A DNA stretch of 64,000 bases from Streptosporangium sandarakinum (GTDB taxonomy: Bacteria > Actinomycetota > Actinomycetes > Streptosporangiales > Streptosporangiaceae), in contig NZ_JACCCO010000002.1 of assembly GCF_013409935.1 (NCBI RefSeq), positions 1,426,001-1,490,000 on the forward strand. Direction: 5' to 3'. Both the position numbers and the translations under genes were made by a program. Each line of letters opens with the position of its first letter. The stretch's first letter is position 1. Shown in pieces: positions 1 through 64,000 of the stretch. Under the pieces are notes generated by a model. That model ran no database searches. It saw nothing but the letters and a program-made list of their open reading frames with translations, and had not been told where the DNA came from.

Positions 1-1421
1 CCTCGTGCGGCGGCCACCCATGTCTTCCAGAGAATCTGCAGGTCCAGCGTGAGGGACCAGTTCTCTGCGTAACGCAGCTCCCACCGTACTGATTCCTCCC
101 ATGGAATGTCAGGGTGCCCGGTGAGCTGCCACAGGCCGGTCATCCCCGGCTTGACCGGCAGCCTGCGGCGGACGTCGTCGTCGTACCGGGCGACCTCCTC
201 CGGCAGCGGCGGCCGCGGCCCCACGAGCGACATGTGGCCCAGCAGGACGTTGAGCAGCTGCGGCAGCTCGTCCAGGGAACGGCGGCGCAGCCGCGCGCCC
301 AGCGGGGTCAGGCGCGGGTCGTGCCGGATCGCGTACGGCACGGCCCGGCCGTCCCCGCGCAGGCCGACCCGCCCGCGTTCGGCGCCGGCGGCCATGGTGC
401 GGAAGGTGTAGAGGACGAACTCCGCTCCGTCACGGCCCACCCGTCGCCGCCGCAGGAGGACGGGCCCGGGGCCCGACGCCCGCACCGCCAGCGCCAGCGC
501 GGCGAGCAGCGGCAGCAGCGCGGCCAGCAGCGCCGCGGCCGCGGCCCGGTCGAAGACGGCCTTGAGCGCGCGGCGGGAGCCGGTGATCCGCGGGTGCTCG
601 GCGTACAGCAGCGGCAGCCCGGCCGCCAGGCGGACCGCGGTGCGCGGTCCGGCGGCCTCCAGCAGCGCCGGGGCGGCGACGAGGTCGGCGCCGGTCCGCT
701 CCAGCCGCCAGGCGAGCCTGCGCAGCGCCGTGCCGTCCAGCTCCGGGCAGGCGAGCACGGCCACGGTGTCGGCCGCGGCCCGCCCCACCGCGAGCGGCAC
801 GTCGGACAGGTCGCCGAGGACGGGGACGCCCTCGACGTCGGCCCCGCCGTCGTACGGCACGCACGCCGCCACGACCTCCATGCCGTGGCGGCGCTCCCTG
901 CGGAGCAGGCCGATCAGCTCGGCGACGGCGGCCCGCCGCCCGGCCGCCACGACCCGGTGCGCGCACCGGCCCCGCTCGCGCATCCGGCGCAGGCGGCGGC
1001 GCAGGCCGTACCGGCCGAGGAGGGCGAGCGCCGTGGCCAGCGGGACGGCCAGGACGACGTACCCACGGGCGGTCTCGGTGCGGGCGAGGTAGGCGCCGGA
1101 GGCCAGGGCTGCGGCGAGGGCGAACCCGCACCGCGCGATCCGCCGGTACTCCTCGGGGCCGAGGCCGGCCACGCGGGGCTCGTAGGCGCGGTTCAGCGCG
1201 GCCGCGCACACCCAGACCGGCGGCAGCGCGGCGCTCAGCGCGACGTACGGGGTGACGTCCGGGGTGCTGTCCCCGGAGCGCGCGAACAGCGCGAGGAGGC
1301 CGGCCACGGAGGAGCAGAGGAGGTCGGCGGCGACGGTGTACGCCCGGTGGCGGCGGGCCCAGGCGGGCAAGCGCGGGCGGGACGCCGACGTCGATCCCGG
1401 CCCGGTCGGGACGGCGTTCAC
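1..1421 (-). CDS. Exopolysaccharide polyprenyl glycosylphosphotransferase (bacterial sugar transferase), 3' end cut off
   Basis: Membrane enzyme of the WbaP/CpsE type that moves a sugar-1-phosphate from a nucleotide sugar onto undecaprenyl phosphate, starting an exopolysaccharide repeat unit. The minus-strand frame reads through to the window edge. Its C-terminal domain shows DELPQLLNVLLGHMSLVGPR and, near the edge, GMTGLWQLTG, WEESVRWELRYAENW and LDLQILWKT, all hallmarks of the family. The N-terminal half is Ala/Leu-rich with several likely membrane segments, then NRAYEPR. About 473 residues are visible, so probably only a few codons are missing on the left. The start is chosen at GTG 1421 with GGGGGAG about 12 bases upstream; GTG 1469 is an alternative. 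The sugar substrate cannot be told. Confidence 0.85.
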   Translation of the reverse strand, partial: MNAVPTGPGSTSASRPRLPAWARRHRAYTVAADLLCSSVAGLLALFARSGDSTPDVTPYVALSAALPPVWVCAAALNRAYEPRVAGLGPEEYRRIARCGFALAAALASGAYLARTETARGYVVLAVPLATALALLGRYGLRRRLRRMRERGRCAHRVVAAGRRAAVAELIGLLRRERRHGMEVVAACVPYDGGADVEGVPVLGDLSDVPLAVGRAAADTVAVLACPELDGTALRRLAWRLERTGADLVAAPALLEAAGPRTAVRLAAGLPLLYAEHPRITGSRRALKAVFDRAAAAALLAALLPLLAALALAVRASGPGPVLLRRRRVGRDGAEFVLYTFRTMAAGAERGRVGLRGDGRAVPYAIRHDPRLTPLGARLRRRSLDELPQLLNVLLGHMSLVGPRPPLPEEVARYDDDVRRRLPVKPGMTGLWQLTGHPDIPWEESVRWELRYAENWSLTLDLQILWKTWVAAAR

Positions 1422-1597
1422 GTCGCGCACGCGCTCCCCCAGCGTAGTCGATCGGCAACCGATGGTCACCGGATGCTACCGGGAAGAACGGCGGCCCAAG
1501 GCCGGAACGCACGTCCCCGGGGACGGTGTCACCTGGGCGGACCCGGCGGGCTTCGGCGCGACCGGCGCGGCGGATCCGCGGACGGGCCGCCCGGGTA

Positions 1598-2194
1598 CTA
1601 CCTGGGCGGGCCCGAGAGCTTCAGGTCGGCCGAGTGGAAGGCGTTCTGGGTGGCCTCCAGGCCGGAGGTGATCAGCGACTCGACCATGTCGGCGGCCCGG
1701 TCGACGAGGAACGGCAGGTCCTTGCGCTCGGCGGTGGCGAAGTCGCGCAGGACGAAGGCGGCGGGGTCCATCCGGCCGGGCGGGCGGCCGATGCCGAACC
1801 GCAGCCGCAGGTACTCCCGTGTGCCCAGGGACTTGGTGATCGACTTCAGCCCGTTGTGGCCGTTGTCGCCGCCGCCGAGCTTGGCGCGCAGCGCGCCGTA
1901 CGGGATGTCGAGCTCGTCGTGGACGGCGATCACCCTGGCCGGGTCGACCTTGTAGAAGTCGGCGAGGGCCTTGACCGGGCCGCCGGAGAGGTTCATGTAG
2001 GACAGCGGCTTGGCCAGCACGGCGGGGGCGCCCGCCACGCGCCCCTCCAGCACCTCGGCGCGCGATCGGTGCGCCTTGAATCGCCCCCCGATGCGGGCGG
2101 CGAGCTCGTCGGCCACCATGAAGCCCGCGTTGTGCCGGTTACCGGCGTACTCCGGCCCGGGATTCCCCAGACCCACGACCAGCCAGCGGTCCAT
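1598..2194 (-). CDS. pth: Peptidyl-tRNA hydrolase
   Basis: Cytoplasmic esterase that releases peptides from peptidyl-tRNA that dropped off the ribosome. The 198-residue length is normal. Family motifs are [13 protein letters not shown] with the catalytic His region NRHNAGF, then [20 protein letters not shown] and [13 protein letters not shown]. The start is ATG 2194, because GGAAGGGG lies at a good distance before it; GTG 2212 would add six residues and swallow that ribosome site. It lies 74 bases downstream of the L25 gene on the same strand, with a strong hairpin between them. This pth/rplY pairing is common in actinobacteria and joins two translation functions. Confidence 0.97.
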
Positions 2195-2218
2195 GGTCGG
2201 CGCCCCTTCCACATGCGC

Positions 2219-2250
2219 GTCAGGGCAGCCCGGTCGCGGGCTGCCCTGAC
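2219..2250 (-). terminator. Strong hairpin between rplY and pth
   Basis: Perfect 14-bp inverted repeat (arms 2219-2232 and 2237-2250, left arm GTCAGGGCAGCCCG) closed by a GTCG tetraloop. It sits between rplY and the downstream pth on the minus strand. There is no T tract, as is usual for actinobacterial terminators. It could attenuate pth relative to rplY or protect the rplY transcript end. Confidence 0.75.
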
Positions 2251-2268
2251 AAGGTCCAGCAGATGAAA

Positions 2269-2886
2269 CTACTCGGCGGCCTCGGCCGGCGCGGCCTCGG
2301 CGGTCTCGCCCTCGGCGGCGGCCTCGCCCTCACCCTCGGCGGCCTCCTCGACGGGGGCGGCGGCGGTGGTGACGTGCAGGACCAGGGTCTCGGGGTCGGC
2401 GACCAGGGTGGCGCCCTTGGGCAGCTTCAGGTCGCCCGCGGTGATCTGGGTGCCGACCTCCAGGCCCTCGACGTCGACCTCGACGCCGGTCGGGATGTGG
2501 GTCGCCTCGGCCTCGATGGCGATGGAGACGAGCTGCTGGTCGAGAACGCCGTCGGCGATCTCGCCCACCGTGGTGACCGGGATCTCGACGGTGACCTTCT
2601 CGCCGCGCTTGACGAGGAGGAGGTCGACGTGCTCCAGGAAGCCCTTGATCGGGTCGCGCTGGACGCCCTTGGGCAGGGCCAGCTCGTCGGCCGCGCCCTT
2701 GAGGCGGATCAGCACGTTCGGCGTGCGCAGGGCGAGCAGGAGCTCGTGGCCCGGGAGCATGAGGTGCTGCGGCTCGGTGCCGTGCCCGTACAGGACGACG
2801 GGGACCTTGTCCTCGCGGCGGATCTTGCGGGCGGCGCCCTTGCCGAACTGGGTGCGCGTCTCGGCGTTGATGACTACTTCGGACAC
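2269..2886 (-). CDS. rplY: 50S ribosomal protein L25/general stress protein Ctc
   Basis: 5S rRNA-binding ribosomal protein of the long TL5/Ctc type: an N-terminal L25 beta-barrel (about residues 1-90) followed by the Ctc C-terminal domain. The tail is Glu/Ala-rich ([15 protein letters not shown]), as in actinobacterial homologues. Recognisable stretches are [17 protein letters not shown] and VPVVLYGHG near the N-terminus and [11 protein letters not shown] in the middle. The start is GTG 2886, giving 205 residues, with AGGAG upstream; the open frame continues further upstream without family similarity. It is followed by a hairpin and pth. Confidence 0.96.
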
Positions 2887-3085
2887 GGCGGATCTCCTAG
2901 GGATCTTCGATGGGATCTGAAGGGCGCGCTCCCCCTCACCCGCCCTAGCGGAAGGCGTTACGAGCGCGCGCAACCCGAACAGCCTACCGGCACGCGGGCC
3001 GGGTTCGGCCCGCCGAGGCTCGGGTCGCCGCCTCGGCGGGGTCTCGCGGGGGTGTCGCGGAGGGTGCGGCGGGGTGCCGGGAGGA

Positions 3086-4063
3086 TCAGGTGTCGCCCTC
3101 GAAGAGGCTGGTCACCGAGCCGTCGTTGAACACCTCACTGATCGCGCGGGCGATCAGCGGGGCGATCGACAGGACGGTGAGCTTGTCGAACCTCTTCTCC
3201 TCCTCCAGCGGGAGGGTGTTGGTGACGATCACCTCGGAGATGCCGGAGTTCTTCAGCCGGTCCACCGCGGGGTCGGAGAACACCGCGTGCGTGGCGGCCA
3301 CGATCACGTCGGTGGCGCCCTGCTCGTACAGCGCGTCGGCGGCCTTGCAGATCGTGCCGGCGGTGTCGATCATGTCGTCGATCAGCACGCAGGTACGGCC
3401 CCGCACCTTGCCGACGACCTCGTTCACCTTCACCTGGTTGGCCACGTCGAGGTCGCGGCGCTTGTGGATGAAGGCCAGCGGGGTGCCGAGGGTGTCGGCC
3501 CAGCGCTCCGACAGCCGGACGCGGCCGGTGTCGGGCGAGACGACGGTGGTGCTCTCCAGGTCGAGCTTGTCCTTGAGGTAGTGGACCAGCACCGGCATGG
3601 CGAACAGGTGGTCGACCGGGCCGTCGAAGAAGCCCTGGATCTGCGAGGTGTGCAGGTCGATGGACATCAGCCGGTCGGCGCCCGCGGTCTTGAACAGGTC
3701 GGCCATGAGGCGGGCGGTGATGGGCTCGCGGCCGCGGCCCTTCTTGTCCTGGCGGGCGTAGCCGAAGAACGGCATGATCACGGTGATCCGCTTGGCGGAG
3801 GCGCGCTTGAGCGCGTCCACCATGATCAGCTGCTCCATGATCCATTTGTTGATCGGACCGGTGTGGCTCTGGATGACGAAGGCGTCGCAGCCCCGGACGG
3901 ACTCCAGGTAGCGGGCGTAGATCTCGCCGTTGGCGAAGTCACGCAGGGTGGTGGGGGTCGGGTCGATCCCGAGGTGGCTCGCCACCTCCTCGGCCAGCTC
4001 CGGGTAGGCGCGTCCGGAGAAGAACATCAGCTGCTTCTCACCGGTCTGCTTCATGCCGCTCAT
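3086..4063 (-). CDS. prs: Ribose-phosphate pyrophosphokinase (PRPP synthetase)
   Basis: Makes 5-phosphoribosyl-1-pyrophosphate from ribose-5-phosphate and ATP, feeding purine, pyrimidine, histidine, tryptophan and NAD synthesis. The 325-residue protein shows FSGRAYPELAEEVA, ANGEIYARYLESVRG, the flexible-loop region GYARQDKKGRGREPITA, the catalytic DLHTSQIQGFFD and the PRPP-binding loop VLIDDMIDTAGTI. The start is ATG 4063 with GAGGAGG just upstream. It lies 76 bases downstream of glmU on the same strand, the usual glmU-prs order in Gram-positive bacteria, so the two are probably cotranscribed. Confidence 0.97.
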   Translation of the reverse strand: MSGMKQTGEKQLMFFSGRAYPELAEEVASHLGIDPTPTTLRDFANGEIYARYLESVRGCDAFVIQSHTGPINKWIMEQLIMVDALKRASAKRITVIMPFFGYARQDKKGRGREPITARLMADLFKTAGADRLMSIDLHTSQIQGFFDGPVDHLFAMPVLVHYLKDKLDLESTTVVSPDTGRVRLSERWADTLGTPLAFIHKRRDLDVANQVKVNEVVGKVRGRTCVLIDDMIDTAGTICKAADALYEQGATDVIVAATHAVFSDPAVDRLKNSGISEVIVTNTLPLEEEKRFDKLTVLSIAPLIARAISEVFNDGSVTSLFEGDT

Positions 4064-4139
4064 GCCGTCCTCCTCGCCTGACGGCCCTCGGTCGTCGTCG
4101 CGACGCTGCCGTGCCCGCCGGCCGGCTCGCTGCGCTTGC

Positions 4140-5591
4140 TCACGTCTTGCTCCCCTGCTGGTTTCCGGTCTCGATGGCCTTTTGGGCCGCCTCGGCCGAT
4201 TTGGTGCCCGCGCGCCTGCGCGCGACCCACCCTTCAATGTTGCGCTGCCGGCCCCGGGCCACCGCCATCGCCCCCGGAGGGACGTCGTTGGTGAGCACCG
4301 AGCCCGCCGCCGTGTAGGCGCCGTCCCCGATGGTGATCGGCGCGACGAGCATGTTGTCGCTGCCGACCCGGACGTGGTCGCCCACCGTCGTGTGGTGTTT
4401 CTCGGCTCCGTCGTAGTTGACGAAGACGCAGGCGGCTCCGATGTTGGAGCCCGTCCCGATCGTGGCGTCGCCCACGTAGGTCAGGTGGGGCACCTTCGTG
4501 CCCTCGCCGATCCGGGCGTTCTTCATCTCCACGTACGTCCCGGCCTTGGCCCCGCGCGCGAGGACGGTGCCGGGGCGCAGGTAGGCGTACGGTCCGACCT
4601 GGGCGCCGGGGCCGATCTCGGCCTCGACGCAGACGGCGTTGCGCACCACCGCGTCCTCGCCGACGACCGTGTCGGTCAGGGTGACGCCGGGGCCGATCTC
4701 GGCGCCCTCGGCGACGGCCGTACGGCCGTGCAGCTGGGTGCCGGGGTGGAGGACCACGTCGGGTTCGAGGGTGACGTCCACGTCCACCCATGTGTTGGCG
4801 GGGTCGACGACCGTGACCCCGGCCCGCATGTGCCGCTCCAGCAGGCGGGTGTTGAGGACGCGGCGGGCGAAGGCGAGCTGCACCCGGTCGTTGACGCCCT
4901 CCACCTCGACGTGGTCGGCCGCGACGTGCGCGCCGACCCGGTGGCCGTCCTCCCGGAGGATGGACAGCACGTCGGTGAGGTACTCCTCGCCCTGGGCGTT
5001 GGCGGTGGAGACCCGCTTGACCGCGTCGGCCAGCAGGCGGCCGTCGAAGGCGTAGACGCCGGAGTTCATCTCCCGGATCAGCCGCTGCTCGGGGGTGGCG
5101 TCCTTCTCCTCGACGATGGCGAGGACCGCTCCCGTCCCGTCGCGGACGATCCGGCCGTAACCGCGGGGGTCGGGGACCTCGGCGGTGAGCACGGTGACGG
5201 CGTTGCCGTCGCGGTCGTGCCGTTCCAGCAGCGCGGCGAGGGTCTCGGTGCGCAGCAGCGGCGTGTCGCCGTAGGTCACCAGGACCGTGCCGTCGATGGC
5301 CCCGGCGGTCTCCAGCACCACCCGGACCGCGTTGCCGGTGCCGCGCTGTTCGGGCTGGACGACGGCCTGGGTGTCGGGGCCGGTTCGCGCGAGGTGCTCG
5401 CGCACCCGTTCGCGCTCGTGGCCTATGACAACAATGAGCCGCTCGGGTTCGAGACCTCGAGCGGCGGCGAGCATGTGGTCCACGAGTGCGCGGCCGCACA
5501 GCTCGTGCAGGATCTTGGGTGTTTTCGACTTCATCCGGGTGCCCTCGCCGGCGGCGAGGACGATGACGGCGGCCGGGCGCGGCACACTCAC
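4140..5591 (-). CDS. glmU: Bifunctional UDP-GlcNAc pyrophosphorylase/GlcN-1-P acetyltransferase
   Basis: Catalyses the last two steps to UDP-N-acetylglucosamine, the precursor of peptidoglycan. The N-terminal uridyltransferase domain (about 1-230) starts AAVIVLAAGEGTRMKSKTPK and has the substrate motifs QPEQRGTGNAV and YGDTPLL. The C-terminal left-handed beta-helix acetyltransferase (about 255-455) shows hexapeptide repeats such as IGPGVTL, IGPGAQVGPYAYLRPG and FVNYDGAEKHHT, with the catalytic His region. The 483-residue length is normal. The start is GTG 5591 with GGGAG upstream. It heads a likely glmU-prs transcription unit downstream of tRNA-Gln. Confidence 0.97.
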   Translation of the reverse strand: MSVPRPAAVIVLAAGEGTRMKSKTPKILHELCGRALVDHMLAAARGLEPERLIVVIGHERERVREHLARTGPDTQAVVQPEQRGTGNAVRVVLETAGAIDGTVLVTYGDTPLLRTETLAALLERHDRDGNAVTVLTAEVPDPRGYGRIVRDGTGAVLAIVEEKDATPEQRLIREMNSGVYAFDGRLLADAVKRVSTANAQGEEYLTDVLSILREDGHRVGAHVAADHVEVEGVNDRVQLAFARRVLNTRLLERHMRAGVTVVDPANTWVDVDVTLEPDVVLHPGTQLHGRTAVAEGAEIGPGVTLTDTVVGEDAVVRNAVCVEAEIGPGAQVGPYAYLRPGTVLARGAKAGTYVEMKNARIGEGTKVPHLTYVGDATIGTGSNIGAACVFVNYDGAEKHHTTVGDHVRVGSDNMLVAPITIGDGAYTAAGSVLTNDVPPGAMAVARGRQRNIEGWVARRRAGTKSAEAAQKAIETGNQQGSKT

Positions 5592-5760
5592 GGACGAGGC
5601 TCCCTCGGCGTCGCGGCTGAGACATTGACGGAGCGGATGACCGAAGGTCGCCCTCCTCAGGGCATCGGACGGTCACCCACTCGACAACGTGAGGATACCT
5701 GCCCGCCCGGGAACCCACCCAGCCGACTAGCCGGAACAATAAAACCGTCAAAAGCCGTAG

Positions 5761-5832
5761 CTCCGGCACCAGGACTCGAACCTGGACAACAAGGACCAAA
5801 ACCTTGCGGGCTGCCAATTACCCAATACCGGA
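5761..5832 (-). tRNA. tRNA-Gln (UUG anticodon)
   Basis: The 72-nt cloverleaf is visible on the minus strand. The acceptor stem TCCGGTA pairs with TGCCGGA. The anticodon stem CAAGG/CCTTG encloses the loop TTTTGGT, giving anticodon TTG (minus-strand 5799-5797). The T arm is CCAGG-TTCGAGT-CCTGG and the discriminator base is G. CCA is not encoded. It stands alone between the desaturase promoter region and glmU; tRNA-Gln beside glmU is a frequent actinobacterial arrangement. Confidence 0.95.
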
Positions 5833-6083
5833 CCGACAGGGCCGCCCGAACCGGTCCGGGCACCCGGCCACCCCCCACGATACCGAGCCATCGATATCGA
5901 ACGCGCCTCGTTTCGGCTCCGCCTGCGCCACGGGAACCGGAAGGAGTAGGGGGACCCCGCCGCGGGCATGGACCGGAAGACGTCGTTTAGCAGATCCGCT
6001 CGGTGGCAGCAAGTCGTGAACCGACCACGGGATCCACCGAGGAGCGTCACCTTCTCCACATCCGGCCACAGGTATTCCTAACT

Positions 6084-6110
6084 TACGATGGCGTAGGTTA
6101 CGGTTGCGTA
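6084..6110 (+). promoter_or_regulatory. Tandem TACG-N4-CGTA palindromes in the desaturase promoter
   Basis: Two 12-bp palindromes, TACGATGGCGTA (6084-6095) and TACGGTTGCGTA (6099-6110), lie 15 bp apart in register, 46 bases before the desaturase start. The layout is that of a dimeric repressor or activator site. The FasR-like TetR protein encoded just downstream is the obvious candidate to bind it, since its family controls fatty-acid genes. That assignment is inferred. Confidence 0.65.
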
Positions 6111-6156
6111 GCCGGACGAAATCGCCCTTCTCCTATGAGTCGTATCGAGGTAGCCC

Positions 6157-7098
6157 ATGACCGTCCTTGAAGAGCGTTCCGCCCCCTCCCCGAAACCGGA
6201 CGTCGACCCAGAGCCCAAGACCCGACCCGAGATCATCACGTTCGGGGTGGTCGTCGCCCTGCCGCTGATCGCGCTCGTCGCCGCCGTGCCGCTCGCCTGG
6301 GGGTGGGGGCTCGGCTGGACGGACGTCGTCATCGCCCTCGTCCTCTACGTGATCACCGGCCTCGGCGTCACCGTCGGCCTGCACCGTTACTTCACCCACG
6401 GATCGTTCAAGGCCAAGCGCCCGCTGAAGATCGCGCTGGGCATCGCCGGCAGCCTCTCGCTGGAGATGTCGGTGCTCGACTGGGTGGCCACCCACCGCAA
6501 GCACCACAAGTTCTCCGACAAGGAGGGCGACCCGCACTCGCCGTGGCGGTTCGGCACCGGCTTCTGGGCGGTGAGCAAGGGACTGCTCTGGGCCCACATG
6601 GGCTGGCTGTTCGAGGCCGACCGGGCCAACCGGGAGAAGTACGCCCCCGACCTGGTCAAGGACCCCGACATCATCAAGCTGCACAGGTACTTCCCGGTGC
6701 TGGCGATCACCTCGATGGTGATGCCCGCCGTCCTCGGCGGCCTGCTGAGCTGGTCATGGTGGGGCATGGCGACCGGATTCTTCTGGGGCACGCTGGTCCG
6801 CATCGGCCTGCTGCACCACGTCACCTGGTCGATCAACTCCATCTGCCACGTCTTCGGCGAGGAGGTCTTCGAGTCGCGTGACAAGTCACGCAACGTGTGG
6901 TGGCTGGCCATCCCCTCCTTCGGCGAGTCCTGGCACAACCTGCACCACTCCGACCCGACCTGCGCCCGGCACGGTGTGCTCAAGGGCCAGATCGACCTCA
7001 GCGCCGGCGTGATCCGGCTGTTCGAGAAGCTCGGCTGGGCCCACTCCGTCCGCTGGCCGAACCCGGAGCGACTGGCGGCGAAGCGCATTGCCGCCTGA
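6157..7098 (+). CDS. Membrane acyl-CoA/acyl-lipid Delta-9 desaturase
   Basis: Di-iron membrane desaturase that introduces a double bond into stearoyl- or palmitoyl-CoA, tuning membrane fluidity. The three histidine boxes are clear: HRYFTHGSF (about 72), HRKHHKF (about 110) and HNLHHSDPTC (about 265). Hydrophobic pairs surround residues 28-65 and 180-220. The 313-residue length matches actinobacterial DesA3-type enzymes. The promoter carries a double palindrome at 6084-6110. A FasR-like regulator follows on the same strand after 301 bases. The electron donor (ferredoxin/oxidoreductase) is not encoded nearby. Confidence 0.93.
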   Translation: MTVLEERSAPSPKPDVDPEPKTRPEIITFGVVVALPLIALVAAVPLAWGWGLGWTDVVIALVLYVITGLGVTVGLHRYFTHGSFKAKRPLKIALGIAGSLSLEMSVLDWVATHRKHHKFSDKEGDPHSPWRFGTGFWAVSKGLLWAHMGWLFEADRANREKYAPDLVKDPDIIKLHRYFPVLAITSMVMPAVLGGLLSWSWWGMATGFFWGTLVRIGLLHHVTWSINSICHVFGEEVFESRDKSRNVWWLAIPSFGESWHNLHHSDPTCARHGVLKGQIDLSAGVIRLFEKLGWAHSVRWPNPERLAAKRIAA

Positions 7099-7399
7099 CG
7101 GCCCATCACGGAGTACCGGGGCGGCCCGCGTCACCGCAGCGCCGCCCGGCATCCCGTCCCAGAGCCCCGGAACCGCGCGTCCCCCCGCGGCGGCCCGCCT
7201 CGCCGTGTCATCGCCCGGCGCCCCGCCCGGACCCTCCGCAACGGTCTCCGGCGGCACGGCGCCGCCCGCCGGCCCGTCCAGGACCGCGCGGCGGACGGCC
7301 ACCGTGACCTCGGACGAGACGATCGACCGGAGTGCCGGAATCGACGCCGTCCAGGACGTGGTTCCCGCTTCGCGACCCGGGAACGCCATTATTAGAACC
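7099..7399. other. Intergenic region upstream of the FasR-like gene
   Basis: 301 bases without a convincing gene; the frames running through it are Pro/Arg/Ala-rich noise. The end holds a likely -10 hexamer TATTAG (7390-7395) five bases before the GTG at 7400, which fits a leaderless transcript for the regulator. No terminator of convincing strength was seen after the desaturase. Confidence 0.5.
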
Positions 7400-8356
7400 G
7401 TGAACGAACCCCGACGACGCATGTCAGGCAAGGAACGCCGGGAACAGCTGATCCAGATCAGCCGGTCCCTGTTCGCCGAGAAGGGGTTCGACGGCACCTC
7501 GGTGGAGGAGATAGCCGCCACCGCCGGCGTCTCCAAGCCGGTGGTCTACGAGCACTTCGGCGGCAAGGAGGGCGTCTACGCGGTCGTCGTCGACCGGGAG
7601 ATGGACAAGCTCCTCGGCATGGTGACCGAGGCGCTGGCGGCCTCGCACGCGCTGGTCAAGCTGGAGCGGGCCGCCCTCGCGCTGCTCGCCTACGTGGAGG
7701 AGAACAGCGAGGGCTTCCGGATCCTGATCCGCGACTCCCACGCCGCCTCCGGGACCGGCACGTTCGCCAGCCTGATCAACGACATCGCCAGCCAGGTCGA
7801 GGACGTCATGGTGGACGAGTTCGTCCGCCGGGGCTACGACCCCAAGCTCGCCCCCATGTACGCGCAGATGCTGGTCGGCATGGTGGCGCTGACCGGCCAG
7901 TGGTGGCTCGACGTGCGCCGGCCGCCGCGCGAGGAGGTGGCCGCCCACCTGGTCAACCTCGCCTGGAACGGCCTGAAGGGCCTGGACCCGAACCCCCGCC
8001 TGACCGCCTCCCGCGGCCCGGACCAGTTGCGGTCCCGGCCGTCGGAGAAGGAGCTCCGGGAGCGGGAGAAGGCCCGCGAGCGCGACCTCAAGGAGCTGGA
8101 GAAGGCCCGCGAACGCGAACGACGCGAGGCCGAGAAGCTCGCCCGCGAGCAGGAGAAGATCCGCCAGCGCGAGCTGAAGGAGGCCGAGAAGGCGCGGGAG
8201 CGGGAGCTGAAGGAGCAGGAACGGCTGCTCAGGGAGCGGGAGAAGGCCCGCGAGCGTGACCTCAAGGAGCTGGAGAAGGTCCGTCAGCGCGAGCAGCGGG
8301 AGGCAGCCAGGCAGACCAGGGCCGCCGAGCACCCCGGTGAGCAGCCGGGGCCCTGA
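7400..8356 (+). CDS. FasR-like TetR-family regulator with a long charged-helix tail
   Basis: TetR-type DNA-binding protein. The N-terminal helix-turn-helix region reads RREQLIQISRSLFAEKGFDG then TSVEEIAATAGVSKPVVYEH. The ligand domain has FRILIRDSHAASGTGTF and QWWLDVRRPP, closely resembling mycobacterial FasR (Rv3208), which controls fatty-acid synthase and binds long-chain acyl-CoA. Residues about 215-305 are an uninterrupted run of Glu/Arg/Lys repeats (EREKARERDLKELEKARERE and similar), predicted to be a single stable charged helix and absent from typical FasR. The start is GTG 7400, probably leaderless; ATG 7421 is an alternative. The neighbouring desaturase promoter is a likely target. 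Confidence 0.85.
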   Translation: MNEPRRRMSGKERREQLIQISRSLFAEKGFDGTSVEEIAATAGVSKPVVYEHFGGKEGVYAVVVDREMDKLLGMVTEALAASHALVKLERAALALLAYVEENSEGFRILIRDSHAASGTGTFASLINDIASQVEDVMVDEFVRRGYDPKLAPMYAQMLVGMVALTGQWWLDVRRPPREEVAAHLVNLAWNGLKGLDPNPRLTASRGPDQLRSRPSEKELREREKARERDLKELEKARERERREAEKLAREQEKIRQRELKEAEKARERELKEQERLLREREKARERDLKELEKVRQREQREAARQTRAAEHPGEQPGP

Positions 8357-8431
8357 ACCGATCCGGCGGGTGACGGCGGCCGTTGATCCGGCGTTCACGT
8401 TGAGTTTCTAAAAACCGGGCATTGTCGTCAT

Positions 8432-10495
8432 ATGTCCGTAGAAGCCGTGCAGGCCGACCCCGGAGAACCACCTCTTCCCCAGGAACGGTTCCTCAACCGC
8501 GAGGAGAGCTGGCTCCAGTTCAACCAGCGGGTGCTGGAGCTGGCCGAGGACCCCTCCCTGCCCCTCCTGGAACGGGTCAGGTTCCTCGCGATCTTCGCCG
8601 GCAACCTCGACGAGTTCTTCCGGGTACGGGTGGCCGGCCTCAAACGGCGGATGGCCACCGGCCTGCTGCTGCGGACCAAGAGCGGGCTGAAGCCCAGCGA
8701 GGAGCTCACCCGGATCTCCTCGATCGCCCACGACCTCGCGCTGCGGCACGCGGCCTGCTTCCGCGAGCTGCTGTGCCCGCGGCTCGCCGCCGAGGGCATC
8801 GAGATCGTGCGCTGGGACGACCTGGGCCGCGACGAGCGCACCGCGATGCGCAGACTGTTCCGGGAGCGGATCCGGCCGGTGCTCACCCCGCTGGCCGTCG
8901 ATCCCGCCCACCCGTTCCCCTACATCTCCGGGCTGTCGCTGAACCTCGCGGTCACCGTCCGCAACCCGGTGACCGGCCACACCGTCTTCGCCCGGGTGAA
9001 GGTGCCGAGCCGGCTCCCCCGCTTCGTCGCCGCGTCCAGGGACCGGTTCGTGCCTCTGGAGGACGTGATCGCCGCCCACCTCGGCCAGCTCTTCAAGGGC
9101 ATGGAGATCGTCGAGCACCACGCCTTCCGGGTGACCCGCAACGAGGACCTGGACGTGGACGAGGACGTCACCGAGAACCTCATGCAGGCGCTGGAGCGCG
9201 AGCTGCTCAAACGCCGCTTCGGCCCGCCGGTCCGGCTGGAGGTCGAGGAGAGCATCACCCCCGAGGTCCTCGACCTGCTGGTGGACGAGCTGGGCGTGGC
9301 CGAGCACGAGATCTACCGGCTGCCCGGCCCGCTGGACCTGACCGGCATGCACGCCATCGCCGACCTGGACCGGGGCGAGCTGGCCTTCCGCCCGTTCGTG
9401 CCCGCCGAGGTCGTGCACGTCTCCGACGACATCTTCGCGGTGCTGCGCGAGCGGGACGTGCTGCTGCACCACCCGTACGACTCCTTCGCCACGAGCGTGC
9501 AGCGCTTCATCGAGCAGGCGGCGGCGGACCCGGACGTGCTGGCCATCAAGCAGACGCTCTACCGGACCAGCGGCGAGTCGCCGATCGTGGACGCGCTGAT
9601 CGACGCGGCCGAGGCCGGCAAGCAGGTCGTCGTGGTGGTGGAGATCAAGGCGCGCTTCGACGAGCACGCCAACATCACCTGGGCCCGCAAACTGGAGCGG
9701 GCCGGCTGCCACGTGGTCTACGGCGTGGTCGGCCTGAAGACCCACTGCAAGCTGGCGCTGGTGGTACGGCAGGAGCCCTCGGGGGAGCTTCGCGCCTACT
9801 GCCACATCGGCACCGGCAACTACAACCCCAAGACCGCCCGCGTCTACGAGGACCTGGGCCTGCTCACCGCCGACCCGCTGGTCGGCGAGGACGTCACCGA
9901 CCTGTTCATCCACCTGACCGGCTACTCCGCCCACTCGGCCTACCGGCGGCTGCTGGTGGCGCCGCACTCGCTGCGCGGCGGGCTGGTGGCCAGGATCGAG
10001 CGGGAGGCCGCCCACCAGGAGGCGGGCCGCCCGGCCGGCATCAGGATCAAGACGAACTCCCTGGTGGACGAGCCGGTCATCGACGCGCTCTACCGCGCCT
10101 CGCGGGCGGGCGTCCCGGTGGACCTGTGGGTGCGGGGGGTCTGCACGCTGCGGCCGGGCGTCCCCGGGCTGTCGGAGAACATCCGGGTCAGGAGCGTGCT
10201 GGGCCGGTTCCTGGAGCACTCGCGGATCTACGAGTTCGGCCGGGGGCGCCGGCCGGAGATCTGGATCGGCAGCGCCGACCTGATGCGCCGCAACCTGGAC
10301 CGCCGGGTCGAGGCGCTGGTGAAGGTGACAAGCCAGCGGCAGCGGGCATATCTGTCGGGCCTGCTGGACCTCGCGATGTCGGAGGACGCCGCCACCTGGT
10401 GGCTCGACGCCGACGGCACGTGGACCCGGCACGGCGGCGAGGACCTGCAGGACCACCTGATCGGCACCCGGCGCTGGAGGACGATGGATGACTGA
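8432..10495 (+). CDS. ppk: Polyphosphate kinase 1
   Basis: Reversibly builds inorganic polyphosphate from ATP at the membrane. The 687-residue protein has the four Ppk1 domains: N-terminal helical domain starting [20 protein letters not shown], head domain, and two phospholipase-D-like C domains. It carries the catalytic histidine region [13 protein letters not shown] and [35 protein letters not shown] is also diagnostic. The start is ATG 8432 after a short gap from the regulator. The downstream Nudix gene overlaps its end by eight bases, so the two are translationally coupled. Confidence 0.96.
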
Positions 10496-11375
10496 CCCGG
10501 ACACCCGCCCGCCGGATCCGATCCGCGCGGCCGGAGCGGTGGTGTGGCGGGGGCGGGAGTCCGCGCCGGAGGTCGCGCTCGTGCACCGGCCGAAGTTCGA
10601 CGACTGGACGTTCCCCAAGGGCAAGCTGCGGCCGGGCGAGCACGTCGTCGCCGGAGCCCTGCGCGAGGTGGCCGAGGAGACGGGCCTGGCGGTGCTGCTC
10701 GGCCGGCCGCTGCCGCCGGTCCACTACCTGGTCGGCGGCCGACCCAAGCGCGTCGACTACTGGACGGCCCAGGTGGCCGAGGACACCCGCCCCGTCGCCG
10801 AACGGGAGGACGACGAGGTGGACGAGGTCGCCTGGGTGCCGGTGGCCGAGGCCGCCCGGCTGCTGACCTACGAGTGGGACACGGGCCTGCTGGACGCGCT
10901 CGTCTCCGCGCCGCTGGCCACCACCACGCTCGTCCTCGTACGGCACGCCCTGGCCGGGTCACGCGGGGAGTGGGAGGGCGACGACGACGAGCGGCCGATC
11001 GACCGGGACGGCGCGGCGCAGGCCGCGGCGCTGGCCGGCGTCCTGCCCGGCTACCTGCCCGCCGAGCTGGTCAGCTCCCCCAGCAGACGGTGCGTGCAGA
11101 CCCTGGAACCGTACGCCGGGCGGGCCGGTCTCGCGATCCGCCCCGAGCCGGCGCTGTCGGAGAGCCGCCACGACCCCGGTACGGCCCTGCGCCTGGTCAC
11201 CGGTCTCCTGGCCGCCGGCCGGCCCGCCGCGGTCTGCAGCCACGGCAAGGTCCTGCCCGGCCTGATGACCGGTGTCGGCGTCGGCCAGGAGGAGGCCCGC
11301 CTGTCCAAGGGCGGCTTCATGGTGCTCCACCACGTCACGGGCCGCCTCGTCGCCACCGAGAACCACGCCGTCTGA
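10488..11375 (+). CDS. mutT1: MutT1-like Nudix hydrolase fused to histidine phosphatase domain
   Basis: Two-domain housekeeping hydrolase as in mycobacterial MutT1 (Rv2985), which degrades 8-oxo-dGTP and diadenosine polyphosphates. The N-terminal Nudix domain (about 8-135) has [20 protein letters not shown] followed by TGL, a full Nudix box. The C-terminal histidine-phosphatase domain (about 145-295) begins [15 protein letters not shown], where RHA replaces the usual RHG, and contains [11 protein letters not shown] and [10 protein letters not shown]. The ATG at 10488 overlaps the ppk stop. The ppk-mutT1 pair is conserved in actinobacteria. A convergent CYTH-CHAD gene lies beyond the terminator. 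Confidence 0.9.
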
Positions 11376-11385
11376 CCCCGCGGCC

Positions 11386-11419
11386 CCCGGGCGCCGGCGT
11401 CACGGTGCCGGCGCCCGGG
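11386..11419. terminator. Bidirectional terminator between mutT1 and the CYTH-CHAD gene
   Basis: Perfect 13-bp stem: CCCGGGCGCCGGC at 11386-11398 pairs with 11407-11419 across an 8-nt loop. It lies between two convergent genes and can serve both directions. Confidence 0.8.
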
Positions 11420-11466
11420 AACCACGGCCCGAGCCCGCGCCCCTCCGGGTCCGGCGCGGTGGGGTC

Positions 11467-12969
11467 TCACAGGAGCTTCGCCACCGCCTTCGACGTCTTC
11501 TTCCACAGGCGCGGGAACTCCTCGCGGGCCCGCTCGGTGCGGGCCCGCTCCAGGCCGGTCAGCACGCCGTAGGTGAAGGTGTCCTCCCCGGCCCGCCGCG
11601 CGGCGTCGGCGACCACGGCCAGCCGTCCCTGGGCGACGACGCCGTCCAGGCGGGCGCCCAGCGCGTCCTGTACGGCCTCGGCCCGCTCGGCGAGCTCGTC
11701 CATGCCGATCGCCTCGGCGGTGTAGCGGGCCCGCTTGGCGGCCTTGCGCACGTCGTGCATGGCGTGCTCGCGCCCGGCGGGGTCGGTGGCGGCCAGGGCG
11801 GCCCGGTGCGCCTTGACCACCCGCCGCCAGCTCCCGGCGGCCCGGGCGCGGAGGGTCCCGGCCGGCCGGTCCGCCGCGCCGGTCAGCGCCGGGGCGCCGG
11901 TCAGCGCGTCGAGGGCGTCCAGCAGGGCGAAGTAGCGCTCCCCGCGCAGCGCCTCCCGCACCCGGTCCAGGGCCTCGCTCTCGGCGGCTCCCAGCTCGGC
12001 GTCGAGGCGGAGCCGGACCGGGCCCGACACCGCCCCCTCCCCGAGGGCGTCGAACCCGGCGATCAGGCGTTCCCTGACCACCTCGGCGTCCCGCGCCTCG
12101 CCGAGCACCCGCCCCAGCCACTTCAGCTCCTCCTGGAGCCCGGCGGTGTCCTCCACGACGGCGCCGAACGATTTCAACGCGCTGCGGAGCCGGCGGGCGG
12201 CGACGCGCATCCGGTGCACGGCGTCCTCGTCGGCCCGCCGTACGCGGGGGTCCTGGGCGAGCAGGGCGTCCGCCTGGGCGGTGAGGTAGCCGACGACGAC
12301 CTCTCCTGCGGAGCCGGGCCGGGTGCGCGGGCGGGGCCGTCCAGGGATGGGGCGGGCGGCGCCGAGCGCGCGGGCGAGCTTGCTCGGCGACGCGGCGGGT
12401 ACGGCCCCGGCGGCGGCCAGCCGCTTGCCGACCTTGCGGAGCAGCCGCTCGTCGCCCCCGATGAGTTCGGCCTCCACCTCGCGCCACCGTTCCACGTGCG
12501 GCCCGGCTCCCGGTTCGCCGCCCGCGGCGGCCTCGGGGACGGTGCCGGTGACCCGGTCGTCGGCGATCTCCACCAGCCGCACGCCCGCGCCGTTGACCAG
12601 GGTGGTCACCGTACGGTGCGTCTCCAGTTCGGCGACGGGGGCCAGGGGCGCGCCCCGGGTGAGGGCGGACACGAGGTCGGCGAGGTCGGCGGGGACGGTC
12701 TTCGTACCCCGGCCGAGCGGGCGGGTGATCTCCTGCCGGGCGCCCTCGGACCTGGGCAGCTTCAGGTGCCAGCCCGCGTCGGTCCCGCCCCTGCGCCGGC
12801 GCAGCGTGACGCCGCGGGCGGCCAGCCGCAGGTCGGGGGTGTCGAAGTAGACCGCGACGAGCCGGTGGGTCACCGGCCCGGCCGCCTCCGTGACCCCCGG
12901 CAGCCCGGTCAGGTCCGGGACCTCGAACCCGGCGGGCACGTCGAACTTGTCCTCGATCTCCATCGCCAC
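11467..12969 (-). CDS. CYTH and CHAD domain protein (triphosphate tunnel fold plus polyphosphate-binding helices)
   Basis: The N-terminal CYTH domain (about 3-200) begins EIEDKFDVP, the signature ExExK-like motif of triphosphate tunnel enzymes, followed by VYFDTPDLRLAARGVTLRRR. The C-terminal CHAD domain (about 215-490) has regularly spaced His/Arg/Lys, for example DAVHRMRVAARRLRSALKSF and HDVRKAAKRARYTAEAIG. CHAD domains bind polyphosphate, so its place beside ppk and mutT1 suggests a role in polyphosphate or tripolyphosphate turnover. The start is GTG 12969 with GGGGAG six bases away, giving MAMEIEDKF; ATG 12963 is an alternative. The enzymatic substrate is not known from sequence. Confidence 0.88.
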   Translation of the reverse strand: MAMEIEDKFDVPAGFEVPDLTGLPGVTEAAGPVTHRLVAVYFDTPDLRLAARGVTLRRRRGGTDAGWHLKLPRSEGARQEITRPLGRGTKTVPADLADLVSALTRGAPLAPVAELETHRTVTTLVNGAGVRLVEIADDRVTGTVPEAAAGGEPGAGPHVERWREVEAELIGGDERLLRKVGKRLAAAGAVPAASPSKLARALGAARPIPGRPRPRTRPGSAGEVVVGYLTAQADALLAQDPRVRRADEDAVHRMRVAARRLRSALKSFGAVVEDTAGLQEELKWLGRVLGEARDAEVVRERLIAGFDALGEGAVSGPVRLRLDAELGAAESEALDRVREALRGERYFALLDALDALTGAPALTGAADRPAGTLRARAAGSWRRVVKAHRAALAATDPAGREHAMHDVRKAAKRARYTAEAIGMDELAERAEAVQDALGARLDGVVAQGRLAVVADAARRAGEDTFTYGVLTGLERARTERAREEFPRLWKKTSKAVAKLL

Positions 12970-13127
12970 AGGCCACTCCCCGGTCGACTCACACCGCGCA
13001 GTGGGTATTGATGCCCCGTCCCGCGTCCGGAAACGTCGGCAGGCCCCGCCCGTTTTTCGGCGTCCGGCCGGGCAGGCGGGCCGATGGGCCAGGCAGGCCG
13101 GGCAAGCGGACCGTCCGGCCCGGAACG

Positions 13128-13895
13128 TCACCTGCGGGCGACCACGAAGATCCTGCGGAACGGGAAGACGGTGCCGTACGGCCCGCGCGGGTACGCCTCC
13201 CCCAGCCGCGCGCCGCAGTCGGCGAGGAACTCCTCCGTCTCCCGCGGGTCCAGCCGGTCGAGCGCGGGGCGCAGGGCGGTGCCGCTGACCCAGCGCAGCA
13301 CGGCGTCCTCCCCCTCCAGGACGTGCAGGTAGGTGGTCTCCCAGGCGTCCACCCGGCAGCCGAGCCCGGCCAGCAGCTCCAGGTACTCGGCCGGGTCGCC
13401 GACCGGGACCCCCCGCCCCAGGTCCCCGAGCCGGTCGCGCCACCTGCCCGTGGCGTACAGCTCGCGCAGGATCGTGTGGCTGGGGAACTCGAAGTTGCCG
13501 GGCACCTGGAAGGCGAGCCAGCCGCCCGAGGCGAGCGCGTCCACCCAGGCGGGCAGCAGTTCGCGGTGGCCGGGCACCCACTGCAGGACGGCGTTGGAGA
13601 CCAGCACGTCCACCGGCCGTTCGGGCCGCCACCGGGTGACGTCCCCGACGGAGAAGGTCAGCCGCTCGCCCGGCACCGCCTTGGCGATCATCGCGGGCGA
13701 GGAGTCGAAGCCGTGGACGTCGGCCCCGGGCCACCGCGCGGCGAGCTGCGCGGTGAGCTCGCCGTCGCCGCATCCGGCGTCCACCACGTACGAGGGCCGC
13801 TCGGCCGCTACTCTGGCGACGAGCTCGAAGAACGGGCGCGCACGCTCACCGGCGTAGCGGCCGTAGACCACGGGGTCCCACATATCTCTTGACAT
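13128..13895 (-). CDS. tam: Trans-aconitate 2-methyltransferase
   Basis: SAM-dependent methyltransferase that methylates trans-aconitate, a toxic by-product of citrate/cis-aconitate that inhibits aconitase. The N-terminus MWDPVVYGRYAGERARPF is diagnostic of the family, followed by the SAM loop VVDAGCGDGELTAQLA, FDSSPAMI and LVSNAVLQWVPGH. The length is about 255 residues. ATG 13895 lies inside the operator palindrome and ATG 13883 (MWDP) is also possible, so the start is uncertain. It is divergent from a MarR-type gene matching TamR of Streptomyces, the known regulator of this enzyme. Confidence 0.9.
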   Translation of the reverse strand: MSRDMWDPVVYGRYAGERARPFFELVARVAAERPSYVVDAGCGDGELTAQLAARWPGADVHGFDSSPAMIAKAVPGERLTFSVGDVTRWRPERPVDVLVSNAVLQWVPGHRELLPAWVDALASGGWLAFQVPGNFEFPSHTILRELYATGRWRDRLGDLGRGVPVGDPAEYLELLAGLGCRVDAWETTYLHVLEGEDAVLRWVSGTALRPALDRLDPRETEEFLADCGARLGEAYPRGPYGTVFPFRRIFVVARR

Positions 13896-13939
13896 CAAGA
13901 TAATTGATATCCGCCGAGATATCTCGATGTCAAGAGAGA
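13883..13939. promoter_or_regulatory. TamR-type operator between tam and tamR
   Basis: A perfect 14-bp inverted repeat TATCTCTTGACATC (13883-13896) / GATGTCAAGAGATA (13926-13939) brackets the divergent promoters. Each arm also extends into its own MarR-like palindrome, e.g. TCTTGACATCAAGA at 13887-13900. This matches the described TamR sites in Streptomyces, where trans-aconitate or citrate releases the protein. The tam start codon lies within one box. Confidence 0.8.
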
Positions 13940-13951
13940 TAGAATCGTGTC

Positions 13952-14515
13952 ATGACCCTGCAGCACGCGGACGACGGCGACGGCCGGGCGGACCGGCACG
14001 AGGACGAGGTCGACCGGCTGGTGGCCGCCTGGCGCACGGAGCGCCCGGAGCTCGACGTGGCGCCCCTCCAGGTGCTCAGCCGGGTCTCCCGGCTCGCCCG
14101 CCACCTGGACCGCGCCCGCCGGACCTCCTTCGCCGAGCACGGCCTGGAGATCTGGGAGTTCGACGTGCTGACGGCGCTGCGCCGGGCCGGCGAGCCGTAC
14201 GAGCTGAGCCCCGGAGCCCTGCTCCGCGCGACCCTGGTGACCTCCGGGACGATGACCAACCGGATCGACCGCCTCGCCGCGGCCGGGCTGGTCCGGCGGC
14301 GGCCCGACCCCGAGGACCGGCGGGGCGTGCTGGTGTCGCTGACCGACGCGGGGCGGGAACGGGTGGACGGCGCCTTCGACGACCTGCTCCGGCGCGAGCG
14401 CGACCTGCTGGCGGCGCTGGGAGAGCATGAACAGCAGGCCCTCGCGGACCTGCTGCGCACGCTACTCGTCCCTTTTGACGCCGATGAAACCGGAGCTTCC
14501 GGAGCGCACGGATGA
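13952..14515 (+). CDS. tamR: MarR-family regulator, TamR-like
   Basis: 187-residue winged-helix protein: PLQVLSRVSRLARHLDRARR, LEIWEFDVLTALRRAG, then the recognition region VTSGTMTNRIDRLAAAGLVR and the wing RRPDPEDRRGVLVSLTDAG. The N-terminus carries an acidic extension before the dimerisation helix. It is transcribed divergently from tam across paired palindromes, exactly the TamR arrangement. By family knowledge it represses tam and itself until trans-aconitate, citrate or isocitrate accumulates, for instance when oxidative stress inactivates aconitase. Confidence 0.85.
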   Translation: MTLQHADDGDGRADRHEDEVDRLVAAWRTERPELDVAPLQVLSRVSRLARHLDRARRTSFAEHGLEIWEFDVLTALRRAGEPYELSPGALLRATLVTSGTMTNRIDRLAAAGLVRRRPDPEDRRGVLVSLTDAGRERVDGAFDDLLRRERDLLAALGEHEQQALADLLRTLLVPFDADETGASGAHG

Positions 14516-14564
14516 TCTACTGCCCGCCTGCCGGAGGCTAAACCGGCCGGAGACGATCATTCGG

Positions 14565-16379
14565 TCACTCGCCCAGGCGGTCGGCCGTCTCCAGCCACTC
14601 GGCCTCGATCCCGTCCTTCTCGGCCAGGATCTCCTTGAGCTCGGCGTCCAGCGAGGCCAGCCGACCGTAGTCGGAGGCGGCCTCGGCCATGGCGGCGTGC
14701 AGCTTCTCCTCCCGGCCGCTCAGCTTGTCGAGCTGGCGCTCCAGACGGGACAGCTCCTTGCGCAGCTCCCGCTCCTCCTTGGCCGACAGGCCCGTCTGAG
14801 CCTTCGTCCCGTCCGACGGCGCGGACGCGGCCGGGGAGGCGGGCGCGGACCCGCCGGCGGCGGCGCGGGCCGACAGCGCCGCGCCTGAGGCCCGCCGGGC
14901 GAGATACTCGTCCACCCCGCCGGGCAGCATCGACAGCTTCCCGTCACCGAGCAGCGCCACGACCCGGTCGCACACCCGCTCCAGGAAGTAGCGGTCGTGG
15001 CTGACCAGGATCAGCGTGCCGGGCCAGCCGTCGAGCAGGTCCTCCAGCTCGTTCAGCGTCTCGATGTCGAGGTCGTTGGTCGGCTCGTCGAGCAGCAGCA
15101 CGTTGGGGTCGTCCATCAGCAGCCGCAGCATCTGCAGCCGCCGCCGCTCGCCGCCGGACAGGTCGCCGACGACCTTCCACTGCGCCTCGCCCTTGAAGCC
15201 GAGCCGCTCCAGCAGCGCCGAGGCCGTCCACTCCTTCTTGCCGACCTGGACGAACTTGCGGACCTCCTCGACGGTCTCCAGCACCCGCCGGGCGGGGTCG
15301 AGCTCGGCCAGCTCCTGCGACAGGTGCGCCAGGCGGACCGTACGGCCCCGCACGACCCGTCCCGCGTCGGGCTCGACCGTGCCGGACAGCAGCCGCAGCA
15401 CCGAGGACTTGCCCGAGCCGTTCACGCCGATCAGGCCGATCCGGTCACCCGGGCCGAACTGCCAGGTCGAGTGGTCGAGCACCAGCGGGCCCCGGCCGGG
15501 ACCGCCGGCGTGCAGGGTGACGTCCTCCAGGTCGTAGACCGTACGGCCCAGCCGCGCCGCGGCGAACTTGACCAGCTCGACGGTCTCCCGCGCCGGCGGC
15601 TCGTCGGCGATCAGCGCCTGGGCGGCCTCGATGCGGAACTTGGGCTTGGAGGTGCGGGCGGGCGGGCCGCGCCTCAGCCAGGCGATCTCCTTGCGCATGA
15701 GGTTCTGGCGGCGCGCCTCGGCGGCGGCGGCGATCCGGGCGCGCTCGGCCTTGGCCAGCACGTAGGCGGCGTACCCGCCCTCGTAGCGCTCGACCGCGCC
15801 GTCCACGACCTCCCAGGTGCGGGTGGAGACGGCGTCCAGGAACCACCGGTCGTGGGTGACCACCAGCAGCGCCGACCTGCGGCCCGTGAGGTGCCGGGCC
15901 AGCCAGTCGATGGCCTCGATGTCGAGGTGGTTGGTGGGCTCGTCCAGGACGATCAGCTCGTGCTCGCCGATCAACAGCCGGGCCAGCGCCGTACGGCGCC
16001 GCTCGCCGCCCGACAGGCTCCCGACCGGGACGGTGAGGTCGATGTCGCCGAGGAGGTTGGCGAGGATCTCACGGATGCCCGCGTCACCCGCCCACTCGTG
16101 CTCGGCCCGGCCACCGAGGACGGTCTCGCCCACCGGCCGGTCCGGGTCGAGGTCGTCGCCCTGGGACAGCACGCCGATCTGCAGGCCGCGGTTGTGGGTG
16201 ACGCGCCCCTCGTTGGGCTTGAGGGCGCCGGCGATCACCGAGATGAGCGTGGTCTTGCCGCCGCCGTTGCGGCCGACCACCCCGATGCGGTCGCCCGCCT
16301 CGATGCCGAGGGAGACGTCGCTGAGAAGGGGCTTGGGGCCGTAGGAGTGGGAGACCGACTCAAGATTGACCAGATTCAT
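14565..16379 (-). CDS. ABC-F family ATPase, Uup-like
   Basis: Soluble tandem ATPase acting at the ribosome rather than a transporter. Two nucleotide-binding domains: Walker A GRNGGGKTT (about 36) and GVNGSGKSS (about 320), two LSGGERRR signatures, and VLDEPTNHLD / LLDEPTNDLD Walker B motifs. A long linker (about 215-260) contains the arginine-rich ribosome-interaction segment, and the C-terminus (about 515-600) is an Ala/Gly linker plus a coiled coil as in Uup. 604 residues; ATG 16379. Convergent with tamR. Whether it is a translation factor or an antibiotic-protection protein cannot be decided; the conserved core location favours the former. Confidence 0.9.
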   Translation of the reverse strand: MNLVNLESVSHSYGPKPLLSDVSLGIEAGDRIGVVGRNGGGKTTLISVIAGALKPNEGRVTHNRGLQIGVLSQGDDLDPDRPVGETVLGGRAEHEWAGDAGIREILANLLGDIDLTVPVGSLSGGERRRTALARLLIGEHELIVLDEPTNHLDIEAIDWLARHLTGRRSALLVVTHDRWFLDAVSTRTWEVVDGAVERYEGGYAAYVLAKAERARIAAAAEARRQNLMRKEIAWLRRGPPARTSKPKFRIEAAQALIADEPPARETVELVKFAAARLGRTVYDLEDVTLHAGGPGRGPLVLDHSTWQFGPGDRIGLIGVNGSGKSSVLRLLSGTVEPDAGRVVRGRTVRLAHLSQELAELDPARRVLETVEEVRKFVQVGKKEWTASALLERLGFKGEAQWKVVGDLSGGERRRLQMLRLLMDDPNVLLLDEPTNDLDIETLNELEDLLDGWPGTLILVSHDRYFLERVCDRVVALLGDGKLSMLPGGVDEYLARRASGAALSARAAAGGSAPASPAASAPSDGTKAQTGLSAKEERELRKELSRLERQLDKLSGREEKLHAAMAEAASDYGRLASLDAELKEILAEKDGIEAEWLETADRLGE

Positions 16380-16430
16380 CGCCCTACAAGGGTATCCGCT
16401 CCCGGACCGCGCGGCCGTCGCCCCGGAGAG

Positions 16431-16450
16431 GACCGGGCGGCCGCCCGGTC
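16431..16450. terminator. Palindrome downstream of ispE
   Basis: Perfect 20-bp palindrome, half site GACCGGGCGG, about 80 bases after the ispE stop and 50 bases before the ABC-F start. Likely terminator for ispE; it is followed by CGGCAC-rich degenerate direct repeats without a gene. Confidence 0.5.
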
Positions 16451-16528
16451 ACCGCGGACACGGGCCGCACAGACCGCACGGACGGCACGGCCGGCACCGA
16501 CGGCACGGGCAGCCGTGAGCGGACCGGG

Positions 16529-17440
16529 TCAGGGGCGCTGCCCGACCGCCGGGCCGGGGACGGGGCCGTGGGCGGTCACCGCGTCGCGGGCCACGCCCTC
16601 GGCCCGCAGGGCGGCGGCCAGCTCGACCGCGTGGGGCTCGGAGTCGGCCAGGAAGGCGCAGGTCGGGCCGGAACCGGAGACGATCGCGCCCAGCGCGCCA
16701 TGCTCGCGTCCGGCGTCCAGCGTCCGGGCCAGGGAACGGCGGAGCATGACGGCGGCGGGCTGCAGGTCGTTGGCCAGCTCCGCGCCCAGCGCCTTGGCGT
16801 CCCCCCGGCGCAGCGCGTCCAGCAGCGGCTCCGACGCCTGCGGCCAGGCGGCCTCGGTGCCCGTCGCCTCGCGGATCCGGTCGCACTCGGCGTAGACGGC
16901 GGGCGTGGACAGGCCACCCTCGGCCAGGGCGAACACCCAGTGGAAGGTGCCGCCGACCTCAAGCGGGGTCAGCCGCTCCCCCCGGCCGGTGCCGACGGCC
17001 GTGCCGCCGAGCAGGGCGAACGGGACGTCGCTGCCGATGTCCGCGCCGATCTCCATCAGGTCCGCCAGCGGCAGGCCCAGGCCCCACAGCTCGTTGCAGG
17101 CGACCAGCGCCGCGGCGGCGTCGGCGCTGCCGCCCGCCATCCCCCCGGCGACCGGGATCGACTTGCGGATCAGCAGGCTCACGCCGTACGACCGGCCGGC
17201 GTGGTGGGCCAGCGCGGAGGCCGCGCGGATGGCGAGGTTGTCGTCGTCCTCGGGCACCTGGCCGGCGCTGTCGCCCTCGACGCGGACCCGCATCCCGGTC
17301 TCGGCGGTGGCGGTCACCTCGTCGAAGATCGAGACGGCGTGGAAGACGTTCACCAGGTCGTGGTAGCCGTCGTCACGCAGCGGCCCGACCGCCAGTTGCA
17401 GGTTCACCTTGGCCGGCACGCGGACGGTCACGGAGTTCAT
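16529..17440 (-). CDS. ispE: 4-diphosphocytidyl-2-C-methyl-D-erythritol kinase
   Basis: GHMP kinase of the non-mevalonate isoprenoid route, phosphorylating CDP-methylerythritol. Motifs: VRVPAKVNLQLAVGPLRDDGYHDL at the start (with the catalytic Lys/Asp region), the ATP-binding glycine-rich loop PVAGGMAGGSADAAAAL, and the C-terminal IVSGSGPTCAFL. Length 303 residues, as expected. ATG 17440 is preceded closely by GAGGA; a TTG three codons earlier is possible. It sits downstream of ksgA on the same strand, the standard ksgA-ispE order of actinobacteria. Confidence 0.96.
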   Translation of the reverse strand: MNSVTVRVPAKVNLQLAVGPLRDDGYHDLVNVFHAVSIFDEVTATAETGMRVRVEGDSAGQVPEDDDNLAIRAASALAHHAGRSYGVSLLIRKSIPVAGGMAGGSADAAAALVACNELWGLGLPLADLMEIGADIGSDVPFALLGGTAVGTGRGERLTPLEVGGTFHWVFALAEGGLSTPAVYAECDRIREATGTEAAWPQASEPLLDALRRGDAKALGAELANDLQPAAVMLRRSLARTLDAGREHGALGAIVSGSGPTCAFLADSEPHAVELAAALRAEGVARDAVTAHGPVPGPAVGQRP

Positions 17441-17582
17441 GTTCCTCAAGGCTCTCGCTCAGGGGATGATGAGGTCCGATCGTAACCGGGCGCGTTCCCG
17501 CCTCCCCGCCAGCCCCGGCGTTTCGCCACGCTAGAGCCGGTTTTAAGGACCCACGACGCGACAAAGATCCGCGAAACAGAAC

Positions 17583-18431
17583 CTAAGGGCGGTTCTCCGC
17601 GATACGCGCGAAGTCCTCGACCGTGAGCTGCTCGCCCCGGCGGGACGGGTCGATCCCCGCCGCCCGCAGCGCCCGCTCGGCGGCGGCGGGCGAGCCGGCC
17701 CAGGAGGCCAGGGCGGCGCGCAGGGTCTTACGGCGCTGGGCGAAGGCGGCGTCCACGGCCGCGAAGACGTCCTCGCGGGACACCCCGGTGGTGGGCGGCT
17801 CGCGGCGGGTCATCGCGACGAGGCCGGAGTCGACGTTGGGCGCCGGCCAGAAGACCGTGCGGCCGACGGGGCCGGCCCGGCGCACGTCGGCGTACCAGGC
17901 GGCCTTGACCGATGGGACACCGTACACGCGGGAGCCGGGCGCCGCGGCCAGCCGGTCGGCCACCTCGGCCTGGACCATGACCAGCACGGTGCGCAGCGAC
18001 GGCAGGGCCTGCAGCAGGTGCAGCACCACCGGGACCGCGACGTTGTAGGGGAGGTTGGCCACCAGCGCGGTCGGCGGGTCCCCCGGCAGGTCGCCGGGGG
18101 CGACCCGGAGGGCGTCGGCGTGCACGACGGAGAGCCGGTCGGCCAGTTCGGGGGCGTGCTCGGCGACGGTCAGCGGGAGCTGCCCGGCCAGCACCGGGTC
18201 GATCTCCACCGCCGTCACGCCGCGGGCCTCCGGCAGCAGCGCCAGGGTCAGCGAACCCAGGCCGGGGCCGACCTCGATGACCACGTCGTCGGGGCGCAGC
18301 CCGGCGGCGCGGACGATCTTTCGGACCGTGCCGCCGTCGATGACGAAGTTCTGGCCGAGCTTCTTGGTGGGGCGGATGCCCAGCCGCGCCGCCAGGTCGC
18401 GGATCTCCGCCGGGCCCAGGAGGCCGCTCAT
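17583..18431 (-). CDS. ksgA: 16S rRNA (adenine1518/1519-N6) dimethyltransferase
   Basis: Dimethylates two adenosines in helix 45 of 16S rRNA during 30S assembly. It has [11 protein letters not shown], the SAM motif [15 protein letters not shown], the catalytic [10 protein letters not shown] and [10 protein letters not shown]. The C-terminal all-helical domain includes [11 protein letters not shown]. 282 residues, ATG 18431. It is preceded by an unusual GC-rich repeat stretch (18432-18593) instead of the rpfB gene often found there. It is 142 bases upstream of ispE on the same strand. Confidence 0.96.
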
Positions 18432-18593
18432 GACCGGCCCCCGCGCGTCGTCGGCCGTGTCCCGCGCGTCGCCGGCCGTGCCCCGCGGGTCACCGCGCCG
18501 TGCACGGCGGGACCGCCACCGGCCGCGTCGCGCACGCGGCGGGTCTCACCACGCGCGCCGCCGCGGACCTCACCGTGCGCGCCGCCGCGGGTC
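18432..18593. repeat. Degenerate GC-rich repeats between tatD and ksgA
   Basis: 162 bases made of imperfect repeats: CCGCGCGTCGTCGGCCGTGT-like units next to ksgA, then units around GGGTCTCACCACGCGC and GACCTCACCGTGCGC near tatD. A 66-codon frame across it only reflects the repetition ([20 protein letters not shown]). In many actinobacteria a resuscitation-promoting factor gene sits here; none is present. Confidence 0.55.
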
Positions 18594-19454
18594 TCACCAC
18601 GCACCGAAGACCGCCTCGCCGTTCGCACTGATCACGCGGGCCAGGGCGTCCGGGTCGGCCCCCCGGACCTCGGCCAGGCAGCGCAGGGTGAGCGGGATCA
18701 GATAGGGGGCGTTGGGCTTGCCCCGGTGCGGCGTCGGAGGGAGGTAGGGCGCGTCGGTCTCGACCAGCATCAGCTCGTCGGGCACGATCGCGGCGGCCTC
18801 GCGGAGGCCGGCGGCGTTCTTGTAGGTGACCGGCCCGGAGAATGACATGAAGTATCCCGCCCGGGCGCACCGCTTGGCCAGCTCGGCGTCGCCGGAGAAG
18901 CTGTGGAAGACCACCACGTCGGGGGCGCCCTGGTCGGCGAGCACGGCCAGCACGTCGTCGTGGGCGTCGCGGTCGTGGATCACCAGGGCCCGGCCGGTCC
19001 GCTTGGCGATCTCGATGTGCGCGCGGAAGCTCGCGTGCTGGTCCTCCTTGGAGGCCCAGTCGCGGTAGTAGTCGAGGCCGGTCTCGCCCACCGCGCGGAC
19101 GTGCGGCAGGCGGGCCAGCTCCTCGATCTCGGCGAGGACCTCCGGGGTCGCGGCGTGCGCCTCGTTGGGGTGGATCGCCACCGCGGCGTACACGTCGGGG
19201 TGCGCCGCGGCGGCCTCGGCGTTCCACCGCGAGGACGGCAGGTCGTAGCCGACGGTGACCAGCCGGGTCACGCCCACCTCGCGGGCCTGCCGGGCGATCT
19301 CCTCGACGCTCGCCCGGGCCGCCTGGGCGGCCAGGGCGACCGGGTCACCCGAGGACGCCTGGCGGTGGCCCACCATGATGTCCAGGTGACAGTGGCTGTC
19401 GAACACCTCCGTGGCGAGGGGCTCGGGGACTGCGGGAAGCCTGGTGTCGCTCAT
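18594..19454 (-). CDS. tatD: TatD family deoxyribonuclease
   Basis: Metal-dependent 3'-5' DNase/hydrolase with an amidohydrolase TIM barrel. Metal ligands are visible in FDSHCHLDIM at the N-terminus, GETGLDYYRDW, KRTGRALVIHDRDAH, VVFHSFSGDAE and VETDAPYLPP. The length is 286 residues from ATG 19454, seven bases after the metG stop, so it is probably cotranslated with metG. The role is likely DNA repair or turnover; the physiological substrate in actinobacteria is not settled. Confidence 0.94.
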   Translation of the reverse strand: MSDTRLPAVPEPLATEVFDSHCHLDIMVGHRQASSGDPVALAAQAARASVEEIARQAREVGVTRLVTVGYDLPSSRWNAEAAAAHPDVYAAVAIHPNEAHAATPEVLAEIEELARLPHVRAVGETGLDYYRDWASKEDQHASFRAHIEIAKRTGRALVIHDRDAHDDVLAVLADQGAPDVVVFHSFSGDAELAKRCARAGYFMSFSGPVTYKNAAGLREAAAIVPDELMLVETDAPYLPPTPHRGKPNAPYLIPLTLRCLAEVRGADPDALARVISANGEAVFGAW

Positions 19455-19461
19455 CGTCGCG

Positions 19462-21249
19462 TCAGTCGCCCAGCCGGGCGAGCTCCTCGTCCACGATCTT
19501 GGGGTCCAGCTTGGAGAACAGCGGGGTCGGCGGCGCCAGCGGGACGCCCGCCCGGATGGGCGTGGACTCCCAGCGCGCGGCGCCGTCGTAGGACCCGGTG
19601 ATGATCGGGTAGCTCCGGCCGGGCTCGTCGAGGTCCTCGACCTCCTGGATCTCCGGCATGCCGGACCAGGCGCCCTCACCGCCGAGCATGGCGTGGACCT
19701 TGTCGGAGGAGGCGGGCAGCACCGGGGTCAGCAGGGTCTTGGCGTCGTCGACGACCTGCAGGGCGACGTGCAGGATCGACTTCACCCGCTCCGGGTCGTC
19801 CTTGCGCTTCCACGGCTCCTGCTCGGCGAGATACTTGTTCGCCTCGCGGATGACGTCGAACGCCTCGTTCGTGGCGTTCTTGAACCGGGAGCGCTCGAAC
19901 TCGGCGGCGACCCGGGGGAAGGCGGCCCGGCTGCGCTCCAGCATGGCGCGGTCGGCGTCGGTGAGGTCGCCCGCCTCGGGGACGACCCCGAAGTTCTTGG
20001 CGGCCATCGAGATCGAGCGGTTGACCAGGTTGCCCCAGGCCGCCACCAGCTCGCCGTTGTTGCGGTTGAGGAACTCCGACCAGGTGAAGTCGGTGTCCTG
20101 GGTCTCCGGGCCGGCCACGGCGATGTAGTAGCGCAGCGCGTCGGCGTCGTAACGCGCCAGGAAGTCGCGCACGTAGATGACGACCTGGCGGGAGGAGGAG
20201 AACTTGCGGCCCTCCATGGTCAGGAACTCGCTGGAGACGACCTCCGACGGCAGGCTCAGCTCGCCGAGGGAGCCGGGCCGGCCGTCGCGGGCGCCCTGGC
20301 CGTTGTAGCCGAACAGCAGCGCCGGCCAGATCTCCGCGTGGAAGACGATGTTGTCCTTGCCCATGAAGTAGTAACCCCGGGCGTCGGGGTTCTGCCACCA
20401 CTGCCGCCAGGCGTCGGGGTCGCCGGAGCGGCGGGCCCACTCGACGGAGGCGCTGAGGTAGCCGATGACGGCGTCGAACCACACGTACAGCCGCTTGTTG
20501 GGCTGGTCGCGCCAGCCGTCCAGCGGGATCGGCACGCCCCAGTCGAGGTCGCGGCTCATCGCGCGGGGCTGCAGGTCGCCCAGGAGGTTCAGGGCGAACT
20601 TCAGCACGTTGGGCCGCCACTCGCCCTGCTTGGACTGCAGCCAGGAGCCGAGGACCTCGGCGAACGCCGGCAGGTCGAGCATGAAGTGCTCGGTCTCGAC
20701 GAAGATCGGGGTCTCGCCGTTGATCCGGCTGACCGGGTTGATCAGCTGGATCGGGTCGAGCTGGTTGCCGCAGTTGTCGCACTGGTCGCCGCGGGCGCCG
20801 TCGAAGTGGCAGATCGGGCAGGTGCCCTCGATGTAGCGGTCGGGCAGGGTGCGGCCGGTGGACGGCGAGATCGCCCCCATGGTGGTGCGGGGGAAGATGT
20901 AGCCGTTGTCGTACAGGCCCTTGAAGATCTCCTGCACCACCGCGTAGTGGTTGGCGGTGGTGGTGCGGGTGAACAGGTCGTAGGACAGCCCCAGGCCCCG
21001 GAGGTCCTCGGCGATCACCCGGTTGTAGCGGTCGGCGAGCTCGCGGGCGGTCACGCCCTCCTTGTCGGCCTGGACCTGGATCGGGGTGCCGTGCTCGTCG
21101 GTCCCGCTCACCATCAGGACCTTGTTGCCCGCCATCCGCTGGTAGCGGCTGAAGATGTCGGACGGCACGCCGAAGCCGGACACGTGCCCGATGTGGCGGG
21201 GGCCGTTGGCATAGGGCCAGGCGACCGCGGTCAGGATGTGGTGGGACAT
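19462..21249 (-). CDS. metG: Methionyl-tRNA synthetase
   Basis: Class I aminoacyl-tRNA synthetase charging tRNA-Met. HIGH-type motif HIGHVSGFG (about 20), zinc knuckle [18 protein letters not shown] (about 138-155), the KMSKS equivalent KFSSSRQ (about 337) and anticodon-binding region [17 protein letters not shown]. 595 residues from ATG 21249, with no C-terminal EMAP-like domain. It heads the metG-tatD-ksgA-ispE series on the minus strand. Confidence 0.97.
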
Positions 21250-21383
21250 GTGCCCAAGCCTAAGGGACACCACCCGGGCTTCGCCGCCCGGAATCGGGAG
21301 GCGCCGCCCCGCGGGGCCGCGCCGCCGTACCGGAGTCCGCCCGTACCGGAACCCGGCGCGCGGCCCGATGCGGCTCGGGCGCG

Positions 21384-21434
21384 CTGCGCGGGGATCAGGG
21401 CTGCGCGGGGATCAGGGCTACGCGGGGATCAGGC
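21384..21434. repeat. Three 17-bp tandem repeats at the 3' end of the GT2 gene
   Basis: CTGCGCGGGGATCAGGG at 21384-21400 is repeated at 21401-21417 and, with two changes, at 21418-21434. The last unit contains the stop codon of the glycosyltransferase on the minus strand (TGA from GATCA). Replication slippage here would leave the protein end unchanged. Confidence 0.9.
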
Positions 21435-22691
21435 GGCGCCGCCCCGGCTGCCGGCCGGTTCGTCCCGGTTCGCGGCTCGGCCGTCCTCCCGGCTGACGGC
21501 CTCGGCCGCCTCCTCCGCTGCGGAGGCCGCCACGTCGATGGGCGTCTCCTTGGTACGGCGGATGCCCAGGATGCTGACGAACAGGGCCGCGAAGATGGTC
21601 TGGAAGCTCATGATCAGCGCGGTGGCCGAGGGCACGACCAGGCGCAGCGACTCCGACGGGATCAGCGTGCCGAAGCTGCGGGTCTGCCAGTGGACCAGCG
21701 AGGCGGCCAGGCCGCCGAGACCGGCCAGGGCCAGCAGGCCGCCCACGATCAGGCCCTTCTCCAGGGTGACCACGTCGACGAGCTTGCGCACCCGCCGGTC
21801 CTCCGGCAGGAAGCCCTCCTCGGCCGCGTACACCTTGGTGAACACCGCGAACAGCGTGGCCTGGAAGCCGATCACCATCGCGGCCGACGCCCCGACCAGG
21901 GTGTCGACGTCGAAGGCGAGCTTGCCGATGTAGACCGGGCCGAAGGTCAGCGCGGTGCCCGCCACCAGGCCCAGGGTCATCAGGATCATGCCCGGGATCA
22001 GGAACAGCCAGCGGGGGCTGTACAGGAGCAGGAAGCGCAGGTGGCGCCAGCCGTCGCGCCAGGAGCGCAGGTGCGGCGGGCGGGAGCGGCCGTCCGGCGA
22101 GAGCGTGGTGGGCACCTCTCGCACGTCGAGGCCGGAGAGGGTCGAGCGCACCACCATCTCGCTGGCGAACTCCATGCCGCCGGTCTGCAGGCCGAGCCGC
22201 AGGATGGAGTCGCGGCGGAAGCCCCGCAGGCCGCAGTGGAAGTCACCGATGGCGCTGGGGAAGAACAGGCGGCCGATGAAGGACAGCACCGGGTTGCCGA
22301 GGTAGCGGTGCAGCGGGGGCATGGCCCCCGGCGCGATGCCGCCCTTGAACCGGTTGCCCATCACCAGGTCGGCACCGTCGCGCAGCTGCTCGACGAACGG
22401 CAGCAGCGAGGTGAAGTCGTAGGAGTCGTCGGCGTCGCCCATGATGACGTACTTGCCGCGCGCCGCGCGGATGCCGCCCATGAGCGCGTTGCCGTACCCC
22501 TTGGCGTCCACGTGCACGACCCGGGCGCCGGCGTCGCGCGCCAGCTGCTGCGAGCCGTCGGTGCTGCCGTTGTCTGCGATCAGCACCTCACCGTCGATCC
22601 CGTGGTCCCGCATGCAGGCCAGCGCCTTGCGTACGCAGGTCTCCACGGTCTCCGCCTCGTTCAGGCATGGCATGACCACGGTCAGTTCCAC
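21429..22691 (-). CDS. Family 2 glycosyltransferase with C-terminal membrane domain
   Basis: Polyprenyl-phosphate sugar synthase-like enzyme. The GT-A domain (about 1-230) starts ELTVVMPCLNEAETVETCV, has ADNGSTDGSQQLA and the metal-binding GDADDSYDF, then HCGLRGFRRD. Four hydrophobic segments follow (about 232-260, 272-295, 315-335, 350-385), as in DPMS/GtrB-type proteins. The tail is charged. It probably makes a lipid-linked sugar donor for GT-C enzymes. The next gene, divergent, encodes a GT-C protein, and pmt lies about 3 kb away, which supports that role. ATG 22691. The sugar is unknown. Confidence 0.85.
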   Translation of the reverse strand: MELTVVMPCLNEAETVETCVRKALACMRDHGIDGEVLIADNGSTDGSQQLARDAGARVVHVDAKGYGNALMGGIRAARGKYVIMGDADDSYDFTSLLPFVEQLRDGADLVMGNRFKGGIAPGAMPPLHRYLGNPVLSFIGRLFFPSAIGDFHCGLRGFRRDSILRLGLQTGGMEFASEMVVRSTLSGLDVREVPTTLSPDGRSRPPHLRSWRDGWRHLRFLLLYSPRWLFLIPGMILMTLGLVAGTALTFGPVYIGKLAFDVDTLVGASAAMVIGFQATLFAVFTKVYAAEEGFLPEDRRVRKLVDVVTLEKGLIVGGLLALAGLGGLAASLVHWQTRSFGTLIPSESLRLVVPSATALIMSFQTIFAALFVSILGIRRTKETPIDVAASAAEEAAEAVSREDGRAANRDEPAGSRGGAA

Positions 22692-22791
22692 GTCTCAACC
22701 CTTCGATCCGGCACAAGCCAATCTCATCATGATGCCCTGTGCCGACTCGCGCGCGGGGCAACTCCGTGAAAGGACTGGCATCCTGTAAGGC

Positions 22792-24372
22792 ATGGTTACC
22801 GTGGCCGAACGACCATGCCTGGACGAGCCTCCATCTGGCTGGAGAGCGCGTCTCCTGGCGTTCGTCCGCCGTCACCGCGTCTTCCTCGCCGCCCTGACGG
22901 CGGCGTTCGCGCTGCGGCTGGTCACCATGATCGGATACGGCCCGGCGCTGTGGTTCAACGACTCCTACGACTACGTCTCCGGGGCGGTGAACCCCGAACG
23001 GCCCAGTGCCCTGCGGCCGAACGGTTACTCCTTCTGGCTGCTCCTGCTCAGACCATTTCACAGTTTCGGACTGGTCGCCTTCACCCAGCACCTCATGGGC
23101 CTGGCCGTCGCCGTCCTGGTGTACGCGCTGCTGCGCCGGAAGTTCGGGCTGCCCGCCTGGGGGGCGACGCTGGCGACGGCGCCGGTGCTGTTCGACGCCT
23201 ACCAGATCCAGCTCGAACACCTGGTCATGTCCGACACCATGTTCATGCTGCTGGTCGTCGGCGTCGTGACGCTGGTGCTGTGGCACCGGAAGATGTCGTG
23301 GCGGCTGGGCGTCGTCGTCGGCCTGCTGCTCGCCCTGACCGCGCTCACCCGGTCGATCGGCCTGCCGATCCTCGCGCTGGTGGTGGTCTACCTCCTGGTG
23401 AAGCGGGTCGGCTGGCGGCCGGTCGCCGCCATGGTGACGGCCTGCGCGATCCCGGTGACGGGGTACATGGCGTGGTTCGCCTCCGCGCACGGCAACTTCG
23501 CGATGACCAACAGCGACGGCGCGATCCTCTACATGCGCACGGCCCTGTTCTCCGACTGCAAGAAGATGGGCGTCGACCCGCGCGAGGAGCTGGAGCTGGC
23601 GCTGCTGTGCATCACCGCGCCGCCGAGCCAGCGCCACTTCTCCGGCCAGAACTACCTGTGGTGGGCCAACGGCGACGGCCAGCGCTTCCACGCCTTCGGC
23701 TCCGGCGTCACCTTCACCCCGGAGATGAACCGGGTCGCCGGGCAGTTCGCCAAGCGGGCCATCCTGTCCCAGCCGGGCGACTACCTCGCCCGGGTCGGCC
23801 TCGACTTCGTCCGGGCCTTCCACTGGGGCCGGCCGCGCTTCCCCGACTACAAGACCTACCTGCAGTACGAGTTCCCCTTCGAGGACAAGGTGCTGCCCTC
23901 CTGGTCGTCGTACAAGGGCACCACCGACGGCGACGCCCAGATCTACGACCCGGGTCTGCGGACCGCGTCGATCGACGGCCGGGCGAAGGTGATAGGCACC
24001 CGGGTGAACGACCCGTGGGCCGCGTTCATGCAGGGCTACCAGCGGATCGTACGGCTGCCCGGCCTGGTGCTCGGCGTGCTGCTGCTGATCGGCCTGGCCG
24101 GGGTGGCGGTGCGCTGGCGCAGGCTGGGCGGCCCGGTGCTGCTGCCGTGGCTGGCCTCCTTCGGCCTCCTCCTGGCCCCGGCGGCCACCGCGGAGTTCGA
24201 CTACCGCTACGTGCTGCCCGCGGTGCCACTGGCCTGCCTGGCCGCCGCGATCTCGCTGCGGCACGGGGTGCCGTGGCTCCGGGGGGTCGCGCCGCGGCTC
24301 GCGGGCGCCCGGCCCGGCGCGCGTCCGGCGTCCGGGACGGCCTCGCGGCGCCCGGGACGCACCCGGCGCTGA
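22792..24372 (+). CDS. Multi-pass GT-C glycosyltransferase, ArnT/PMT-like superfamily
   Basis: 526-residue membrane protein with about ten hydrophobic segments beginning at residue 28. The first extracytoplasmic loop holds WFNDSYDYVSG, the Asp-containing motif expected for lipid-phosphate-sugar-dependent glycosyltransferases; LTRSIGLPIL and FDYRYVLPAVPL are further family-like stretches. The C-terminus is a basic Pro/Ala/Arg tail. It is divergent from the GT2 gene with about 100 bases between, so they may share regulation, with GT2 supplying the donor and this protein transferring it outside the membrane. The acceptor is unknown. Confidence 0.78.
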   Translation: MVTVAERPCLDEPPSGWRARLLAFVRRHRVFLAALTAAFALRLVTMIGYGPALWFNDSYDYVSGAVNPERPSALRPNGYSFWLLLLRPFHSFGLVAFTQHLMGLAVAVLVYALLRRKFGLPAWGATLATAPVLFDAYQIQLEHLVMSDTMFMLLVVGVVTLVLWHRKMSWRLGVVVGLLLALTALTRSIGLPILALVVVYLLVKRVGWRPVAAMVTACAIPVTGYMAWFASAHGNFAMTNSDGAILYMRTALFSDCKKMGVDPREELELALLCITAPPSQRHFSGQNYLWWANGDGQRFHAFGSGVTFTPEMNRVAGQFAKRAILSQPGDYLARVGLDFVRAFHWGRPRFPDYKTYLQYEFPFEDKVLPSWSSYKGTTDGDAQIYDPGLRTASIDGRAKVIGTRVNDPWAAFMQGYQRIVRLPGLVLGVLLLIGLAGVAVRWRRLGGPVLLPWLASFGLLLAPAATAEFDYRYVLPAVPLACLAAAISLRHGVPWLRGVAPRLAGARPGARPASGTASRRPGRTRR

Positions 24373-24445
24373 GACCCCCGCACACCGGGCCCGTGCCACC
24401 GGGGACCGCGCGCCGGGTCCCGCGGCGGCCTCCGGACCGAACGGG

Positions 24446-25282
24446 TCACGCCTGGTGGACGGCGTCGTACAGGACCCGCTTGGGCACGCCCGCGCCCTTG
24501 GCGACGTCGACGATCGCCTGCTTCCTCGACGTGCCCGCCTCCTCCCGGCGGGCCACCTCCTCGACCAGTTCCTCGATCGACGGGGGCGCGGCGTCGTGGA
24601 CGCGTCCGGCGACGACCACGGTGATCTCGCCCCTGACCCCGCCGGCCGCCCATTCGGCCAGCTCGCCGAGGCCGCCCCGCCGTACCTCCTCGTAGGTCTT
24701 GGTGAGCTCGCGGCAGACGGCGGCGGGCCGGTCCGGGCCGAACGCCTCAGCCATCGCCTCCAGCGCGGCGGCCAGCCGGTGCGGCGCCTCGAAGAACACC
24801 ATCGTGCGCTCCTCGGCGGCCAGGGCGGCGAGCCTGCGGGCGCGTTCGCCGGGCTTGCGCGGCGGGAAGCCCTCGAAGCAGAAGCGGTCGCTGGGCAGGC
24901 CGGACACGGCCAGGGCGGTGGTGACCGCCGAGGGTCCCGGCAGCGAGGTGACCGTGATCCCGGCCTCCACGGCCAGGCTGGTCAGGCGGTAGCCGGGGTC
25001 GGAGACGCCGGGCATGCCGGCGTCGGTGATCACCAGGACGGTCCGGCCCTCCTGGAGCGCGGCGAGGAGCTCGGCGGCCCGGCCGGACTCGTTGGCGTCG
25101 TAGTAGGAGACGACGCGCCCGCCGATCTCGGCGCCCAGCTCGGCGGCCAGCCGGCGCAGGCGCCGGGTGTCCTCGGCCGCGACCACGTCGGCGTTCTCCA
25201 GGGCGTCGCGCAACCTCGGGGAGGCGTCGCCCGCCTGCCCGATCGGGGCTCCCGCCAGCACCAGCCTGCCGTTGTCCGTCAC
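24446..25282 (-). CDS. rsmI: 16S rRNA (cytidine1402-2'-O)-methyltransferase
   Basis: Tetrapyrrole-methylase-fold enzyme that 2'-O-methylates C1402 in the ribosomal P site. Motifs: LVLAGAPIGQAGDAS, the SAM region ITDAGMPGVSDPGYRL, SLPGPSAVTTALAVSGLPSD and FEGFPPRK. 278 residues from GTG 25282, preceded by GAGGATGGGGGC. Convergent with the GT-C gene, divergent from pmt; rsmI beside pmt is the usual actinobacterial order. Confidence 0.95.
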   Translation of the reverse strand: MTDNGRLVLAGAPIGQAGDASPRLRDALENADVVAAEDTRRLRRLAAELGAEIGGRVVSYYDANESGRAAELLAALQEGRTVLVITDAGMPGVSDPGYRLTSLAVEAGITVTSLPGPSAVTTALAVSGLPSDRFCFEGFPPRKPGERARRLAALAAEERTMVFFEAPHRLAAALEAMAEAFGPDRPAAVCRELTKTYEEVRRGGLGELAEWAAGGVRGEITVVVAGRVHDAAPPSIEELVEEVARREEAGTSRKQAIVDVAKGAGVPKRVLYDAVHQA

Positions 25283-25599
25283 GCCCCCATCCTCGCGCAT
25301 CCGGGGGCGGGCCCCCGCCCGGGGGATCGGCCCCCGTTCACCGGCGCTCGGGGCCGGTCCCCGACCGCAGAAGGACAGCGCACCCCAGGACCGCCCGTTC
25401 ACCTGCGCGCGGAGGAGTCCCCGCCCGGGGACCGACCGGGAGGCCGTACCCGTTCACCGGCGCCGTCACGGGGGCGGGCCCGCCGGAGGACCGTCCCACC
25501 CGGCGGCCAACCCGGATCACCCGGGAATATCACCCTCAATTGGGCATGCGGCCGGGGTTTCCCTGGGTGGCCGGGCGGGGTGGCCCGTACGATGGCCGG
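25283..25599. other. Intergenic region between rsmI and pmt
   Basis: 317 bases separating divergent genes. It contains three copies of CCCGTTCACC followed by GGCGC or TGCGC (near 25327, 25395 and 25448) in GC-rich surroundings, and ends with TACGAT (25588-25593) six bases before the pmt GTG, a possible -10 for a leaderless transcript. No gene is seen. Confidence 0.5.
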
Positions 25600-27216
25600 G
25601 TGGCCGTGACCGATTTCACCAACAAGGGGTTCGAGCAGCCCGACCCCTCGCCGACCCGCGAATCGGCACGCTCCGTGCGCGACCGCCTGGTCCCGCCGAT
25701 GCCCGGGAGCGCCCTGTGGGGATGGCTGGGCCCGGCGCTGGTGGCGGCGTTCGGTGCGATCCTGCGCTTCGTCGACCTGAGCCGCCCGAAGGCGGTCATG
25801 TTCGACGAGACGTACTACGCCAAGGACGGCTTCGCGCTGCTGAACTTCGGCACCGAGCACACCCCGGTGGACAACGCCAACGCGCTGCTGCTCCAGGGCA
25901 ACACCGACATCTGGCAGCGGTGCGCGGCCGACCAGCTCGAGAAGTGCGCCTCCTACGTCGTCCACCCGCCCCTGGGCAAGTGGATGATCGCGCTGGGCGA
26001 GCAGATCTTCGGCATGACCCCGTTCGGCTGGCGCTTCGCCGCCGCCCTCACCGGCGTCGTGTCGATCCTCGTCATGGCCCGCGTCGCCCGCCGGATGACC
26101 CGCTCCACCCTGCTCGGCTGCCTCGCCGGGCTGCTGCTGGCGGTCGACGGCCAGCACTTCGTGCTGTCCCGCACCGCGCTGCTCGACATCTTCCTGATGT
26201 TCTGGGTGCTGGCCGGCTTCGCCTGCCTGGTCACCGACCGCGACCGGGCCCGCGCCCGCCTGGCCGCCTGGTACGAGACCTCCCCGCTCGACGAGCACGG
26301 CCCCTGGCTCGGCTGGCGCCCCTGGCGCATCGCGGCCGGCGTCTGCCTGGGGGCGGCCTGCGCCGTCAAGTGGTCCGGCATCTTCTTCCTGATCGCCCTC
26401 GCCATCATGTCCCTCGTCTGGGACGCCGGCGCCCGCAAGGCCGTCGGCCTGCGCAGGCCGTACGGCGGCGCGGCGAGCAAGGACCTGCCGACCGCGCTGA
26501 CCGCCATGGCCCTCGCCCCCGCCGTCGCCTACATGGCCTCCTGGAGCGGCTGGTTCGCCACCGCCGGCGGCTGGGGCCGCAACTGGGAGCGCGCCACCTC
26601 CCACGGCCCCGCCTACTTCGTCTTCGACTCGATCCGATCGTGGCTCGCCTACCACTTCCAGGTCCTCGGCTTCCACAACGGCCTGTCCACCCCGCACAAC
26701 TACCAGTCCGAGCCGTGGAGCTGGCCGCTGCTGCTGCGCCCGGTGGCGTTCTTCTACGAGTCGCCCAAGACCGGCTGCGGCGCGCAGAACTGCTCGCAGG
26801 CCGTCCTCGGGGTCGGCACCCCGATCATCTGGTACGGCGGGCTCGCCGCGCTCGTCGCCATGTTCACCTGGTACGTCTCGGCCCGCGACTGGCGGGCCGG
26901 GGCCGTGCTGCTCCCCTACATCGCGGGCTGGCTGCCCTGGTTCTACTGGGCGATCGCCGACAACCGCACGATGTTCCTGTTCTACACGGCCCCGATGGAG
27001 CCGTTCATGATCCTGGCACTGACCCTGGCCGCCGGGCTCGTCCTGGGCCGCGCGGACGCCCCGCCGCGCAGGCGTATGGTCGGAGGGGTGGTCGTCGGCT
27101 CCTTCACGCTGCTGGCGGTCCTCAACTTCTGGTGGCTGTACCCCGTCCTCACCGCCGAGATCATTCCCTACACGGACTGGAGCGCGCGGATGCTCTTCAA
27201 GAAGGGCTGGATCTGA
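25600..27216 (+). CDS. pmt: Polyprenyl-phosphate-mannose--protein O-mannosyltransferase
   Basis: Membrane GT-C enzyme that mannosylates secreted proteins on Ser/Thr using polyprenyl-phosphomannose, coupled to Sec export in actinobacteria. Signature motifs are KAVMFDETYYAKD (catalytic Asp-Glu), VVHPPLGKWMIALGE, WRFAAALTGVVSILVMARVA and, later, HNYQSEPWSWPLLLRPVAF and LLPYIAGWLPWFYW. 538 residues with around ten or eleven membrane spans. GTG 25600 appears leaderless with TACGAT upstream. The GT2 gene nearby could provide the lipid-linked sugar. Confidence 0.95.
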   Translation: MAVTDFTNKGFEQPDPSPTRESARSVRDRLVPPMPGSALWGWLGPALVAAFGAILRFVDLSRPKAVMFDETYYAKDGFALLNFGTEHTPVDNANALLLQGNTDIWQRCAADQLEKCASYVVHPPLGKWMIALGEQIFGMTPFGWRFAAALTGVVSILVMARVARRMTRSTLLGCLAGLLLAVDGQHFVLSRTALLDIFLMFWVLAGFACLVTDRDRARARLAAWYETSPLDEHGPWLGWRPWRIAAGVCLGAACAVKWSGIFFLIALAIMSLVWDAGARKAVGLRRPYGGAASKDLPTALTAMALAPAVAYMASWSGWFATAGGWGRNWERATSHGPAYFVFDSIRSWLAYHFQVLGFHNGLSTPHNYQSEPWSWPLLLRPVAFFYESPKTGCGAQNCSQAVLGVGTPIIWYGGLAALVAMFTWYVSARDWRAGAVLLPYIAGWLPWFYWAIADNRTMFLFYTAPMEPFMILALTLAAGLVLGRADAPPRRRMVGGVVVGSFTLLAVLNFWWLYPVLTAEIIPYTDWSARMLFKKGWI

Positions 27217-27262
27217 TCGTTCCCATGTGGTGCTCGGATGCGGATTTCCTAGGGTAGGCACG

Positions 27263-28543
27263 GTGCACGAACCACTGCGTCACCTCCATCGCCAGGGCAG
27301 GCCCGGCCACGGCAGGCTGCGGAGCGTGCCCGCGCCGGACGTTGCCGCGCTGCTGGCCGAGCTGGAGCGGTCCGAGCCCGGCCACGCCGGGCACGCCCGC
27401 GACGCGATCGACCGGCTCACCGGCGGCGAGCCGCTGGAGACCCTCACCGAGCTGACCGTGTGCGAGTTCCTCTGGTACACGCTGCCGACCCAGATCGCGG
27501 GTGACCGCGGGGCGGTCGCCACGGCGCTGGGCAGGCTGCTGGAGCTGGGCGGCCTCGGCCGCTACGCCGCGCTCTGCTCCTCGCCGCTCACCGCGCGGAT
27601 CCTGCGGACCTACGAGCGGTCCGGCGAGGAGGCCGGGACGGCCGCCTGCCGGCGCGCCCTGGACGCCACCGGCCTGCTCCCGCCCGACCTCCCCGAGCTG
27701 CGGTGGAGCTCGATCATGGGTCCCGAGGAGCTGGGCGCGCACGGCGCCTGCTCGGCCGCGCTGGAGCTGGCCCGCGTCTGCGGGGAGCCGGCCGTGGACT
27801 CGGCCGCCGGGCGCGAGGCGCTGACCCGCCGCTGGCTGACCGAACCCCGCGCCGACCTCGGCGGCGACAGCTGGCTGCACCGGGTCCGGGGTGAGCGGCT
27901 CAACCGCTGGGTGCTGGGCCGGGGCGCCGCCTGGCGCGAGCTCGCCCAGCCCTTCGAGGCGCACCTGCACGCCCCGGTCCCGGCTCCGGCCGGAACATTC
28001 CTCGCCGCGCTGCGGTGGCTGCTGGAGCTGGGCCGCCGCCCCGACGGGATCCCGCTGCCCCAGGACCGCGACCCGGCCCGCCCGGCGCCCGACGGGAGCC
28101 GCTGGAGCGACGGGGAACTGGAGGCGGCCCGTGAGCTGGCCGAGGGACGCATGGGCGCGCTGCGCCGCGCGGGCCGGAGGCTGGTGACCACCCGGGAGGG
28201 GCGGCGCCTGCTCGGCGACCGCGATCTGCTGTGGGAGACGGCGTCCGCCGCGCTGCTGGCCCCCGCTCCCGGGGAGGACGCCTTCCGCGCCTCGGCCCGC
28301 GAGGCGGCGCTGATGCTGCTCGCCGAGGGGGCCCCCGCCGACCGCGACCGCGTCGCCGGGGTGGTCGGCCGCGGGGAGGGACGGGCCAGGGAGGTGGACG
28401 CCGTCCTGGCCGACCTCGCGCGGCGCCTGGCCGCCTTCGGGCTGCGGACCGGCGGGCGGCTGACCCCCGCGGGCCGCTCGGCGGCTCTGGCGGCGCTGCG
28501 CAGCCACGCCCTGCGTCCCCGCACGTACGCCAAGGCGTCATGA
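27263..28543 (+). CDS. Hypothetical protein, helical, unrecognised
   Basis: 426 residues, mostly Ala/Leu/Arg/Glu helices, no signal peptide or membrane segment. The N-terminal part contains LTVCEFLWYTLPTQ and the middle RERLNRWVLG-like and WLLELGRRPDGIPLPQD. The last 50 residues (AAFGLRTGGRLTPAGRSAAL) resemble a winged-helix end. No function is assigned. The GTG start at 27263 has TAGGGT (27250-27255) seven bases before it, so it is probably leaderless. Its stop overlaps the start of the AI-2E transporter gene (ATGA), indicating coupling. Confidence 0.7.
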   Translation: MHEPLRHLHRQGRPGHGRLRSVPAPDVAALLAELERSEPGHAGHARDAIDRLTGGEPLETLTELTVCEFLWYTLPTQIAGDRGAVATALGRLLELGGLGRYAALCSSPLTARILRTYERSGEEAGTAACRRALDATGLLPPDLPELRWSSIMGPEELGAHGACSAALELARVCGEPAVDSAAGREALTRRWLTEPRADLGGDSWLHRVRGERLNRWVLGRGAAWRELAQPFEAHLHAPVPAPAGTFLAALRWLLELGRRPDGIPLPQDRDPARPAPDGSRWSDGELEAARELAEGRMGALRRAGRRLVTTREGRRLLGDRDLLWETASAALLAPAPGEDAFRASAREAALMLLAEGAPADRDRVAGVVGRGEGRAREVDAVLADLARRLAAFGLRTGGRLTPAGRSAALAALRSHALRPRTYAKAS

Positions 28544-29820
28544 CCGCTCCCAGTGCCGCCGGTGGTGGCCATCACCCGTTGAACCCGACTATTCGCCCAA
28601 ACGACGGGCAGGTCCCCTCCGTGTCCGAGCACCACTCCCCCGCCCCCGAGGCCCCAGAAGCCCCCGACCCGGTCGCGGCCGACTCCGCCGACGCGGCCGG
28701 GCCCGCCGAGCCGATCCTCACCTCGGCCGGCCCCCTGCAGCCGCTCGACGCCCCCGAGGACCCGCCGGACCTGCCCTTCGGGCGGCCGGGCCGGTCCATG
28801 CGCAACCACCCGTTCGTGTTCGGCTTCACCGCCGCGCTCGGCGTGCTCACCGCCTGGTGGCTGGTGCAGGCCGTGATGAGCGCCAGCTCGGTGATCATAC
28901 TGATCGTCGTCTCGCTCTTCCTCGCCATCGGCCTGAACCCGGCGGTCGAGGCCCTGCAACGGCGCGGCCTGCCCCGCATGGTGGCGATCACCGCGGTCTT
29001 CCTCTGCGTCACCGCCGTCTTCGTCGCCTTCGGCCTGGCCGTGGTGCCGCCGCTGACCACGCAGTCCACCGACTTCGTGGAGAAGCTCCCGCAGTACGTG
29101 CGGGAGCTGCAGGACAACCCGCTGATCCGCGACCTGGACGAGCGCTTCCAGATCCTGGAGCGGCTCCAGCAGTACGTGACGAGCGGTGACTTCGGCAGCC
29201 AGATGTTCGGCGGCGTGCTCGGCTTCGGCCAGGTGCTCATCGGGGCGGTCTTCAACTCCCTGACCGTGCTGGTCCTGACGCTGTACTTCCTGGGCTCCCT
29301 CAACTCCCTGAAGAAGATGGCCTACCGCCTGGTGCCGCGCTCCCGCCGTACCCGGGCGAGCCTGCTCGGCGACCAGATCATCGCCAGCATCGGCGGCTAC
29401 GTCGCCGGGAACCTCATCATCTCCCTGATCGCCGGGGTGACGACCTTCTTCTTCCTGGTCCTCATGAAGGTCCCCTACGCCCTGGGGCTCTCCCTGATCG
29501 TGGCCCTGACCGACCTGATCCCGATGGTGGGCGCCTTCATCGGCGCGGGGATCGCCTCCCTGGTCGGGTTCTTCGTCTCGCCCACGGTCGGCATCGTCTG
29601 CATCGTCTTCTTCACCATCTACCAGCAGATCGAGAACTACTGGATCGCGCCGAGCGTGATGAAGAGCTCGGTGGACGTCCCACCGCTCGCCACGGTCGTC
29701 GGGGCGCTGCTCGGCGGCGCCCTGCTCGGCGTGGTGGGGGCGCTGCTGGGCATCCCGCTGGTCGCGGCCATCCTGCTCATCATCCGCGAGGTGATCATGC
29801 CCCGCCAGGAACAGGCCTGA
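28540..29820 (+). CDS. AI-2E family transporter (PerM-like)
   Basis: Membrane permease of the AI-2E/PerM family (TqsA-like), with about eight hydrophobic segments from residue 95 on. Typical family stretches are ILIVVSLFLAIGLNPAVEAL, LTDLIPMVGAFIGAG, IYQQIENYWIAPSVMKSSVD and VGALLGGALLGVVGALLGIP. The first 85 residues are a Pro/Ala/Glu-rich disordered cytoplasmic leader. The ATG at 28540 overlaps the preceding stop; GTG 28621 would give a shorter version. Substrate in actinobacteria is unknown; the family name reflects a few members only. Confidence 0.88.
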   Translation: MTAPSAAGGGHHPLNPTIRPNDGQVPSVSEHHSPAPEAPEAPDPVAADSADAAGPAEPILTSAGPLQPLDAPEDPPDLPFGRPGRSMRNHPFVFGFTAALGVLTAWWLVQAVMSASSVIILIVVSLFLAIGLNPAVEALQRRGLPRMVAITAVFLCVTAVFVAFGLAVVPPLTTQSTDFVEKLPQYVRELQDNPLIRDLDERFQILERLQQYVTSGDFGSQMFGGVLGFGQVLIGAVFNSLTVLVLTLYFLGSLNSLKKMAYRLVPRSRRTRASLLGDQIIASIGGYVAGNLIISLIAGVTTFFFLVLMKVPYALGLSLIVALTDLIPMVGAFIGAGIASLVGFFVSPTVGIVCIVFFTIYQQIENYWIAPSVMKSSVDVPPLATVVGALLGGALLGVVGALLGIPLVAAILLIIREVIMPRQEQA

Positions 29821-29843
29821 CCACGACGGGCGCCGCCCGCCCG

Positions 29844-29883
29844 GAGGCCCGGCGGCCCGGGGGGCTCGGGCCGCCGTGGGCCT
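29844..29883. terminator. Hairpin between convergent genes
   Basis: GC-only stem of about 16 bp with a small bulge (GAGGCCCGGCGGCCCG against CGGGCCGCCGTGGGCCTC) between the convergent transporter and oxidoreductase genes. Confidence 0.6.
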
Positions 29884-29889
29884 CGGGCC

Positions 29890-30513
29890 TCATGCCTCCC
29901 GGACGCTGACGGCGGCGCGGCGGGTCCGGGGGGCCTCGACCTCGTCGAGCAGCGCGATCGCGAAGTCCGCGTAGGTGATGCGGCTGGCGGCGTCCCCGTG
30001 CTCGGCGACCCGGTACCGCCCCGTCGGGACGCCGCCGTGGTCGAAGTCGCCCGCGGGCGCGACGTACGCCCAGTCCGGCTCGCACGCCCGCAGCTCGTCG
30101 AGGCCCGCCGCGTGGCCGAGGTAGAAGGCGCGGTACTCGTTCGGGTAGCCGGGCTCGTCCATCAGCGGCACGCCGGACGCGCCGGGCAGGACGGACGCGA
30201 GGCCGACCACCACCAGACGGCCCACCCCCGCCTTCGCCAGGCCGGCCGACAGGGCGCGGGCCGAGGAGGTGAAGAAGTCGTGCGGCGGCACGGCCAGGTC
30301 CGCGGCGGCGCTGATCGCGGCGTCGTGCCCGGCGGCCACCCGCTCGACGCCCGCCTCGTCCACGACGTCGCCCGCCACCACCCGCGCGCCGGTCAGGTCG
30401 CCGTGGCGCGCGGGGTCGCGCACCACGGCGGTGACCCGGTGGCCGCGCCGGAGCCCCTCGGCGACGGCCTGCCGCCCGGCCCTGCCGCCCGCGCCGAAGA
30501 TCACGATGTCCAT
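29890..30513 (-). CDS. NAD(P)-binding protein, NmrA/SDR-atypical type
   Basis: Rossmann-fold protein of the NAD(P)H-binding group. It begins MDIVIFGAGGRAGRQAVAEG, a GxGGRxG dinucleotide loop, then VTAVVRDPARH and VVAGDVVDEAGVERVAAGHDA; VVVGLASVLPG replaces a catalytic SDR triad, so it may be a redox sensor or an isomerase/reductase. 207 residues from ATG 30513. It is divergent from an HxlR-type regulator, a frequent pairing in which HxlR represses a reductase gene in response to electrophiles. Substrate unknown. Confidence 0.8.
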   Translation of the reverse strand: MDIVIFGAGGRAGRQAVAEGLRRGHRVTAVVRDPARHGDLTGARVVAGDVVDEAGVERVAAGHDAAISAAADLAVPPHDFFTSSARALSAGLAKAGVGRLVVVGLASVLPGASGVPLMDEPGYPNEYRAFYLGHAAGLDELRACEPDWAYVAPAGDFDHGGVPTGRYRVAEHGDAASRITYADFAIALLDEVEAPRTRRAAVSVREA

Positions 30514-30615
30514 GGGGGACCGCCTTTCACCGGGGCCGGGTCCCGTGCGCCCGGCCTGCTCGCGGACGCTATCCGCAGCCGCGGTTACCGCCGGGATACC
30601 GGCTATCGTGAGGTC

Positions 30616-31041
30616 ATGAGGGAGCCTCTGCCCGCCGACATGTTCGACGAGCTGTGCCCGTCCCCGCTCAACCCGATCCGGTTCGGCGACAAGTGGGCGG
30701 CGCTCATCATCCGATGCCTCGAAGACGGGCCGCGCCGGTTCTCCGAGCTGCGCGTGCCGCTGCGTCGCGTCACCCCCAAGGTCCTCACCGGGTCGCTGCG
30801 CTCCCTGGAGCGCGGCGGCCTGGTCAGGCGCACCGTCCTCGCCGGCGCCACCCCGCACGTCGAGTACGAGCTGACCCCGCTGGGCCGCAGCATGCTCGTG
30901 CCGCTGGCGGCCGCGTGCGCCTGGACGGAGGAGCACTGGGACGAGCTGATCGACGCCCGCGAGTCGTACGACGACGCCTCCGGGCCGCGGCCCGCGCACG
31001 CCTACGCCCCCGGCCCGGCGGCCGGACGTCCCGGCGGGTGA
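30616..31041 (+). CDS. HxlR-family winged-helix regulator
   Basis: 141-residue regulator with the HxlR core: NPIRFGDKWAALIIRCLEDG, PRRFSELRVPLRRVTPKVLT and GSLRSLERGGLVRRT, then VEYELTPLGRSML. The usual N-terminal sensing cysteine is present as ELCPSPLNP. The divergent NAD(P)-binding gene is its likely target. Upstream at about 30582-30608 three GGNTACCG/GGCTATCG-like units recur with 9-11 bp spacing and could be the operator. The last codons overlap a 60-bp tandem repeat. Confidence 0.86.
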   Translation: MREPLPADMFDELCPSPLNPIRFGDKWAALIIRCLEDGPRRFSELRVPLRRVTPKVLTGSLRSLERGGLVRRTVLAGATPHVEYELTPLGRSMLVPLAAACAWTEEHWDELIDARESYDDASGPRPAHAYAPGPAAGRPGG

Positions 31042-31171
31042 GGCGGGGCCGGCTTCGCGACGCCCGCGCCGCGACCCCTGCCGGGACGTCCGGGCGGGTG
31101 AGGCCAGGCTGATTTCACGACGCCCGCGCCGGGCCCCTGCCGGGGACATTCGGGCGGCTGAGGCGGGGCCG
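31021..31171. repeat. Two and a half tandem copies of a 60-bp unit
   Basis: Units at 31021-31080, 31081-31140 and 31141-31171 share GGACGTCC-GGCGGGTGAGGC and ACGACGCCCGCGCCG. The first unit includes the last codons of the HxlR gene. It lies between convergent genes, upstream of the beta-propeller gene stop; each unit can fold into a short GC hairpin. Confidence 0.85.
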
Positions 31172-31188
31172 CCCGGGCTCCTGAGGGC

Positions 31189-32247
31189 TCAGATGCCGTG
31201 CACGGCGGCGACGGTGAAGGGCGTCTCCGGGGTTCCCTCCCCCATCGGGCCGCCCTTGTCGAACTGCGAGCGGACCACGTAAAGGGTCCCGCGGACCCGT
31301 ACCAGTGTCGTCGGGAGCCGCAGTTCCTCGTCGGCCGCCCGCCGCTCCAGCCGGGCCGAGGAGCCGTTCCGGGAAACCCGCCACCGGCTGATGGCGTCGT
31401 CGGTGTTGTGGACGGCCCAGAGCGTGCCGTCCCGCAGCTCCAGCCCGTCGGCGTGGAGCAGGTCGCCGCCGCGCAGCGCGACCCGGCGGATCGCGCCGGA
31501 GGCGACGTCGAGGCGGTAGAGGTCACCACCGGTCGTGTCCACGACCAGCAGGTACCGCCCGGACGGGCCGGCGACGATCCCGTTCAGGGTGTACGCGCCG
31601 GGCGCGTGGGCGTCGAGGAGATCGCCCAGGTCGAATCGGGGGGTGAGCGCCACGGGTTCGTCTCCCGCGCCGGCCAGTTGCCGGGGCGTGACCCGGTAGA
31701 CCATGGCGCGGGCGCTGTCGGTCAGGTAGGCGCTGCCGTCCGGGGTGACGGCGAGATCGTTGACGAAGCGCGCGCCCTCCTCCGGGACCACGAAGCGGGC
31801 CAGCAGGCGGCGGCTGCGCGTGTCGTACACGGAGACCCCGGTGGTGGAGTCGGTCACCCACAGCCGCCCGAACCGGTCGGCCTTCAGCCCGTTGGCGGTG
31901 TGCCGGCCGTCCGCGCCCGCCGGCAGGAAGATCTGGGCCGTGCGCCGTCCCGGGGTCATCTTGAAGACCGTCCCGTCGGTGAACGACCCGGCGTAGAGGT
32001 CTCCGGTGCGCGGGTCGGCGGCGATGCCCTCCGGGTAGACCCGCTCCCCCGGCAACTCGTACGCGGTGGAGATCCGGAGGCGCGCTCCGGAGGGGGCCGA
32101 CGCGGGCCGGTCGGCCGCGGCGGCCGGGGACGGGCCGGCCGCGGCGGTGGGGGCCGCCTGGGCCGCCGGGGCGCAGGCGAGGGCGGCGGCGAGAACCGCG
32201 GTCGCGACGGTGACGGACCTGCGAGCTCGGAACACGGGCTTCTCCAT
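31189..32247 (-). CDS. Secreted SMP-30/gluconolactonase-like beta-propeller protein
   Basis: 352 residues from ATG 32247. A Sec signal peptide (RRSVTVATAVLAAALACAPAAQA) is followed by an Ala/Pro linker and a six-bladed propeller of about 280 residues with repeats such as YPEGIAADPRTGDLYAGSF, GLKADRFGRLWVTDS and NDLAVTPDGSAYLTDSA. These fit the SMP-30/gluconolaconase/LRE superfamily; the catalytic metal ligands cannot be confirmed. It is divergent from a MarR gene across two palindromes, so it is probably under that regulator's control. Confidence 0.8.
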   Translation of the reverse strand: MEKPVFRARRSVTVATAVLAAALACAPAAQAAPTAAAGPSPAAAADRPASAPSGARLRISTAYELPGERVYPEGIAADPRTGDLYAGSFTDGTVFKMTPGRRTAQIFLPAGADGRHTANGLKADRFGRLWVTDSTTGVSVYDTRSRRLLARFVVPEEGARFVNDLAVTPDGSAYLTDSARAMVYRVTPRQLAGAGDEPVALTPRFDLGDLLDAHAPGAYTLNGIVAGPSGRYLLVVDTTGGDLYRLDVASGAIRRVALRGGDLLHADGLELRDGTLWAVHNTDDAISRWRVSRNGSSARLERRAADEELRLPTTLVRVRGTLYVVRSQFDKGGPMGEGTPETPFTVAAVHGI

Positions 32248-32264
32248 TCGACCGCTCAAGGTAC

Positions 32265-32312
32265 TTAGATGTCTATCTCCAAATCGACCTCTAACGATAA
32301 TTAGAACTCTAA
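32265..32312. promoter_or_regulatory. Two MarR-type palindromes
   Basis: TTAGATGTCTAT (32265-32276, one mismatch) and TTAGAACTCTAA (32301-32312, perfect) lie 36 bp apart between the propeller gene and the divergent MarR gene. The stretch is AT-rich against its surroundings, as expected for overlapping promoters and operators. Confidence 0.65.
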
Positions 32313-32355
32313 TGATCGTCAATCCGCGAATCCTCCAGGCCGTTAACATGCGGGA

Positions 32356-32817
32356 ATGACCTCGATGCCGGTTCCGGAGCGCCTGGGATCCCACCTCAAG
32401 CGGGCGGCGCAGGCGCTCACCGCGGCCAAGCAGTCCGCACTGAAGCCGGCCCACCTGACGGTGTCGCAGTACGCGGCGTTGCTGCACCTGTCGCGGAACC
32501 CCGGGATCTCGGCCGCCGCGCTCGCCCGGGCGTGCGCGGTCACCCCGCCGACCATGAACACCGTGCTCAAGAACCTCCAGGAGAACGGCCTGATCGAGCG
32601 CACCCCGCACGAGTGGCACCGGAACATCCTGGAGACCCGGCTCACCGAGAAGGGCGAGCGGGTGCTGGCCGACGGGGACGCCCGCGCGGTGCGGGTCGAG
32701 CGGGGACTCGCCGCCGAGTTCAGCCCGGAGGAGCGGGAGACGCTGGTCGCCCTGCTGGGCCGCTGCATCGAGTTCCTCCAGTCGGCCCGCTCCGACCAGC
32801 CGGGCGAGCGCGGCTGA
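32356..32817 (+). CDS. MarR-family regulator
   Basis: 153 residues. Winged helix with HLTVSQYAALLHLSRNPGIS, the recognition helix region ACAVTPPTMNTVLKNLQENG and wing IERTPHEWHRNILETRLTEKG. Dimerisation helices flank it. It is divergent from the secreted beta-propeller gene with two TTAGA-N2-TCTAA type palindromes between; it probably controls that gene and itself. Ligand unknown. ATG 32356 is used; a second ATG three codons on is possible. Confidence 0.88.
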   Translation: MTSMPVPERLGSHLKRAAQALTAAKQSALKPAHLTVSQYAALLHLSRNPGISAAALARACAVTPPTMNTVLKNLQENGLIERTPHEWHRNILETRLTEKGERVLADGDARAVRVERGLAAEFSPEERETLVALLGRCIEFLQSARSDQPGERG

Positions 32818-32826
32818 CAGGACGGA

Positions 32827-32903
32827 CCCGGCCGTTCCGGCCCCCACGCCGGGACGGCCGGGCGAGACGGGTCCCCGGCCGGCGGGACCATCCGTCCCGC
32901 CGG
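32827..32903. terminator. Two successive hairpins between convergent genes
   Basis: The first pairs CCCGGCCGTTCCGG (from 32827) with CCGGGACGGCCGGG; the second pairs CCGGCGGGA (32879-32887) with TCCCGCCGG (32895-32903). They separate the MarR gene from the convergent DoxX gene. Confidence 0.7.
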
Positions 32904-32926
32904 GCGCCCCGGAGAGGGCGGGGACC

Positions 32927-33442
32927 TCAGAGCGCCGGGGACGCGCCGCCCACGGGGGCCGTACGGGCGGCACGCCTCTCCAGGACGCCCGCGGCCCAGA
33001 GCGCCACGCCGATGTAGAGGATCTGCTCGGGGACGCGCTGCCACAGCGGCGTCGCCGGCTCTCCGCCGAGGGTCGTCCCGGCCAGCGCGGCGTGGACGTT
33101 GGCCGGGAGCATGAGCACGAACAGCAGTGCCAGGCAGATCCCGGCCGCCCGCCGGGTGACCGGCAGCGCGAGACCCACCGCCCCGGCCAGCTCCAGGACG
33201 CCGGTCAGGTAGACCACGAAGGCCGGGAACGGGACGAACGGCGGGACCATCGCCACCATGTCGGCGTGGTTCGGCATGAAGGTCACGCCCGGCGGGACGA
33301 AGTGGGCACTGGCCGTCATCACCAGCATGACGGCCAGGCCGTGCGCGGCGCCCACCCGCCAGGTGGCGAAACGGTCCAGGTGGAGCACCGCGCCCAGCAG
33401 GCGGAAGACCAGCGTGGCCACGATGAGGACGATCAACGTCAT
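32927..33442 (-). CDS. DoxX-family membrane protein
   Basis: 171 residues with four hydrophobic segments. Recognisable DoxX features: FRLLGAVLHLDRFATWRVG-like N-terminus, SAHFVPPGVTFMPNHADMVA, FVVYLTGVLELAGAVGLALP and LALLFVLMLPANVHAAL. The role is undefined; DoxX-like proteins often accompany stress regulators. ATG 33442 follows AAAGGAGCGAGTCTC. Two dyads (33457-33477, 33483-33497) overlap its promoter. Confidence 0.85.
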   Translation of the reverse strand: MTLIVLIVATLVFRLLGAVLHLDRFATWRVGAAHGLAVMLVMTASAHFVPPGVTFMPNHADMVAMVPPFVPFPAFVVYLTGVLELAGAVGLALPVTRRAAGICLALLFVLMLPANVHAALAGTTLGGEPATPLWQRVPEQILYIGVALWAAGVLERRAARTAPVGGASPAL

Positions 33443-33456
33443 GAGACTCGCTCCTT

Positions 33457-33497
33457 TTGGATAGTTACAGTATCCAATTATGGATAGTTTTACTATC
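33457..33497. promoter_or_regulatory. Two dyads upstream of the DoxX gene
   Basis: TTGGATA-N7-TATCCAA (33457-33477) and GATAGT-TTT-ACTATC (33483-33497) share TGGATAGTT and lie in the same orientation about 23 bp apart, directly upstream of the DoxX ribosome site. They look like paired operator sites; the regulator is not necessarily the adjacent TetR, whose own palindrome is different. Confidence 0.6.
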
Positions 33498-33540
33498 TAA
33501 TGGAAGTCCCGGCGGACGGGATCTCCCGCGGAGATATACA

Positions 33541-33554
33541 AACGATCGGTCGTT
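33541..33554. promoter_or_regulatory. TetR-type palindrome AACGA-N4-TCGTT
   Basis: AACGATCGGTCGTT is a perfect 14-bp palindrome of a kind often bound by TetR repressors. It starts 31 bases before the TetR gene at 33572, so autoregulation is likely. Confidence 0.65.
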
Positions 33555-33571
33555 AATGTAGTTTGGCGCCC

Positions 33572-34204
33572 ATGACACACGACGGCCGACGGCTGCGCGG
33601 GTCACGCAGCCGGGAGGCGATCCTGGAGCGGACGGTGAGCCTGGCCTCCGTCGAGGGACTGGACGGGCTCTCCCTGGGACGGCTGGCGGCTGCGACCGGC
33701 ACCAGCAAGTCCGGATTCTTCGCCCACTGGCGCGACAAGGAGCAACTCCAGCTCGACGCCGTCGAATGGGCCGCCCGCCAGTGGACCGAGTTGGTGGTGG
33801 CGCCCGCCCTGCGGGCCCCCGCCGGTGTGCGGCGGCTGTTCGCGCTGCACGAGGCGCGGCTGAAGTTCTACAGCGACGGCGTGCTGCCCGGCGGATGCTT
33901 CTTCTTCGCCGTGCATGCCGAGTTCGACGACCGCCCCGGGCCGGTGCACGACCGCATCGCGCGGGCCATGCGCGATTGGCTGAAGTTCGTCCGGCGGCAG
34001 GTGGACGAGGCCGTGGCGCTGGGCGAACTGGCCGGGAGCACGGACCCTGCCCAGCTCGCGTACGAGATCGACGCGCTCGGCGAGATGGTCGTCCCGCACT
34101 CCCGCCTGCACGAAGGACAGGCCGTGTTCGCCCACGCCCGCCGCGCCGTACTGCAACGCCTGCGCGCGCTCTGCCCGCATCCCGATCTTCTCCCGGAGGA
34201 CTGA
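33572..34204 (+). CDS. TetR/AcrR-family regulator
   Basis: 210 residues. Helix-turn-helix: SREAILERTVSLASVEGLDG, LSLGRLAAATGTSKSGFFAH, WRDKEQLQLDAVEWA. The C-terminal domain has GCFFFAVHAEFDDRPGPV, typical of the TetR_C group of regulators near thioesterase or oxidoreductase genes. ATG 33572 is preferred to TTG 33563. The next gene, a thioesterase, begins two bases after its stop, so they form an operon, probably self-repressed through the palindrome at 33541. Confidence 0.87.
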   Translation: MTHDGRRLRGSRSREAILERTVSLASVEGLDGLSLGRLAAATGTSKSGFFAHWRDKEQLQLDAVEWAARQWTELVVAPALRAPAGVRRLFALHEARLKFYSDGVLPGGCFFFAVHAEFDDRPGPVHDRIARAMRDWLKFVRRQVDEAVALGELAGSTDPAQLAYEIDALGEMVVPHSRLHEGQAVFAHARRAVLQRLRALCPHPDLLPED

Positions 34205-34206
34205 CC

Positions 34207-34647
34207 ATGACTGAAGACGGTGTTTTCGAACCGGTCCAGGTGCATTTCGATGATCTCGACGCCATGGGGCTGCTGCACAACTCCCGGTACGCCCTGCTCG
34301 TCGAGCGGGCGGTCGGCACGTACTGGCAGCGCCTGGGCTGGGCGGCGGACCCGGCCCGGTCGGTGTTCAAGGACGTGTTCCTGGCCGTGCGCGAGTTCAA
34401 GGTGACCTACCACGTCCCCATCGCCGGGGCCGGTGAGCCCGTGGTGCAGTTCTGGATCGAGCGCCTGGGCCGCACCAGCAACATGTACGGCTTCCGCGTG
34501 CTGTCGCCCGACCGCGCGGTGGTGCACGCCGACGGCTACCGCGTCAACGTCAACCTGGACCCGGCCACGCTGCGGCCGACGCCGCTCAGCGACGAGCTGC
34601 GCGCCGCCGCCGAACCCCTGCTCCGCCGTACGGCGGCGGCGTGCTGA
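34207..34647 (+). CDS. Acyl-CoA thioesterase, 4HBT/YbgC-like hotdog fold
   Basis: 146 residues with the 4-hydroxybenzoyl-CoA thioesterase signature: VHFDDLDAMGLLHNSRYALL (active-site Asp and HNxxY), FKVTYHVPI, then NMYGFRVLSPDRAVVHADGY. It hydrolyses an acyl-CoA thioester in the cytoplasm; chain length is unknown. Two bases after the TetR stop and overlapping the next start (GTG 34641 inside its last codons), so the three genes are cotranslated. Confidence 0.86.
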   Translation: MTEDGVFEPVQVHFDDLDAMGLLHNSRYALLVERAVGTYWQRLGWAADPARSVFKDVFLAVREFKVTYHVPIAGAGEPVVQFWIERLGRTSNMYGFRVLSPDRAVVHADGYRVNVNLDPATLRPTPLSDELRAAAEPLLRRTAAAC

Positions 34648-35042
34648 GGACCCGCTGGATCGCCGGTCCGGCGGCCGGCCACCCGGGCCCGCTGGTGGCC
34701 GCGCTGACGGACTACCGGACGAACCGGCTCCTCGACCTGCCCGGGATCGCCCGGCACGGCCTCTCGCTGAGCCGCCTGTGGCCGACCCTGCCGGGCGCGG
34801 TGGGCATGTGGCTGTGGGCGGACCTTCCCGGACGCCGGGTCGGTTCGCTGTCGGTGTGGCGCGAGGAGGACGATCTCCAGGCGTTCGTACGGCTGCGCGC
34901 ACACATGCGGATCATGCGTGAGTACCGCCACCGGGGCGTGCTCCGCTCCCGTACCTGGCAGATCGACGGCCTGGACCAGGTCGTCCCGCCGGGTCCGGCT
35001 ATGCCGCCTCGGCGGCCTGCCCGGCCCCGCGCAGGACACTAG
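34641..35042 (+). CDS. Small monooxygenase-like (ABM/CrtA-fold) protein, tentative
   Basis: 133 residues. The central part RLWPTLPGAVGMWLWADLPG and SLSVWREEDDLQAFVRLRAH with HMRIMREYRHRG resembles spheroidene-monooxygenase-like and ferredoxin-like (antibiotic biosynthesis monooxygenase) small proteins, in which a Trp and His line the pocket. The C-terminus is Pro/Arg-rich. GTG 34641 overlaps the thioesterase stop, so it belongs to the TetR operon. The call rests on pattern recognition and is uncertain. Confidence 0.6.
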   Translation: MLRTRWIAGPAAGHPGPLVAALTDYRTNRLLDLPGIARHGLSLSRLWPTLPGAVGMWLWADLPGRRVGSLSVWREEDDLQAFVRLRAHMRIMREYRHRGVLRSRTWQIDGLDQVVPPGPAMPPRRPARPRAGH

Positions 35043-35268
35043 AGCGCCGCTGACCGGCCAGGAGGTGCCCGGCCCCGATGACGAGCACGATGGGCCAGTC
35101 GATGATCTCCAGGGCTCCCAGCGCGCCCAGCACCGCGTAGAAAGCGAGGTGCTCCGGAGGCGGAAGGTTCACCTTGCCGATCACCGGCACGGTGACGTGC
35201 AAATCCTGGAGCTTGCCGAGTCCGCCGCCCCGCTTGCCGGGCGCAGCCGATGTGGATCTCGCCGCCAT
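34999..35268 (-). CDS. Small membrane protein, unknown function
   Basis: 89 residues from ATG 35268 with GGAGG five bases upstream. N-terminus rich in Ala/Ser/Gly/Lys, then LPPPEHLAFYAVLGALGALE and IDWPIVLVIGAGHLLAGQRR giving two short hydrophobic helices. Its 3' end overlaps the convergent upstream gene by 44 bases. No known family is recognised. Confidence 0.62.
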   Translation of the reverse strand: MAARSTSAAPGKRGGGLGKLQDLHVTVPVIGKVNLPPPEHLAFYAVLGALGALEIIDWPIVLVIGAGHLLAGQRRSSVLRGAGQAAEAA

Positions 35269-35580
35269 GATGGCCTCCATCGGATCTGGCGAGGGGGCTA
35301 CCGGGTCCGCCCGGCGGAGAAGTCGCTTCCCCCGCGACGGCCCGCGTGTTCGGAACGGGCAGGGCTTGTCCGTCGCCCACCTCGGGCCCACCTCGGCCGA
35401 GGGAGGCGAGAGCCGCTCCCTCGGAGCGCGGAGGAGTCACGAATCAGGGTCCCTCAGCTGGGATGCCCGCTCCCCCGCGAGCCGTAACACGGCCGCCGGG
35501 AGCTTTACGGTCGCCCGCCGGCGCGTCGACCGGCGGGCGTGAGAGGGGCGCGCGGTGAGCCCTCGGTCACCCGGCCGGGG
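35269..35580. other. Intergenic region with terminator
   Basis: 312 bases upstream of the small membrane protein and downstream of the sigma-factor operon. Nothing gene-like is seen; its far end holds the hairpin at 35512-35539. Confidence 0.5.
35512..35539. terminator. Terminator after the sigma-factor operon
   Basis: Perfect 10-bp stem CGCCCGCCGG (35512-35521) / CCGGCGGGCG (35530-35539) with an 8-nt loop, 42 bases after the stop of the membrane protein gene on the minus strand. Confidence 0.7.
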
Positions 35581-36270
35581 TCAGCCACCCGCGGGCGGGA
35601 ACGCCTCCGGGTTCTTCAGCGGATCGATCGGGGCGTCCCAGGACGGGTCGTCGACGAGCACGCAGGGCTTCACCGGGCCGTCGGTGACCTGGAAGAGGTA
35701 CTGCCACAGGGCTCTCGGCTTCTCCGGTCCCGAGGTCTGGTCCTCGTTCTCGGTGAACTCCATGACCACGGTCCAGTCCGGCTTGATCCTGTCCGGATAG
35801 ATCCTCAGGCCACCACCCGGCATCCTGTCGTGCGCGCGCGCGGAGGGCGTGTTCTCGATCGCCTTCCTCACCCGGTCCCGGACCGCCGGGTCCTTGCTCC
35901 GCAGTTCCTCGGGCGTGACACGCGGCTCTCCGATGGTGGAGAAACGACCCGGAGCGCACTTCTTGCCCGGCTTGACGTATGAGACGTCCGCCGTCACGCC
36001 CAGCTCGTCGAGATCCCGCTCGACCTGTTCCGGGTTCCGGAACTCGTTGATCTTCAGGGCGATGGACCCGTCGGGGTTCCGGGTCAGCGCGTACGCCGCG
36101 TTCTCCGTCCCGGTGACCATCGGCACGGCCACCAGCGCCGCGGCGGCCACGCCCGCGACCGCGACCACCGCCGGCAGGCGACGCCGCAGGGGGCCGCGGG
36201 CGGGCCTCCGTGCCGCCCGCTCGTTCATCTCGGTCTTGAGCTCCATGAGCAGTCTCTCCTCGAAGTTCAT
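35581..36270 (-). CDS. Membrane-anchored protein cotranscribed with an ECF sigma factor
   Basis: 229 residues. A cytoplasmic N-terminus (MNFEERLLMELKTEMNERAA) is followed by one membrane helix (VVAVAGVAAAALVAVPMV, about 32-52) and an outside domain with TRNPDGSIALKINEFRNPEQ and two Cys. The ATG overlaps the sigma-factor stop (ATGA). Position and layout fit an anti-sigma factor or sigma-linked surface protein, but no zinc-binding HxxxCxxC motif is visible, so the anti-sigma role is only inferred. Confidence 0.75.
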   Translation of the reverse strand: MNFEERLLMELKTEMNERAARRPARGPLRRRLPAVVAVAGVAAAALVAVPMVTGTENAAYALTRNPDGSIALKINEFRNPEQVERDLDELGVTADVSYVKPGKKCAPGRFSTIGEPRVTPEELRSKDPAVRDRVRKAIENTPSARAHDRMPGGGLRIYPDRIKPDWTVVMEFTENEDQTSGPEKPRALWQYLFQVTDGPVKPCVLVDDPSWDAPIDPLKNPEAFPPAGG

Positions 36271-36839
36271 CGGAGTCCTTCCATGACCGTGGGGGAGATG
36301 ACGCCGGGAATGCGGCGCAGTGCCTTGCGGGCGCGGTGCAGCCGGACCCTGGTGGTCCCCTGCCGGATGCCCAGCGCGGCGGCCGCCTCGGGGACGGAGA
36401 GCTGGTCGACGACGACCAGCTCCAGGACGGCGCGCTCGCTGTCGGGCAGACCGGCCATGGCCTCGAAGGCCCGCCGGGCCGGACTCTCCGCGTCCAGACG
36501 CTCCTCCATCCGCGACAGGTCGTCCGCGTCGAGGAGCCGCCGCCCGCTGATCCTGGTGGCCAGCCGCAGCTCGCTCACCGCCCGCCGCCGTTCGGCGGAC
36601 AGGGTGTTGCGTGCCACGCCGTACAGCCAGCCGATCTCACTGCCCAGGCCGGAGCGGTAGGTGTGCGCCGAGTCGAGCACCGCGACGAAGACCTCCGCGA
36701 CCAGGTCGGCGACCGTGTGGGGGTCGTCCACCCGGCGGGCCATGAACCGCGTGACCGCTTCGACATGGCACCGGTAGAAGGCTTCGAATGCCTCGGGGTC
36801 GGTGGAGATCCCCACCGGCCCCGTTCGTCTGAAGCGCAC
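36267..36839 (-). CDS. ECF-type RNA polymerase sigma factor
   Basis: About 190 residues. Region 2: AFEAFYRCHVEAVTRFMARR then DDPHTVADLVAEVFVAVLDS and LYGVARNTLSAERRR. Region 4: LPDSERAVLELVVVDQLSVP and EAAAALGIRQGTTRVRLHRARKALR. The start is uncertain: GTG 36839 has AGGGAG about 8 bases upstream, whereas GTG 36872 would add 11 residues. It is followed with overlap by a membrane protein gene that may restrain it. Confidence 0.87.
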   Translation of the reverse strand: MRFRRTGPVGISTDPEAFEAFYRCHVEAVTRFMARRVDDPHTVADLVAEVFVAVLDSAHTYRSGLGSEIGWLYGVARNTLSAERRRAVSELRLATRISGRRLLDADDLSRMEERLDAESPARRAFEAMAGLPDSERAVLELVVVDQLSVPEAAAALGIRQGTTRVRLHRARKALRRIPGVISPTVMEGLR

Positions 36840-36969
36840 CGGCCGTGCTCCCTTCGTCGTCCTCCCGAACACGCCAATGCTTGGAAGAAGACCGACGAAG
36901 CGTTACATGGTCAGAGAAAGGCCCTTTCCGGTGAGTTGCTCCCCGATGCCGCACCGCGGCGGGGCGTGA

Positions 36970-37164
36970 TCACGCGGCACCGGGGCCGTCCGCCGCGGAG
37001 CCGGTCCGCGTCCGCCTCCCCGCCTCGTCCCGGAGTGGAGAGCCGACCCAGACGTCGACGCGCATGCCCCGATGGAGGAGACGCCTGCGAAGCGTCGCCT
37101 CGACCACGAACCCCGCCTTCTCGGCGACCCGTCTCGACACCGTGTTCCCGACTTCGCACCGCTC
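36970..37164 (-). pseudogene. Remnant of a GNAT acetyltransferase (C-terminus only)
   Basis: A minus-strand frame without a start codon reads EVGNTVSRRVAEKAGFVVEA and TLRRRLLHRGMRVDVWVGS, ending at TGA 36970. This is the typical end of a RimJ/RimL-type N-acetyltransferase (the NxxSxRVAEKAGF motif). Upstream sequence up to 37212 has no matching N-terminal half and the alpha-toroid gene begins its end at 37213, so only about 65 residues survive. Confidence 0.65.
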
Positions 37165-37212
37165 ACCGCGGTCCGGTCCGCATGCGCCGGTGTGCGATCC
37201 GCGCCCGCGGGG

Positions 37213-38163
37213 TCAGCCTCGCCACCAGTCGAGCACCCTGAGCGCGCGGAGGGTGTTCCAGCGGCTCGGCTTCCCCACGCCCTCCTCGAAGGCGAAGTGG
37301 ACGCGGCCCGGGTGGACGCGGTCGAGCGGCCAGCGGCCGTCGGGCCGCCGCCTGGAGCGGACGACCTCCACGGCCTCCGCCATCCGGGGATCCGGTTCGG
37401 CCCCCGAGCGCCTGAAGTAGTCGAGCGCGCGCAGCACGTCGTGGTGCCAGTAGTACGGGAAGGCGAAGTCGAGGTACGCCGCGTCGGCGACCTCCCCGGT
37501 GCTCCTGCGGCGGAACAGGCCGCGTTCGAGCAGGTACTCCTCCCCGCCGCGTCGCGCCCGGCGCACCACGGCGGACCCGCCGGTCGCGCGCTCGAATTCG
37601 AGCAGGCCGTCCAGCACGTTGATCGTCGTGTCGAACGAGGAGCGCACGGATCCGTTCTCGGCCTCGCAGTTCCATCCGCCGTCGGCGAGCCGTTCACCGA
37701 TGACCCGCTCCACGATCGCCGAGACGTCCACCCCGAAGTAGGCGCCGGTCTCGATCGTCCTGCCGTTGATGCACGGCTCGACCTCGCCGTCGAAGTACCG
37801 CTGCCCGGCGTGCTCCCATCGCCCGTGTCGGGCGACGAGCGGGATCGCGCGGCGTGCCGCCTCCGACGCCGGGTCGAGCCCGAGGATCCGCAGCGTCTGG
37901 AGGGTGTGCATCGTCGGCGTCCAGGGCTGCCCGGGTTCGCCGCCGGTGTAGGACGCCGGGAAGCAGGCGCCGCCGTCCCACAACCCGTCGGGGCCCTGAA
38001 GCGCCAGGAGACGGGCGCCCCAGCCCTCGTGCTCCACGCGCGCCCGCTCGGCGGCGACCTCGTCGGGCGAGGAGCCGGTGAGGTCGCGCGACACCTGCCA
38101 GCGGATGGCGGGGTCGGATTCGAACAACCAATCGATCACGCTCACCGCTGCACCATAAGCCAT
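37213..38163 (-). CDS. Squalene-cyclase-like alpha/alpha-toroid protein
   Basis: 316 residues from ATG 38163 (MAYGAAVSVIDWLFESDPAI); longer starts are possible. Terpenoid-cyclase/prenyltransferase toroid repeats are visible: GARLLALQGPDGLWDGGACF, ERLADGGWNCEAENGSVRSS, SRRRPDGRWPLDRVHPG, each with the QW-like GxW motif. The catalytic DxDD of squalene-hopene cyclases is not seen, and it is half their length. Such proteins are common single genes in actinobacteria with no known reaction. A GNAT remnant lies directly downstream. Confidence 0.75.
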   Translation of the reverse strand: MAYGAAVSVIDWLFESDPAIRWQVSRDLTGSSPDEVAAERARVEHEGWGARLLALQGPDGLWDGGACFPASYTGGEPGQPWTPTMHTLQTLRILGLDPASEAARRAIPLVARHGRWEHAGQRYFDGEVEPCINGRTIETGAYFGVDVSAIVERVIGERLADGGWNCEAENGSVRSSFDTTINVLDGLLEFERATGGSAVVRRARRGGEEYLLERGLFRRRSTGEVADAAYLDFAFPYYWHHDVLRALDYFRRSGAEPDPRMAEAVEVVRSRRRPDGRWPLDRVHPGRVHFAFEEGVGKPSRWNTLRALRVLDWWRG

Positions 38164-38478
38164 CCGGACCGCCCGTTCACGGAATACGAGAAGTTCGGCC
38201 CCGGCCGCCGAGATCACGAGTGACGGTTCGGGGTCCATCGCGGGCTCCCCGGCAAAACCACGAACGTGGGCCGTCCCCGCGGAGACGGCCGAGGACGCGT
38301 GGTCGCACGGCAACGCAGGAGGCCGCTCCCGATCCCTCGGGAACGGCCTCTGACCTGGGTCGCGTCCACACGGGTCGCGATCCTCACCGGCCCCGAGGAC
38401 GGTACGGAGGAGGCGGGGACGGTTCCGCTCTGCGCGAAGCCGGCAGAACTCGAATGCGTCGTCTCCCTATGGTGAGGT
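38164..38478. other. Intergenic region with a type-1 hairpin
   Basis: 315 bases between the divergent toroid and PopR-like genes. It contains the hairpin AGGCCGCTCCC...GGGAACGGCCT (38319-38349) within the context GGCAACGCAGGAGGCC and TCTGACCTGGGT, which recurs at 46881, 48735 and 58012. No gene is supported. Confidence 0.6.
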
Positions 38479-38835
38479 ATGGCCTTCTCTGTCCCGCCGC
38501 TACGTCCGGCGACCGATCGGACCGCCCCCAAGCCGTCTCCGGCTCGCGAGCCGCTGTGGCGGCACGTGCTCGGTGAGCGTCTCAGAGGTCTTCGTCACGA
38601 GCGGGGCGAGAAGCTGAGCGAGACGGCGCGTCGCGCCGGCGTCTCGCCGCAGTATCTCTCCGAGATGGAACGGGGCGTCAAAGAGCCGTCGAGCGAAATG
38701 ATCGCCGCGGTCGCCGGCGCGCTGGACGTCACCCTGGTCGATCTGACCCTTGCCGTCGCCGAGAGCCTGCGGTCCGCTCAGAACAGCACGTCGAGGGGTG
38801 CCACCTGCTCGGCGGCGTACGCCCTGGCCGCGTAG
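38479..38835 (+). CDS. XRE-type regulator, PopR/ClgR-like
   Basis: 118 residues. After a Pro-rich leader, the helix-turn-helix reads LWRHVLGERLRGLRHERGEK, LSETARRAGVSPQYLSEMER, GVKEPSSEMIAAVAGALDVT. This is the pattern of ClgR/PopR activators of Clp protease genes, which are themselves ClpP substrates; the C-terminus AAYALAA ends in Ala-Ala, like PopR/ClgR degrons. It faces two clpP genes convergently with only 27 bases between. In Streptomyces PopR activates clpP3-clpP4, and this locus looks equivalent. Confidence 0.8.
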   Translation: MAFSVPPLRPATDRTAPKPSPAREPLWRHVLGERLRGLRHERGEKLSETARRAGVSPQYLSEMERGVKEPSSEMIAAVAGALDVTLVDLTLAVAESLRSAQNSTSRGATCSAAYALAA

Positions 38836-38862
38836 CGCGGCCCGCCGGGATCATTCACGGGC

Positions 38863-39453
38863 CTATGAGCGCTCCTCGATGATCTGATCGAGGAGCCCGT
38901 ACTCCAGGGCCGCGGTCGCGGTGAACACGCGATCGTGATCGGTGTCGGCGCGCAGGGTCTCGACGGTCTGGCCCGTGTGCCGTGACAGTATGCGCTCGAT
39001 GTCCGCTCGGATACGCACGACCTCGTCGGCTTGCAGGATGAGATCGGGGATCGTTCCGCGCCCTTGGGCGGCCGGCTGGTGCAGGATCACCCGTGCGTGC
39101 GGGAGGGCGGCGCGTTTTCCTTCGGCGCCCGCGGCGAGAAGGACGGCGCCCACCGCGATGGCCTGCCCGACGCAGGTCGTCTCGACCCGCGGGCGGATAT
39201 AGCGCATGGTGTCATATATCGCGAGCATCGCACTCGGGTCCCCGCCCTCACAGTTGATATAGAACTGTATGCCGGCCTCGGGGTTATCGGACTCCAGAAA
39301 AATAAGCTGTGCGATGAGCGCGTTCGCGACGCCCGCATCGATCGCGGTCCCCAGATAGACGATCCGCTCGGTGAGAAGATGCGAATAGACATCCATGATC
39401 CGCTCGCCACGAGGATTCTGGGCGATGACGTTGGGGATCGTGTACGTGCTCAC
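38863..39453 (-). CDS. ClpP-like subunit lacking the catalytic serine
   Basis: 196-residue ClpP-fold protein. The expected GxxxSxGxxLLAAG nucleophile region reads TCVGQAIAVGAVLLAAG, so alanine (about residue 100) replaces the serine. The histidine (LPHARVILHQP, about 125) and the aspartate region (DHDRVFTATAALEYG, about 174) remain. It begins with GTG overlapping the stop of the upstream clpP (GTGA), so both are made from one message. A heteromeric ring with one inactive subunit, as in cyanobacterial ClpR, is the likely arrangement; this is inferred. Confidence 0.85.
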   Translation of the reverse strand: MSTYTIPNVIAQNPRGERIMDVYSHLLTERIVYLGTAIDAGVANALIAQLIFLESDNPEAGIQFYINCEGGDPSAMLAIYDTMRYIRPRVETTCVGQAIAVGAVLLAAGAEGKRAALPHARVILHQPAAQGRGTIPDLILQADEVVRIRADIERILSRHTGQTVETLRADTDHDRVFTATAALEYGLLDQIIEERS

Positions 39454-40076
39454 TTACCGACTCCTTCGGTGACGCCGAATCCGGACCGTGGACGGCTGCG
39501 TGGCGCTATTTCGTCGAAACTCTGGACGATCGCGTCGATGAAGCCGTAGTCCAGAGCCTCCTGCGCCGTGTACCAGCGATCGTGCAGGGAGTCCTCGAAT
39601 ATGCGCTCCACGGGCTGACCCGTGTCCTCGGCGATGAGACCGAGCACCGTGTCGCGAGTGTGCCGGAGGTCGTCGGCCTGCAGCTCGATGTCGACCGCGG
39701 TGCCACCGATCCCGGCCGATCCCTGGTGCATCAGGACACGTGCGTGCGGCAGGGCGCGGCGCTTCCCCCGGGTACCCGACGACAGCAGGAACTGCCCGGC
39801 GCTGTATGCGATACCCATCGCGAGGGTCGACACGTCGCAGGGAATGAGCCGCATGATGTCGCGGATCGCGAGCATCGATGGAACCGAGCCGCCCGGGGAA
39901 TGAATCCACAATGCGATATCGGCCGACGCGTCCTGTGTGGCGAGTGCTATCAACTGCGTGGCGATCAACGTCCCGTTGTCGTCATCGAGAGGACCGTCGA
40001 GAACGAGAACACGCTCTTCGTAAAGCTGACGTCTCACCCGCGCGTCGAAAAGTGGAAGTTTCGATTCTTCGCCCAT
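39450..40076 (-). CDS. clpP: ATP-dependent Clp protease proteolytic subunit
   Basis: 208-residue ClpP peptidase. Catalytic triad visible: Ser92 in TLAMGIAYSAGQFLLSSG, His117 in LPHARVLMHQGS, Asp166 in LHDRWYTAQEALDYGF. WIHSPGGSVPSMLAIRDIMR is also typical. It probably forms a mixed complex with the translationally coupled serine-less paralogue and works with a Clp ATPase encoded elsewhere. The ATG is 40076. The PopR-like gene beyond the operon end suggests this is the stress-induced second clpP operon (ClpP3/P4 type), not the main clpP1P2. Confidence 0.9.
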   Translation of the reverse strand: MGEESKLPLFDARVRRQLYEERVLVLDGPLDDDNGTLIATQLIALATQDASADIALWIHSPGGSVPSMLAIRDIMRLIPCDVSTLAMGIAYSAGQFLLSSGTRGKRRALPHARVLMHQGSAGIGGTAVDIELQADDLRHTRDTVLGLIAEDTGQPVERIFEDSLHDRWYTAQEALDYGFIDAIVQSFDEIAPRSRPRSGFGVTEGVGK

Positions 40077-40129
40077 GCGTCCATCATGTGGGGCGTTCTG
40101 TATCGACGTCGACGCGATCCGCCTGCGGC

Positions 40130-40375
40130 AGCTCTGCTCTGAGCAGCGCGGACCCGGTTCCCGGCCCGGCCGGACGCGTCCGGCTCGTCCTCGCAGGAGG
40201 CGAAGAACGGCGGATCCCGCCCTCCTCGTACTCCTCCGGGAAGCACCGGACCGACGCCGAAGCCGGCCCGAGCTCCGCTTCGGGCACCTGATCCACCAGG
40301 TGGTGAGGCTCCTCGCACAGGGCACCCGTGCCTTCACGCGTGGGCGGGCAGCCCTCGGCACACCCTGTCTTTGAG
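40130..40375 (-). pseudogene. Decayed second copy of the VapB-like antitoxin gene
   Basis: Minus-strand frames spell EGCPPTREGTGALCEEPHHL and VDQVPEAELGPASASVRCFP, then, in another frame, RDPPFFASCEDEPDAS. The intact gene at 54974-55180 reads GCPPTLEDMGAMREELHHLV, DQVPEAELRP and RDLPFFASFEDEPDAS. The copy has lost its start and is frameshifted. The hairpin and repeat beyond it (40385-40490) are also shared with 55244-55366, so a segment of about 350 bases was duplicated without the toxin. Confidence 0.7.
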
Positions 40376-40384
40376 GAAGCGCCC

Positions 40385-40490
40385 AAGGCCCGACTCCACG
40401 AGCTGGAGCCGGGCCTTTCTGACGGGGTGTTCACGAGTGATGGGAGCCGGGATGGGCCGGAGCCCTAGGAGATCGCTTCCCGCGGTCCCC
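40385..40490. repeat. Family B intergenic repeat, copy 1
   Basis: Hairpin AAGGCCCGACTCC...GGAGCCGGGCCTT (40385-40417), then GGTGTTCACGA (40426-40436) and, 45 bases on, GATCGCTTCCC (40471-40481). It lies between the antitoxin remnant and the 3' end of the oxidoreductase gene. Confidence 0.75.
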
Positions 40491-40540
40491 GCACGGAGTC
40501 GACTTCACCGGGCCCGCGGAGAACCCGGTGCCGGAGCTGG

Positions 40541-41425
40541 TCAGTCCTTGCGGGGTCTGCTGAACTCCTCGATCAGCACGGGATACTGCTCCCCACCGTG
40601 CCCGGCGGCGATCGAGCGGTCGGCCATCGCCTTGATCAACTTTGGCAGTTCGGCGTTGACACCCACCGCCTCGCTCTCCTCGATCAGGTGCGCCATCGCC
40701 CGCGCGTCGGTCTCCAGGGCCGACACCTCGGCCGGGAAGGAGCCGCTGTCGATCTGCTCGGCGTACCCGGGCAGCCATTCGGCGACAGTGGCGGCGATCT
40801 GCCGCGCGAACGGCGCATACGTCGCGGCGTCGACTCCGGCCGTCCTGAGCAGGGCGGTGCCCTGGAGCCAGGCGTTCAGGACGCTCCACATCATGGCGAG
40901 GCCGGCCACGTCGTACAGGGACGCCAGCCCGTGGTCCGCGCCGAGGTAGGTGACGGTGCCGAGCGCGTCGAGCGTCGGCCTGTACGCCTCGAAGTCCGGC
41001 TGCGGCCCGCTGTGCAGAATCACCGCCTCGGCGGTCCCGATCGCCGATGGGATGGCCATTATGGCGCCGTCCAGGTAGTGGGCGCCGCGTTGCGCGGCCC
41101 ATCGGGCGGCTTCCCTGGCCTGGGTCGAGTCGCCCGAGGTCAGGTTGACCAACGTCTTGCCGTCCAGCTCGCCATCGCTCGCGCCGAGCAGTTCGTACAT
41201 GGCCTGGTAGTCGGTGACGCAGATGATCGTCAGGGAGCTCGCCCCGAGCGCGTCGCCGACCGTCGGCGCCGGCCGGGCGCCCTCGGCCACCAACCGGTCG
41301 GCCTTGGAGGTCGTGCGGTTCCACACGGTCGTGGGGTGCCCGGCTCTCAGGAACGCGCCGGCGAGCGCCCGGCCCATCAGCCCGAGTCCGATGACCGTCA
41401 CGGGTGTATCGGTTCTGCTGTTCAT
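40541..41425 (-). CDS. NAD(P)-dependent oxidoreductase, imine-reductase-like
   Basis: 294 residues. N-terminal Rossmann domain of the 6-phosphogluconate/beta-hydroxyacid dehydrogenase type: VTVIGLGLMGRALAGAFLRA, TTVWNRTTSKADRL. The C-terminal helical domain (from about 165) with LYDVAGLAMMWSVLNAWLQG resembles imine reductases/reductive aminases. It would reduce an imine or related substrate with NADPH; natural substrates are unknown. Divergent from a MerR gene that likely controls it. Confidence 0.85.
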   Translation of the reverse strand: MNSRTDTPVTVIGLGLMGRALAGAFLRAGHPTTVWNRTTSKADRLVAEGARPAPTVGDALGASSLTIICVTDYQAMYELLGASDGELDGKTLVNLTSGDSTQAREAARWAAQRGAHYLDGAIMAIPSAIGTAEAVILHSGPQPDFEAYRPTLDALGTVTYLGADHGLASLYDVAGLAMMWSVLNAWLQGTALLRTAGVDAATYAPFARQIAATVAEWLPGYAEQIDSGSFPAEVSALETDARAMAHLIEESEAVGVNAELPKLIKAMADRSIAAGHGGEQYPVLIEEFSRPRKD

Positions 41426-41444
41426 GGCAGCATCGTCAGCGTTG

Positions 41445-41454
41445 ATACCGGTAT
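41445..41454. promoter_or_regulatory. MerR-type dyad
   Basis: Palindrome ATACCGGTAT between the oxidoreductase and the merR gene, flanked by TTGACC on the minus strand (41457-41462). A MerR-family spacer dyad within the promoter of the oxidoreductase is likely. Confidence 0.55.
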
Positions 41455-41474
41455 GAAGGTCAAGTGAGGGTTCG

Positions 41475-41882
41475 ATGCTGATCGGGGAGCTGAGTCGTCG
41501 GACGGGCGTGAACACCCATCAGTTGCGTTACTACGAAGCCCAGGGTCTGCTGGAGGCGGACCGCGGCGCGAACGGTTACCGCGAGTACGACGAGAGCGCC
41601 GTACTGCGGGTGAAGCAGATCCGGCACCTGCTCGGCGCGGGCCTGTCCTCCGAGGACATCGCGTACCTGCTGCCCTGCGCGGTCGGAGAAGCACCGGAGC
41701 TACTCGGATGTCCCGAGTTGCTGGCCGCGATGCGGTCACGGCTGCGGCGACTGGACGATCAGATGGACAGGCTCGCCCGATCCCGCGACGCCCTTGCCGA
41801 CTACATCGACGCGGCCGAACGAATGGCCGGCGAGAGCTATCCCCCCTTCGAAGCCCCTGACCAGGAGCCCGTCCCCGCCTGA
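41475..41882 (+). CDS. MerR-family regulator
   Basis: 135 residues. LIGELSRRTGVNTHQLRYYE, AQGLLEADRGANGYREYDES and VKQIRHLLGAGLSSEDIAYL are the MerR winged helix; a coiled-coil dimer helix follows (ALDDQMDRLARSR-like, about 90-115). Two cysteines (LLPCAVGE, LLGCPELL) lie in the ligand region and might bind a metal or thiol reagent. It is divergent from the imine-reductase-like gene. ATG 41475. Confidence 0.9.
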   Translation: MLIGELSRRTGVNTHQLRYYEAQGLLEADRGANGYREYDESAVLRVKQIRHLLGAGLSSEDIAYLLPCAVGEAPELLGCPELLAAMRSRLRRLDDQMDRLARSRDALADYIDAAERMAGESYPPFEAPDQEPVPA

Positions 41883-41962
41883 GCCTGTGCTTCCCGCCCG
41901 CCCTCGTCCCGCTCGGCCTCGCCCCCGCGGCGGCCGGCCCGACCCAGGGGATGATCACCCTC

Positions 41963-42379
41963 TTAACCCGCCGTGAACTGCTCCGCGTACTCGGCGGACG
42001 GCTCGATCGGCGTGATCACGTCGATCAGCACGCCACTCGGATCGGCGACGATGAAGTGCCGCTGCCCGAAGCCCTCGCTACGCAGCTCCAGCTCGGGCCG
42101 CAGGCCGTGCCGTACGACCAGCCGCTCCCACTCCGCGTCGACGTCCTCCACCTCGAAATTGAGCAGCAACCCCCGCACCGGCGCCCGGTAGGCCTCGGGC
42201 AGCGTCGGGTGCTCGTGGTCGAGCAGGGCCAGCTCGTACGGCCGCGCGCCGGGCCGCCGCAGGCTCACGTACCAGTCCGCCTCGAAGGTCGGCTCGAAGC
42301 CGAACAGGCCGACGTAGAAGTCCCGGCTCTCGGCCAGGCGCTTGGTGCAGATGACCGGATAGAAGCTGGTCAGAATCAT
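41963..42379 (-). CDS. VOC-superfamily (glyoxalase/bleomycin-resistance-like) protein
   Basis: 138 residues: [53 protein letters not shown] and [16 protein letters not shown], two beta-alpha-beta-beta-beta units. Start ATG 42379 with AAAGGGA upstream. It may bind or isomerise a small molecule; the substrate is unknown. Divergent from a TetR gene across two near-identical palindromes, the likely regulator. Confidence 0.85.
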
Positions 42380-42394
42380 GGCGAATCCCTTTCG

Positions 42395-42438
42395 CATACC
42401 GTCGGTATGTGAAAGCTATTTGGCGTACCATCGGTATG
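42395..42438. promoter_or_regulatory. Two TetR operator palindromes
   Basis: CATACCGTCGGTATG (42395-42409, perfect) and CGTACCATCGGTATG (42424-42438, imperfect) lie 29 bp apart between the VOC gene and the divergent TetR gene. Typical paired operator of an autoregulating repressor. Confidence 0.8.
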
Positions 42439-42458
42439 TCAACAGCCCGAGGAGCGAC

Positions 42459-43037
42459 ATGAGCAGAGCCGAGCAACGCGAACAGACCAGACGCGCACTG
42501 CTGCGGGAGAGCAGGCGGCTGTTCGCGGCCGAGGGCTACGGCGCCGTGGGCCTGTCCCAGATCGTCAACGCCGTCGGCGTCACCAAGGGCGCCCTCTACC
42601 ACCACTTCGATGACAAGACGGCGCTGTTCCGAGCCGTCCTCGCGCAGGTGCAGGAAGAGGTCGGCCGGCGCGTGGCCGCGACCGCCGACGCCGAGCCGGA
42701 TCCCTGGGACCAGTTCGTCGCCGGATGCCACGCCTTCCTCACCGCGAGCGCCGACCCCGCCATCCAGCGGATCATGCTGATCGACGGCCCCGCCGTACTC
42801 GGCTGGAACGAGTGGCGCGCGTTCGACGAAGCCACCTCGGCCCGCCACCTCACCGACGCGCTGACCCGCCTGATCGAGGCCGGCATCATCGCCAGGCAAC
42901 CGATCGCCCCCCTCGCCCACCTGCTCTCCGGCGCCATGAACGAGGCCGCCCTGTGGCTCGCCACCTCGGCCGACCCCGGCGCCCTCGCCGACACCAAGGC
43001 CGCCCTCACCCGCATGCTGGAGTCCCTGCGCACCTGA
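42459..43037 (+). CDS. TetR-family regulator
   Basis: 192 residues from ATG 42459 with GAGGAG upstream. Helix-turn-helix: REQTRRALLRESRRLFAAEG, GAVGLSQIVNAVGVTKGALY, HHFDDKTALFRAVLA. The C-terminal domain (DGPAVLGWNEWRAFDE, SGAMNEAALWLA) belongs to a common actinobacterial TetR subgroup found with VOC or dehydrogenase genes. Paired palindromes with the divergent VOC gene point to local control. A hairpin (CCCGCC/GGCGGG, 43063-43079) follows the gene. Confidence 0.9.
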   Translation: MSRAEQREQTRRALLRESRRLFAAEGYGAVGLSQIVNAVGVTKGALYHHFDDKTALFRAVLAQVQEEVGRRVAATADAEPDPWDQFVAGCHAFLTASADPAIQRIMLIDGPAVLGWNEWRAFDEATSARHLTDALTRLIEAGIIARQPIAPLAHLLSGAMNEAALWLATSADPGALADTKAALTRMLESLRT

Positions 43038-43225
43038 CCGGCGGTCCGGCCGGCGAGAACGCCCCGCCATCCGGGCGGGAGAGACGAGACTCAGGTCCTC
43101 GTACGGGATGACCACCGGAACCGGCACCGTGACGCGCCCGCGGATGGCCGGACACCGCCCGCCCCCTCTCCGCGCCGCCACACGCGCTCGAACAAGCCCT
43201 CCAACGACCTCACCGACCCGGAAAA

Positions 43226-43392
43226 CGACGGAATCCCATTCGATCAGGTCGATCGGACGGGATCTCGTCAACCAGCCACCGGCCGCCTCAGGAGCGGCCC
43301 CGACCGGAGGTGTTCAAGAGCGTGTACGGCCTGGCCGGACATGTCGTCGTGGAAGATCGCCTCCCAGCGGGAAGGCGATCGTTTCCCGGCCC
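43226..43392. repeat. Family B intergenic repeat, copy 2
   Basis: Imperfect hairpin GATCAGGTCGATCGGACGGGA region (43231-43263), second hairpin GGCCGC/GCGGCC (43281-43296), then GGTGTTCA (43309), GATCGCCTCCC (43355-43365) and GATCGTTTCCC (43377-43387). The last two boxes also form a stem across GGGAAGGCGATC. The stretch 43038-43225 before it has no supported gene. Confidence 0.75.
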
Positions 43393-43439
43393 CTACCGGA
43401 ACTCGGGCAGATCACCGACCCGTCACGGGAACCGCGGGG

Positions 43440-43886
43440 CTATGCGAGACGTGCGGAGGGCTGGGGCTGGGACTGAAGCTGGGGCTGGGGCCTGGAACCG
43501 CTGAGCAGCAGGCCACCGGCGAGCATGACCGCCAGGGCGGTGGCGCCGTGCACACCGAAGGCGGTGGTGGGCGCTCCATCGGAGGACAGCACGATGAACA
43601 TGTCGCCGATCGGGGTGAGCGCCGTGGCCAGCATGACCCACCCCAGGACACGGCGGTTCCCCACCAGAGCGACCGAGAGGATCACCAGGCCGGACACCAC
43701 GTCCCGGACCCCCTTGACGGCCAGGAATCCCGCGCCCTCACCGTGCGGCCAGGTCGGCAGCCCGAAGTCGGGCGCCATCGACTGGGGAGCCAGCAGATAG
43801 CTCACCCCGACGTAGCCGATGAAGAGGGCACCGACGACAGAGAGGACGGTGCCGATCGTGACACGGGACGGCAGTTTCGCGGACAT
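43440..43886 (-). CDS. DUF4267-type small membrane protein
   Basis: 148 residues with four hydrophobic helices: GTVLSVVGALFIGYVGVSYL, LAVKGVRDVVSGLVILSVAL, VLGWVMLATALTPIGDMFIV, HGATALAVMLAGGLLLSG. The pattern FLAVKGVRD...G and P.GD resembles DUF4267. The end is a Gln/Pro-Ser repeat (PQPQLQSQPQPS). Function unknown. Downstream of the cupin gene on the same strand, so possibly in the TetR-cupin operon. Confidence 0.75.
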   Translation of the reverse strand: MSAKLPSRVTIGTVLSVVGALFIGYVGVSYLLAPQSMAPDFGLPTWPHGEGAGFLAVKGVRDVVSGLVILSVALVGNRRVLGWVMLATALTPIGDMFIVLSSDGAPTTAFGVHGATALAVMLAGGLLLSGSRPQPQLQSQPQPSARLA

Positions 43887-43914
43887 GGAAGGTCTCCTTC
43901 AGCACGGGTGAGGG

Positions 43915-44403
43915 TCAGGACGCCTGGCGGTCGTGGGTCCAGGCGGGGCTGTCGAGGAAGTGGTTGTCGTAGAGGTCCTGGGACGCGAGCAGTTCCTCGA
44001 GCGTGGCCTCGCCCCGGCGGAGGCGGTCGAGCAGGCGGAAGTACTCGAAGCGCTGGATCCCGGGGGCGACGACGATGAGGAGGTCGGCGGTGTGGCCGGG
44101 AGCGGCGGCGAACGCGTGGGGCGTCAGCGGGGGCACGGCCGCCACGTCGCCCTGTTCCAGCGTCACGATCTGCTCGCCCGACAGGATGCGGGCCTTGCCC
44201 CCCAGGATGTAGAAAAATTCGGTGGAGGTGGCGTGGTGGTGGGGCACGGCGCCGTCCGCGCCTTCGGCGAGCGTCATCCGGATGGTGCTCAGCGCGCCGC
44301 CGGTGTCGCCGGAGTCGAGCAGCAGCCGTCCGGTCGCCGTGGGCGAGACGATGGTCTCGGCGTCGACTTCGCGGACGATGGCGGTTTCCACGATCAGTGA
44401 CAT
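43915..44403 (-). CDS. Cupin-domain protein
   Basis: 162 residues. The conserved cupin barrel shows PHHHATSTEFFYILGGKARI (metal-binding His/Glu) and VPPLTPHAFAAAPGHTADLL. Such proteins are small-molecule dioxygenases, isomerases or sensors; the reaction here cannot be predicted. Its start overlaps the end of the TetR gene (44394-44403), so both are cotranslated, and the DUF4267 gene follows after 28 bases. Confidence 0.84.
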   Translation of the reverse strand: MSLIVETAIVREVDAETIVSPTATGRLLLDSGDTGGALSTIRMTLAEGADGAVPHHHATSTEFFYILGGKARILSGEQIVTLEQGDVAAVPPLTPHAFAAAPGHTADLLIVVAPGIQRFEYFRLLDRLRRGEATLEELLASQDLYDNHFLDSPAWTHDRQAS

Positions 44404-44993
44404 GTCAGGTTCCCTTCGAGCGCGGAGGACACGAGCCGTTCTGCGTAGGCCCGGTCGACCGGCGCGCCTGTGATCATTACTCGGTAGTAGAGGGCGCCGG
44501 CCATCTGGTCGAACAGCGCCTCGGCGTCGAGGTCCGCGCGCAGCTCGCCGCGCACGCGCGCCCGCTCGATCAGGGCGAGCGCGAGGGCGTTGCGCTCGGC
44601 GTACTGCTCGCGGGTCAGCCGTCCGATGTCCTCGTGCCTGGCCGCGGCGGCCACGAGCTCGCCGACCGTTCCGGCGGAGGGGCCCTGGCGGTGCCCGGCC
44701 GCGCGCATGCGGTTGAGCCCCGCGGCGATCTTCTCCAGGTAGTTGACGAGATCGGCCCGGATGTCGCCGGTGTCGGCGATCTCGTCGTCGGCCTGCAGTC
44801 GCGCCACCACCGCGACGGCCAGGTGGTCCTTGGTCGGCCAGCGGCGGTACAGCGTGGTCTTGGCCGCTCCCGCCTGCTCGGCCACCTCGTCGATGGACAG
44901 GCCGGCGTAGCCGCGCTCAAGCATCAGGGCGGCGGCGATCCGCAGCACCCGCTCGTCAACCTGCATGTCACGCGGCCGTCCCCGAGACACCAT
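44394..44993 (-). CDS. TetR-family regulator
   Basis: 199 residues from ATG 44993 with GGGGAGG upstream. SRGRPRDMQVDERVLRIAAA, ERGYAGLSIDEVAEQAGAAK, TTLYRRWPTKDHLAVAVVAR form the DNA-binding domain; the C-terminus fits the TetR_C_33-like ligand domain. It leads a cupin-DUF4267 operon and is likely autoregulated through the inverted repeat at 45006-45075. Ligand unknown. Confidence 0.9.
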   Translation of the reverse strand: MVSRGRPRDMQVDERVLRIAAALMLERGYAGLSIDEVAEQAGAAKTTLYRRWPTKDHLAVAVVARLQADDEIADTGDIRADLVNYLEKIAAGLNRMRAAGHRQGPSAGTVGELVAAAARHEDIGRLTREQYAERNALALALIERARVRGELRADLDAEALFDQMAGALYYRVMITGAPVDRAYAERLVSSALEGNLTCH

Positions 44994-45005
44994 GCCGACC
45001 TCCCC

Positions 45006-45075
45006 ATTACGAAACTCAGGTAGCGAAAAAGAAGCTACTCCTCACCCCTGGATTACGCAACTACAGTTTCGTAAT
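45006..45075. promoter_or_regulatory. Long-range inverted repeat upstream of the TetR operon
   Basis: ATTACGAAACT (45006-45016) and its exact complement AGTTTCGTAAT (45065-45075) bracket 48 bases of AT-rich promoter sequence that also holds TAGC/GCTA half sites. Two operator half-sites on either side of the promoter would allow looping or cooperative binding by the TetR protein. Confidence 0.65.
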
Positions 45076-45136
45076 TGGTGGAGCGGCCATGGGGACGGCA
45101 GGGGCGTGCACCGTCCCGATCGGCATGCCGCCAGGT

Positions 45137-45270
45137 CCTGCGGCGCGGAAGGCTCCGGGGTGACGCGGAAGGTCACCCGGCCCTGCGGCGCGGAAGGCTC
45201 CAGAACGACATGGGAGGTCCCGGCCCGCCCGGCGCAGAAGGCTCCAGAACGACGCGCGAGGTCACCCGGT
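45137..45270. repeat. Three tandem copies of a 44-45-bp unit
   Basis: Units begin near 45137, 45182 and 45226, each with GGCGCGGAAGGCTCC or GGCGCAGAAGGCTCC followed by GAACGAC- or GTGACGC-type sequence and GGTCACCCGG. The array abuts the broken end of the IS5-type transposase remnant. Confidence 0.8.
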
Positions 45271-45969
45271 CCGCCCGGCGCGCCCCTTCTCGGACACGGG
45301 GCGGGCCCGCTCGGCCCCGTCCCTGCCGGAGCCGCGCCAACAGCGGCGGGCGATCACGGGCCGGATCTGCGGTTCGCGGACCATGCGGCGGTACTCGTCG
45401 TGGTCATGGCCGCGATCGGCGGGCACGCCCCCGGGCCGCCGCCGGGGGCGGCCGCGCTTGCCGCAGATCTTCGGGATGGCGTCCAGAAGCGGGCGACGCC
45501 GGGTGACATCGTTGCGGTCGGCGCCAGTGAGGATCACCGCGAGCGGGATTCCCGTGGCATCGGTGATCAGGTGGCGCTTACTGCCGGATCGTCCCCGGCC
45601 GACCGGCGCCGGACCGGTCTGCGCCCCTCTTTTCAAGGCTCTGATGTGGGAGGAGTCCGCCACGGCCTGGGAGAGGTCAAGAAATATCGGCCGCGCGCAG
45701 CCGGTCCAGGAGCACCTCGCGCAGGCGCTGCCGGACGCCGGAGACGTTCACTCCTTCGGGCGCCGCCGGCACGTCATGCCCGAGCCGTAGCCCAGCTCCT
45801 GCGGCGGATGCTCCCAGGAGATGCCGGTGTGCGGCACGAACAAGATGCCCCGCAACGCGGGGCGGTCATCCAGCCGCTTACGGCCTGGCCGGCGGGTGCG
45901 ACACGGCTTCTTCGGCAGCAGCGGCTCGATGACCGCCCATGGTTCGTCACCGGCCTCCGACGGCTTCAA
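45262..45969 (-). pseudogene. Degenerate IS5-family transposase
   Basis: The N-terminal half (45748-45969) reads MKPSEAGDEPWAVIEPLLPK then GRKRLDDRPALRGILFV and HTGISW, the IS5-group DUF4096 region. After at least one frameshift in 45660-45750 (where LDLSQAVADSSHIRALKRG follows) the catalytic part continues: GSKRHLITDATGIPLAVILT and ADRGHDHDEYRRMV, with two DDE acidic residues. The C-terminal WVVERTFAWLH-type region and third catalytic Glu are missing. It is inactive. GAGATCATTCTGTTAGGAGC at 46027-46046 resembles an IS5-group terminal repeat. Confidence 0.8.
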
Positions 45970-46055
45970 CCGCGCTACCTGCTGCTCCTCTCGCCGCTGT
46001 GGCAGCGAGAGATCAAAACAAAACGGAGATCATTCTGTTAGGAGCCCCAAGCCCT

Positions 46056-46466
46056 TTAGTCGTGCTTGGACCAGGTCAGGCCCTGGTCGGTCCAGATGAC
46101 GCCCTTGTTGCGGCACAGGCAGAAGGGGTGGCCGATCGGGTCGGTGTAGACCCGCCAGCCGTAGCCGTCGGCGCCGATGAAGTCCTGCCGCAGCGTCGCA
46201 CCGAGGTCGAGGACGCGGCGCTGCTCGGACTCGATCTCGTCCACTTCGAAGTCAAGGTGGAACTGCTTGGGGTGCTCGCTGTCGGGCCACTGCGGAGCGC
46301 GGTAGTCGTCCACCCGGATGAAGGCCAGCTCGACCTCACCGAACTTGATGCCGGCCCAGTTCTCGTGGCTGTCTTCCTTGATCGGACGGCCCGTCACCTC
46401 AGAGTAGAAGGCCGCAAGCTTCATCGGGTCCGGGCAGTCGATGATGAAATCGGTGAGTCGCAGCAT
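46056..46466 (-). CDS. VOC-family protein, glyoxalase-like
   Basis: 136 residues: LTDFIIDCPDPMKLAAFYSE, VTGRPIKEDSHENWAGIKFG, FHLDFEVDEIESEQRRVLDL and PIGHPFCLCRNKGVIWTDQG. This is the glyoxalase-like subgroup with HLDFEV and DPxGHPFCL, very common in actinomycetes and without known substrate. Length is normal. ATG 46466. Confidence 0.88.
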   Translation of the reverse strand: MLRLTDFIIDCPDPMKLAAFYSEVTGRPIKEDSHENWAGIKFGEVELAFIRVDDYRAPQWPDSEHPKQFHLDFEVDEIESEQRRVLDLGATLRQDFIGADGYGWRVYTDPIGHPFCLCRNKGVIWTDQGLTWSKHD

Positions 46467-46501
46467 CCCGCGATCCTGTCACAAGATCTTTGATGCAGGG
46501 C

Positions 46502-46786
46502 CTAGTCCGGGTTCCCGTCGATGTAGTGGAAGTGCTCCTGCTGCGCGGCCGTGAAGCGCCCGACGAACGAGGAGGTCTGCTGATGGGCGGCGCGGGGCTG
46601 GAAGTGGCCGTGCTCGATCGCCCAGTCGTAGACACCCGTGTCGAGGGGGTACTCCGTGAGCATCCCCGTCAGCTTGCCGGCCTTGATCCAGGACTCTGCG
46701 CGCTCTTGTGTCCGGAACACGCCGGACGGCCACTGGGCGTCCTCGCCCAGGAAGACCCACACGGTCACGGGACTGGAATCGCTCAC
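46502..46786 (-). CDS. DUF7710-like small protein (intact copy)
   Basis: 94 residues from GTG 46786. Pattern VTVWVFLGEDAQWPSGVFRT, ERAESWIKAGKLTGMLTEYP, GVYDWAIEHGHFQPRAAHQQ, FTAAQQEHFHYIDGNPD matches small proteins I associate with DUF7710. Function unknown; comparable genes sit as singletons in actinomycete accessory regions. A frameshifted copy lies at 57661-57926, and the upstream leader and hairpin were copied with it. Confidence 0.75.
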   Translation of the reverse strand: MSDSSPVTVWVFLGEDAQWPSGVFRTQERAESWIKAGKLTGMLTEYPLDTGVYDWAIEHGHFQPRAAHQQTSSFVGRFTAAQQEHFHYIDGNPD

Positions 46787-46860
46787 CGCTGAGACCCCTC
46801 ATCACTGGACTCTGCGAAACCCGGAGGGAACAGAGCTGGTGGATGAACCGTAATCACTCG

Positions 46861-47098
46861 GTTGGTCACCCGGCAACGCAAGAGGCCGCTTCCGATCTCT
46901 CGAAAGCGGCCTCTGACTTGGTTGGAGATGAGGGGATTCGAACCCCTGATCCCTTCGATACGAACACTGGTGGGACATGCCGGGTCGGCTCATCGGATGA
47001 CGTCCGGTGCCGTCAGGTGCCGCGTCGGTGCTGTTTGATGATCTCGGCCGCGTCCTCGTGTCAACGGGTTCGCTGGCTTTTCGCCGACTCGACACACC
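46861..47098 (-). repeat. Family A repeat, copy 1: hairpin, tRNA-3'-like segment and phased GTGCC boxes
   Basis: On the minus strand a tRNA-like 3' half is readable: TCAGGGGTTCGAATCCCCT (T arm) followed by CATCTCC (acceptor strand, 46924-46930). A terminator hairpin AGAGGCCGCTT/AAGCGGCCTCT lies behind it (46881-46914). No 5' acceptor strand exists upstream. On the other side GTGCC occurs at 47007 and 47017 and GTGCT at 47028, spaced 10-11 bp. The unit ends near CTCGACACACC (47088-47098). Confidence 0.75.
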
Positions 47099-47368
47099 CA
47101 CCCATCGAAATCCATTACGGCTGGAGCAACCCGCTCCGATGCTGTTCCTGGATGGTCGCCACCACCCGCCGCACTCCGGCGACACCCCAAGATCATGGAT
47201 GGGATCTGCGCTCCCCGCACCAAGGCCCTGCCCGGCCAGCGCCGGTTCCCCGCGTCCCAGGTCCCCCCGGAGTCGGGTAGACCACGGCTTCTCCCCGGTC
47301 TGGCCGATCAGGCTGGGCAGGGGACTCGCTGCGACGAGACCGTGACCATCATCCGTGATGATCGGCGC

Positions 47369-48172
47369 ATGAAACGCATGAGCGTCGCTCTGGTGGTGGC
47401 CGGCCTGTTGAGCGTCGCGATTCCAGGCGGCGCCGTGCACGCGGCTCCCGAATCGAAGTCTCTCGACTCAGTCGTCCAAGCGATCAAGAAGCAGTTCGCG
47501 AAGAAGAGCAGCGTGCGCTTCTCCGTCAAGCGACGTGGAGGCCCCCTTCCCGCGGTGGACAGCCAGGCGTCCGGTGCGTACCGCTTCAGGGCTTCGGGCG
47601 TGTACGCCGCCGACATCACGGAGATCTCCCAGGAGCCGGATGGGACAGGCCGGTCCCGGGAAATCAGCATCGGCCGGGAGTTCTACTCGCAGGCCTACGT
47701 GCGTTCCAAGGACGGCAAGTACATCTGGAAATCGCCGTCGACGGTGGGGAAATGGAGCTACGGGCGGAACCTGGCCGGGGTCATCTGGGGAGAGGACCTG
47801 ATCAACGGGATCAACCCGGGCTTCCTCAAGCTGGCCGCCTCTCACGCTGAGACCAGCACCGACGGCGGAACGTTCGAGGGAGTGAAGACGACCCTCCACA
47901 GCGGCACGGTGACGGTTCCCGAGCTGGGCGAGAGGCAGGCCGGGATGACCTTCGGGACCGAGAAGGAGTATGGCTCGCGGGGCGGGCCGATCACCTGGAA
48001 ACTCCGGGTGGGCCCGGACAACCTGCCGAGACGCTTCCACGCCATCATCAGGTTCACCCGGCCGGAGGGCGGTGACGCCGAGACCATGACGATGAACATC
48101 ATCTATCGAGGATGGGGAACCCCCGTCAAGATCACGGCCCCGCCCGAGCGCCTCATCACCGACGACTGGTGA
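47369..48172 (+). CDS. Secreted protein of unknown function (intact copy)
   Basis: 267 residues from ATG 47369. A signal peptide MSVALVVAGLLSVAIPGGAV-HAAP is followed by a domain with SSVRFSVKRRGGPLPAVDSQ, SGAYRFRASGVYAADITEIS, SKDGKYIWKSPSTVGKWSYG and TTLHSGTVTVPELGERQAG; these suggest an LppX/LolA-like beta-barrel lipoprotein-type fold, but there is no lipobox cysteine. A frameshifted copy occurs at 53337-54127 with the same upstream 60 bases. The last codons overlap the convergent membrane protein gene. Confidence 0.8.
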   Translation: MKRMSVALVVAGLLSVAIPGGAVHAAPESKSLDSVVQAIKKQFAKKSSVRFSVKRRGGPLPAVDSQASGAYRFRASGVYAADITEISQEPDGTGRSREISIGREFYSQAYVRSKDGKYIWKSPSTVGKWSYGRNLAGVIWGEDLINGINPGFLKLAASHAETSTDGGTFEGVKTTLHSGTVTVPELGERQAGMTFGTEKEYGSRGGPITWKLRVGPDNLPRRFHAIIRFTRPEGGDAETMTMNIIYRGWGTPVKITAPPERLITDDW

Positions 48173-48602
48173 TCGCACCAGCGTTCGCTCGGCGGCTGCT
48201 CCGCGTACCGGCGATGAGAAGCGCGGTTATGCCTCCATAGAGCAGAAGAACGAACCAGAGCCCCTGCGAACCCAAGGGACAGTAGGGGGAGAAGAACGTG
48301 ACGACCGAGAGCGCGTAGTAGGCGGCCGTCATGAGCGCCGCACCGGCCCCGATCCATCTCAGGGCGCGGAGTCTCTTACCTGAGGATCGCCATATGGCCA
48401 CTGCCAGCACCGCCAGGACGACGGGAAGAAGCGTAGCCATGGCACCGAAGCCCAAGGCGAGCACGTCAGGACCGGTGTACCCACCCTCGGTGTTCAGATA
48501 AGCGCAAATCTGAATCCCTGAGTCAGCGTCCAGGAATCCCCAATGAGGAAGGAGCGACAGCAGAACGGCGCTCGTCCAGCACAGCAGCACACGGCGCTTC
48601 AT
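48156..48602 (-). CDS. Four-helix membrane protein, unknown function
   Basis: 148 residues from ATG 48602 with GGGAGG upstream. Hydrophobic segments at about 5-20, 45-68, 78-100 and 110-130; a conserved-looking pair of Cys in the first and third loops (QICAYLN, SPYCPLG). The C-terminus is basic. It overlaps the convergent secreted-protein gene by 17 bases. No family recognised. Confidence 0.7.
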   Translation of the reverse strand: MKRRVLLCWTSAVLLSLLPHWGFLDADSGIQICAYLNTEGGYTGPDVLALGFGAMATLLPVVLAVLAVAIWRSSGKRLRALRWIGAGAALMTAAYYALSVVTFFSPYCPLGSQGLWFVLLLYGGITALLIAGTRSSRRANAGAITSRR

Positions 48603-48689
48603 CGCCTTCCTCCCAGACCCGCAACGCCTCGTCCTCCCACGCGGATCTTGGGAGGAAGTCCATGATCCCGCGATGACCAGGGCCTCTGG

Positions 48690-48951
48690 ACGAGGTGCGG
48701 CCGTAGTCACTCAGTTGGTCACTCGACAACGCAGAAGGCCACTCCCGATCTCTCGGAAGCGGCCTCTGACCTGGGTGGAGATGAGAGGATCCGAACCCCT
48801 GACCCCTTCGATGCGAACCCTGGCGGGGCGTACCGCTCCTGGTCACCGGACGCCATCGGGTGCCGTCAAGTGCTGTGGGGATGACATCCGTTGATCTCGG
48901 CTGCGATCCCGTGCCATCAGGTCCGCCGACTTTTCACTGACTCGACACACC
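48690..48951 (-). repeat. Family A repeat, copy 2
   Basis: Hairpin AAGGCCACTCCC...GGAAGCGGCCT (48735-48765), then on the minus strand the tRNA-3'-like arm TCAGGGGTTCGGATCCTCT and CATCTCC (48777-48783), then GTGCC at 48860 and GTGCT at 48870. The outer end reads TTTTCACTGACTCGACACACC (48931-48951), as in copy 1. The rest of 48603-49050 contains nothing gene-like. Confidence 0.75.
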
Positions 48952-49050
48952 CGCCCGCCGGTCCGGCTCTTCCTCCGGGCGCACCCCGCTCGGCACCCTC
49001 CATGGTCTGTTCCGACCGGGTGAGGGAGTAGGCGTGTGAAACCGGAGTGA

Positions 49051-49626
49051 TCAGAATTGGACGTTGGTCATCGTGTACCACGTCGGAGCGAAAGTCAGCA
49101 GGGCCAGTGCGACGAGGACCGCCAATGACTTGAGTACGCGTGAGGTGGCGATGGGCGCGGGTGCGATGGGCCGTAGCCTCCATCGCCCGACCACGATGAA
49201 CGCCGCGACGCCTCCCAGCAAGAGATTCGCGGGCACCAATGCGTATTCGCCGCGCGTGATATGAAAACCAGCCGCGAGGACCATCGTCAGCGTCAGGCCG
49301 ACGGCGGCGAGCGGCGTCAGCTTCGGTTCGACTCTCGTCATCGCCGGCAGGATCAGGCCGACGCCGCCGAGCACCTCACAGACCCCGATGAAGACGATCA
49401 GAGGTTGCGGCACCGCCGCGTACCACGCCACGGCCCGGGGTGCTGCCGCATACAGAGCTCCGTCGTACAACAGCACCTTGCCGAAACCGCTGCCGGCGAA
49501 GAAGAATCCGAACAACACTTGTAGTGACCAAAGTGCGCCGTTGAGCGTGAACCTCGTTCCGCGCCTCTCAGGCTGCTGCTCAATGTTCTTGACGCTGAGC
49601 AGGTTGACGCTGACATGCCCGTTCAA
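49051..49626 (-). CDS. DoxX/MauE-like membrane protein
   Basis: 191 residues. After a polar N-terminus, four helices: WSLQVLFGFFFAGSGFGKVL, VPQPLIVFIGVCEVLGGVGL, LAAVGLTLTMVLAAGFHITR, LLLGGVAAFIVVG. HITRGEYALVPANLLLG is DoxX-family-like. The start is TTG 49626, overlapping the stop (TTGA) of a tiny upstream frame; no better start is visible. Function unknown. Confidence 0.75.
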   Translation of the reverse strand: MNGHVSVNLLSVKNIEQQPERRGTRFTLNGALWSLQVLFGFFFAGSGFGKVLLYDGALYAAAPRAVAWYAAVPQPLIVFIGVCEVLGGVGLILPAMTRVEPKLTPLAAVGLTLTMVLAAGFHITRGEYALVPANLLLGGVAAFIVVGRWRLRPIAPAPIATSRVLKSLAVLVALALLTFAPTWYTMTNVQF

Positions 49627-49718
49627 GCTCTATCACTGCCTTTCTCATGGAGTTCGCCGGGGAAGGAGCTCTGTGGGCGGATCTCTACGAGGTGACCCGT
49701 CGTTTCGATGCTGCTCAT
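49623..49718 (-). CDS. Possible 31-codon leader ORF before the DoxX-like gene
   Basis: ATG 49718 is preceded by AGAGGGGA at ribosome-site spacing. The peptide (SSIETTGHLVEIRPQSSFPG, then a short charged end) stops by overlapping the DoxX-like TTG start, so it could couple translation. It lies downstream of the VOC gene on the same strand. Weak evidence; no family. Confidence 0.3.
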   Translation of the reverse strand: MSSIETTGHLVEIRPQSSFPGELHEKGSDRA

Positions 49719-49827
49719 GGCAGCTTCCCCTCTGAAAACCTCGATGTACTCGATCTTGCGAAGGGCCCTGATGGCCCTGAGGTCGTCGCGGGTGAGCCGG
49801 TGCCCGGTGTGGCGGCGGCGTCGGCGT

Positions 49828-50190
49828 TCATCGGTCTTGAAGCAGCCCGAGGACGTTGCCGTCGGGGTCGGTGACGGTGGCCACGCGGCGGCCACCGCCG
49901 ACGTCGTGCGCGGCCTCCTTCACGGTGGCCCCCGCGGCGATCACCTCGGCCAGCTTCGCCTCGATGTCCGGTACGTGCCAGTAGGCCACCGGCGAGGTCA
50001 TGCCCTGCGGCCCACCGCCCGGCACCAGCCCGATGTGCTGCCCCCCGACCTCGAAGCCGACGTAGTAGGACGAGTCGGTCTGTGGCGCGACACCGAGGAG
50101 GGCCGCGTACACCGCCTTGGCCTTGGCCAGATCGGACACGGGATGGAGCACGGTCTTGATCTCCTGGGAGGAAGAGCCGGTCACGGTCAC
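49828..50190 (-). CDS. VOC-family protein, glyoxalase-like
   Basis: 120 residues from GTG 50190. Two beta-alpha-beta-beta-beta units: KTVLHPVSDLAKAKAVYAAL, YYVGFEVGGQHIGLVPGGGP, VPDIEAKLAEVIAAGATV and RVATVTDPDGNVLGLLQDR, the last with the typical metal-ligand Asp/Asn pattern. Divergent from the LuxR/NB-ARC gene, which may control it. Substrate unknown. Confidence 0.85.
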   Translation of the reverse strand: MTVTGSSSQEIKTVLHPVSDLAKAKAVYAALLGVAPQTDSSYYVGFEVGGQHIGLVPGGGPQGMTSPVAYWHVPDIEAKLAEVIAAGATVKEAAHDVGGGRRVATVTDPDGNVLGLLQDR

Positions 50191-50339
50191 TCCTGTCGTC
50201 GTGGGTCACATCGACCCGCTGTTTGCGTGTGCTCAGCTTTTCGCCCGGCTTGGCCGCTGCGCATTCGTGGTGATCACGGATCCTCAGTACGGATCGTCGG
50301 CACGTATGGGCTGCGGAGGGCATACGCCAAACTGGGGCG

Positions 50340-53138
50340 GTGGTGACGAGAGTGGAGATTTCGCCTCGGGAAGCCGAGGTACTGGAGCTGGTCGGGGCCC
50401 ATCTCAGCAATGCCGAGATCGCGGCACGGCTGTGCATCTCGGTGCGTACCGTGGAGAGCCATGTTTCCTCGCTGCTGCGCAAGCTGGAGGTGCCGAATCG
50501 GCGGGCGCTCGCCCAGCGTGCGCCCACGCCGGCCGATGTCGGCCCGGCACCGGTTCTGCCGACCCCGCTGACCTCGTTCATCGGCCGGGTGAGCGAGCGG
50601 GCCCAGCTGACCGGGATGACCAAGACGCACCGGCAGGTGACCGCGGTCGGTCCCGGCGGAGTGGGCAAGACCCGGTTGGCATTGGCGGTGGCCGCGGAGG
50701 TGAGCGGCGAGTACGCCGACGGAGTGTGGTTCGTCGACCTGGTCCCGGTCACCGATCCGGGCCTGATCGCGACCGCGGTCGCGGGAGCGCTCGGCCTCGG
50801 TGAGCAGCCCGGCCGCGACATGACCGAGTCCGTGTTCGCCGCGCTGGCCGACCGTCATGCGCTGCTGGTGCTGGACAACTGTGAGCACGTGGCGGACGGG
50901 GTGGCGCTGTTTCTCGAGCGGCTGTTGGCGACGTGCCCGCGGGTGACGGTGCTGGCGACCAGCCGGGCCCGGCTGATGGTGCCGTTCGAACGGGTATATC
51001 CGGTCCCGCCGCTGTCGCTGGCCGTCGACGGTGAGTCGGACGCGGTCGCGTTGTTCATGGAACGGGCGGCGGCGGTCGGCTGGCCGCTGGATCCGCCGTT
51101 GCGCGACCAGGTGGCCGCGATCTGTGAGCGGCTGGACGGAATGGCGCTGGCGATCGAGCTGGCCGCCGCCCGCTATCCCATGCTCGGGGTCGATGGCATC
51201 ACCGCCGCCCTGTCCCACCCTCTGCGGATGCTCACCGGCGGCTCCCGTGCCGATGACCGGCACCGCTCGGTGCGGGCGGCGCTGGACTGGAGCCACGCCC
51301 TGTTGGAACCGGCCGACCGGGCGCTGCTGCGCCGGGTGTCAGTGTTCGTGGCGCCATTCACCGCCGCGGCGGCGGCGCAGGTGACCGGGGATGAAGACGA
51401 GGAAGGCCTGGTCGCCGACGGCCTGGCCCGGCTCGCCGAACAGAGTCTGCTGACGGTGACGGCATCCCTGGGCAGGACTGAGTACCGGGCGCTGGAGACC
51501 ATCCGCCAGTACGGAATGGAGCGGCTGTCCGAGGCCGGTGAGCTGATCAACACTCGATCCCGGCACCTTCGCTGGTGCCTGGCGCAGGCGGCCGACTTGG
51601 CAGTGGTACGCCAAGATTGGCGGGCCCGGTTCGATCTGGTGGCCGACGACCTCCGTGCCGCCCTGGCGTGGGCGGCCAACCGTCCGGAGCAGCGCGTCGA
51701 CGCGTTCGAGCTCGCCCGGTGCCTGGCGGAGCTGACCTTCACCCGTCACCTGACCGGCGAGTCCCAGCGGCGCTATGAGCAGGCCGCCGCACTCGCGACC
51801 GACCCGGCCGCCTCCGCGTCGATGCTCCGGCAGGCCGCGGCCGTAGCCGGGTGCCGGACAGCCGGCGATGACATGTACCGCCTGCGCCGCGCGGCCGCGG
51901 ACGCCGCCCGCACGTCCGGCGCCGCCGCCGCTGCCGCCGCCGACCTGGCGACCGCCGCCACCATCGCGTTCCGGTTCTCGACCACATTCGTGCGGCACCC
52001 GTCTCAGGAGGAGGCGCTCCAGCTGATCACCGAGGCGCGGGAGCAGGCCGGCGACGATCCGGCCGCGCAGGCGGCGGTGGCACTGGCCGAGGCCGCGGTG
52101 CTCACCGACGCGTTCGGCGCCGTCCAGGGCCCGCCCGGCAACGCCGTACCGGAGACGCGTGAGCGCGCCGAGCACGCCGTCGAACTCGCCCGCCGGACCG
52201 GCGACCCGCTCGCCGAGTCGGCCGCACTCGACGCGCTCACCGGCGCTCAAAGCTGGGTCGGCGACACGTTCGCCGCCGCGGTCACGGCCCGGCGCCGGAT
52301 CATGCTCCTGTCGTCCCTGCCGATCTCGCCGGCCGGCACCCATGAGCTGATCGACGCGCTCGGTATCGTCGCCGAGGCCAGCCTCGGGGCGGGAGACGTG
52401 CAGGGCGCCCGCCGATGGGCACGGCAGCTGGCCGACCATCCATCGCTGGCGGAGGTAGGTCATCGCGCTACGTGTCGGCTGCTGATGGTCGCCGCGCTGG
52501 CGGGCGACGTCGACGAGGTGCTCACCGGCAGCGTCCGGTTCCTCGATGCGTGGCGGCGGGCAGGCAGCCCCGCCCGGTCCATCCTCGCCCCGGCGGCGGC
52601 CGGTGTGGCGATGATCCACGGCCTGCGCGACGACCATGACGCCAGGCGCACATGGCAGGAGATCCTGGGCCGGCTCGGCAGCTCACCGGAGCATACCTAC
52701 GGCGGCTACGGGGCGGTCTTCGACGCGATGCTCCTGCTGCACAACGGGCAGGCGCCGGAGGCGCTGGAGCGGATGGCCCCTGAGCCCCGGCAGATGTGGA
52801 AGTGGATCACCTGGATCTGGCACCACTGGTATGTCGCGCTGCGCAGCGAGACCGCCGTGCTCGCCGAAAGCCGCAACGCCCGCGACATCGTGGCCGAGGC
52901 CCGCACCGTCGTGGCCGGCAACCCGGTCGCCGCTGCCATCGTGGAACGGGCTGGAGCCCTGCTCGACGGCGACCGGGAGGCGCTGCTCGCCACGACGGAC
53001 GCGTTCGGCACCGCCGGCTGCCGCTACCAGTTCGCGCGGACCCTTGTGCTCGCCGGCGGCGACCACGCCGAGCGCGGCGCCGCCGCCCTCGCCGCCCTTG
53101 GTTTCGCCCCGATGAGACCAACCGGCCGAAGATGGTGA
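50340..53138 (+). CDS. Large ATP-dependent regulator: N-terminal LuxR HTH, NB-ARC-type ATPase, helical repeats
   Basis: 932 residues. The first 60 residues are a LuxR-type helix-turn-helix (ISPREAEVLELVGAHLSNAE, IAARLCISVRTVESHVSSLL). An AAA/STAND ATPase follows: Walker A VGPGGVGKTRLALAVA (about 105), Walker B ALLVLDNCEHVADG (about 180), RLMVPFERVYPVPPLSL, then MALAIELAAARYP. The last 450 residues are Ala-rich helical repeats of the TPR type. In most relatives the LuxR domain is C-terminal, or the output domain is SARP or absent; an N-terminal order is known but less common. It is divergent from a VOC gene. GTG 50340; a second GTG follows directly. Confidence 0.87.
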   Translation: MVTRVEISPREAEVLELVGAHLSNAEIAARLCISVRTVESHVSSLLRKLEVPNRRALAQRAPTPADVGPAPVLPTPLTSFIGRVSERAQLTGMTKTHRQVTAVGPGGVGKTRLALAVAAEVSGEYADGVWFVDLVPVTDPGLIATAVAGALGLGEQPGRDMTESVFAALADRHALLVLDNCEHVADGVALFLERLLATCPRVTVLATSRARLMVPFERVYPVPPLSLAVDGESDAVALFMERAAAVGWPLDPPLRDQVAAICERLDGMALAIELAAARYPMLGVDGITAALSHPLRMLTGGSRADDRHRSVRAALDWSHALLEPADRALLRRVSVFVAPFTAAAAAQVTGDEDEEGLVADGLARLAEQSLLTVTASLGRTEYRALETIRQYGMERLSEAGELINTRSRHLRWCLAQAADLAVVRQDWRARFDLVADDLRAALAWAANRPEQRVDAFELARCLAELTFTRHLTGESQRRYEQAAALATDPAASASMLRQAAAVAGCRTAGDDMYRLRRAAADAARTSGAAAAAAADLATAATIAFRFSTTFVRHPSQEEALQLITEAREQAGDDPAAQAAVALAEAAVLTDAFGAVQGPPGNAVPETRERAEHAVELARRTGDPLAESAALDALTGAQSWVGDTFAAAVTARRRIMLLSSLPISPAGTHELIDALGIVAEASLGAGDVQGARRWARQLADHPSLAEVGHRATCRLLMVAALAGDVDEVLTGSVRFLDAWRRAGSPARSILAPAAAGVAMIHGLRDDHDARRTWQEILGRLGSSPEHTYGGYGAVFDAMLLLHNGQAPEALERMAPEPRQMWKWITWIWHHWYVALRSETAVLAESRNARDIVAEARTVVAGNPVAAAIVERAGALLDGDREALLATTDAFGTAGCRYQFARTLVLAGGDHAERGAAALAALGFAPMRPTGRRW

Positions 53139-53336
53139 CCTCGTTACGCACCGGGCCGGATCGCCCCGTATGTGTCGAACCGTCGAAGACCTGGCGTGGG
53201 CTGTGTGGAGATTCGTTGTGCCCGTAAGAGATCCCTGACCGCCGCCACCGGCGTGAACTCCGAGAGATCGTTGACGAGCGGTGGGCAGGAGGCTCGCTGC
53301 GCCGAGATCGAGATCACCATCCGTGATGATCAGCGC

Positions 53337-54127
53337 ATGAAGCGCATGAGCGTCGCGCTGGTGGCCGGTCTGCTGAGTGTCGCGATTCCCGGCGGCGCCG
53401 TGCACGCGGCTCCCGCATCGAAGTCTCTCGACTCCGTCATCAAAGCGACCAAGAAGCGGTCCGCGCAGAAAAGCAGCATGCGCTTCCCCATCAAACGACG
53501 AGGCGGACCCCCAGCCACCTGGGATATGAAGGCGTCCGGCGCGTACCGCTTCAGGGCTTCGGGCGTGTACGCCGCCGACACCACGGAGATCACCCAGGAG
53601 TCAGAAGGAACAGGCCGGTCCCGGGGGATCAGCATCGGCCGGGAGTCCTACTCACAGGCTACGTGCGATCCAAGGACGGCGCCTACGTCTGGAAGTCGCC
53701 GTCGGCAGTGGGGAAGTGGTTCTACGGGCGGAACTTCGCCGGGGTCATCCGGGGAGAGGACCTGATCAACCCCGGCTTCCTCAAGCTGGGCGCCTCTCAC
53801 GGTGCGACCAGCGCCAATGGCGGAACGTTCGAGGGAGTGAAGACGACCCTCCACAGCGGCACGGTGACGGTTCCCGAGCTGGGCGAGAGGCAGGCCGGGA
53901 TGACCTTCCGGACCGAGGACGAGGACGGCTCGTGGAGCGGGCCGATCATCTGGAAACTCCGGGTGGGCCCGGACAACCTGCCGAGACGATTCCACGCCAT
54001 CATGAGGTTCACCCCGAAGTACGGCGGCGGTGAGATCGAGACCATGACGATGAACATCGTCTATCGAGGATGGGGGCCCGTCAGGATCACGGCCCTGCCC
54101 GAGCGCCTCATCACCGACGATTGGTGA
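53337..54127 (+). pseudogene. Frameshifted copy of the secreted protein at 47369
   Basis: The first 110 codons (MSVALVAGLLSVAIPGGAVH, then RFRASGVYAADTTEITQESE) and, in another frame from about 53663, SKDGAYVWKSPSAVGKWFYG through ALPERLITDDW align with the intact copy. One C is missing in CAGGCTACGTG (about 53657-53667; intact CAGGCCTACGTG), shifting the frame. The 57 bases upstream, including CCATCCGTGATGATC, are also shared. Single-base loss with otherwise high identity suggests recent inactivation. Confidence 0.85.
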
Positions 54128-54249
54128 TCGACGACCCCTCGGAAGAGAACCTCGCCCTTACGTGTCTGCCGCGAGCAATCTCGGGGTCAGTCAGCGCGGC
54201 GTAGGGCATCGGCGAAGCTCATCAGGCCGACCGGTTCGAGGTCCAGGAC

Positions 54250-54497
54250 GGGATGATCAGACGGGATCTCGCCCCTGAGCAGCAGAAAAGGCCCGGCTCC
54301 ATGATCTGGAACCGGGCCTTTCGTCTTGTGGAGATGAGGGGATTCGAACCCCTGACCCCTTCGATGCGAACACCGGTGGGGCGTACCGGGCCGACTCGTC
54401 GGGTGCCATCCTGTGCCGTCAGGTGCCTCGCCAGTGCCGTCTGATGATCCCTGCCGCGTCCTCGTGCCAGCGGGTTCGCTGACTTCTCACTGACTCC
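54250..54497 (-). repeat. Family A repeat, copy 3
   Basis: After a half hairpin GATGATCAGACGGGATCTCG (shared with 60859-60875) comes the hairpin AAGGCCCGGCTCC...GGAACCGGGCCTT, then on the minus strand the tRNA-3'-like arm TCAGGGGTTCGAATCCCCT and CATCTCC (54330-54336). GTGCC follows at 54403, 54413, 54423 and 54434: four boxes at 10-11 bp. The unit closes with GCGGGTTCGCTGACTTCTCAC. Confidence 0.75.
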
Positions 54498-54540
54498 GGC
54501 CGACCTTCGCTGATCATGTGTCTGTCCTGGTCCCGACCAT

Positions 54541-54972
54541 TCAGCCGAAGCTCGTGATCCCTTCCGGCAGGAGGGTGAACGCATCGACATGGCGGGGTCT
54601 CACCGCGTGGAAGTGCCGATGATCGACCGTGGCGATCGTCGACAGCCCCAAGCGTTCGGCCACCGCGATGACCGATGCGTCGACGATTCCCAGAGGGAAG
54701 CCGATGTACTGCTGCGCCAACTCCGCCATGCGAACGAGGTCTCTCTCCTCAAGTTCGGCCAGCCGGAAGCCGTTGCCGCCGAAGGACCTCAGAAAGTTCA
54801 GCTCCGCCTCGGGACCGACCCGGGCCGTCAGGTAATACCCCACCTCACCAAGCACCGGCGACGGCACAAGGATCGGTCCTTTGGTACGGCGCAGCAGATC
54901 GAGGCACGCGTGATGGTGCCTGTCCTTCTTGCTCCCGACCGCGATGAGCACGCCCGAGTCGCACAGGAGCAC
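54541..54972 (-). CDS. PIN-domain ribonuclease toxin, VapC-like
   Basis: 143 residues from GTG 54972. PIN-fold acidic residues: Asp in VLLCDSGVLIAVGS, Glu in LVPSPVLGEVGYYL, Asp in PLGIVDASVIAVAERLGL and Asp in STIATVDHRHFHAVRPRH. These would hold the metal for RNA cleavage. The start is one base after the antitoxin stop. As a VapBC-type pair it would be neutralised by the upstream protein. RNA target unknown. Confidence 0.87.
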   Translation of the reverse strand: MLLCDSGVLIAVGSKKDRHHHACLDLLRRTKGPILVPSPVLGEVGYYLTARVGPEAELNFLRSFGGNGFRLAELEERDLVRMAELAQQYIGFPLGIVDASVIAVAERLGLSTIATVDHRHFHAVRPRHVDAFTLLPEGITSFG

Positions 54973-54973
54973 G

Positions 54974-55180
54974 TCAGAAGCCCGACCTGGAACGCAGGAT
55001 CTCTCGGTACTTCTCGGACGCGTCCGGCTCGTCCTCAAACGAGGCGAAGAACGGCAGATCCCGCTCGCTCTCCTCCTCATGCTCCTCCAGGAAGCCCCGG
55101 ATCAACTCCAAGGCCGGCCGGAGCTCTGCCTCCGGCACCTGATCCACCAGGTGGTGAAGCTCCTCACGCATGGCACCCAT
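54974..55180 (-). CDS. Antitoxin partner of the PIN toxin
   Basis: 68 residues from ATG 55180: MREELHHLVDQVPEAELRPA then LELIRGFLEEHEEESERDLP and FFASFEDEPDASEKYREILR. The helical, acidic first part resembles small DUF2281-type antitoxins, and the C-terminal tail would occupy the toxin. No ribbon-helix-helix or AbrB domain is obvious, so DNA binding is unclear. It directly precedes the toxin. A decayed copy occurs at 40130-40375. Confidence 0.78.
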   Translation of the reverse strand: MGAMREELHHLVDQVPEAELRPALELIRGFLEEHEEESERDLPFFASFEDEPDASEKYREILRSRSGF

Positions 55181-55243
55181 GTCTTCGAGTGTAGGCGGAC
55201 AGCCCTCAGCACGCCCTGCCCTCGGAAGGATCTCAGCACGTCG

Positions 55244-55366
55244 AAGGCCCGAGTTCATGACCTGGAGCCGGGCCTTTCGTCTGGTGGGGTGTTCACGAGT
55301 ACGGCTGACCTGCAGCGCGAGAGCTACTTCGAAGATCGCCTCCCTATTCAGGAATGATCGTTTCCC
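55244..55366. repeat. Family B intergenic repeat, copy 3
   Basis: Hairpin AAGGCCCGAGTTC...GGAGCCGGGCCTT (55244-55276), GGTGTTCACGA (55288-55298), GATCGCCTCCC (55334-55344) and GATCGTTTCCC (55356-55366). It overlaps the last codons of the HIT-like gene. Confidence 0.8.
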
Positions 55367-55833
55367 GAGAGTAGATGCAGTTCACGCTTGATCGCCTCAC
55401 GCATCGCATTGTGCTGTGGCCCCAGAGCGAATTGCTGATCGCTCCAGTGTTCGTGCGGGTACAGCCACACCGGGCGGCCGACCAGATGGGCGGGCTCCCA
55501 TTCGTAGCGCGGCCACACATGCGCATGAAGGAAGGCATCGGTGTTGCCGAGGATCTCCAGGTTCACTCGCCGAAACGCTGGGTCTAGGTCGCGGCAGGCC
55601 CGCTCAACCGCCTCGCCGAGCCGATCCATGTCGGAGAGGAACGCCAGTCGCTTGGCGCGGGGTAGGTCCGATAGCCGCTGAGCGTCAGGCTCGTCTGCCA
55701 GCAGGACCGAGTAGCCCGGCAGGAATTGGGTATCGCCGATCACCGCGAAGCCGGCTTCGAGCCGTCGCAGCACGGTGGGATTGCCGCCCTCCAGGGCACT
55801 TCCGATCCGGTCCGCTCGCCAGTTGTTGATCAT
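55348..55833 (-). CDS. HIT-superfamily (diadenosine tetraphosphate hydrolase-like) protein
   Basis: 161 residues from ATG 55833. NWRADRIGSALEGGNPTVLR, FAVIGDTQFLPGYSVLLAD and the catalytic NTDAFLHAHVWPRYEWEPAH, a HIT-type HxHxxP site embedded in a Trp-rich frame common to actinobacterial single-gene HIT-like proteins. It would hydrolyse a nucleoside phosphoanhydride; substrate unknown. The 3' end overlaps a family B repeat. Confidence 0.84.
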   Translation of the reverse strand: MINNWRADRIGSALEGGNPTVLRRLEAGFAVIGDTQFLPGYSVLLADEPDAQRLSDLPRAKRLAFLSDMDRLGEAVERACRDLDPAFRRVNLEILGNTDAFLHAHVWPRYEWEPAHLVGRPVWLYPHEHWSDQQFALGPQHNAMREAIKRELHLLSGNDHS

Positions 55834-55989
55834 GGTCGTTGACCCTATTGCCTCCAGGATTGCCCTTTGGCAACCCCCTACGAACCGTAGAGACTTCCGA
55901 TGTGGTGATCTTGCACTTTTAGGATCTTGCCAGTGCGCCGCGCGCCTTCGCCGGGGCAGGCCCCGGCCTGCCCCCAACCCCTGAGCACA

Positions 55990-56395
55990 AGACCAGCGAA
56001 CTGCCGAAGATCTGCCACCAGCACACCATCACCCTGCGTTCCGGCGACCTCGACCACCTCGACAAGCTCCGCCAGGACCTGCCCTACCTCAGCCCCTCGT
56101 GGCGGGGGACATACTCCGTGCCAGGGCGATGACGGAGGGGCTGAACGGCCGTCTCAAGGGCTATGACCTCGACCTTGGTGATCCGAAGAACCGGCTCGCC
56201 CATGGCCGCGCCGCCCAGACCATTCTGGTCGCGTTGCTCATCGCTGTTGCCAACGACCACTTCCTCGACCAGTGGCGCCACATCCACCAGCCCCCCAGCG
56301 GGCCCGACACACCCGCCGACACCTTCAAGATCCCAGCAGAGCACCTCGACCGCTCGCCGCTCACAGGCAGAAGCCGACCACCACCGGCCCGATAA
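55990..56395 (+). pseudogene. Transposase-like remnant, longer copy
   Basis: Frame 1 gives ELPKICHQHTITLRSGDLDH and QDLPYLSPSWRGTYS; after a frameshift near 56120 the second frame reads ARAMTEGLNGRLKGYDLDLG, DPKNRLAHGRAAQTILVALL and NDHFLDQWRHIH. This looks like the C-terminal part of an actinobacterial transposase-like or plasmid protein. A shorter copy with an internal deletion is at 60465-60680. No start, no intact N-terminus; 55834-55989 has nothing recognisable. Confidence 0.6.
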
Positions 56396-56481
56396 CCCGC
56401 ACTTCAGATCACTTCGCTGACTCCCTCCGGCCTCTATCGACTAGAGATGATCTGGTCGGGGGACCACCGCGCTAAGCATCA

Positions 56482-57453
56482 TCAGATCAGCAGGAGAGTC
56501 TTGCCCAGGGCACTTCGCGACTCGATCGCGGCATGCGCGTCCGCAGCACGCTCCAGAGGGAAAGTCTGCCCGATGATCGGCCGGATCCGACCCGCCGCCG
56601 CCTCCGACAGCACCCGCTCGGCCCAGCCCCGCATCTTCGGCCCGAAACCGAAGAGCTGCTCGATCCCGATCACCTCGACTCCGCGCCGTTGCGCCTGGGC
56701 AGGATCGATCTCCGTGACTTGACCGCTGGAAGCACCGTGGATGGAGAAGCGACCGCCGGCCGCCGTCACCTCGAACGCGGCCCGGCCGATCGCTCCGCCG
56801 ACCCCGTCGAACACCACATCGGGCCCCGCGCCACCGGTCGCCTCGCGTACTTGCTTCGCCCAGTCCGGGTCCGAGTAGTCGACCGCGACATCCGCGCCCA
56901 GACCACGGATCATGTCCAGTTTCCGTGCACCGCGTGCGGCTCCCACGACTCTGGCGCCTGCCGCCCGAGCCAACTGCACCAACAGAGTGCCGACACCGCC
57001 ACCTGCCGCCTCGACCAGCACCCATTCCCCGGGAAGGATCCGAGCTCCCTCGACCAGCCCCAGCGCGGTGCTGCCGTCGGTATGAAGAGCGGTGGCCTCG
57101 GGCAACCCCAGCCCGTCCGGCACCGGGATCAGATCCTCCACTACGGCCACCGCGCGCTCGGCGAAGCCGCCGGTCTCCCCCACATCGGCGATGACACGCC
57201 GTCCGGACCAGCTCGGATCCACGCCCTCCCCGACCGAACCCACCTGACCGGCCACCGTACCGCCCGGCACGTACGGCAGTGCAGGCCTGGTGTGCCATTT
57301 GTCGACACCCCGCCGGATCTGAGTCTCGACGAACGTGATGCCGGCGACGGATACGTCGACCACCGCCTGTCCCGGTCCGGCGACCGGGTCCGGCACCTCG
57401 CCCGGAACCAAAACCTCGGGACCTCCGAAACGCGTCACCTGCACCACTCGCAC
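56482..57453 (-). CDS. Zinc-binding-dehydrogenase-type NADPH:quinone oxidoreductase
   Basis: 323 residues from GTG 57453. MDR superfamily: VTRFGGPEVLVPGEVPDPVA, PGGTVAGQVGSVGEGVD, the NADPH-binding AAGGGVGTLLVQLARAAGA and FDGVGGAIGRAAFE. No catalytic zinc cysteines are visible, as in quinone oxidoreductases and QOR-2 types. It would reduce quinones or enones with NADPH; natural substrate unknown. A single gene in an accessory zone. Confidence 0.88.
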   Translation of the reverse strand: MRVVQVTRFGGPEVLVPGEVPDPVAGPGQAVVDVSVAGITFVETQIRRGVDKWHTRPALPYVPGGTVAGQVGSVGEGVDPSWSGRRVIADVGETGGFAERAVAVVEDLIPVPDGLGLPEATALHTDGSTALGLVEGARILPGEWVLVEAAGGGVGTLLVQLARAAGARVVGAARGARKLDMIRGLGADVAVDYSDPDWAKQVREATGGAGPDVVFDGVGGAIGRAAFEVTAAGGRFSIHGASSGQVTEIDPAQAQRRGVEVIGIEQLFGFGPKMRGWAERVLSEAAAGRIRPIIGQTFPLERAADAHAAIESRSALGKTLLLI

Positions 57454-57660
57454 GTCAGCCGCTCTCCTGTACTCAGCTTGCCCGACACCGGTACAGAGGA
57501 GTCTTCAACCCCAACTGAGGTTGAGGTCAAATGATCACGAGGCGGCATCCGTCCGCAGGCGAGCCAGACCCACCCTGCGTCCGACGAGTATCTAAATCGC
57601 CCCGGCGAAGCGACAGCAGGTTCTCTCGCCCTGCGGGTCGTTGCTGGATGACCCCCGCGG

Positions 57661-57926
57661 CGAGGAGGGCTGCTCCTGCTGCGCGGCCGTGAAGCGCTCG
57701 ACGAACGAGGAAGTCTGCTGGTGGGCGGAGCGAGGCTGGAAGTAGCCGTGCTCTATCGCCCAGTCGTAGAGACATCCGCGTCGAGGGGGTACTCCGTGAG
57801 CATCCCCGTCAACTCGCCGACCTTGATCCAGGACTCGGCGCGTTCTCGTGTCTGGAACACACCGGACGGCCACCGCGCACCGTCGCCCAGGAAGACCCAC
57901 ACGGTCACGGGACTGGAATCGCTCAC
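57661..57926 (-). pseudogene. Frameshifted DUF7710-like copy
   Basis: From GTG 57926 the frame reads SDSSPVTVWVFLGDGARWPS to LTGMLTEYPLDADV, then two extra bases (57766-57782, against the intact gene's 46628-46643) break it; the other frame continues VYDWAIEHGYFQPRSAHQQT and FVERFTAAQQEQ before losing similarity. The leader and hairpin beyond (57927-58050) also match 46787-46914, so about 390 bases were duplicated and the copy decayed. Confidence 0.82.
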
Positions 57927-57992
57927 CGCTGAGATACCTCGCCGCTGAACTCTGCGCAACCCGGAGGGGCACGGCCCTGATGGATGGACCAT

Positions 57993-58133
57993 AGTCACTC
58001 AGCAACGCAGAAGGCCGCTCCCAATCTTTCGGAAGCGGCCTCTGACCTGGGTGGGCTGTTCACGAATAGGTCTGGCCTGGGATGGAGCAGAGGCAAGGAA
58101 GATCGCTTCCCAGGATCGACGTGATCGTTTCCC
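57993..58133. repeat. Family B intergenic repeat, copy 4
   Basis: Hairpin AAGGCCGCTCCC...GGAAGCGGCCT (58011-58042), GCTGTTCACGA (58055-58065), GATCGCTTCCC (58101-58111) and GATCGTTTCCC (58123-58133). Hairpin of the family A type joined to a family B body, showing the two families exchange parts. Confidence 0.8.
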
Positions 58134-58192
58134 AGATGTGGCTTCCACCCTGTCCTCATCCGCACCCCCACGCAACGGCATCATCATTCAGC

Positions 58193-59506
58193 TCAGTCGG
58201 GCAGAAGGACCCCGCGCCGTGCCCGCCGTGTGGCGGTCAACCCTCCGATCAGGCCGCTCACCACGCAGACCAGTACCAGCCCGACGTATTGCGGCAAAGA
58301 GTAGGCGAACCACGGCACGCCGGTCGCTGCCTTGCCCAGCACGGTGAGGCAGACGACCGCGATGCCCGTCCCCAGCAGTGTTCCAGCGGCCGTCACGATC
58401 AACGTCTCCCAGATCACCGCCCTGGTGAGCTGCCGCGGCTTGGTCCCCACCGTGCGCAACAACCGGATTTCCTCGGCCCGCTCGGTCATCGTCATCGCGG
58501 TCGCGTTCAGCACCGCGATCACGGTGTAGACCACACCCGATCCCACCATCATCGGTGCCGCCCACGCCGATGTCCCCGTACGGACCACGCCCGCCGCTGC
58601 GTCCGAGGTCGCCACGGCGAACAGGAAGGTGCACGCGAGCGCCACGGTCAGCATTACGGGGGACGCGGCCGACATCGCCCGGCGCGGCTGGGTGATCAAC
58701 GAAGCCCTGGCCAGCATCCCGGCGCCCGGGTCGAGTCGGGCGAGCACGGCTCCCAGCAGCCAACCGATACCGGCCAGCGCGATGGGTCCGAGCGCGGACG
58801 CGCCCACGGAGAGAGCCATAGCCGCCCCCAAGCCGGCCGGAAATGCGGCCACCGGCTTGACCTGCGGCACGAGATAGGCCAGGGCGCTGCCCCCGCACAG
58901 CATCAACACCCCGATGACAGCCCTCGGCCAGGGCAGCAGCCGCCGCTGCGCCGCGCTCTCCCGCAGTACTTCCAAAGGCCCCACGCGGACGGCCTTACGC
59001 GCTGCGCTCCGGGCCGCCAGCAGCGTCACGGCCAGCCCGACCACCAGTGCCATGATGAACGGTCCCGGCGTCACTTCCACCGGAACGCCCACCGGCGCCA
59101 GGCCGGTCATCCGCATGGCCTCCGCCATCGTCACGGCATACGGCACGGCCAGCACGCAGCCCGCCACACTCGCCAGTACGGCCAGTACCAGCGCCTCCGC
59201 CGTGACCAGCCACCGCACCTGCCGCGGGGTCATGCCGACCGACCGCAGCAACCCCCACGTCCTGCGCTGCCGCAGCACGTGCAGGCTCAACATGCCCGCG
59301 ATCACGAAGATCGACACGAAGCCCGACACCGCGGCCGACAGCACCAGCAACCCCATGACGCCGTTCAACTCGTCGCGCGCTCCGGCGCCGGCGACCAGCA
59401 TGCCGCTACCGCCGACCAGCATCGCGGCCAAGACCACCGCCGCGAACGACGCGGCGAAGCTCATTCGATTGGCCCGTACGTTGTTCCAGGCCAGGACGAG
59501 TGTCAC
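58193..59506 (-). CDS. ABC exporter permease, FtsX/MacB type
   Basis: 437 residues with about eight membrane helices in two FtsX-like blocks. Each block has the coupling motif: SLHVLRQRRTWGLLRSVGMT PRQ in the first (about 80-105) and TERAEEIRLLRTVGTKPRQL in the second (about 335-360). The start GTG 59506 overlaps the ATPase stop (GTGA). Together they form a two-gene exporter of the type that moves peptides, lipids or drugs out. No regulator or peptide gene is adjacent, so the substrate is unknown. Confidence 0.9.
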   Translation of the reverse strand: MTLVLAWNNVRANRMSFAASFAAVVLAAMLVGGSGMLVAGAGARDELNGVMGLLVLSAAVSGFVSIFVIAGMLSLHVLRQRRTWGLLRSVGMTPRQVRWLVTAEALVLAVLASVAGCVLAVPYAVTMAEAMRMTGLAPVGVPVEVTPGPFIMALVVGLAVTLLAARSAARKAVRVGPLEVLRESAAQRRLLPWPRAVIGVLMLCGGSALAYLVPQVKPVAAFPAGLGAAMALSVGASALGPIALAGIGWLLGAVLARLDPGAGMLARASLITQPRRAMSAASPVMLTVALACTFLFAVATSDAAAGVVRTGTSAWAAPMMVGSGVVYTVIAVLNATAMTMTERAEEIRLLRTVGTKPRQLTRAVIWETLIVTAAGTLLGTGIAVVCLTVLGKAATGVPWFAYSLPQYVGLVLVCVVSGLIGGLTATRRARRGVLLPD

Positions 59507-60228
59507 CGGCGGCCACCCAGTCGCATGCCGATCTGGTCGGCCGAGGGCCTGTCCAGGACGTCGACGATCTGCCCGTCGGTCAGGAACAGCACGCTGTCGG
59601 CCCGGGCTGCCGCCTGCGGATCGTGCGTGACCATGACCACCGTCTGGCCGAACGCGTCGACCGCTTCCCGCAGCAGTGCCAGCACCTCGTGTCCGGTGCT
59701 GCGGTCCAGCGCCCCCGTCGGCTCGTCTGCGAAGAGCACCTCCGGCCTGCCGAGCAGGGCACGTGCGATCGCCACCCGTTGCTGCTGGCCGCCGGACAAC
59801 TGCGCCGGGCGATGCCTCTCCCGCCCTTCTAGTCCGACCCGGTGCAGCAACTCGCGCACACGGGACGGGTCGGGCCGCCGCCTGGCCAGCCTGCTGGGCA
59901 GGATCACGTTCTGCCAGGCGGTCAGCGACGGCACCAGGTTGAAGGCCTGGAAGATGACGCCGACCTGGTCGCGGCGCAGCACCGCCAGTTCCTTCTCCCT
60001 CAAGCGGGTGACGTCCTGCCCGGCGATACGAACCGCCCCGGAATCCGGCCGGTCCAGCCCCGAGGAACACTGCAGCAGCGTGCTCTTGCCCGACCCCGAC
60101 GGGCCCATCACAGCGGTGAAAGTGCCACGTGGGAAGGCGACGCTGACCTGCCGGAGCGCGGCCACCTCGGTTCCACCCTTTCCATATGTCCTGGTCACTT
60201 CCTCAAGGAGAACCGCGTGATCACTCAT
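59503..60228 (-). CDS. ABC exporter ATPase (LolD/MacB type)
   Basis: 241 residues from ATG 60228: Walker A VMGPSGSGKSTLLQCSSGLD, Q-loop VIFQAFNLVPSLTAWQNVIL, signature LSGGQQQRVAIARALL, Walker B VLFADEPTGALD and switch VVMVTHDPQAAARA. It powers the FtsX-type permease encoded downstream with overlap. The stretch upstream (60229-60464) shows no regulator gene. Confidence 0.93.
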   Translation of the reverse strand: MSDHAVLLEEVTRTYGKGGTEVAALRQVSVAFPRGTFTAVMGPSGSGKSTLLQCSSGLDRPDSGAVRIAGQDVTRLREKELAVLRRDQVGVIFQAFNLVPSLTAWQNVILPSRLARRRPDPSRVRELLHRVGLEGRERHRPAQLSGGQQQRVAIARALLGRPEVLFADEPTGALDRSTGHEVLALLREAVDAFGQTVVMVTHDPQAAARADSVLFLTDGQIVDVLDRPSADQIGMRLGGRR

Positions 60229-60464
60229 GATCAGCAGCGTGCCGGAACCCGCGGACTTTAGCCATCCGGTATCTCCCCGATCGATCCCTGAGCCTCGCCG
60301 CACGCCTCAAGAAAGCACTGGGCACTGCGGGGCGAGCAGGCCGATATGTGCCGGGTGCGTGGTTGATGTGGGGATCCGGTGCAAGGCAGCTGGGGGCCGG
60401 ATTGGGACGTGGCTGTGGCTTGGTCACGGAAGTTGTGGCCTCCCCGACCTCCGATCACAAAGCG

Positions 60465-60680
60465 GCGAACTACCGAAGATCTGCCACCAGCACACCATCA
60501 CCCTGCACCCCGGCGACCTCGACAAGTTCCGCCAGGACCTGGCCTACCTCAGCCCTTCGTGGCGAGGGACGTACTCCACCGTCAGGGCGATGACCGAGGG
60601 ACTGAGCAGAGCACCTCGATCGCTCGCCGCTCACGGGCCGGAGCCGGCCACCACCCATCCCAATAACGAGCAACTCAGAT
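60465..60680 (+). pseudogene. Transposase-like remnant, shorter copy
   Basis: ELPKICHQHTITLHPGDLDK, RQDLAYLSPSWRGTYSTVRA and MTEGL match the copy at 55995, and the end GAGCAGAGCACCTCGATCGC matches 56335-56360. About 170 bases in between (NGRLKGYDL to the linker) are deleted. Not a functional gene. 60229-60464 and 60680-60840 hold no other supported feature. Confidence 0.6.
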
Positions 60681-60840
60681 CCTCTTGTCGCAGCGTCCAG
60701 CCCGGAGCCGGCATCGCCATGCCCAGCGACGCGAACCCAGCCCTCCACCAGCGACCAGACACCACCCGGGCCTTCCCGGACGCCCGCTCCGCGGTTCCCG
60801 AACCAGGACGAACCCGATTCGCAAACCCCTGAAACGACAA

Positions 60841-60978
60841 GATCCCGCCTGATCGCGATGATCAGACGGGATCCCGTCAACTTCAGTCCGGCCGTCTCAA
60901 GAACGGCCCCTGGTGGGGTGTTCACGAATAGGTCGAGCGGACTGCGCTCCCCAAGGTTCTGAGCGGGGGATCGCCTCA
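60841..60978. repeat. Family B intergenic repeat, copy 5 (divergent)
   Basis: Hairpin GATCCCGCCTGATC/GATCAGACGGGATC (60841-60873, one mismatch), second hairpin GGCCGT/ACGGCC (60890-60907), GGTGTTCACGA (60917-60927), and GATCGCCTC at 60969, 52 bases on. The second GATCG box is absent. Confidence 0.65.
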
Positions 60979-61191
60979 AGGCGGCGCACAGGGTGTGGTT
61001 GTCGAGCCATCCGGCGGGTCTGCAGTCGCACAGGGGCAGTTGTGCTCGGTGGTGGAAGGAGCGAGTGCAGAGGCGTCTCTTCCCGTGAGCTGCAAAGCCA
61101 TCTACAGTTACGGTTTGCAGGCATTGCGTGACTCTGTGTGGTCGCACATTCTCTGCGGGTTACGCACGGCGCCAGGTATGTGGAGGTCGGC
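60979..61191. other. Leader of the coiled-coil gene
   Basis: About 210 bases, less GC-rich than the surroundings, with no supported frame; ends with the ribosome site TGGAGG five bases before ATG 61192. Confidence 0.5.
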
Positions 61192-61683
61192 ATGACGTTG
61201 GGCGAAGCATCGCTACTGGAGCAGTTGGCTGCGGACGAGGAGTCCGCCCGCGCACAACTTGAGTCGTTGCATGAGCAGGTGGCGACCCTGGAAGAGCAGC
61301 TGCGCGACCTGGCCACCACCCGGAGGATCGTCGCGCCGATGCTCGCCGGGCGTTCCCGGCCCGAGCAGGCACCGTCTGGCGGCACGCCTGAAGCCCCGAC
61401 ACACACCTCGCCAGTGAAAGCCGCGCCAGCGCCGAAACCAGTCGCCGGGCTCGACCAGCGGGTCGTTGTGATCATGGCGAGTTCCGGGCGGACGATGCGT
61501 GCCAAGGAAGTGGCTCAAGCGCTGGGCGAGCCCGACGTGCGGGGCCGGGTGGAGACCACCCGGGCGCGACTCAAGCGGCTGACGGCGCTCGGCTGGCTGA
61601 CCCAGCACGAGCCGGGCCTGTTCTCCATCGCCGCGGGCATCAATGGCCACGCGCCGGGGGGAGTCGCCGACGACGAGGCATAG
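61192..61683 (+). CDS. Coiled-coil plus winged-helix-like protein
   Basis: 163 residues from ATG 61192 with GGAGG upstream. Residues 5-50 form a heptad coiled coil (LLEQLAADEESARAQLESLH, EQVATLEEQLRDLATTRRIV), a Pro/Ala linker follows, and residues 95-155 look like a winged helix (VVVIMASSGRTMRAKEVAQA, RGRVETTRARLKRLTALGW). Such proteins recur beside integrase- or transposase-type genes in actinomycetes. A 13-bp hairpin follows at 61743. Role unknown; a DNA-binding accessory factor is plausible. Confidence 0.7.
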   Translation: MTLGEASLLEQLAADEESARAQLESLHEQVATLEEQLRDLATTRRIVAPMLAGRSRPEQAPSGGTPEAPTHTSPVKAAPAPKPVAGLDQRVVVIMASSGRTMRAKEVAQALGEPDVRGRVETTRARLKRLTALGWLTQHEPGLFSIAAGINGHAPGGVADDEA

Positions 61684-61742
61684 AGCCACACATCAGAGGT
61701 CAAGCGTTCCACAACGGTCGTGGGCGCCGGGCCGGACAAGCA

Positions 61743-61776
61743 GGGTGCCGCCGAGATTAGGCCCTCGGCGGCACCC
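61743..61776. terminator. Terminator after the coiled-coil gene
   Basis: Perfect 13-bp stem GGGTGCCGCCGAG (61743-61755)/CTCGGCGGCACCC (61764-61776) with an 8-nt loop, 60 bases after the gene. A second small stem CTGCCCTGC/GCAGGGCAG lies at 61881-61903, just past the end of the XRE gene on the other strand. Confidence 0.75.
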
Positions 61777-61957
61777 GAGGTTGCGTGAGCACCCTCCAGG
61801 TATCAACTGACAGTGTCTCGCGCACTCCTGAGAGTAACTCGAATGAGGACCTTTGGGGAGGCGTCGAGCCTGGATTTCGTCTGCCCTGCGATCGGCAGGG
61901 CAGGCGCGGGAAGGATCGACAATGCCCTCACCAGGGCGAGAAGGGGTCCGGGGCGGG

Positions 61958-62272
61958 TCAGTTTCCGCCGGTCCCGGTGGGCGACGCAGGCCACAGCCGG
62001 ACGGCCAGGCCGACCTCCAGTTGGGCGATGGTGGCCACGTCAGGCCAGCAGCGTCCGGCGGCCACGTCGTTGACGGTCTGCCGGTTCACCCCACTGATCT
62101 CGGCCAGCCGGCGGAAGCTCAGCCTTCGCTCGGTCATCACTGCTTGCAGAGTCGCGGCGATGGCCTGGACGACGGCGGCGGCCGGATGGCCGGACAGGTC
62201 CGCGTGGGGCCAGTTCTCCGGGTCGTCGGCCAGCTCCCGGGGAGAGCGGGAACGCCCGCGTCCTCCGACCAT
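61958..62272 (-). CDS. XRE-type small regulator
   Basis: 104 residues from ATG 62272 with AAAGGAG upstream. Central helix-turn-helix: VMTERRLSFRRLAEISGVNR, QTVNDVAAGRCWPDVATIAQ, LEVGLAVRLWP. N-terminus basic/Ser-rich with NWPHADLSGHPAAAVVQAIA. Divergent from the recombinase-like gene across the palindrome at 62314-62331, which it probably binds. Similar layouts occur in small actinobacterial mobile elements. Confidence 0.82.
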   Translation of the reverse strand: MVGGRGRSRSPRELADDPENWPHADLSGHPAAAVVQAIAATLQAVMTERRLSFRRLAEISGVNRQTVNDVAAGRCWPDVATIAQLEVGLAVRLWPASPTGTGGN

Positions 62273-62313
62273 GACAAACGACTCCTTTCGGTAGATGTCG
62301 TCGTCCTCCGTAA

Positions 62314-62331
62314 CGGCAGGTTGTCCTGCCG
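62314..62331. promoter_or_regulatory. Palindrome between XRE and recombinase-like genes
   Basis: CGGCAGG-TTGT-CCTGCCG, a perfect 7-bp inverted repeat with a 4-bp centre, 14 bases before the GTG of the recombinase-like gene (62345). It could be the operator for the divergent XRE protein. TATGGAT follows at 62333. Confidence 0.65.
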
Positions 62332-62344
62332 CTATGGATGGGGT

Positions 62345-63280
62345 GTGACCCTCGACGCGGAAACCTCGGCGAAGATCACCGGCTACCGGCCGCAGCAGGC
62401 CACGCCGGAATGGGAACAGATCGCCGGGCACGTCCGGATGCTGGTCGCCGCCAGCGCCAACCGCTCCCCCTACCGAGTGCAGCGGCTGCTCACCGCGACC
62501 ACCCGGCTGGCCGTGTGGTGTCACCGCTCCGGCCTGCCCGATGACCCGGAAGTGTGGCTGCGGCACGAGACGATCGACGCGTTCGTCCTGACCGGCTGCA
62601 CCGACCTGGCCCCGAGCTCGGCGCAGACCTACCGGTCCTGGCTGCGGCACATGCGCGCCATGCTGGCCTGGCTGGAACGCGGCGAACAGGTGCCGCCACC
62701 GATGAAAGCCCCCAAGAAGGTCAGCCCGCCGTACTCGCCGGCCCAGCTCGGCCGCCTTCGCGGCTGGGCCGAACGCCTGCCTGGCCAGGCTAGGGGCGAC
62801 GCTCTGGCGTTGATGGCGCTCGCCTGCGGCTGCGGTCTGACCTCTGGAGAAGTGGCCGCCGTCCGCACCGGGCATCTGCGCCGCTTGGACTGCGGCGCGG
62901 TCGTGGTCGCCGTCCCCGGCACCGAGCGGTTGATCGTCTGCCGCGCCGCCTGGGAGGACGTCCTGGCTCATGCCGCCGACCAGCCGGGCGACCGGTTCGT
63001 ATTCCGGCCCAGGCGCGCCGCCCGGCACGCCAAGAACCTGTTCAGCTCCTGGACCGCCCGCCACACCCCGACCGGCGGCCTGCCCGCCCTGTCGGTGCGC
63101 CGGCTGCGCTCCTCCTGGATCGTCGAGTTGCTGAGCGCCCGCATCGATTTGGGGGTGGTGGCCGTCGCAGCCGGGATGAGCACCTCCGCGCTGGCCCGCT
63201 ACCAACATTTCGTCCCCGTCCTGGACGAGTCCACCGCGGTCGCGCTGCTGCGCGGCAGGCCCGACGAACAGGCCCGTTGA
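62345..63280 (+). CDS. Tyrosine-recombinase-fold protein with an incomplete active site
   Basis: 311 residues from GTG 62345 (possibly leaderless). N-terminal SAM-like DNA-binding domain (QTYRSWLRHMRAMLAWLERG), C-terminal catalytic-type domain from about 140. The box-I Arg is replaced (ACGCGLTSGEVAAVR; expected GLRxxE). Box II reads SVRRLRSSWIVELL, with the second Arg kept but both His altered. Box III His is Met (AAGMSTSALARYQHF), while the Tyr is retained. Only Arg-II and Tyr of the usual R-K-H-R-H-Y remain, so it is probably inactive or acts only as a partner. Coupled by TTGA to the transposase-like gene. Confidence 0.75.
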   Translation: MTLDAETSAKITGYRPQQATPEWEQIAGHVRMLVAASANRSPYRVQRLLTATTRLAVWCHRSGLPDDPEVWLRHETIDAFVLTGCTDLAPSSAQTYRSWLRHMRAMLAWLERGEQVPPPMKAPKKVSPPYSPAQLGRLRGWAERLPGQARGDALALMALACGCGLTSGEVAAVRTGHLRRLDCGAVVVAVPGTERLIVCRAAWEDVLAHAADQPGDRFVFRPRRAARHAKNLFSSWTARHTPTGGLPALSVRRLRSSWIVELLSARIDLGVVAVAAGMSTSALARYQHFVPVLDESTAVALLRGRPDEQAR

Positions 63281-64000
63281 GTACGGCGAAGCCACGCGCC
63301 TGGCCGCCGCGCACCACCCGAGCCCGAGCCACCCGGCCCCGGCCACCTGCCAAGCAGACGGCACAGATCCCCGATGCCGTCACCAGCCACTACGCCCGGC
63401 TGCTGGACGACTCCGGCATCATGGCGTTGATCAACGACGAGCTCGGCCAGCGCCCCGGCCCGGCGGGAGTGCCGATCCGGGCGGTGCTCGTCTGTCTGAT
63501 GATCTCGATCCACCACAGCGGCAAAGCCACCCTGGCCGAAGCCTGGCAGCTGGCCGCCTTCTGCCTGTCCCCGGCCGCCCGACAGCATCTGGGCCTGGAT
63601 CCCGACCGGCCATCTGCCGACGATCCGCACGCCTGCCTGGCCGACAACCGGCGTTTCTACCGCGCCTTCGACCGGCTCACCAGCCTGCTGGACCCGGCCC
63701 GGCACGACCGTCGCACCCGCCTGCCCCAGCACGAGGCCGACCTGCTTGCCACCGCCTGGCAAGACGACGATCCCGACCACACCCGCACGCGGGGCCTGCT
63801 GCAAGACGTCGTCACCGCGCTCGTGCTCACACCGGTCCGCTGGAGCAAAGGCCGCGGCTACCTGGCAGGATTTAGCGGTGACGTCGGCATCGACACCACC
63901 GCTGCCCCGGTCTTCGCCCGGCCGCCCCGAGCTCGCCGCTCCGCCGGCGAATTGATCGCCTCCACCGAGATCACCGCAGGCTGGCACCACTCGGCCGGAA
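63277..64000 (+). CDS. DDE-transposase-like protein, 3' end beyond the window
   Basis: At least 241 codons, beginning with TTG 63277 inside the recombinase stop (TTGA). The N-terminal part has HYARLLDDSGIMALINDELG, VLVCLMISIHHSGKATLAEA and PDDPHACLADNRRFYRAFDR-like helices; near residue 205 comes FSGDVGIDTTAAPVFARPPR, which fits the first catalytic Asp region (hhDxT) of a DDE transposase, followed by EITAGWHHSAG at the edge. It may be the catalytic member of the module, with the degenerate recombinase as a coupled partner. The full length and the other DDE residues are outside the window. Confidence 0.65.
   Translation, partial: MSTAKPRAWPPRTTRARATRPRPPAKQTAQIPDAVTSHYARLLDDSGIMALINDELGQRPGPAGVPIRAVLVCLMISIHHSGKATLAEAWQLAAFCLSPAARQHLGLDPDRPSADDPHACLADNRRFYRAFDRLTSLLDPARHDRRTRLPQHEADLLATAWQDDDPDHTRTRGLLQDVVTALVLTPVRWSKGRGYLAGFSGDVGIDTTAAPVFARPPRARRSAGELIASTEITAGWHHSAG

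Follow-up and report, generated by a model that had tools for sequence, protein, structure and literature searches.

A DDE transposon with a disarmed tyrosine recombinase that probably targets tRNA and tmRNA genes at their 3' ends

A four-gene module at the edge of the window

The window, a 64,000-nucleotide stretch of the Streptosporangium sandarakinum genome, ends in a set of four genes that is a transposon and not a lone decayed copy. We propose, at a probability of roughly 0.65, that it is a DDE transposon with tRNA and tmRNA 3' ends as its insertion target, in which the DDE protein would move the element and a catalytically dead protein of tyrosine-recombinase fold (TR) would select the tRNA gene.

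The first of the four genes (61192-61683, plus strand) encodes a 163-residue protein (WH), read in the initial annotation as a coiled coil with a winged helix, for which a profile search returned no family match above the cut-off. It is followed on the minus strand by a gene for a 104-residue XRE-type helix-turn-helix protein (61958-62272; HTH_31, E 0.0004, below cut-off), divergent from the 311-residue TR gene, which begins with GTG (62345-63280, plus strand). The gap between these two holds the palindrome CGGCAGG-ttgt-CCTGCCG (62314-62331), a likely operator; in 12 loci compared, some have a perfect copy and others an imperfect version only. The DDE gene (597 codons, plus strand) starts with TTG at 63277, runs to the window edge at 64000 and on to window-equivalent 65070 (9277-11070 of locus L009), its start overlapping the TR stop codon by four nucleotides (TTGA). 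The positions and order of the genes, the palindrome beside the divergent XRE gene and the DDE start inside the TR stop codon are thus as the initial annotation had them, and the rightward extension of the contig that it had suggested shows the set ending beside a tRNA-Ala(CGC) gene just beyond the window edge. The tRNA gene, the end repeats and the target duplications had all lain outside that first view. All four genes are near full length in eight loci, the window included.

The DDE protein and the ends of the element

The features that define DDE transposons in general, namely a D-D-E triad, terminal inverted repeats and a short target duplication, are all present. The triad (D206/D306/E512) is unchanged in all 16 relatives aligned, and together with the short duplication it points to the DDE protein as the enzyme that would cut and join the element ends. 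Its family is less clear-cut: there is no confident Pfam family, one of the 16 members matches DDE_Tnp_1_6 weakly (E 0.028), and the AlphaFold2 model is poor (pLDDT 44) and does not confirm an RNase-H fold. Three of the 16 match NCBIfam transpos_IS1182 (best E 1.7e-7), whereas the window protein has no IS1182 match at all; none of the members reaches the curated NF033551 cut-off of 270 bits by which IS1182 membership is judged, and hhalign of the DDE and IS1182 profiles gave a probability of 24.6 over 62 columns. None of 20 IS1182-family control stretches has a match to the TR profile. A PF13751 search of the element's own genome found nothing, and neither the 16 members nor the window protein have a Pfam match to a TnsB-type (rve) transposase.

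The ends are 14-bp inverted repeats of the GGGGTGTTCACGAA type, flanked by a 5-bp target duplication whose sequence varies between sites. We searched for the L-end motif in 54 loci, 48 with a tRNA in range and six added by hand, using a motif set that includes one string taken from L094/L095, themselves among the loci. The motif was found at up to three mismatches in 40 of the 54, and in 15 of these it is preceded by the exact 5-mer of the R-end; when the 5-mer of another locus was used as a control the mean was 1.48 and the maximum 7, with none of 5000 trials reaching 15. At up to two mismatches 18 loci carry the motif and the 5-mer matches in 14. The motif is present with a mismatched 5-mer in L091, L100 and L187, and the 5-mers of L248 match only after a shift of one nucleotide. 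An initial reading of a 7-bp duplication gave way to 5 bp plus the GG that begins each end once L248, a plasmid copy, was considered together with the fact that the two inverted repeats differ in length; the strict 7-mer test had given 7/48 loci (shuffled-letter control: mean 0.6, maximum 3), and its L-end-motif version 8/48, with the motif in 24 loci (control: mean 1.36, maximum 5).

The initial annotation had also called for a search for inverted repeats and empty sites, and this brought to light, besides the 14-bp repeats, two sites with a single copy of the flank. In genus g85, probably Streptomyces, the element L180 has TCTGTGG on both sides, and the empty sites L220 and L221 have a single TCTGTGG before tRNA-Ala; they were found from the tRNA-side flank, the left-flank matches having no tRNA. 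For L011, a search within its genus found no empty site. The same type of junction occurs outside intact tRNA genes: TTGCA flanks the plasmid copy L249, TGGTC the chromosomal copy L011, which lacks the T-arm motif, and GCGGT the copy L104, located at a 3'-half fragment of tRNA-Ala. At all four distinct plasmid sites outside tRNA genes, the T-arm-like GGATT[CT] is kept 10 or 11 nucleotides after the R-end 5-mer.

Boundaries of the transposon in the window

Two L-ends lie to the left of the four genes. The nearer one (GGGGTGTTCACGAA, 60915..60928, plus strand) is directly adjacent to the set, but its flank is CTGGT, unlike the TGGGT of the right end (65314-65318, window-equivalent), and a search there for the paired internal repeats spaced by 22 bp, which 22 of 26 listed L-ends have, found none. 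The farther one (58053..58066, plus strand, two mismatches to the consensus) is preceded by TGGGT (58048..58052, plus strand), identical to the right copy, and has GATCGYTTCCC repeats 48 and 70 bp inside it, at a spacing of 22 bp. We placed the start at 58053 because of this matching flank. The transposon thus probably spans 58053-65313 (7261 bp) and would carry an ABC transporter as cargo (58193..60303, minus strand; ATPase 59503-60303, permease from about 59510 to 58193), both identified from their translations only; the array at locus L020 includes a stretch related to this region. The view of the four genes as one unit therefore holds in part: they do have an L-end at their immediate left, but the matching L-end is the outer one, with the transporter inside.

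The surrounding array also contains older remnants: an L-end (GGGGTGTTCACGAG, 55286..55299, plus strand) of an older element with CTGGT before it, a DDE 3' remnant (about 55961-56401), a second such remnant from the 3' portion of an older DDE gene (60437..60607, plus strand), and the R-end of the older element (TCAAGAACGGCCC) with CTGGT at the internal junction (60897..60914, plus strand). Farther left, an exact 44-bp copy (54328..54371, plus strand) of the 3' half of the tRNA-Ala(CGC) gene (matching 65317-65360, window-equivalent) is an att-like footprint of the kind left by classical integrases. We considered, and rejected, reading the element itself as a classical integrase island. The junctions of the transposon show a 5-bp repeat, and the 44-bp duplication is therefore assigned to a different island, at the same hotspot but outside the transposon.

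Insertion at the 3' ends of tRNA and tmRNA genes

A tRNA or tmRNA gene lies 128-502 bp from the 3' end of the DDE gene in 48 of 71 DDE loci, compared with a tRNA of any kind in 1 of 20 IS1182-family control stretches. In every one of the 48, its 3' end faces the DDE gene and the R-end is the end turned toward it, the targets comprising ten isotypes plus tmRNA. The insertion register is nearly constant: the R-end has an identical position relative to the T-loop in 34 of the 48 loci and is displaced by at most one nucleotide in 43 and by at most two in 46 (outliers, L121 and L183). The junction falls within the acceptor stem, two base pairs in on its 3' strand and some 10 bp away from the GGATTY of the T-stem/T-loop, which leaves the tRNA intact. 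Among the 23 loci without a facing tRNA in range, nine are near contig ends and three (L101, L104 and L105) have a tRNA or a fragment; the others are L109, L112, L120, L122, L123, L190, L202-L205 and L209, with a tmRNA 1.7 kb away in L202 and 4 kb away in L204.

On the TR tree (37 rows) the target isotype changes 14 times, compared with a mean of 20.6 and a minimum of 17 after shuffling; with thinned rows the figures are 14 and 17.7, and 2 of 300 shuffles reach 14. The isotype is thus conserved on the tree. Close relatives can nonetheless differ: third-clade elements, in which only TR and DDE were detected (XRE and WH were looked for and not detected), still sit at tRNAs, and their TR proteins, 58-76% identical, are found at Thr, Lys, Phe and Ala tRNAs, so the specificity is either quickly changed or loose.

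Which of the two proteins reads the tRNA is a separate matter, on which the trees are silent, since the DDE tree tracks the target equally well (14 changes each). An unlikely but substantial alternative is that the DDE protein itself recognises the T-arm, with TR an accessory in end binding, assembly, regulation or immunity. Besides the equal trees, this would fit L195, where an intact DDE gene sits at tRNA-Leu(CAG) with no recognisable TR within 16 kb, and a control copy of the IS1182 family (L280) that faces tRNA-Glu at 87 bp. Against it, L195 may have lost its TR, and the other 19 of the 20 IS1182-family control stretches hold no tRNA of any kind. Moreover, TR is the sole other component detected in the third clade, and tyrosine integrases are the classical readers of tRNA 3' ends.

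A tyrosine-recombinase fold without a complete active site

We favour TR as the target selector, a protein that would have kept the fold of an integrase and lost its chemistry. The window TR has no Pfam match; a TR profile matches archaeal XerA (4a8e, E=7.7e-7). In the XerA register the box-I arginine is replaced by T166, the HxxR histidine by R252 and the LGH histidine by M278, bearing out the three losses described in the initial annotation; the HxxR arginine is kept as R255, and Tyr286 falls within one residue of the catalytic tyrosine. The AlphaFold2 model is poor (pLDDT 60), and the best PDB match of this weak model in Foldseek, Cre (E 0.0049, TM 0.20), was not taken as proof. The loss is general: of the R-H-R-(H/W)-Y residues of active tyrosine integrases, the R-H-R-Y set is complete in 0 of 58 unique near-full TR domains, which excludes a lone decayed copy.

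We consider it improbable that TR is an unusual recombinase still active in integration, excision or resolution of the element, with DDE as the accessory. Arg-II is retained in 55/58 domains and the tyrosine in 26/58, and L110, L185 and L192 keep the box-I arginine, Arg-II and the tyrosine together. Yet the box-I arginine is present in only 5/58 (another residue in 53) and the HxxR histidine in 1/58 (another in 57), and the tyrosine is absent from both the tRNA-Leu clade (L094/L095/L102/L103) and the third clade. The inverted-repeat ends, the short site-variable duplication and the intact DDE triad likewise fit a DDE enzyme. The earlier suggestion that the recombinase fold is retained solely for recognising a target or the element ends, next to a nuclease of another type, is upheld, given that no relative found has a complete active site and that the genes co-occur elsewhere; TR itself would do the recognising.

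Proposed mechanism and relation to known systems

In the mechanism that we propose, TR would bind that half of the tRNA gene which contains the T-arm, positioning the DDE complex at a fixed spacing, by analogy with TnsF of Tn6022. The XRE protein would repress the operon through the shared palindrome, WH (found in Ala-clade elements and weakly in L095) may be an accessory mainly of the Ala clade, and a hairpin near the R-end could offer the tRNA a substitute terminator. Whatever lies between the L-end and the genes, in the window the ABC transporter, would ride along as cargo.

Tn7-like transposons located at tRNA genes use TniQ/TnsD or a guide RNA, together with the AAA+ protein TnsC. Our element resembles them and their CRISPR-associated relatives in being a DDE element near a tRNA; the four window proteins have no match to AAA+ TnsC or TniQ/TnsD, and the cargo open reading frames were scanned in part. 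With tyrosine-integrase islands it shares a XerA-like fold and the tRNA 3'-end location, but the catalytic residues are lost and the junctions are inverted repeats with a 5-bp duplication rather than a long att core (44 bp in the separate island here). In one account (PMC10293859), tRNA-Val and tRNA-Leu appear as targets, and the Tn7-like Tn6022 provides a precedent, with a disarmed integrase, TnsF, steering a DDE transposase; together with Tsy, from the same account, it is the closest known system. As described there, Tn6022 requires TnsA, B, C, TniQ and a 498-residue TnsF with N-terminal zinc fingers, and its target is comM. Both systems thus pair an inactivated tyrosine-recombinase domain with a DDE transposase, whereas our TR has 311 residues, no Pfam match and a tRNA or tmRNA target, compared with zinc fingers, about 500 residues and comM, and in the smallest members nothing beyond a single DDE protein and TR was detected. 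By this analogy, the element is a non-Tn7 counterpart of TnsF targeting, aimed at tRNA genes. Literature searches for transposons that target tRNA genes, for TnsF and for dead tyrosine recombinases, covering few subscription journals and no preprints, found no description of it.

If correct, this extends the TnsF idea beyond Tn7, apparently without AAA+ or TniQ partners, explains an element family in which TR and DDE bear only the label 'hypothetical protein' in plasmid records, offers a small two-gene system for direct tests of protein-based target choice, and adds a second way for islands to build up at tRNA genes, other than by an integrase. We are evenly divided on a broader proposal: a separate, phylum-wide superfamily built on one DDE protein and a dead integrase that reads the T-arm, with a target isotype that could be re-set as the integrase-like protein evolves. 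The two would form a naturally modular, guide-RNA-free, two-protein system that inserts cargo, sometimes including defence genes, at tRNA 3' ends.

Distribution

The gene set recurs elsewhere, as the initial annotation had wondered: 25 of 27 TR-bearing genomes of the family also have DDE (in two of the 25, G071 and G108, as TR and DDE remnants that are not adjacent), and the neighbouring pair is found with the same geometry in further families, both within the class and across the phylum. Many of the collected copies are broken, and several remnant ends occur in the window array together with an integrase-type tRNA duplication, as chance debris of decayed islands at an integration hotspot would; this explanation is nevertheless very improbable, given the eight near-complete loci, the conserved ends and duplications, the geometry shared across many families and the copies on six Streptomyces plasmid records. 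In those records the TR and DDE genes are annotated only as 'hypothetical protein'. A TR search of phage records gave no match at E 1e-5. In a hand-picked sample, some elements lie beside, or together with, defence-type genes.

Gene set and distribution

The four genes proposed as a module in the initial annotation were reproduced in coordinates and strand: a coiled-coil/winged-helix protein (WH, 61192-61683, + strand), an XRE-type helix-turn-helix protein (XRE, 61958-62272, - strand), a tyrosine-recombinase-fold protein (TR, 62345-63280, + strand) and a DDE-type transposase gene (DDE, + strand, 597 codons) that starts at 63277. Extending the contig of this 7.65 Mb genome rightwards recovered the complete DDE, which ends at 11070 of L009, the window's right end with flank fetched beyond its edge (L009 position equals window position minus 54000), and, some 250 bp further on, a tRNA-Ala(CGC) on the opposite strand with its 3' end toward DDE.

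The same genes recur together elsewhere. A similarity search with the set returned 19 loci from Microtetraspora, Nonomuraea, Streptosporangium, Spongiactinospora, Sphaerisporangium and Streptomyces, seven of which carry, like the window, all four genes nearly complete (covering 85% or more of the query) and in identical order, the remaining related loci being broken or truncated by contig ends. Of 200 genomes from the family, 27 gave a TR hit and 38 a DDE hit; DDE is also present in 25 of the 27 (exceptions G177 and G188), in two of these (G071 and G108) only as remnants separate from TR. In the class and phylum samples, 19 of 394 genomes gave a TR hit, and DDE hits came from 19 of 396. XRE occurs in the Ala and tRNA-Leu clades of the element and some others, and WH chiefly in the Ala clade; neither was detected in a third clade. 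Two or three tandem TR hits precede one DDE in L095, L103, L186, L192, L202, L203, L204 and L205.

Active sites of TR and DDE

TR had no match in Pfam or NCBIfam, and the window DDE had none in NCBIfam and only a below-threshold match, DUF4034, in Pfam. A 20-row TR profile matches P. abyssi XerA (4a8e, E 7.7e-7) across the catalytic domain. In this register the box-I Arg of the window protein is T166, HxxR reads R-R-L-R and LGH reads A-G-M, and a Tyr is present, which bears out the earlier description of a recombinase lacking the box-I Arg and both box histidines. Nor is this a lone decayed copy: none of 58 unique near-full TR domains has a complete R-H-R-Y, the box-I Arg being kept in 5, the HxxR His in 1, Arg-II in 55 and the Tyr in 26, with R, R and Y together in 3. 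The Tyr is missing from TR of the tRNA-Leu clade (L094, L095, L102 and L103) and of the third clade. In DDE, residues D206, D306 and E512 are kept in 16/16 aligned rows, at identities down to 23%; it is at most a remote IS1182 relative. Predicted structures of both proteins were too weak to contribute much.

The element usually faces tRNA and tmRNA genes

We counted targets in 71 loci with a DDE hit (73 minus two duplicate contigs). A tRNA or tmRNA lies 128-502 bp from the DDE 3' end in 48, its 3' end always pointing toward the element: Ala in 19 (CGC 15, GGC 3, TGC 1), Leu in 11 (CAG 8, GAG 2, TAA 1), Ser in 6 (CGA 4, GGA 2), two each of Gly(CCC), Met(CAT), Tyr(GTA) and tmRNA, and one each of Thr(TGT), Lys(TTT), Phe(GAA) and Val(CAC). 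For 9 of the other 23 the contig stops within 860 bp of DDE; L101 has a tRNA and a decayed DDE, L104 a 3' fragment of tRNA-Ala, and L105 a tRNA-like sequence directly after the right terminal repeat. L109, L112, L120, L122, L123, L190, L202-L205 and L209 are unexplained, with a tmRNA 1.7 kb from L202 and 4 kb from L204.

As a control we took regions of 4.7-8 kb surrounding 20 of the 40 listed IS1182-family hits; tblastn failed to relocate the hit in 6 of them. They contained no TR-profile or DDE-profile hit and one tRNA in total, a tRNA-Glu(TTC) in L280 that lies 87 bp from an IS1182-family copy (3014-4465) and faces the transposase. This case counts against the specificity of the facing-tRNA pattern, and could represent a second tRNA-adjacent lineage, one without a TR-profile hit.

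Terminal repeats and target duplication

The element is bounded by terminal inverted repeats. The right one (R-end, on the tRNA side) reads ...TTTCGTGAACACCCC, with clade variants, and is followed by five bases, two acceptor-stem bases and the remainder of the tRNA. Anchored on the T-loop, its register is exact in 34/48 loci, within 1 nt in 43/48 and within 2 nt in 46/48, the outliers being L121 and L183. The left one (L-end) reads GGGGTGTTCACGAA/G, and in 22 of the 26 L-ends listed GATCGYTTCCC repeats lie about 48 and 70 bp inside it, spaced 22 bp.

Duplication was assessed in 54 loci, the 48 plus L248-L251, L104 and L011, whose R-ends were located by hand. An L-end motif with at most 3 mismatches was found in 40, and the exact R-end 5-mer precedes it in 15; with another locus's 5-mer the mean was 1.48 and the maximum 7, and 0 of 5000 trials reached 15. 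For motifs with at most 2 mismatches the 5-mer agrees in 14/18 loci, disagreeing in L091, L100 and L187 and agreeing in L248 only after a 1-nt shift. Register and flank counts are good, not perfect, which slightly lowers our confidence in the overall reading.

Empty sites are found in L220 and L221 (genus g85, probably Streptomyces), where terminator-like sequence, a single TCTGTGG and the tRNA follow one another, whereas TCTGTGG stands on either side of the L180 element of the same genus. R-end-like sequences at 7 of 29 other g85 tRNA-Ala(CGC) sites (L219, L222, L231, L236, L239, L241 and L247) are perhaps solo-end remnants. A strong hairpin, GATCCCGCCTGATC..GATCAGACGGGATC, in the R-end (L009 11245-11277) is present in many Ala-clade loci and closely resembles the hairpin beside the uninserted tRNA-Ala genes of L220/L221; it may substitute for the tRNA terminator after insertion.

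Insertions outside tRNA genes

TR with adjoining DDE also occurs on six Streptomyces plasmid records. These correspond to four separate sites, as the flanking genes of L251, L252 and L253 are shared. No tRNA lies beside the R-end in L248-L251. At all four sites, GGATT[CT] follows the R-end 5-mer, after 10 nt (L249, L251) or 11 nt (L248, L250); the spacing at tRNA-Ala is likewise 10 nt, and there the motif is the T-stem/T-loop. Because the motif is kept at matching spacing in these four sites, the recognised feature looks like the T-arm at fixed spacing, with a whole tRNA gene not strictly required. The chromosomal L011 site has TGGTC on both sides and lacks GGATTY. In L249 (NZ_CP108257.1) TTGCA stands at each end of the element (about 3451-8937), which is located among CRISPR repeats, apparently inside a spacer, and downstream of the type I-E cas genes.

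A probable division of labor

DDE probably performs the chemistry of transposition, and TR probably positions it at the target. This role for TR is best supported by its integrase ancestry, by the regularity with which it accompanies DDE even in loci where neither XRE nor WH was detected, and by TnsF, a precedent for such a protein as target selector (PMC10293859). Against it, the target is tracked as well by the DDE tree as by the TR tree, and L195, in which no TR was recognised, lies at a tRNA-Leu. Elements of the third clade whose DDE proteins are 55-69% alike and whose TR proteins are 58-76% alike are found at tRNAs for Thr, Lys, Phe and Ala. The principle is already known from Tn6022/TnsF; the literature searched described neither the transposase nor its small gene set nor its tRNA/tmRNA target, and there is a fair chance that the element merits a class of its own.

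Defense-type genes beside or inside elements

Ten proteins were hand-picked, rather than surveyed, from ORFs beside or inside elements, most of which were delimited at fewer than both ends. PADLOC matched eight and found nothing for the other two. Among the matches are methyltransferases of types I, II and III, a restriction enzyme, a CBASS-type cyclase accompanied by a 2TM effector, and weaker ATPase and pAgo hits. The cyclase and its 2TM/Cap15-like effector (L203 7954-9745) lie directly downstream of a TR-TR-TR-DDE cluster with no tRNA nearby and, given this location beyond DDE, are possibly outside the element.

Probable composite structure of the window copy

Three L-ends occur in the window, at 55286, 58053 and 60915. 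The last lacks the paired repeats and adjoins the R-end of an older element; TGGGT is common to the outer pair (58053/65313) and CTGGT marks the inner junction. The simplest reading of these sequences is two elements fused in tandem, the composite, including an ABC transporter, being the current unit. Several arrays have the R-end of an older element as their left flank. An exact 44-bp duplicate of the tRNA-Ala 3' half at 54328-54371 is the mark left at this tRNA hotspot by a separate island of the classical integrase type. Comparable tRNA copies of 44-48 bp occur in L014 (1672) and L017 (7965).
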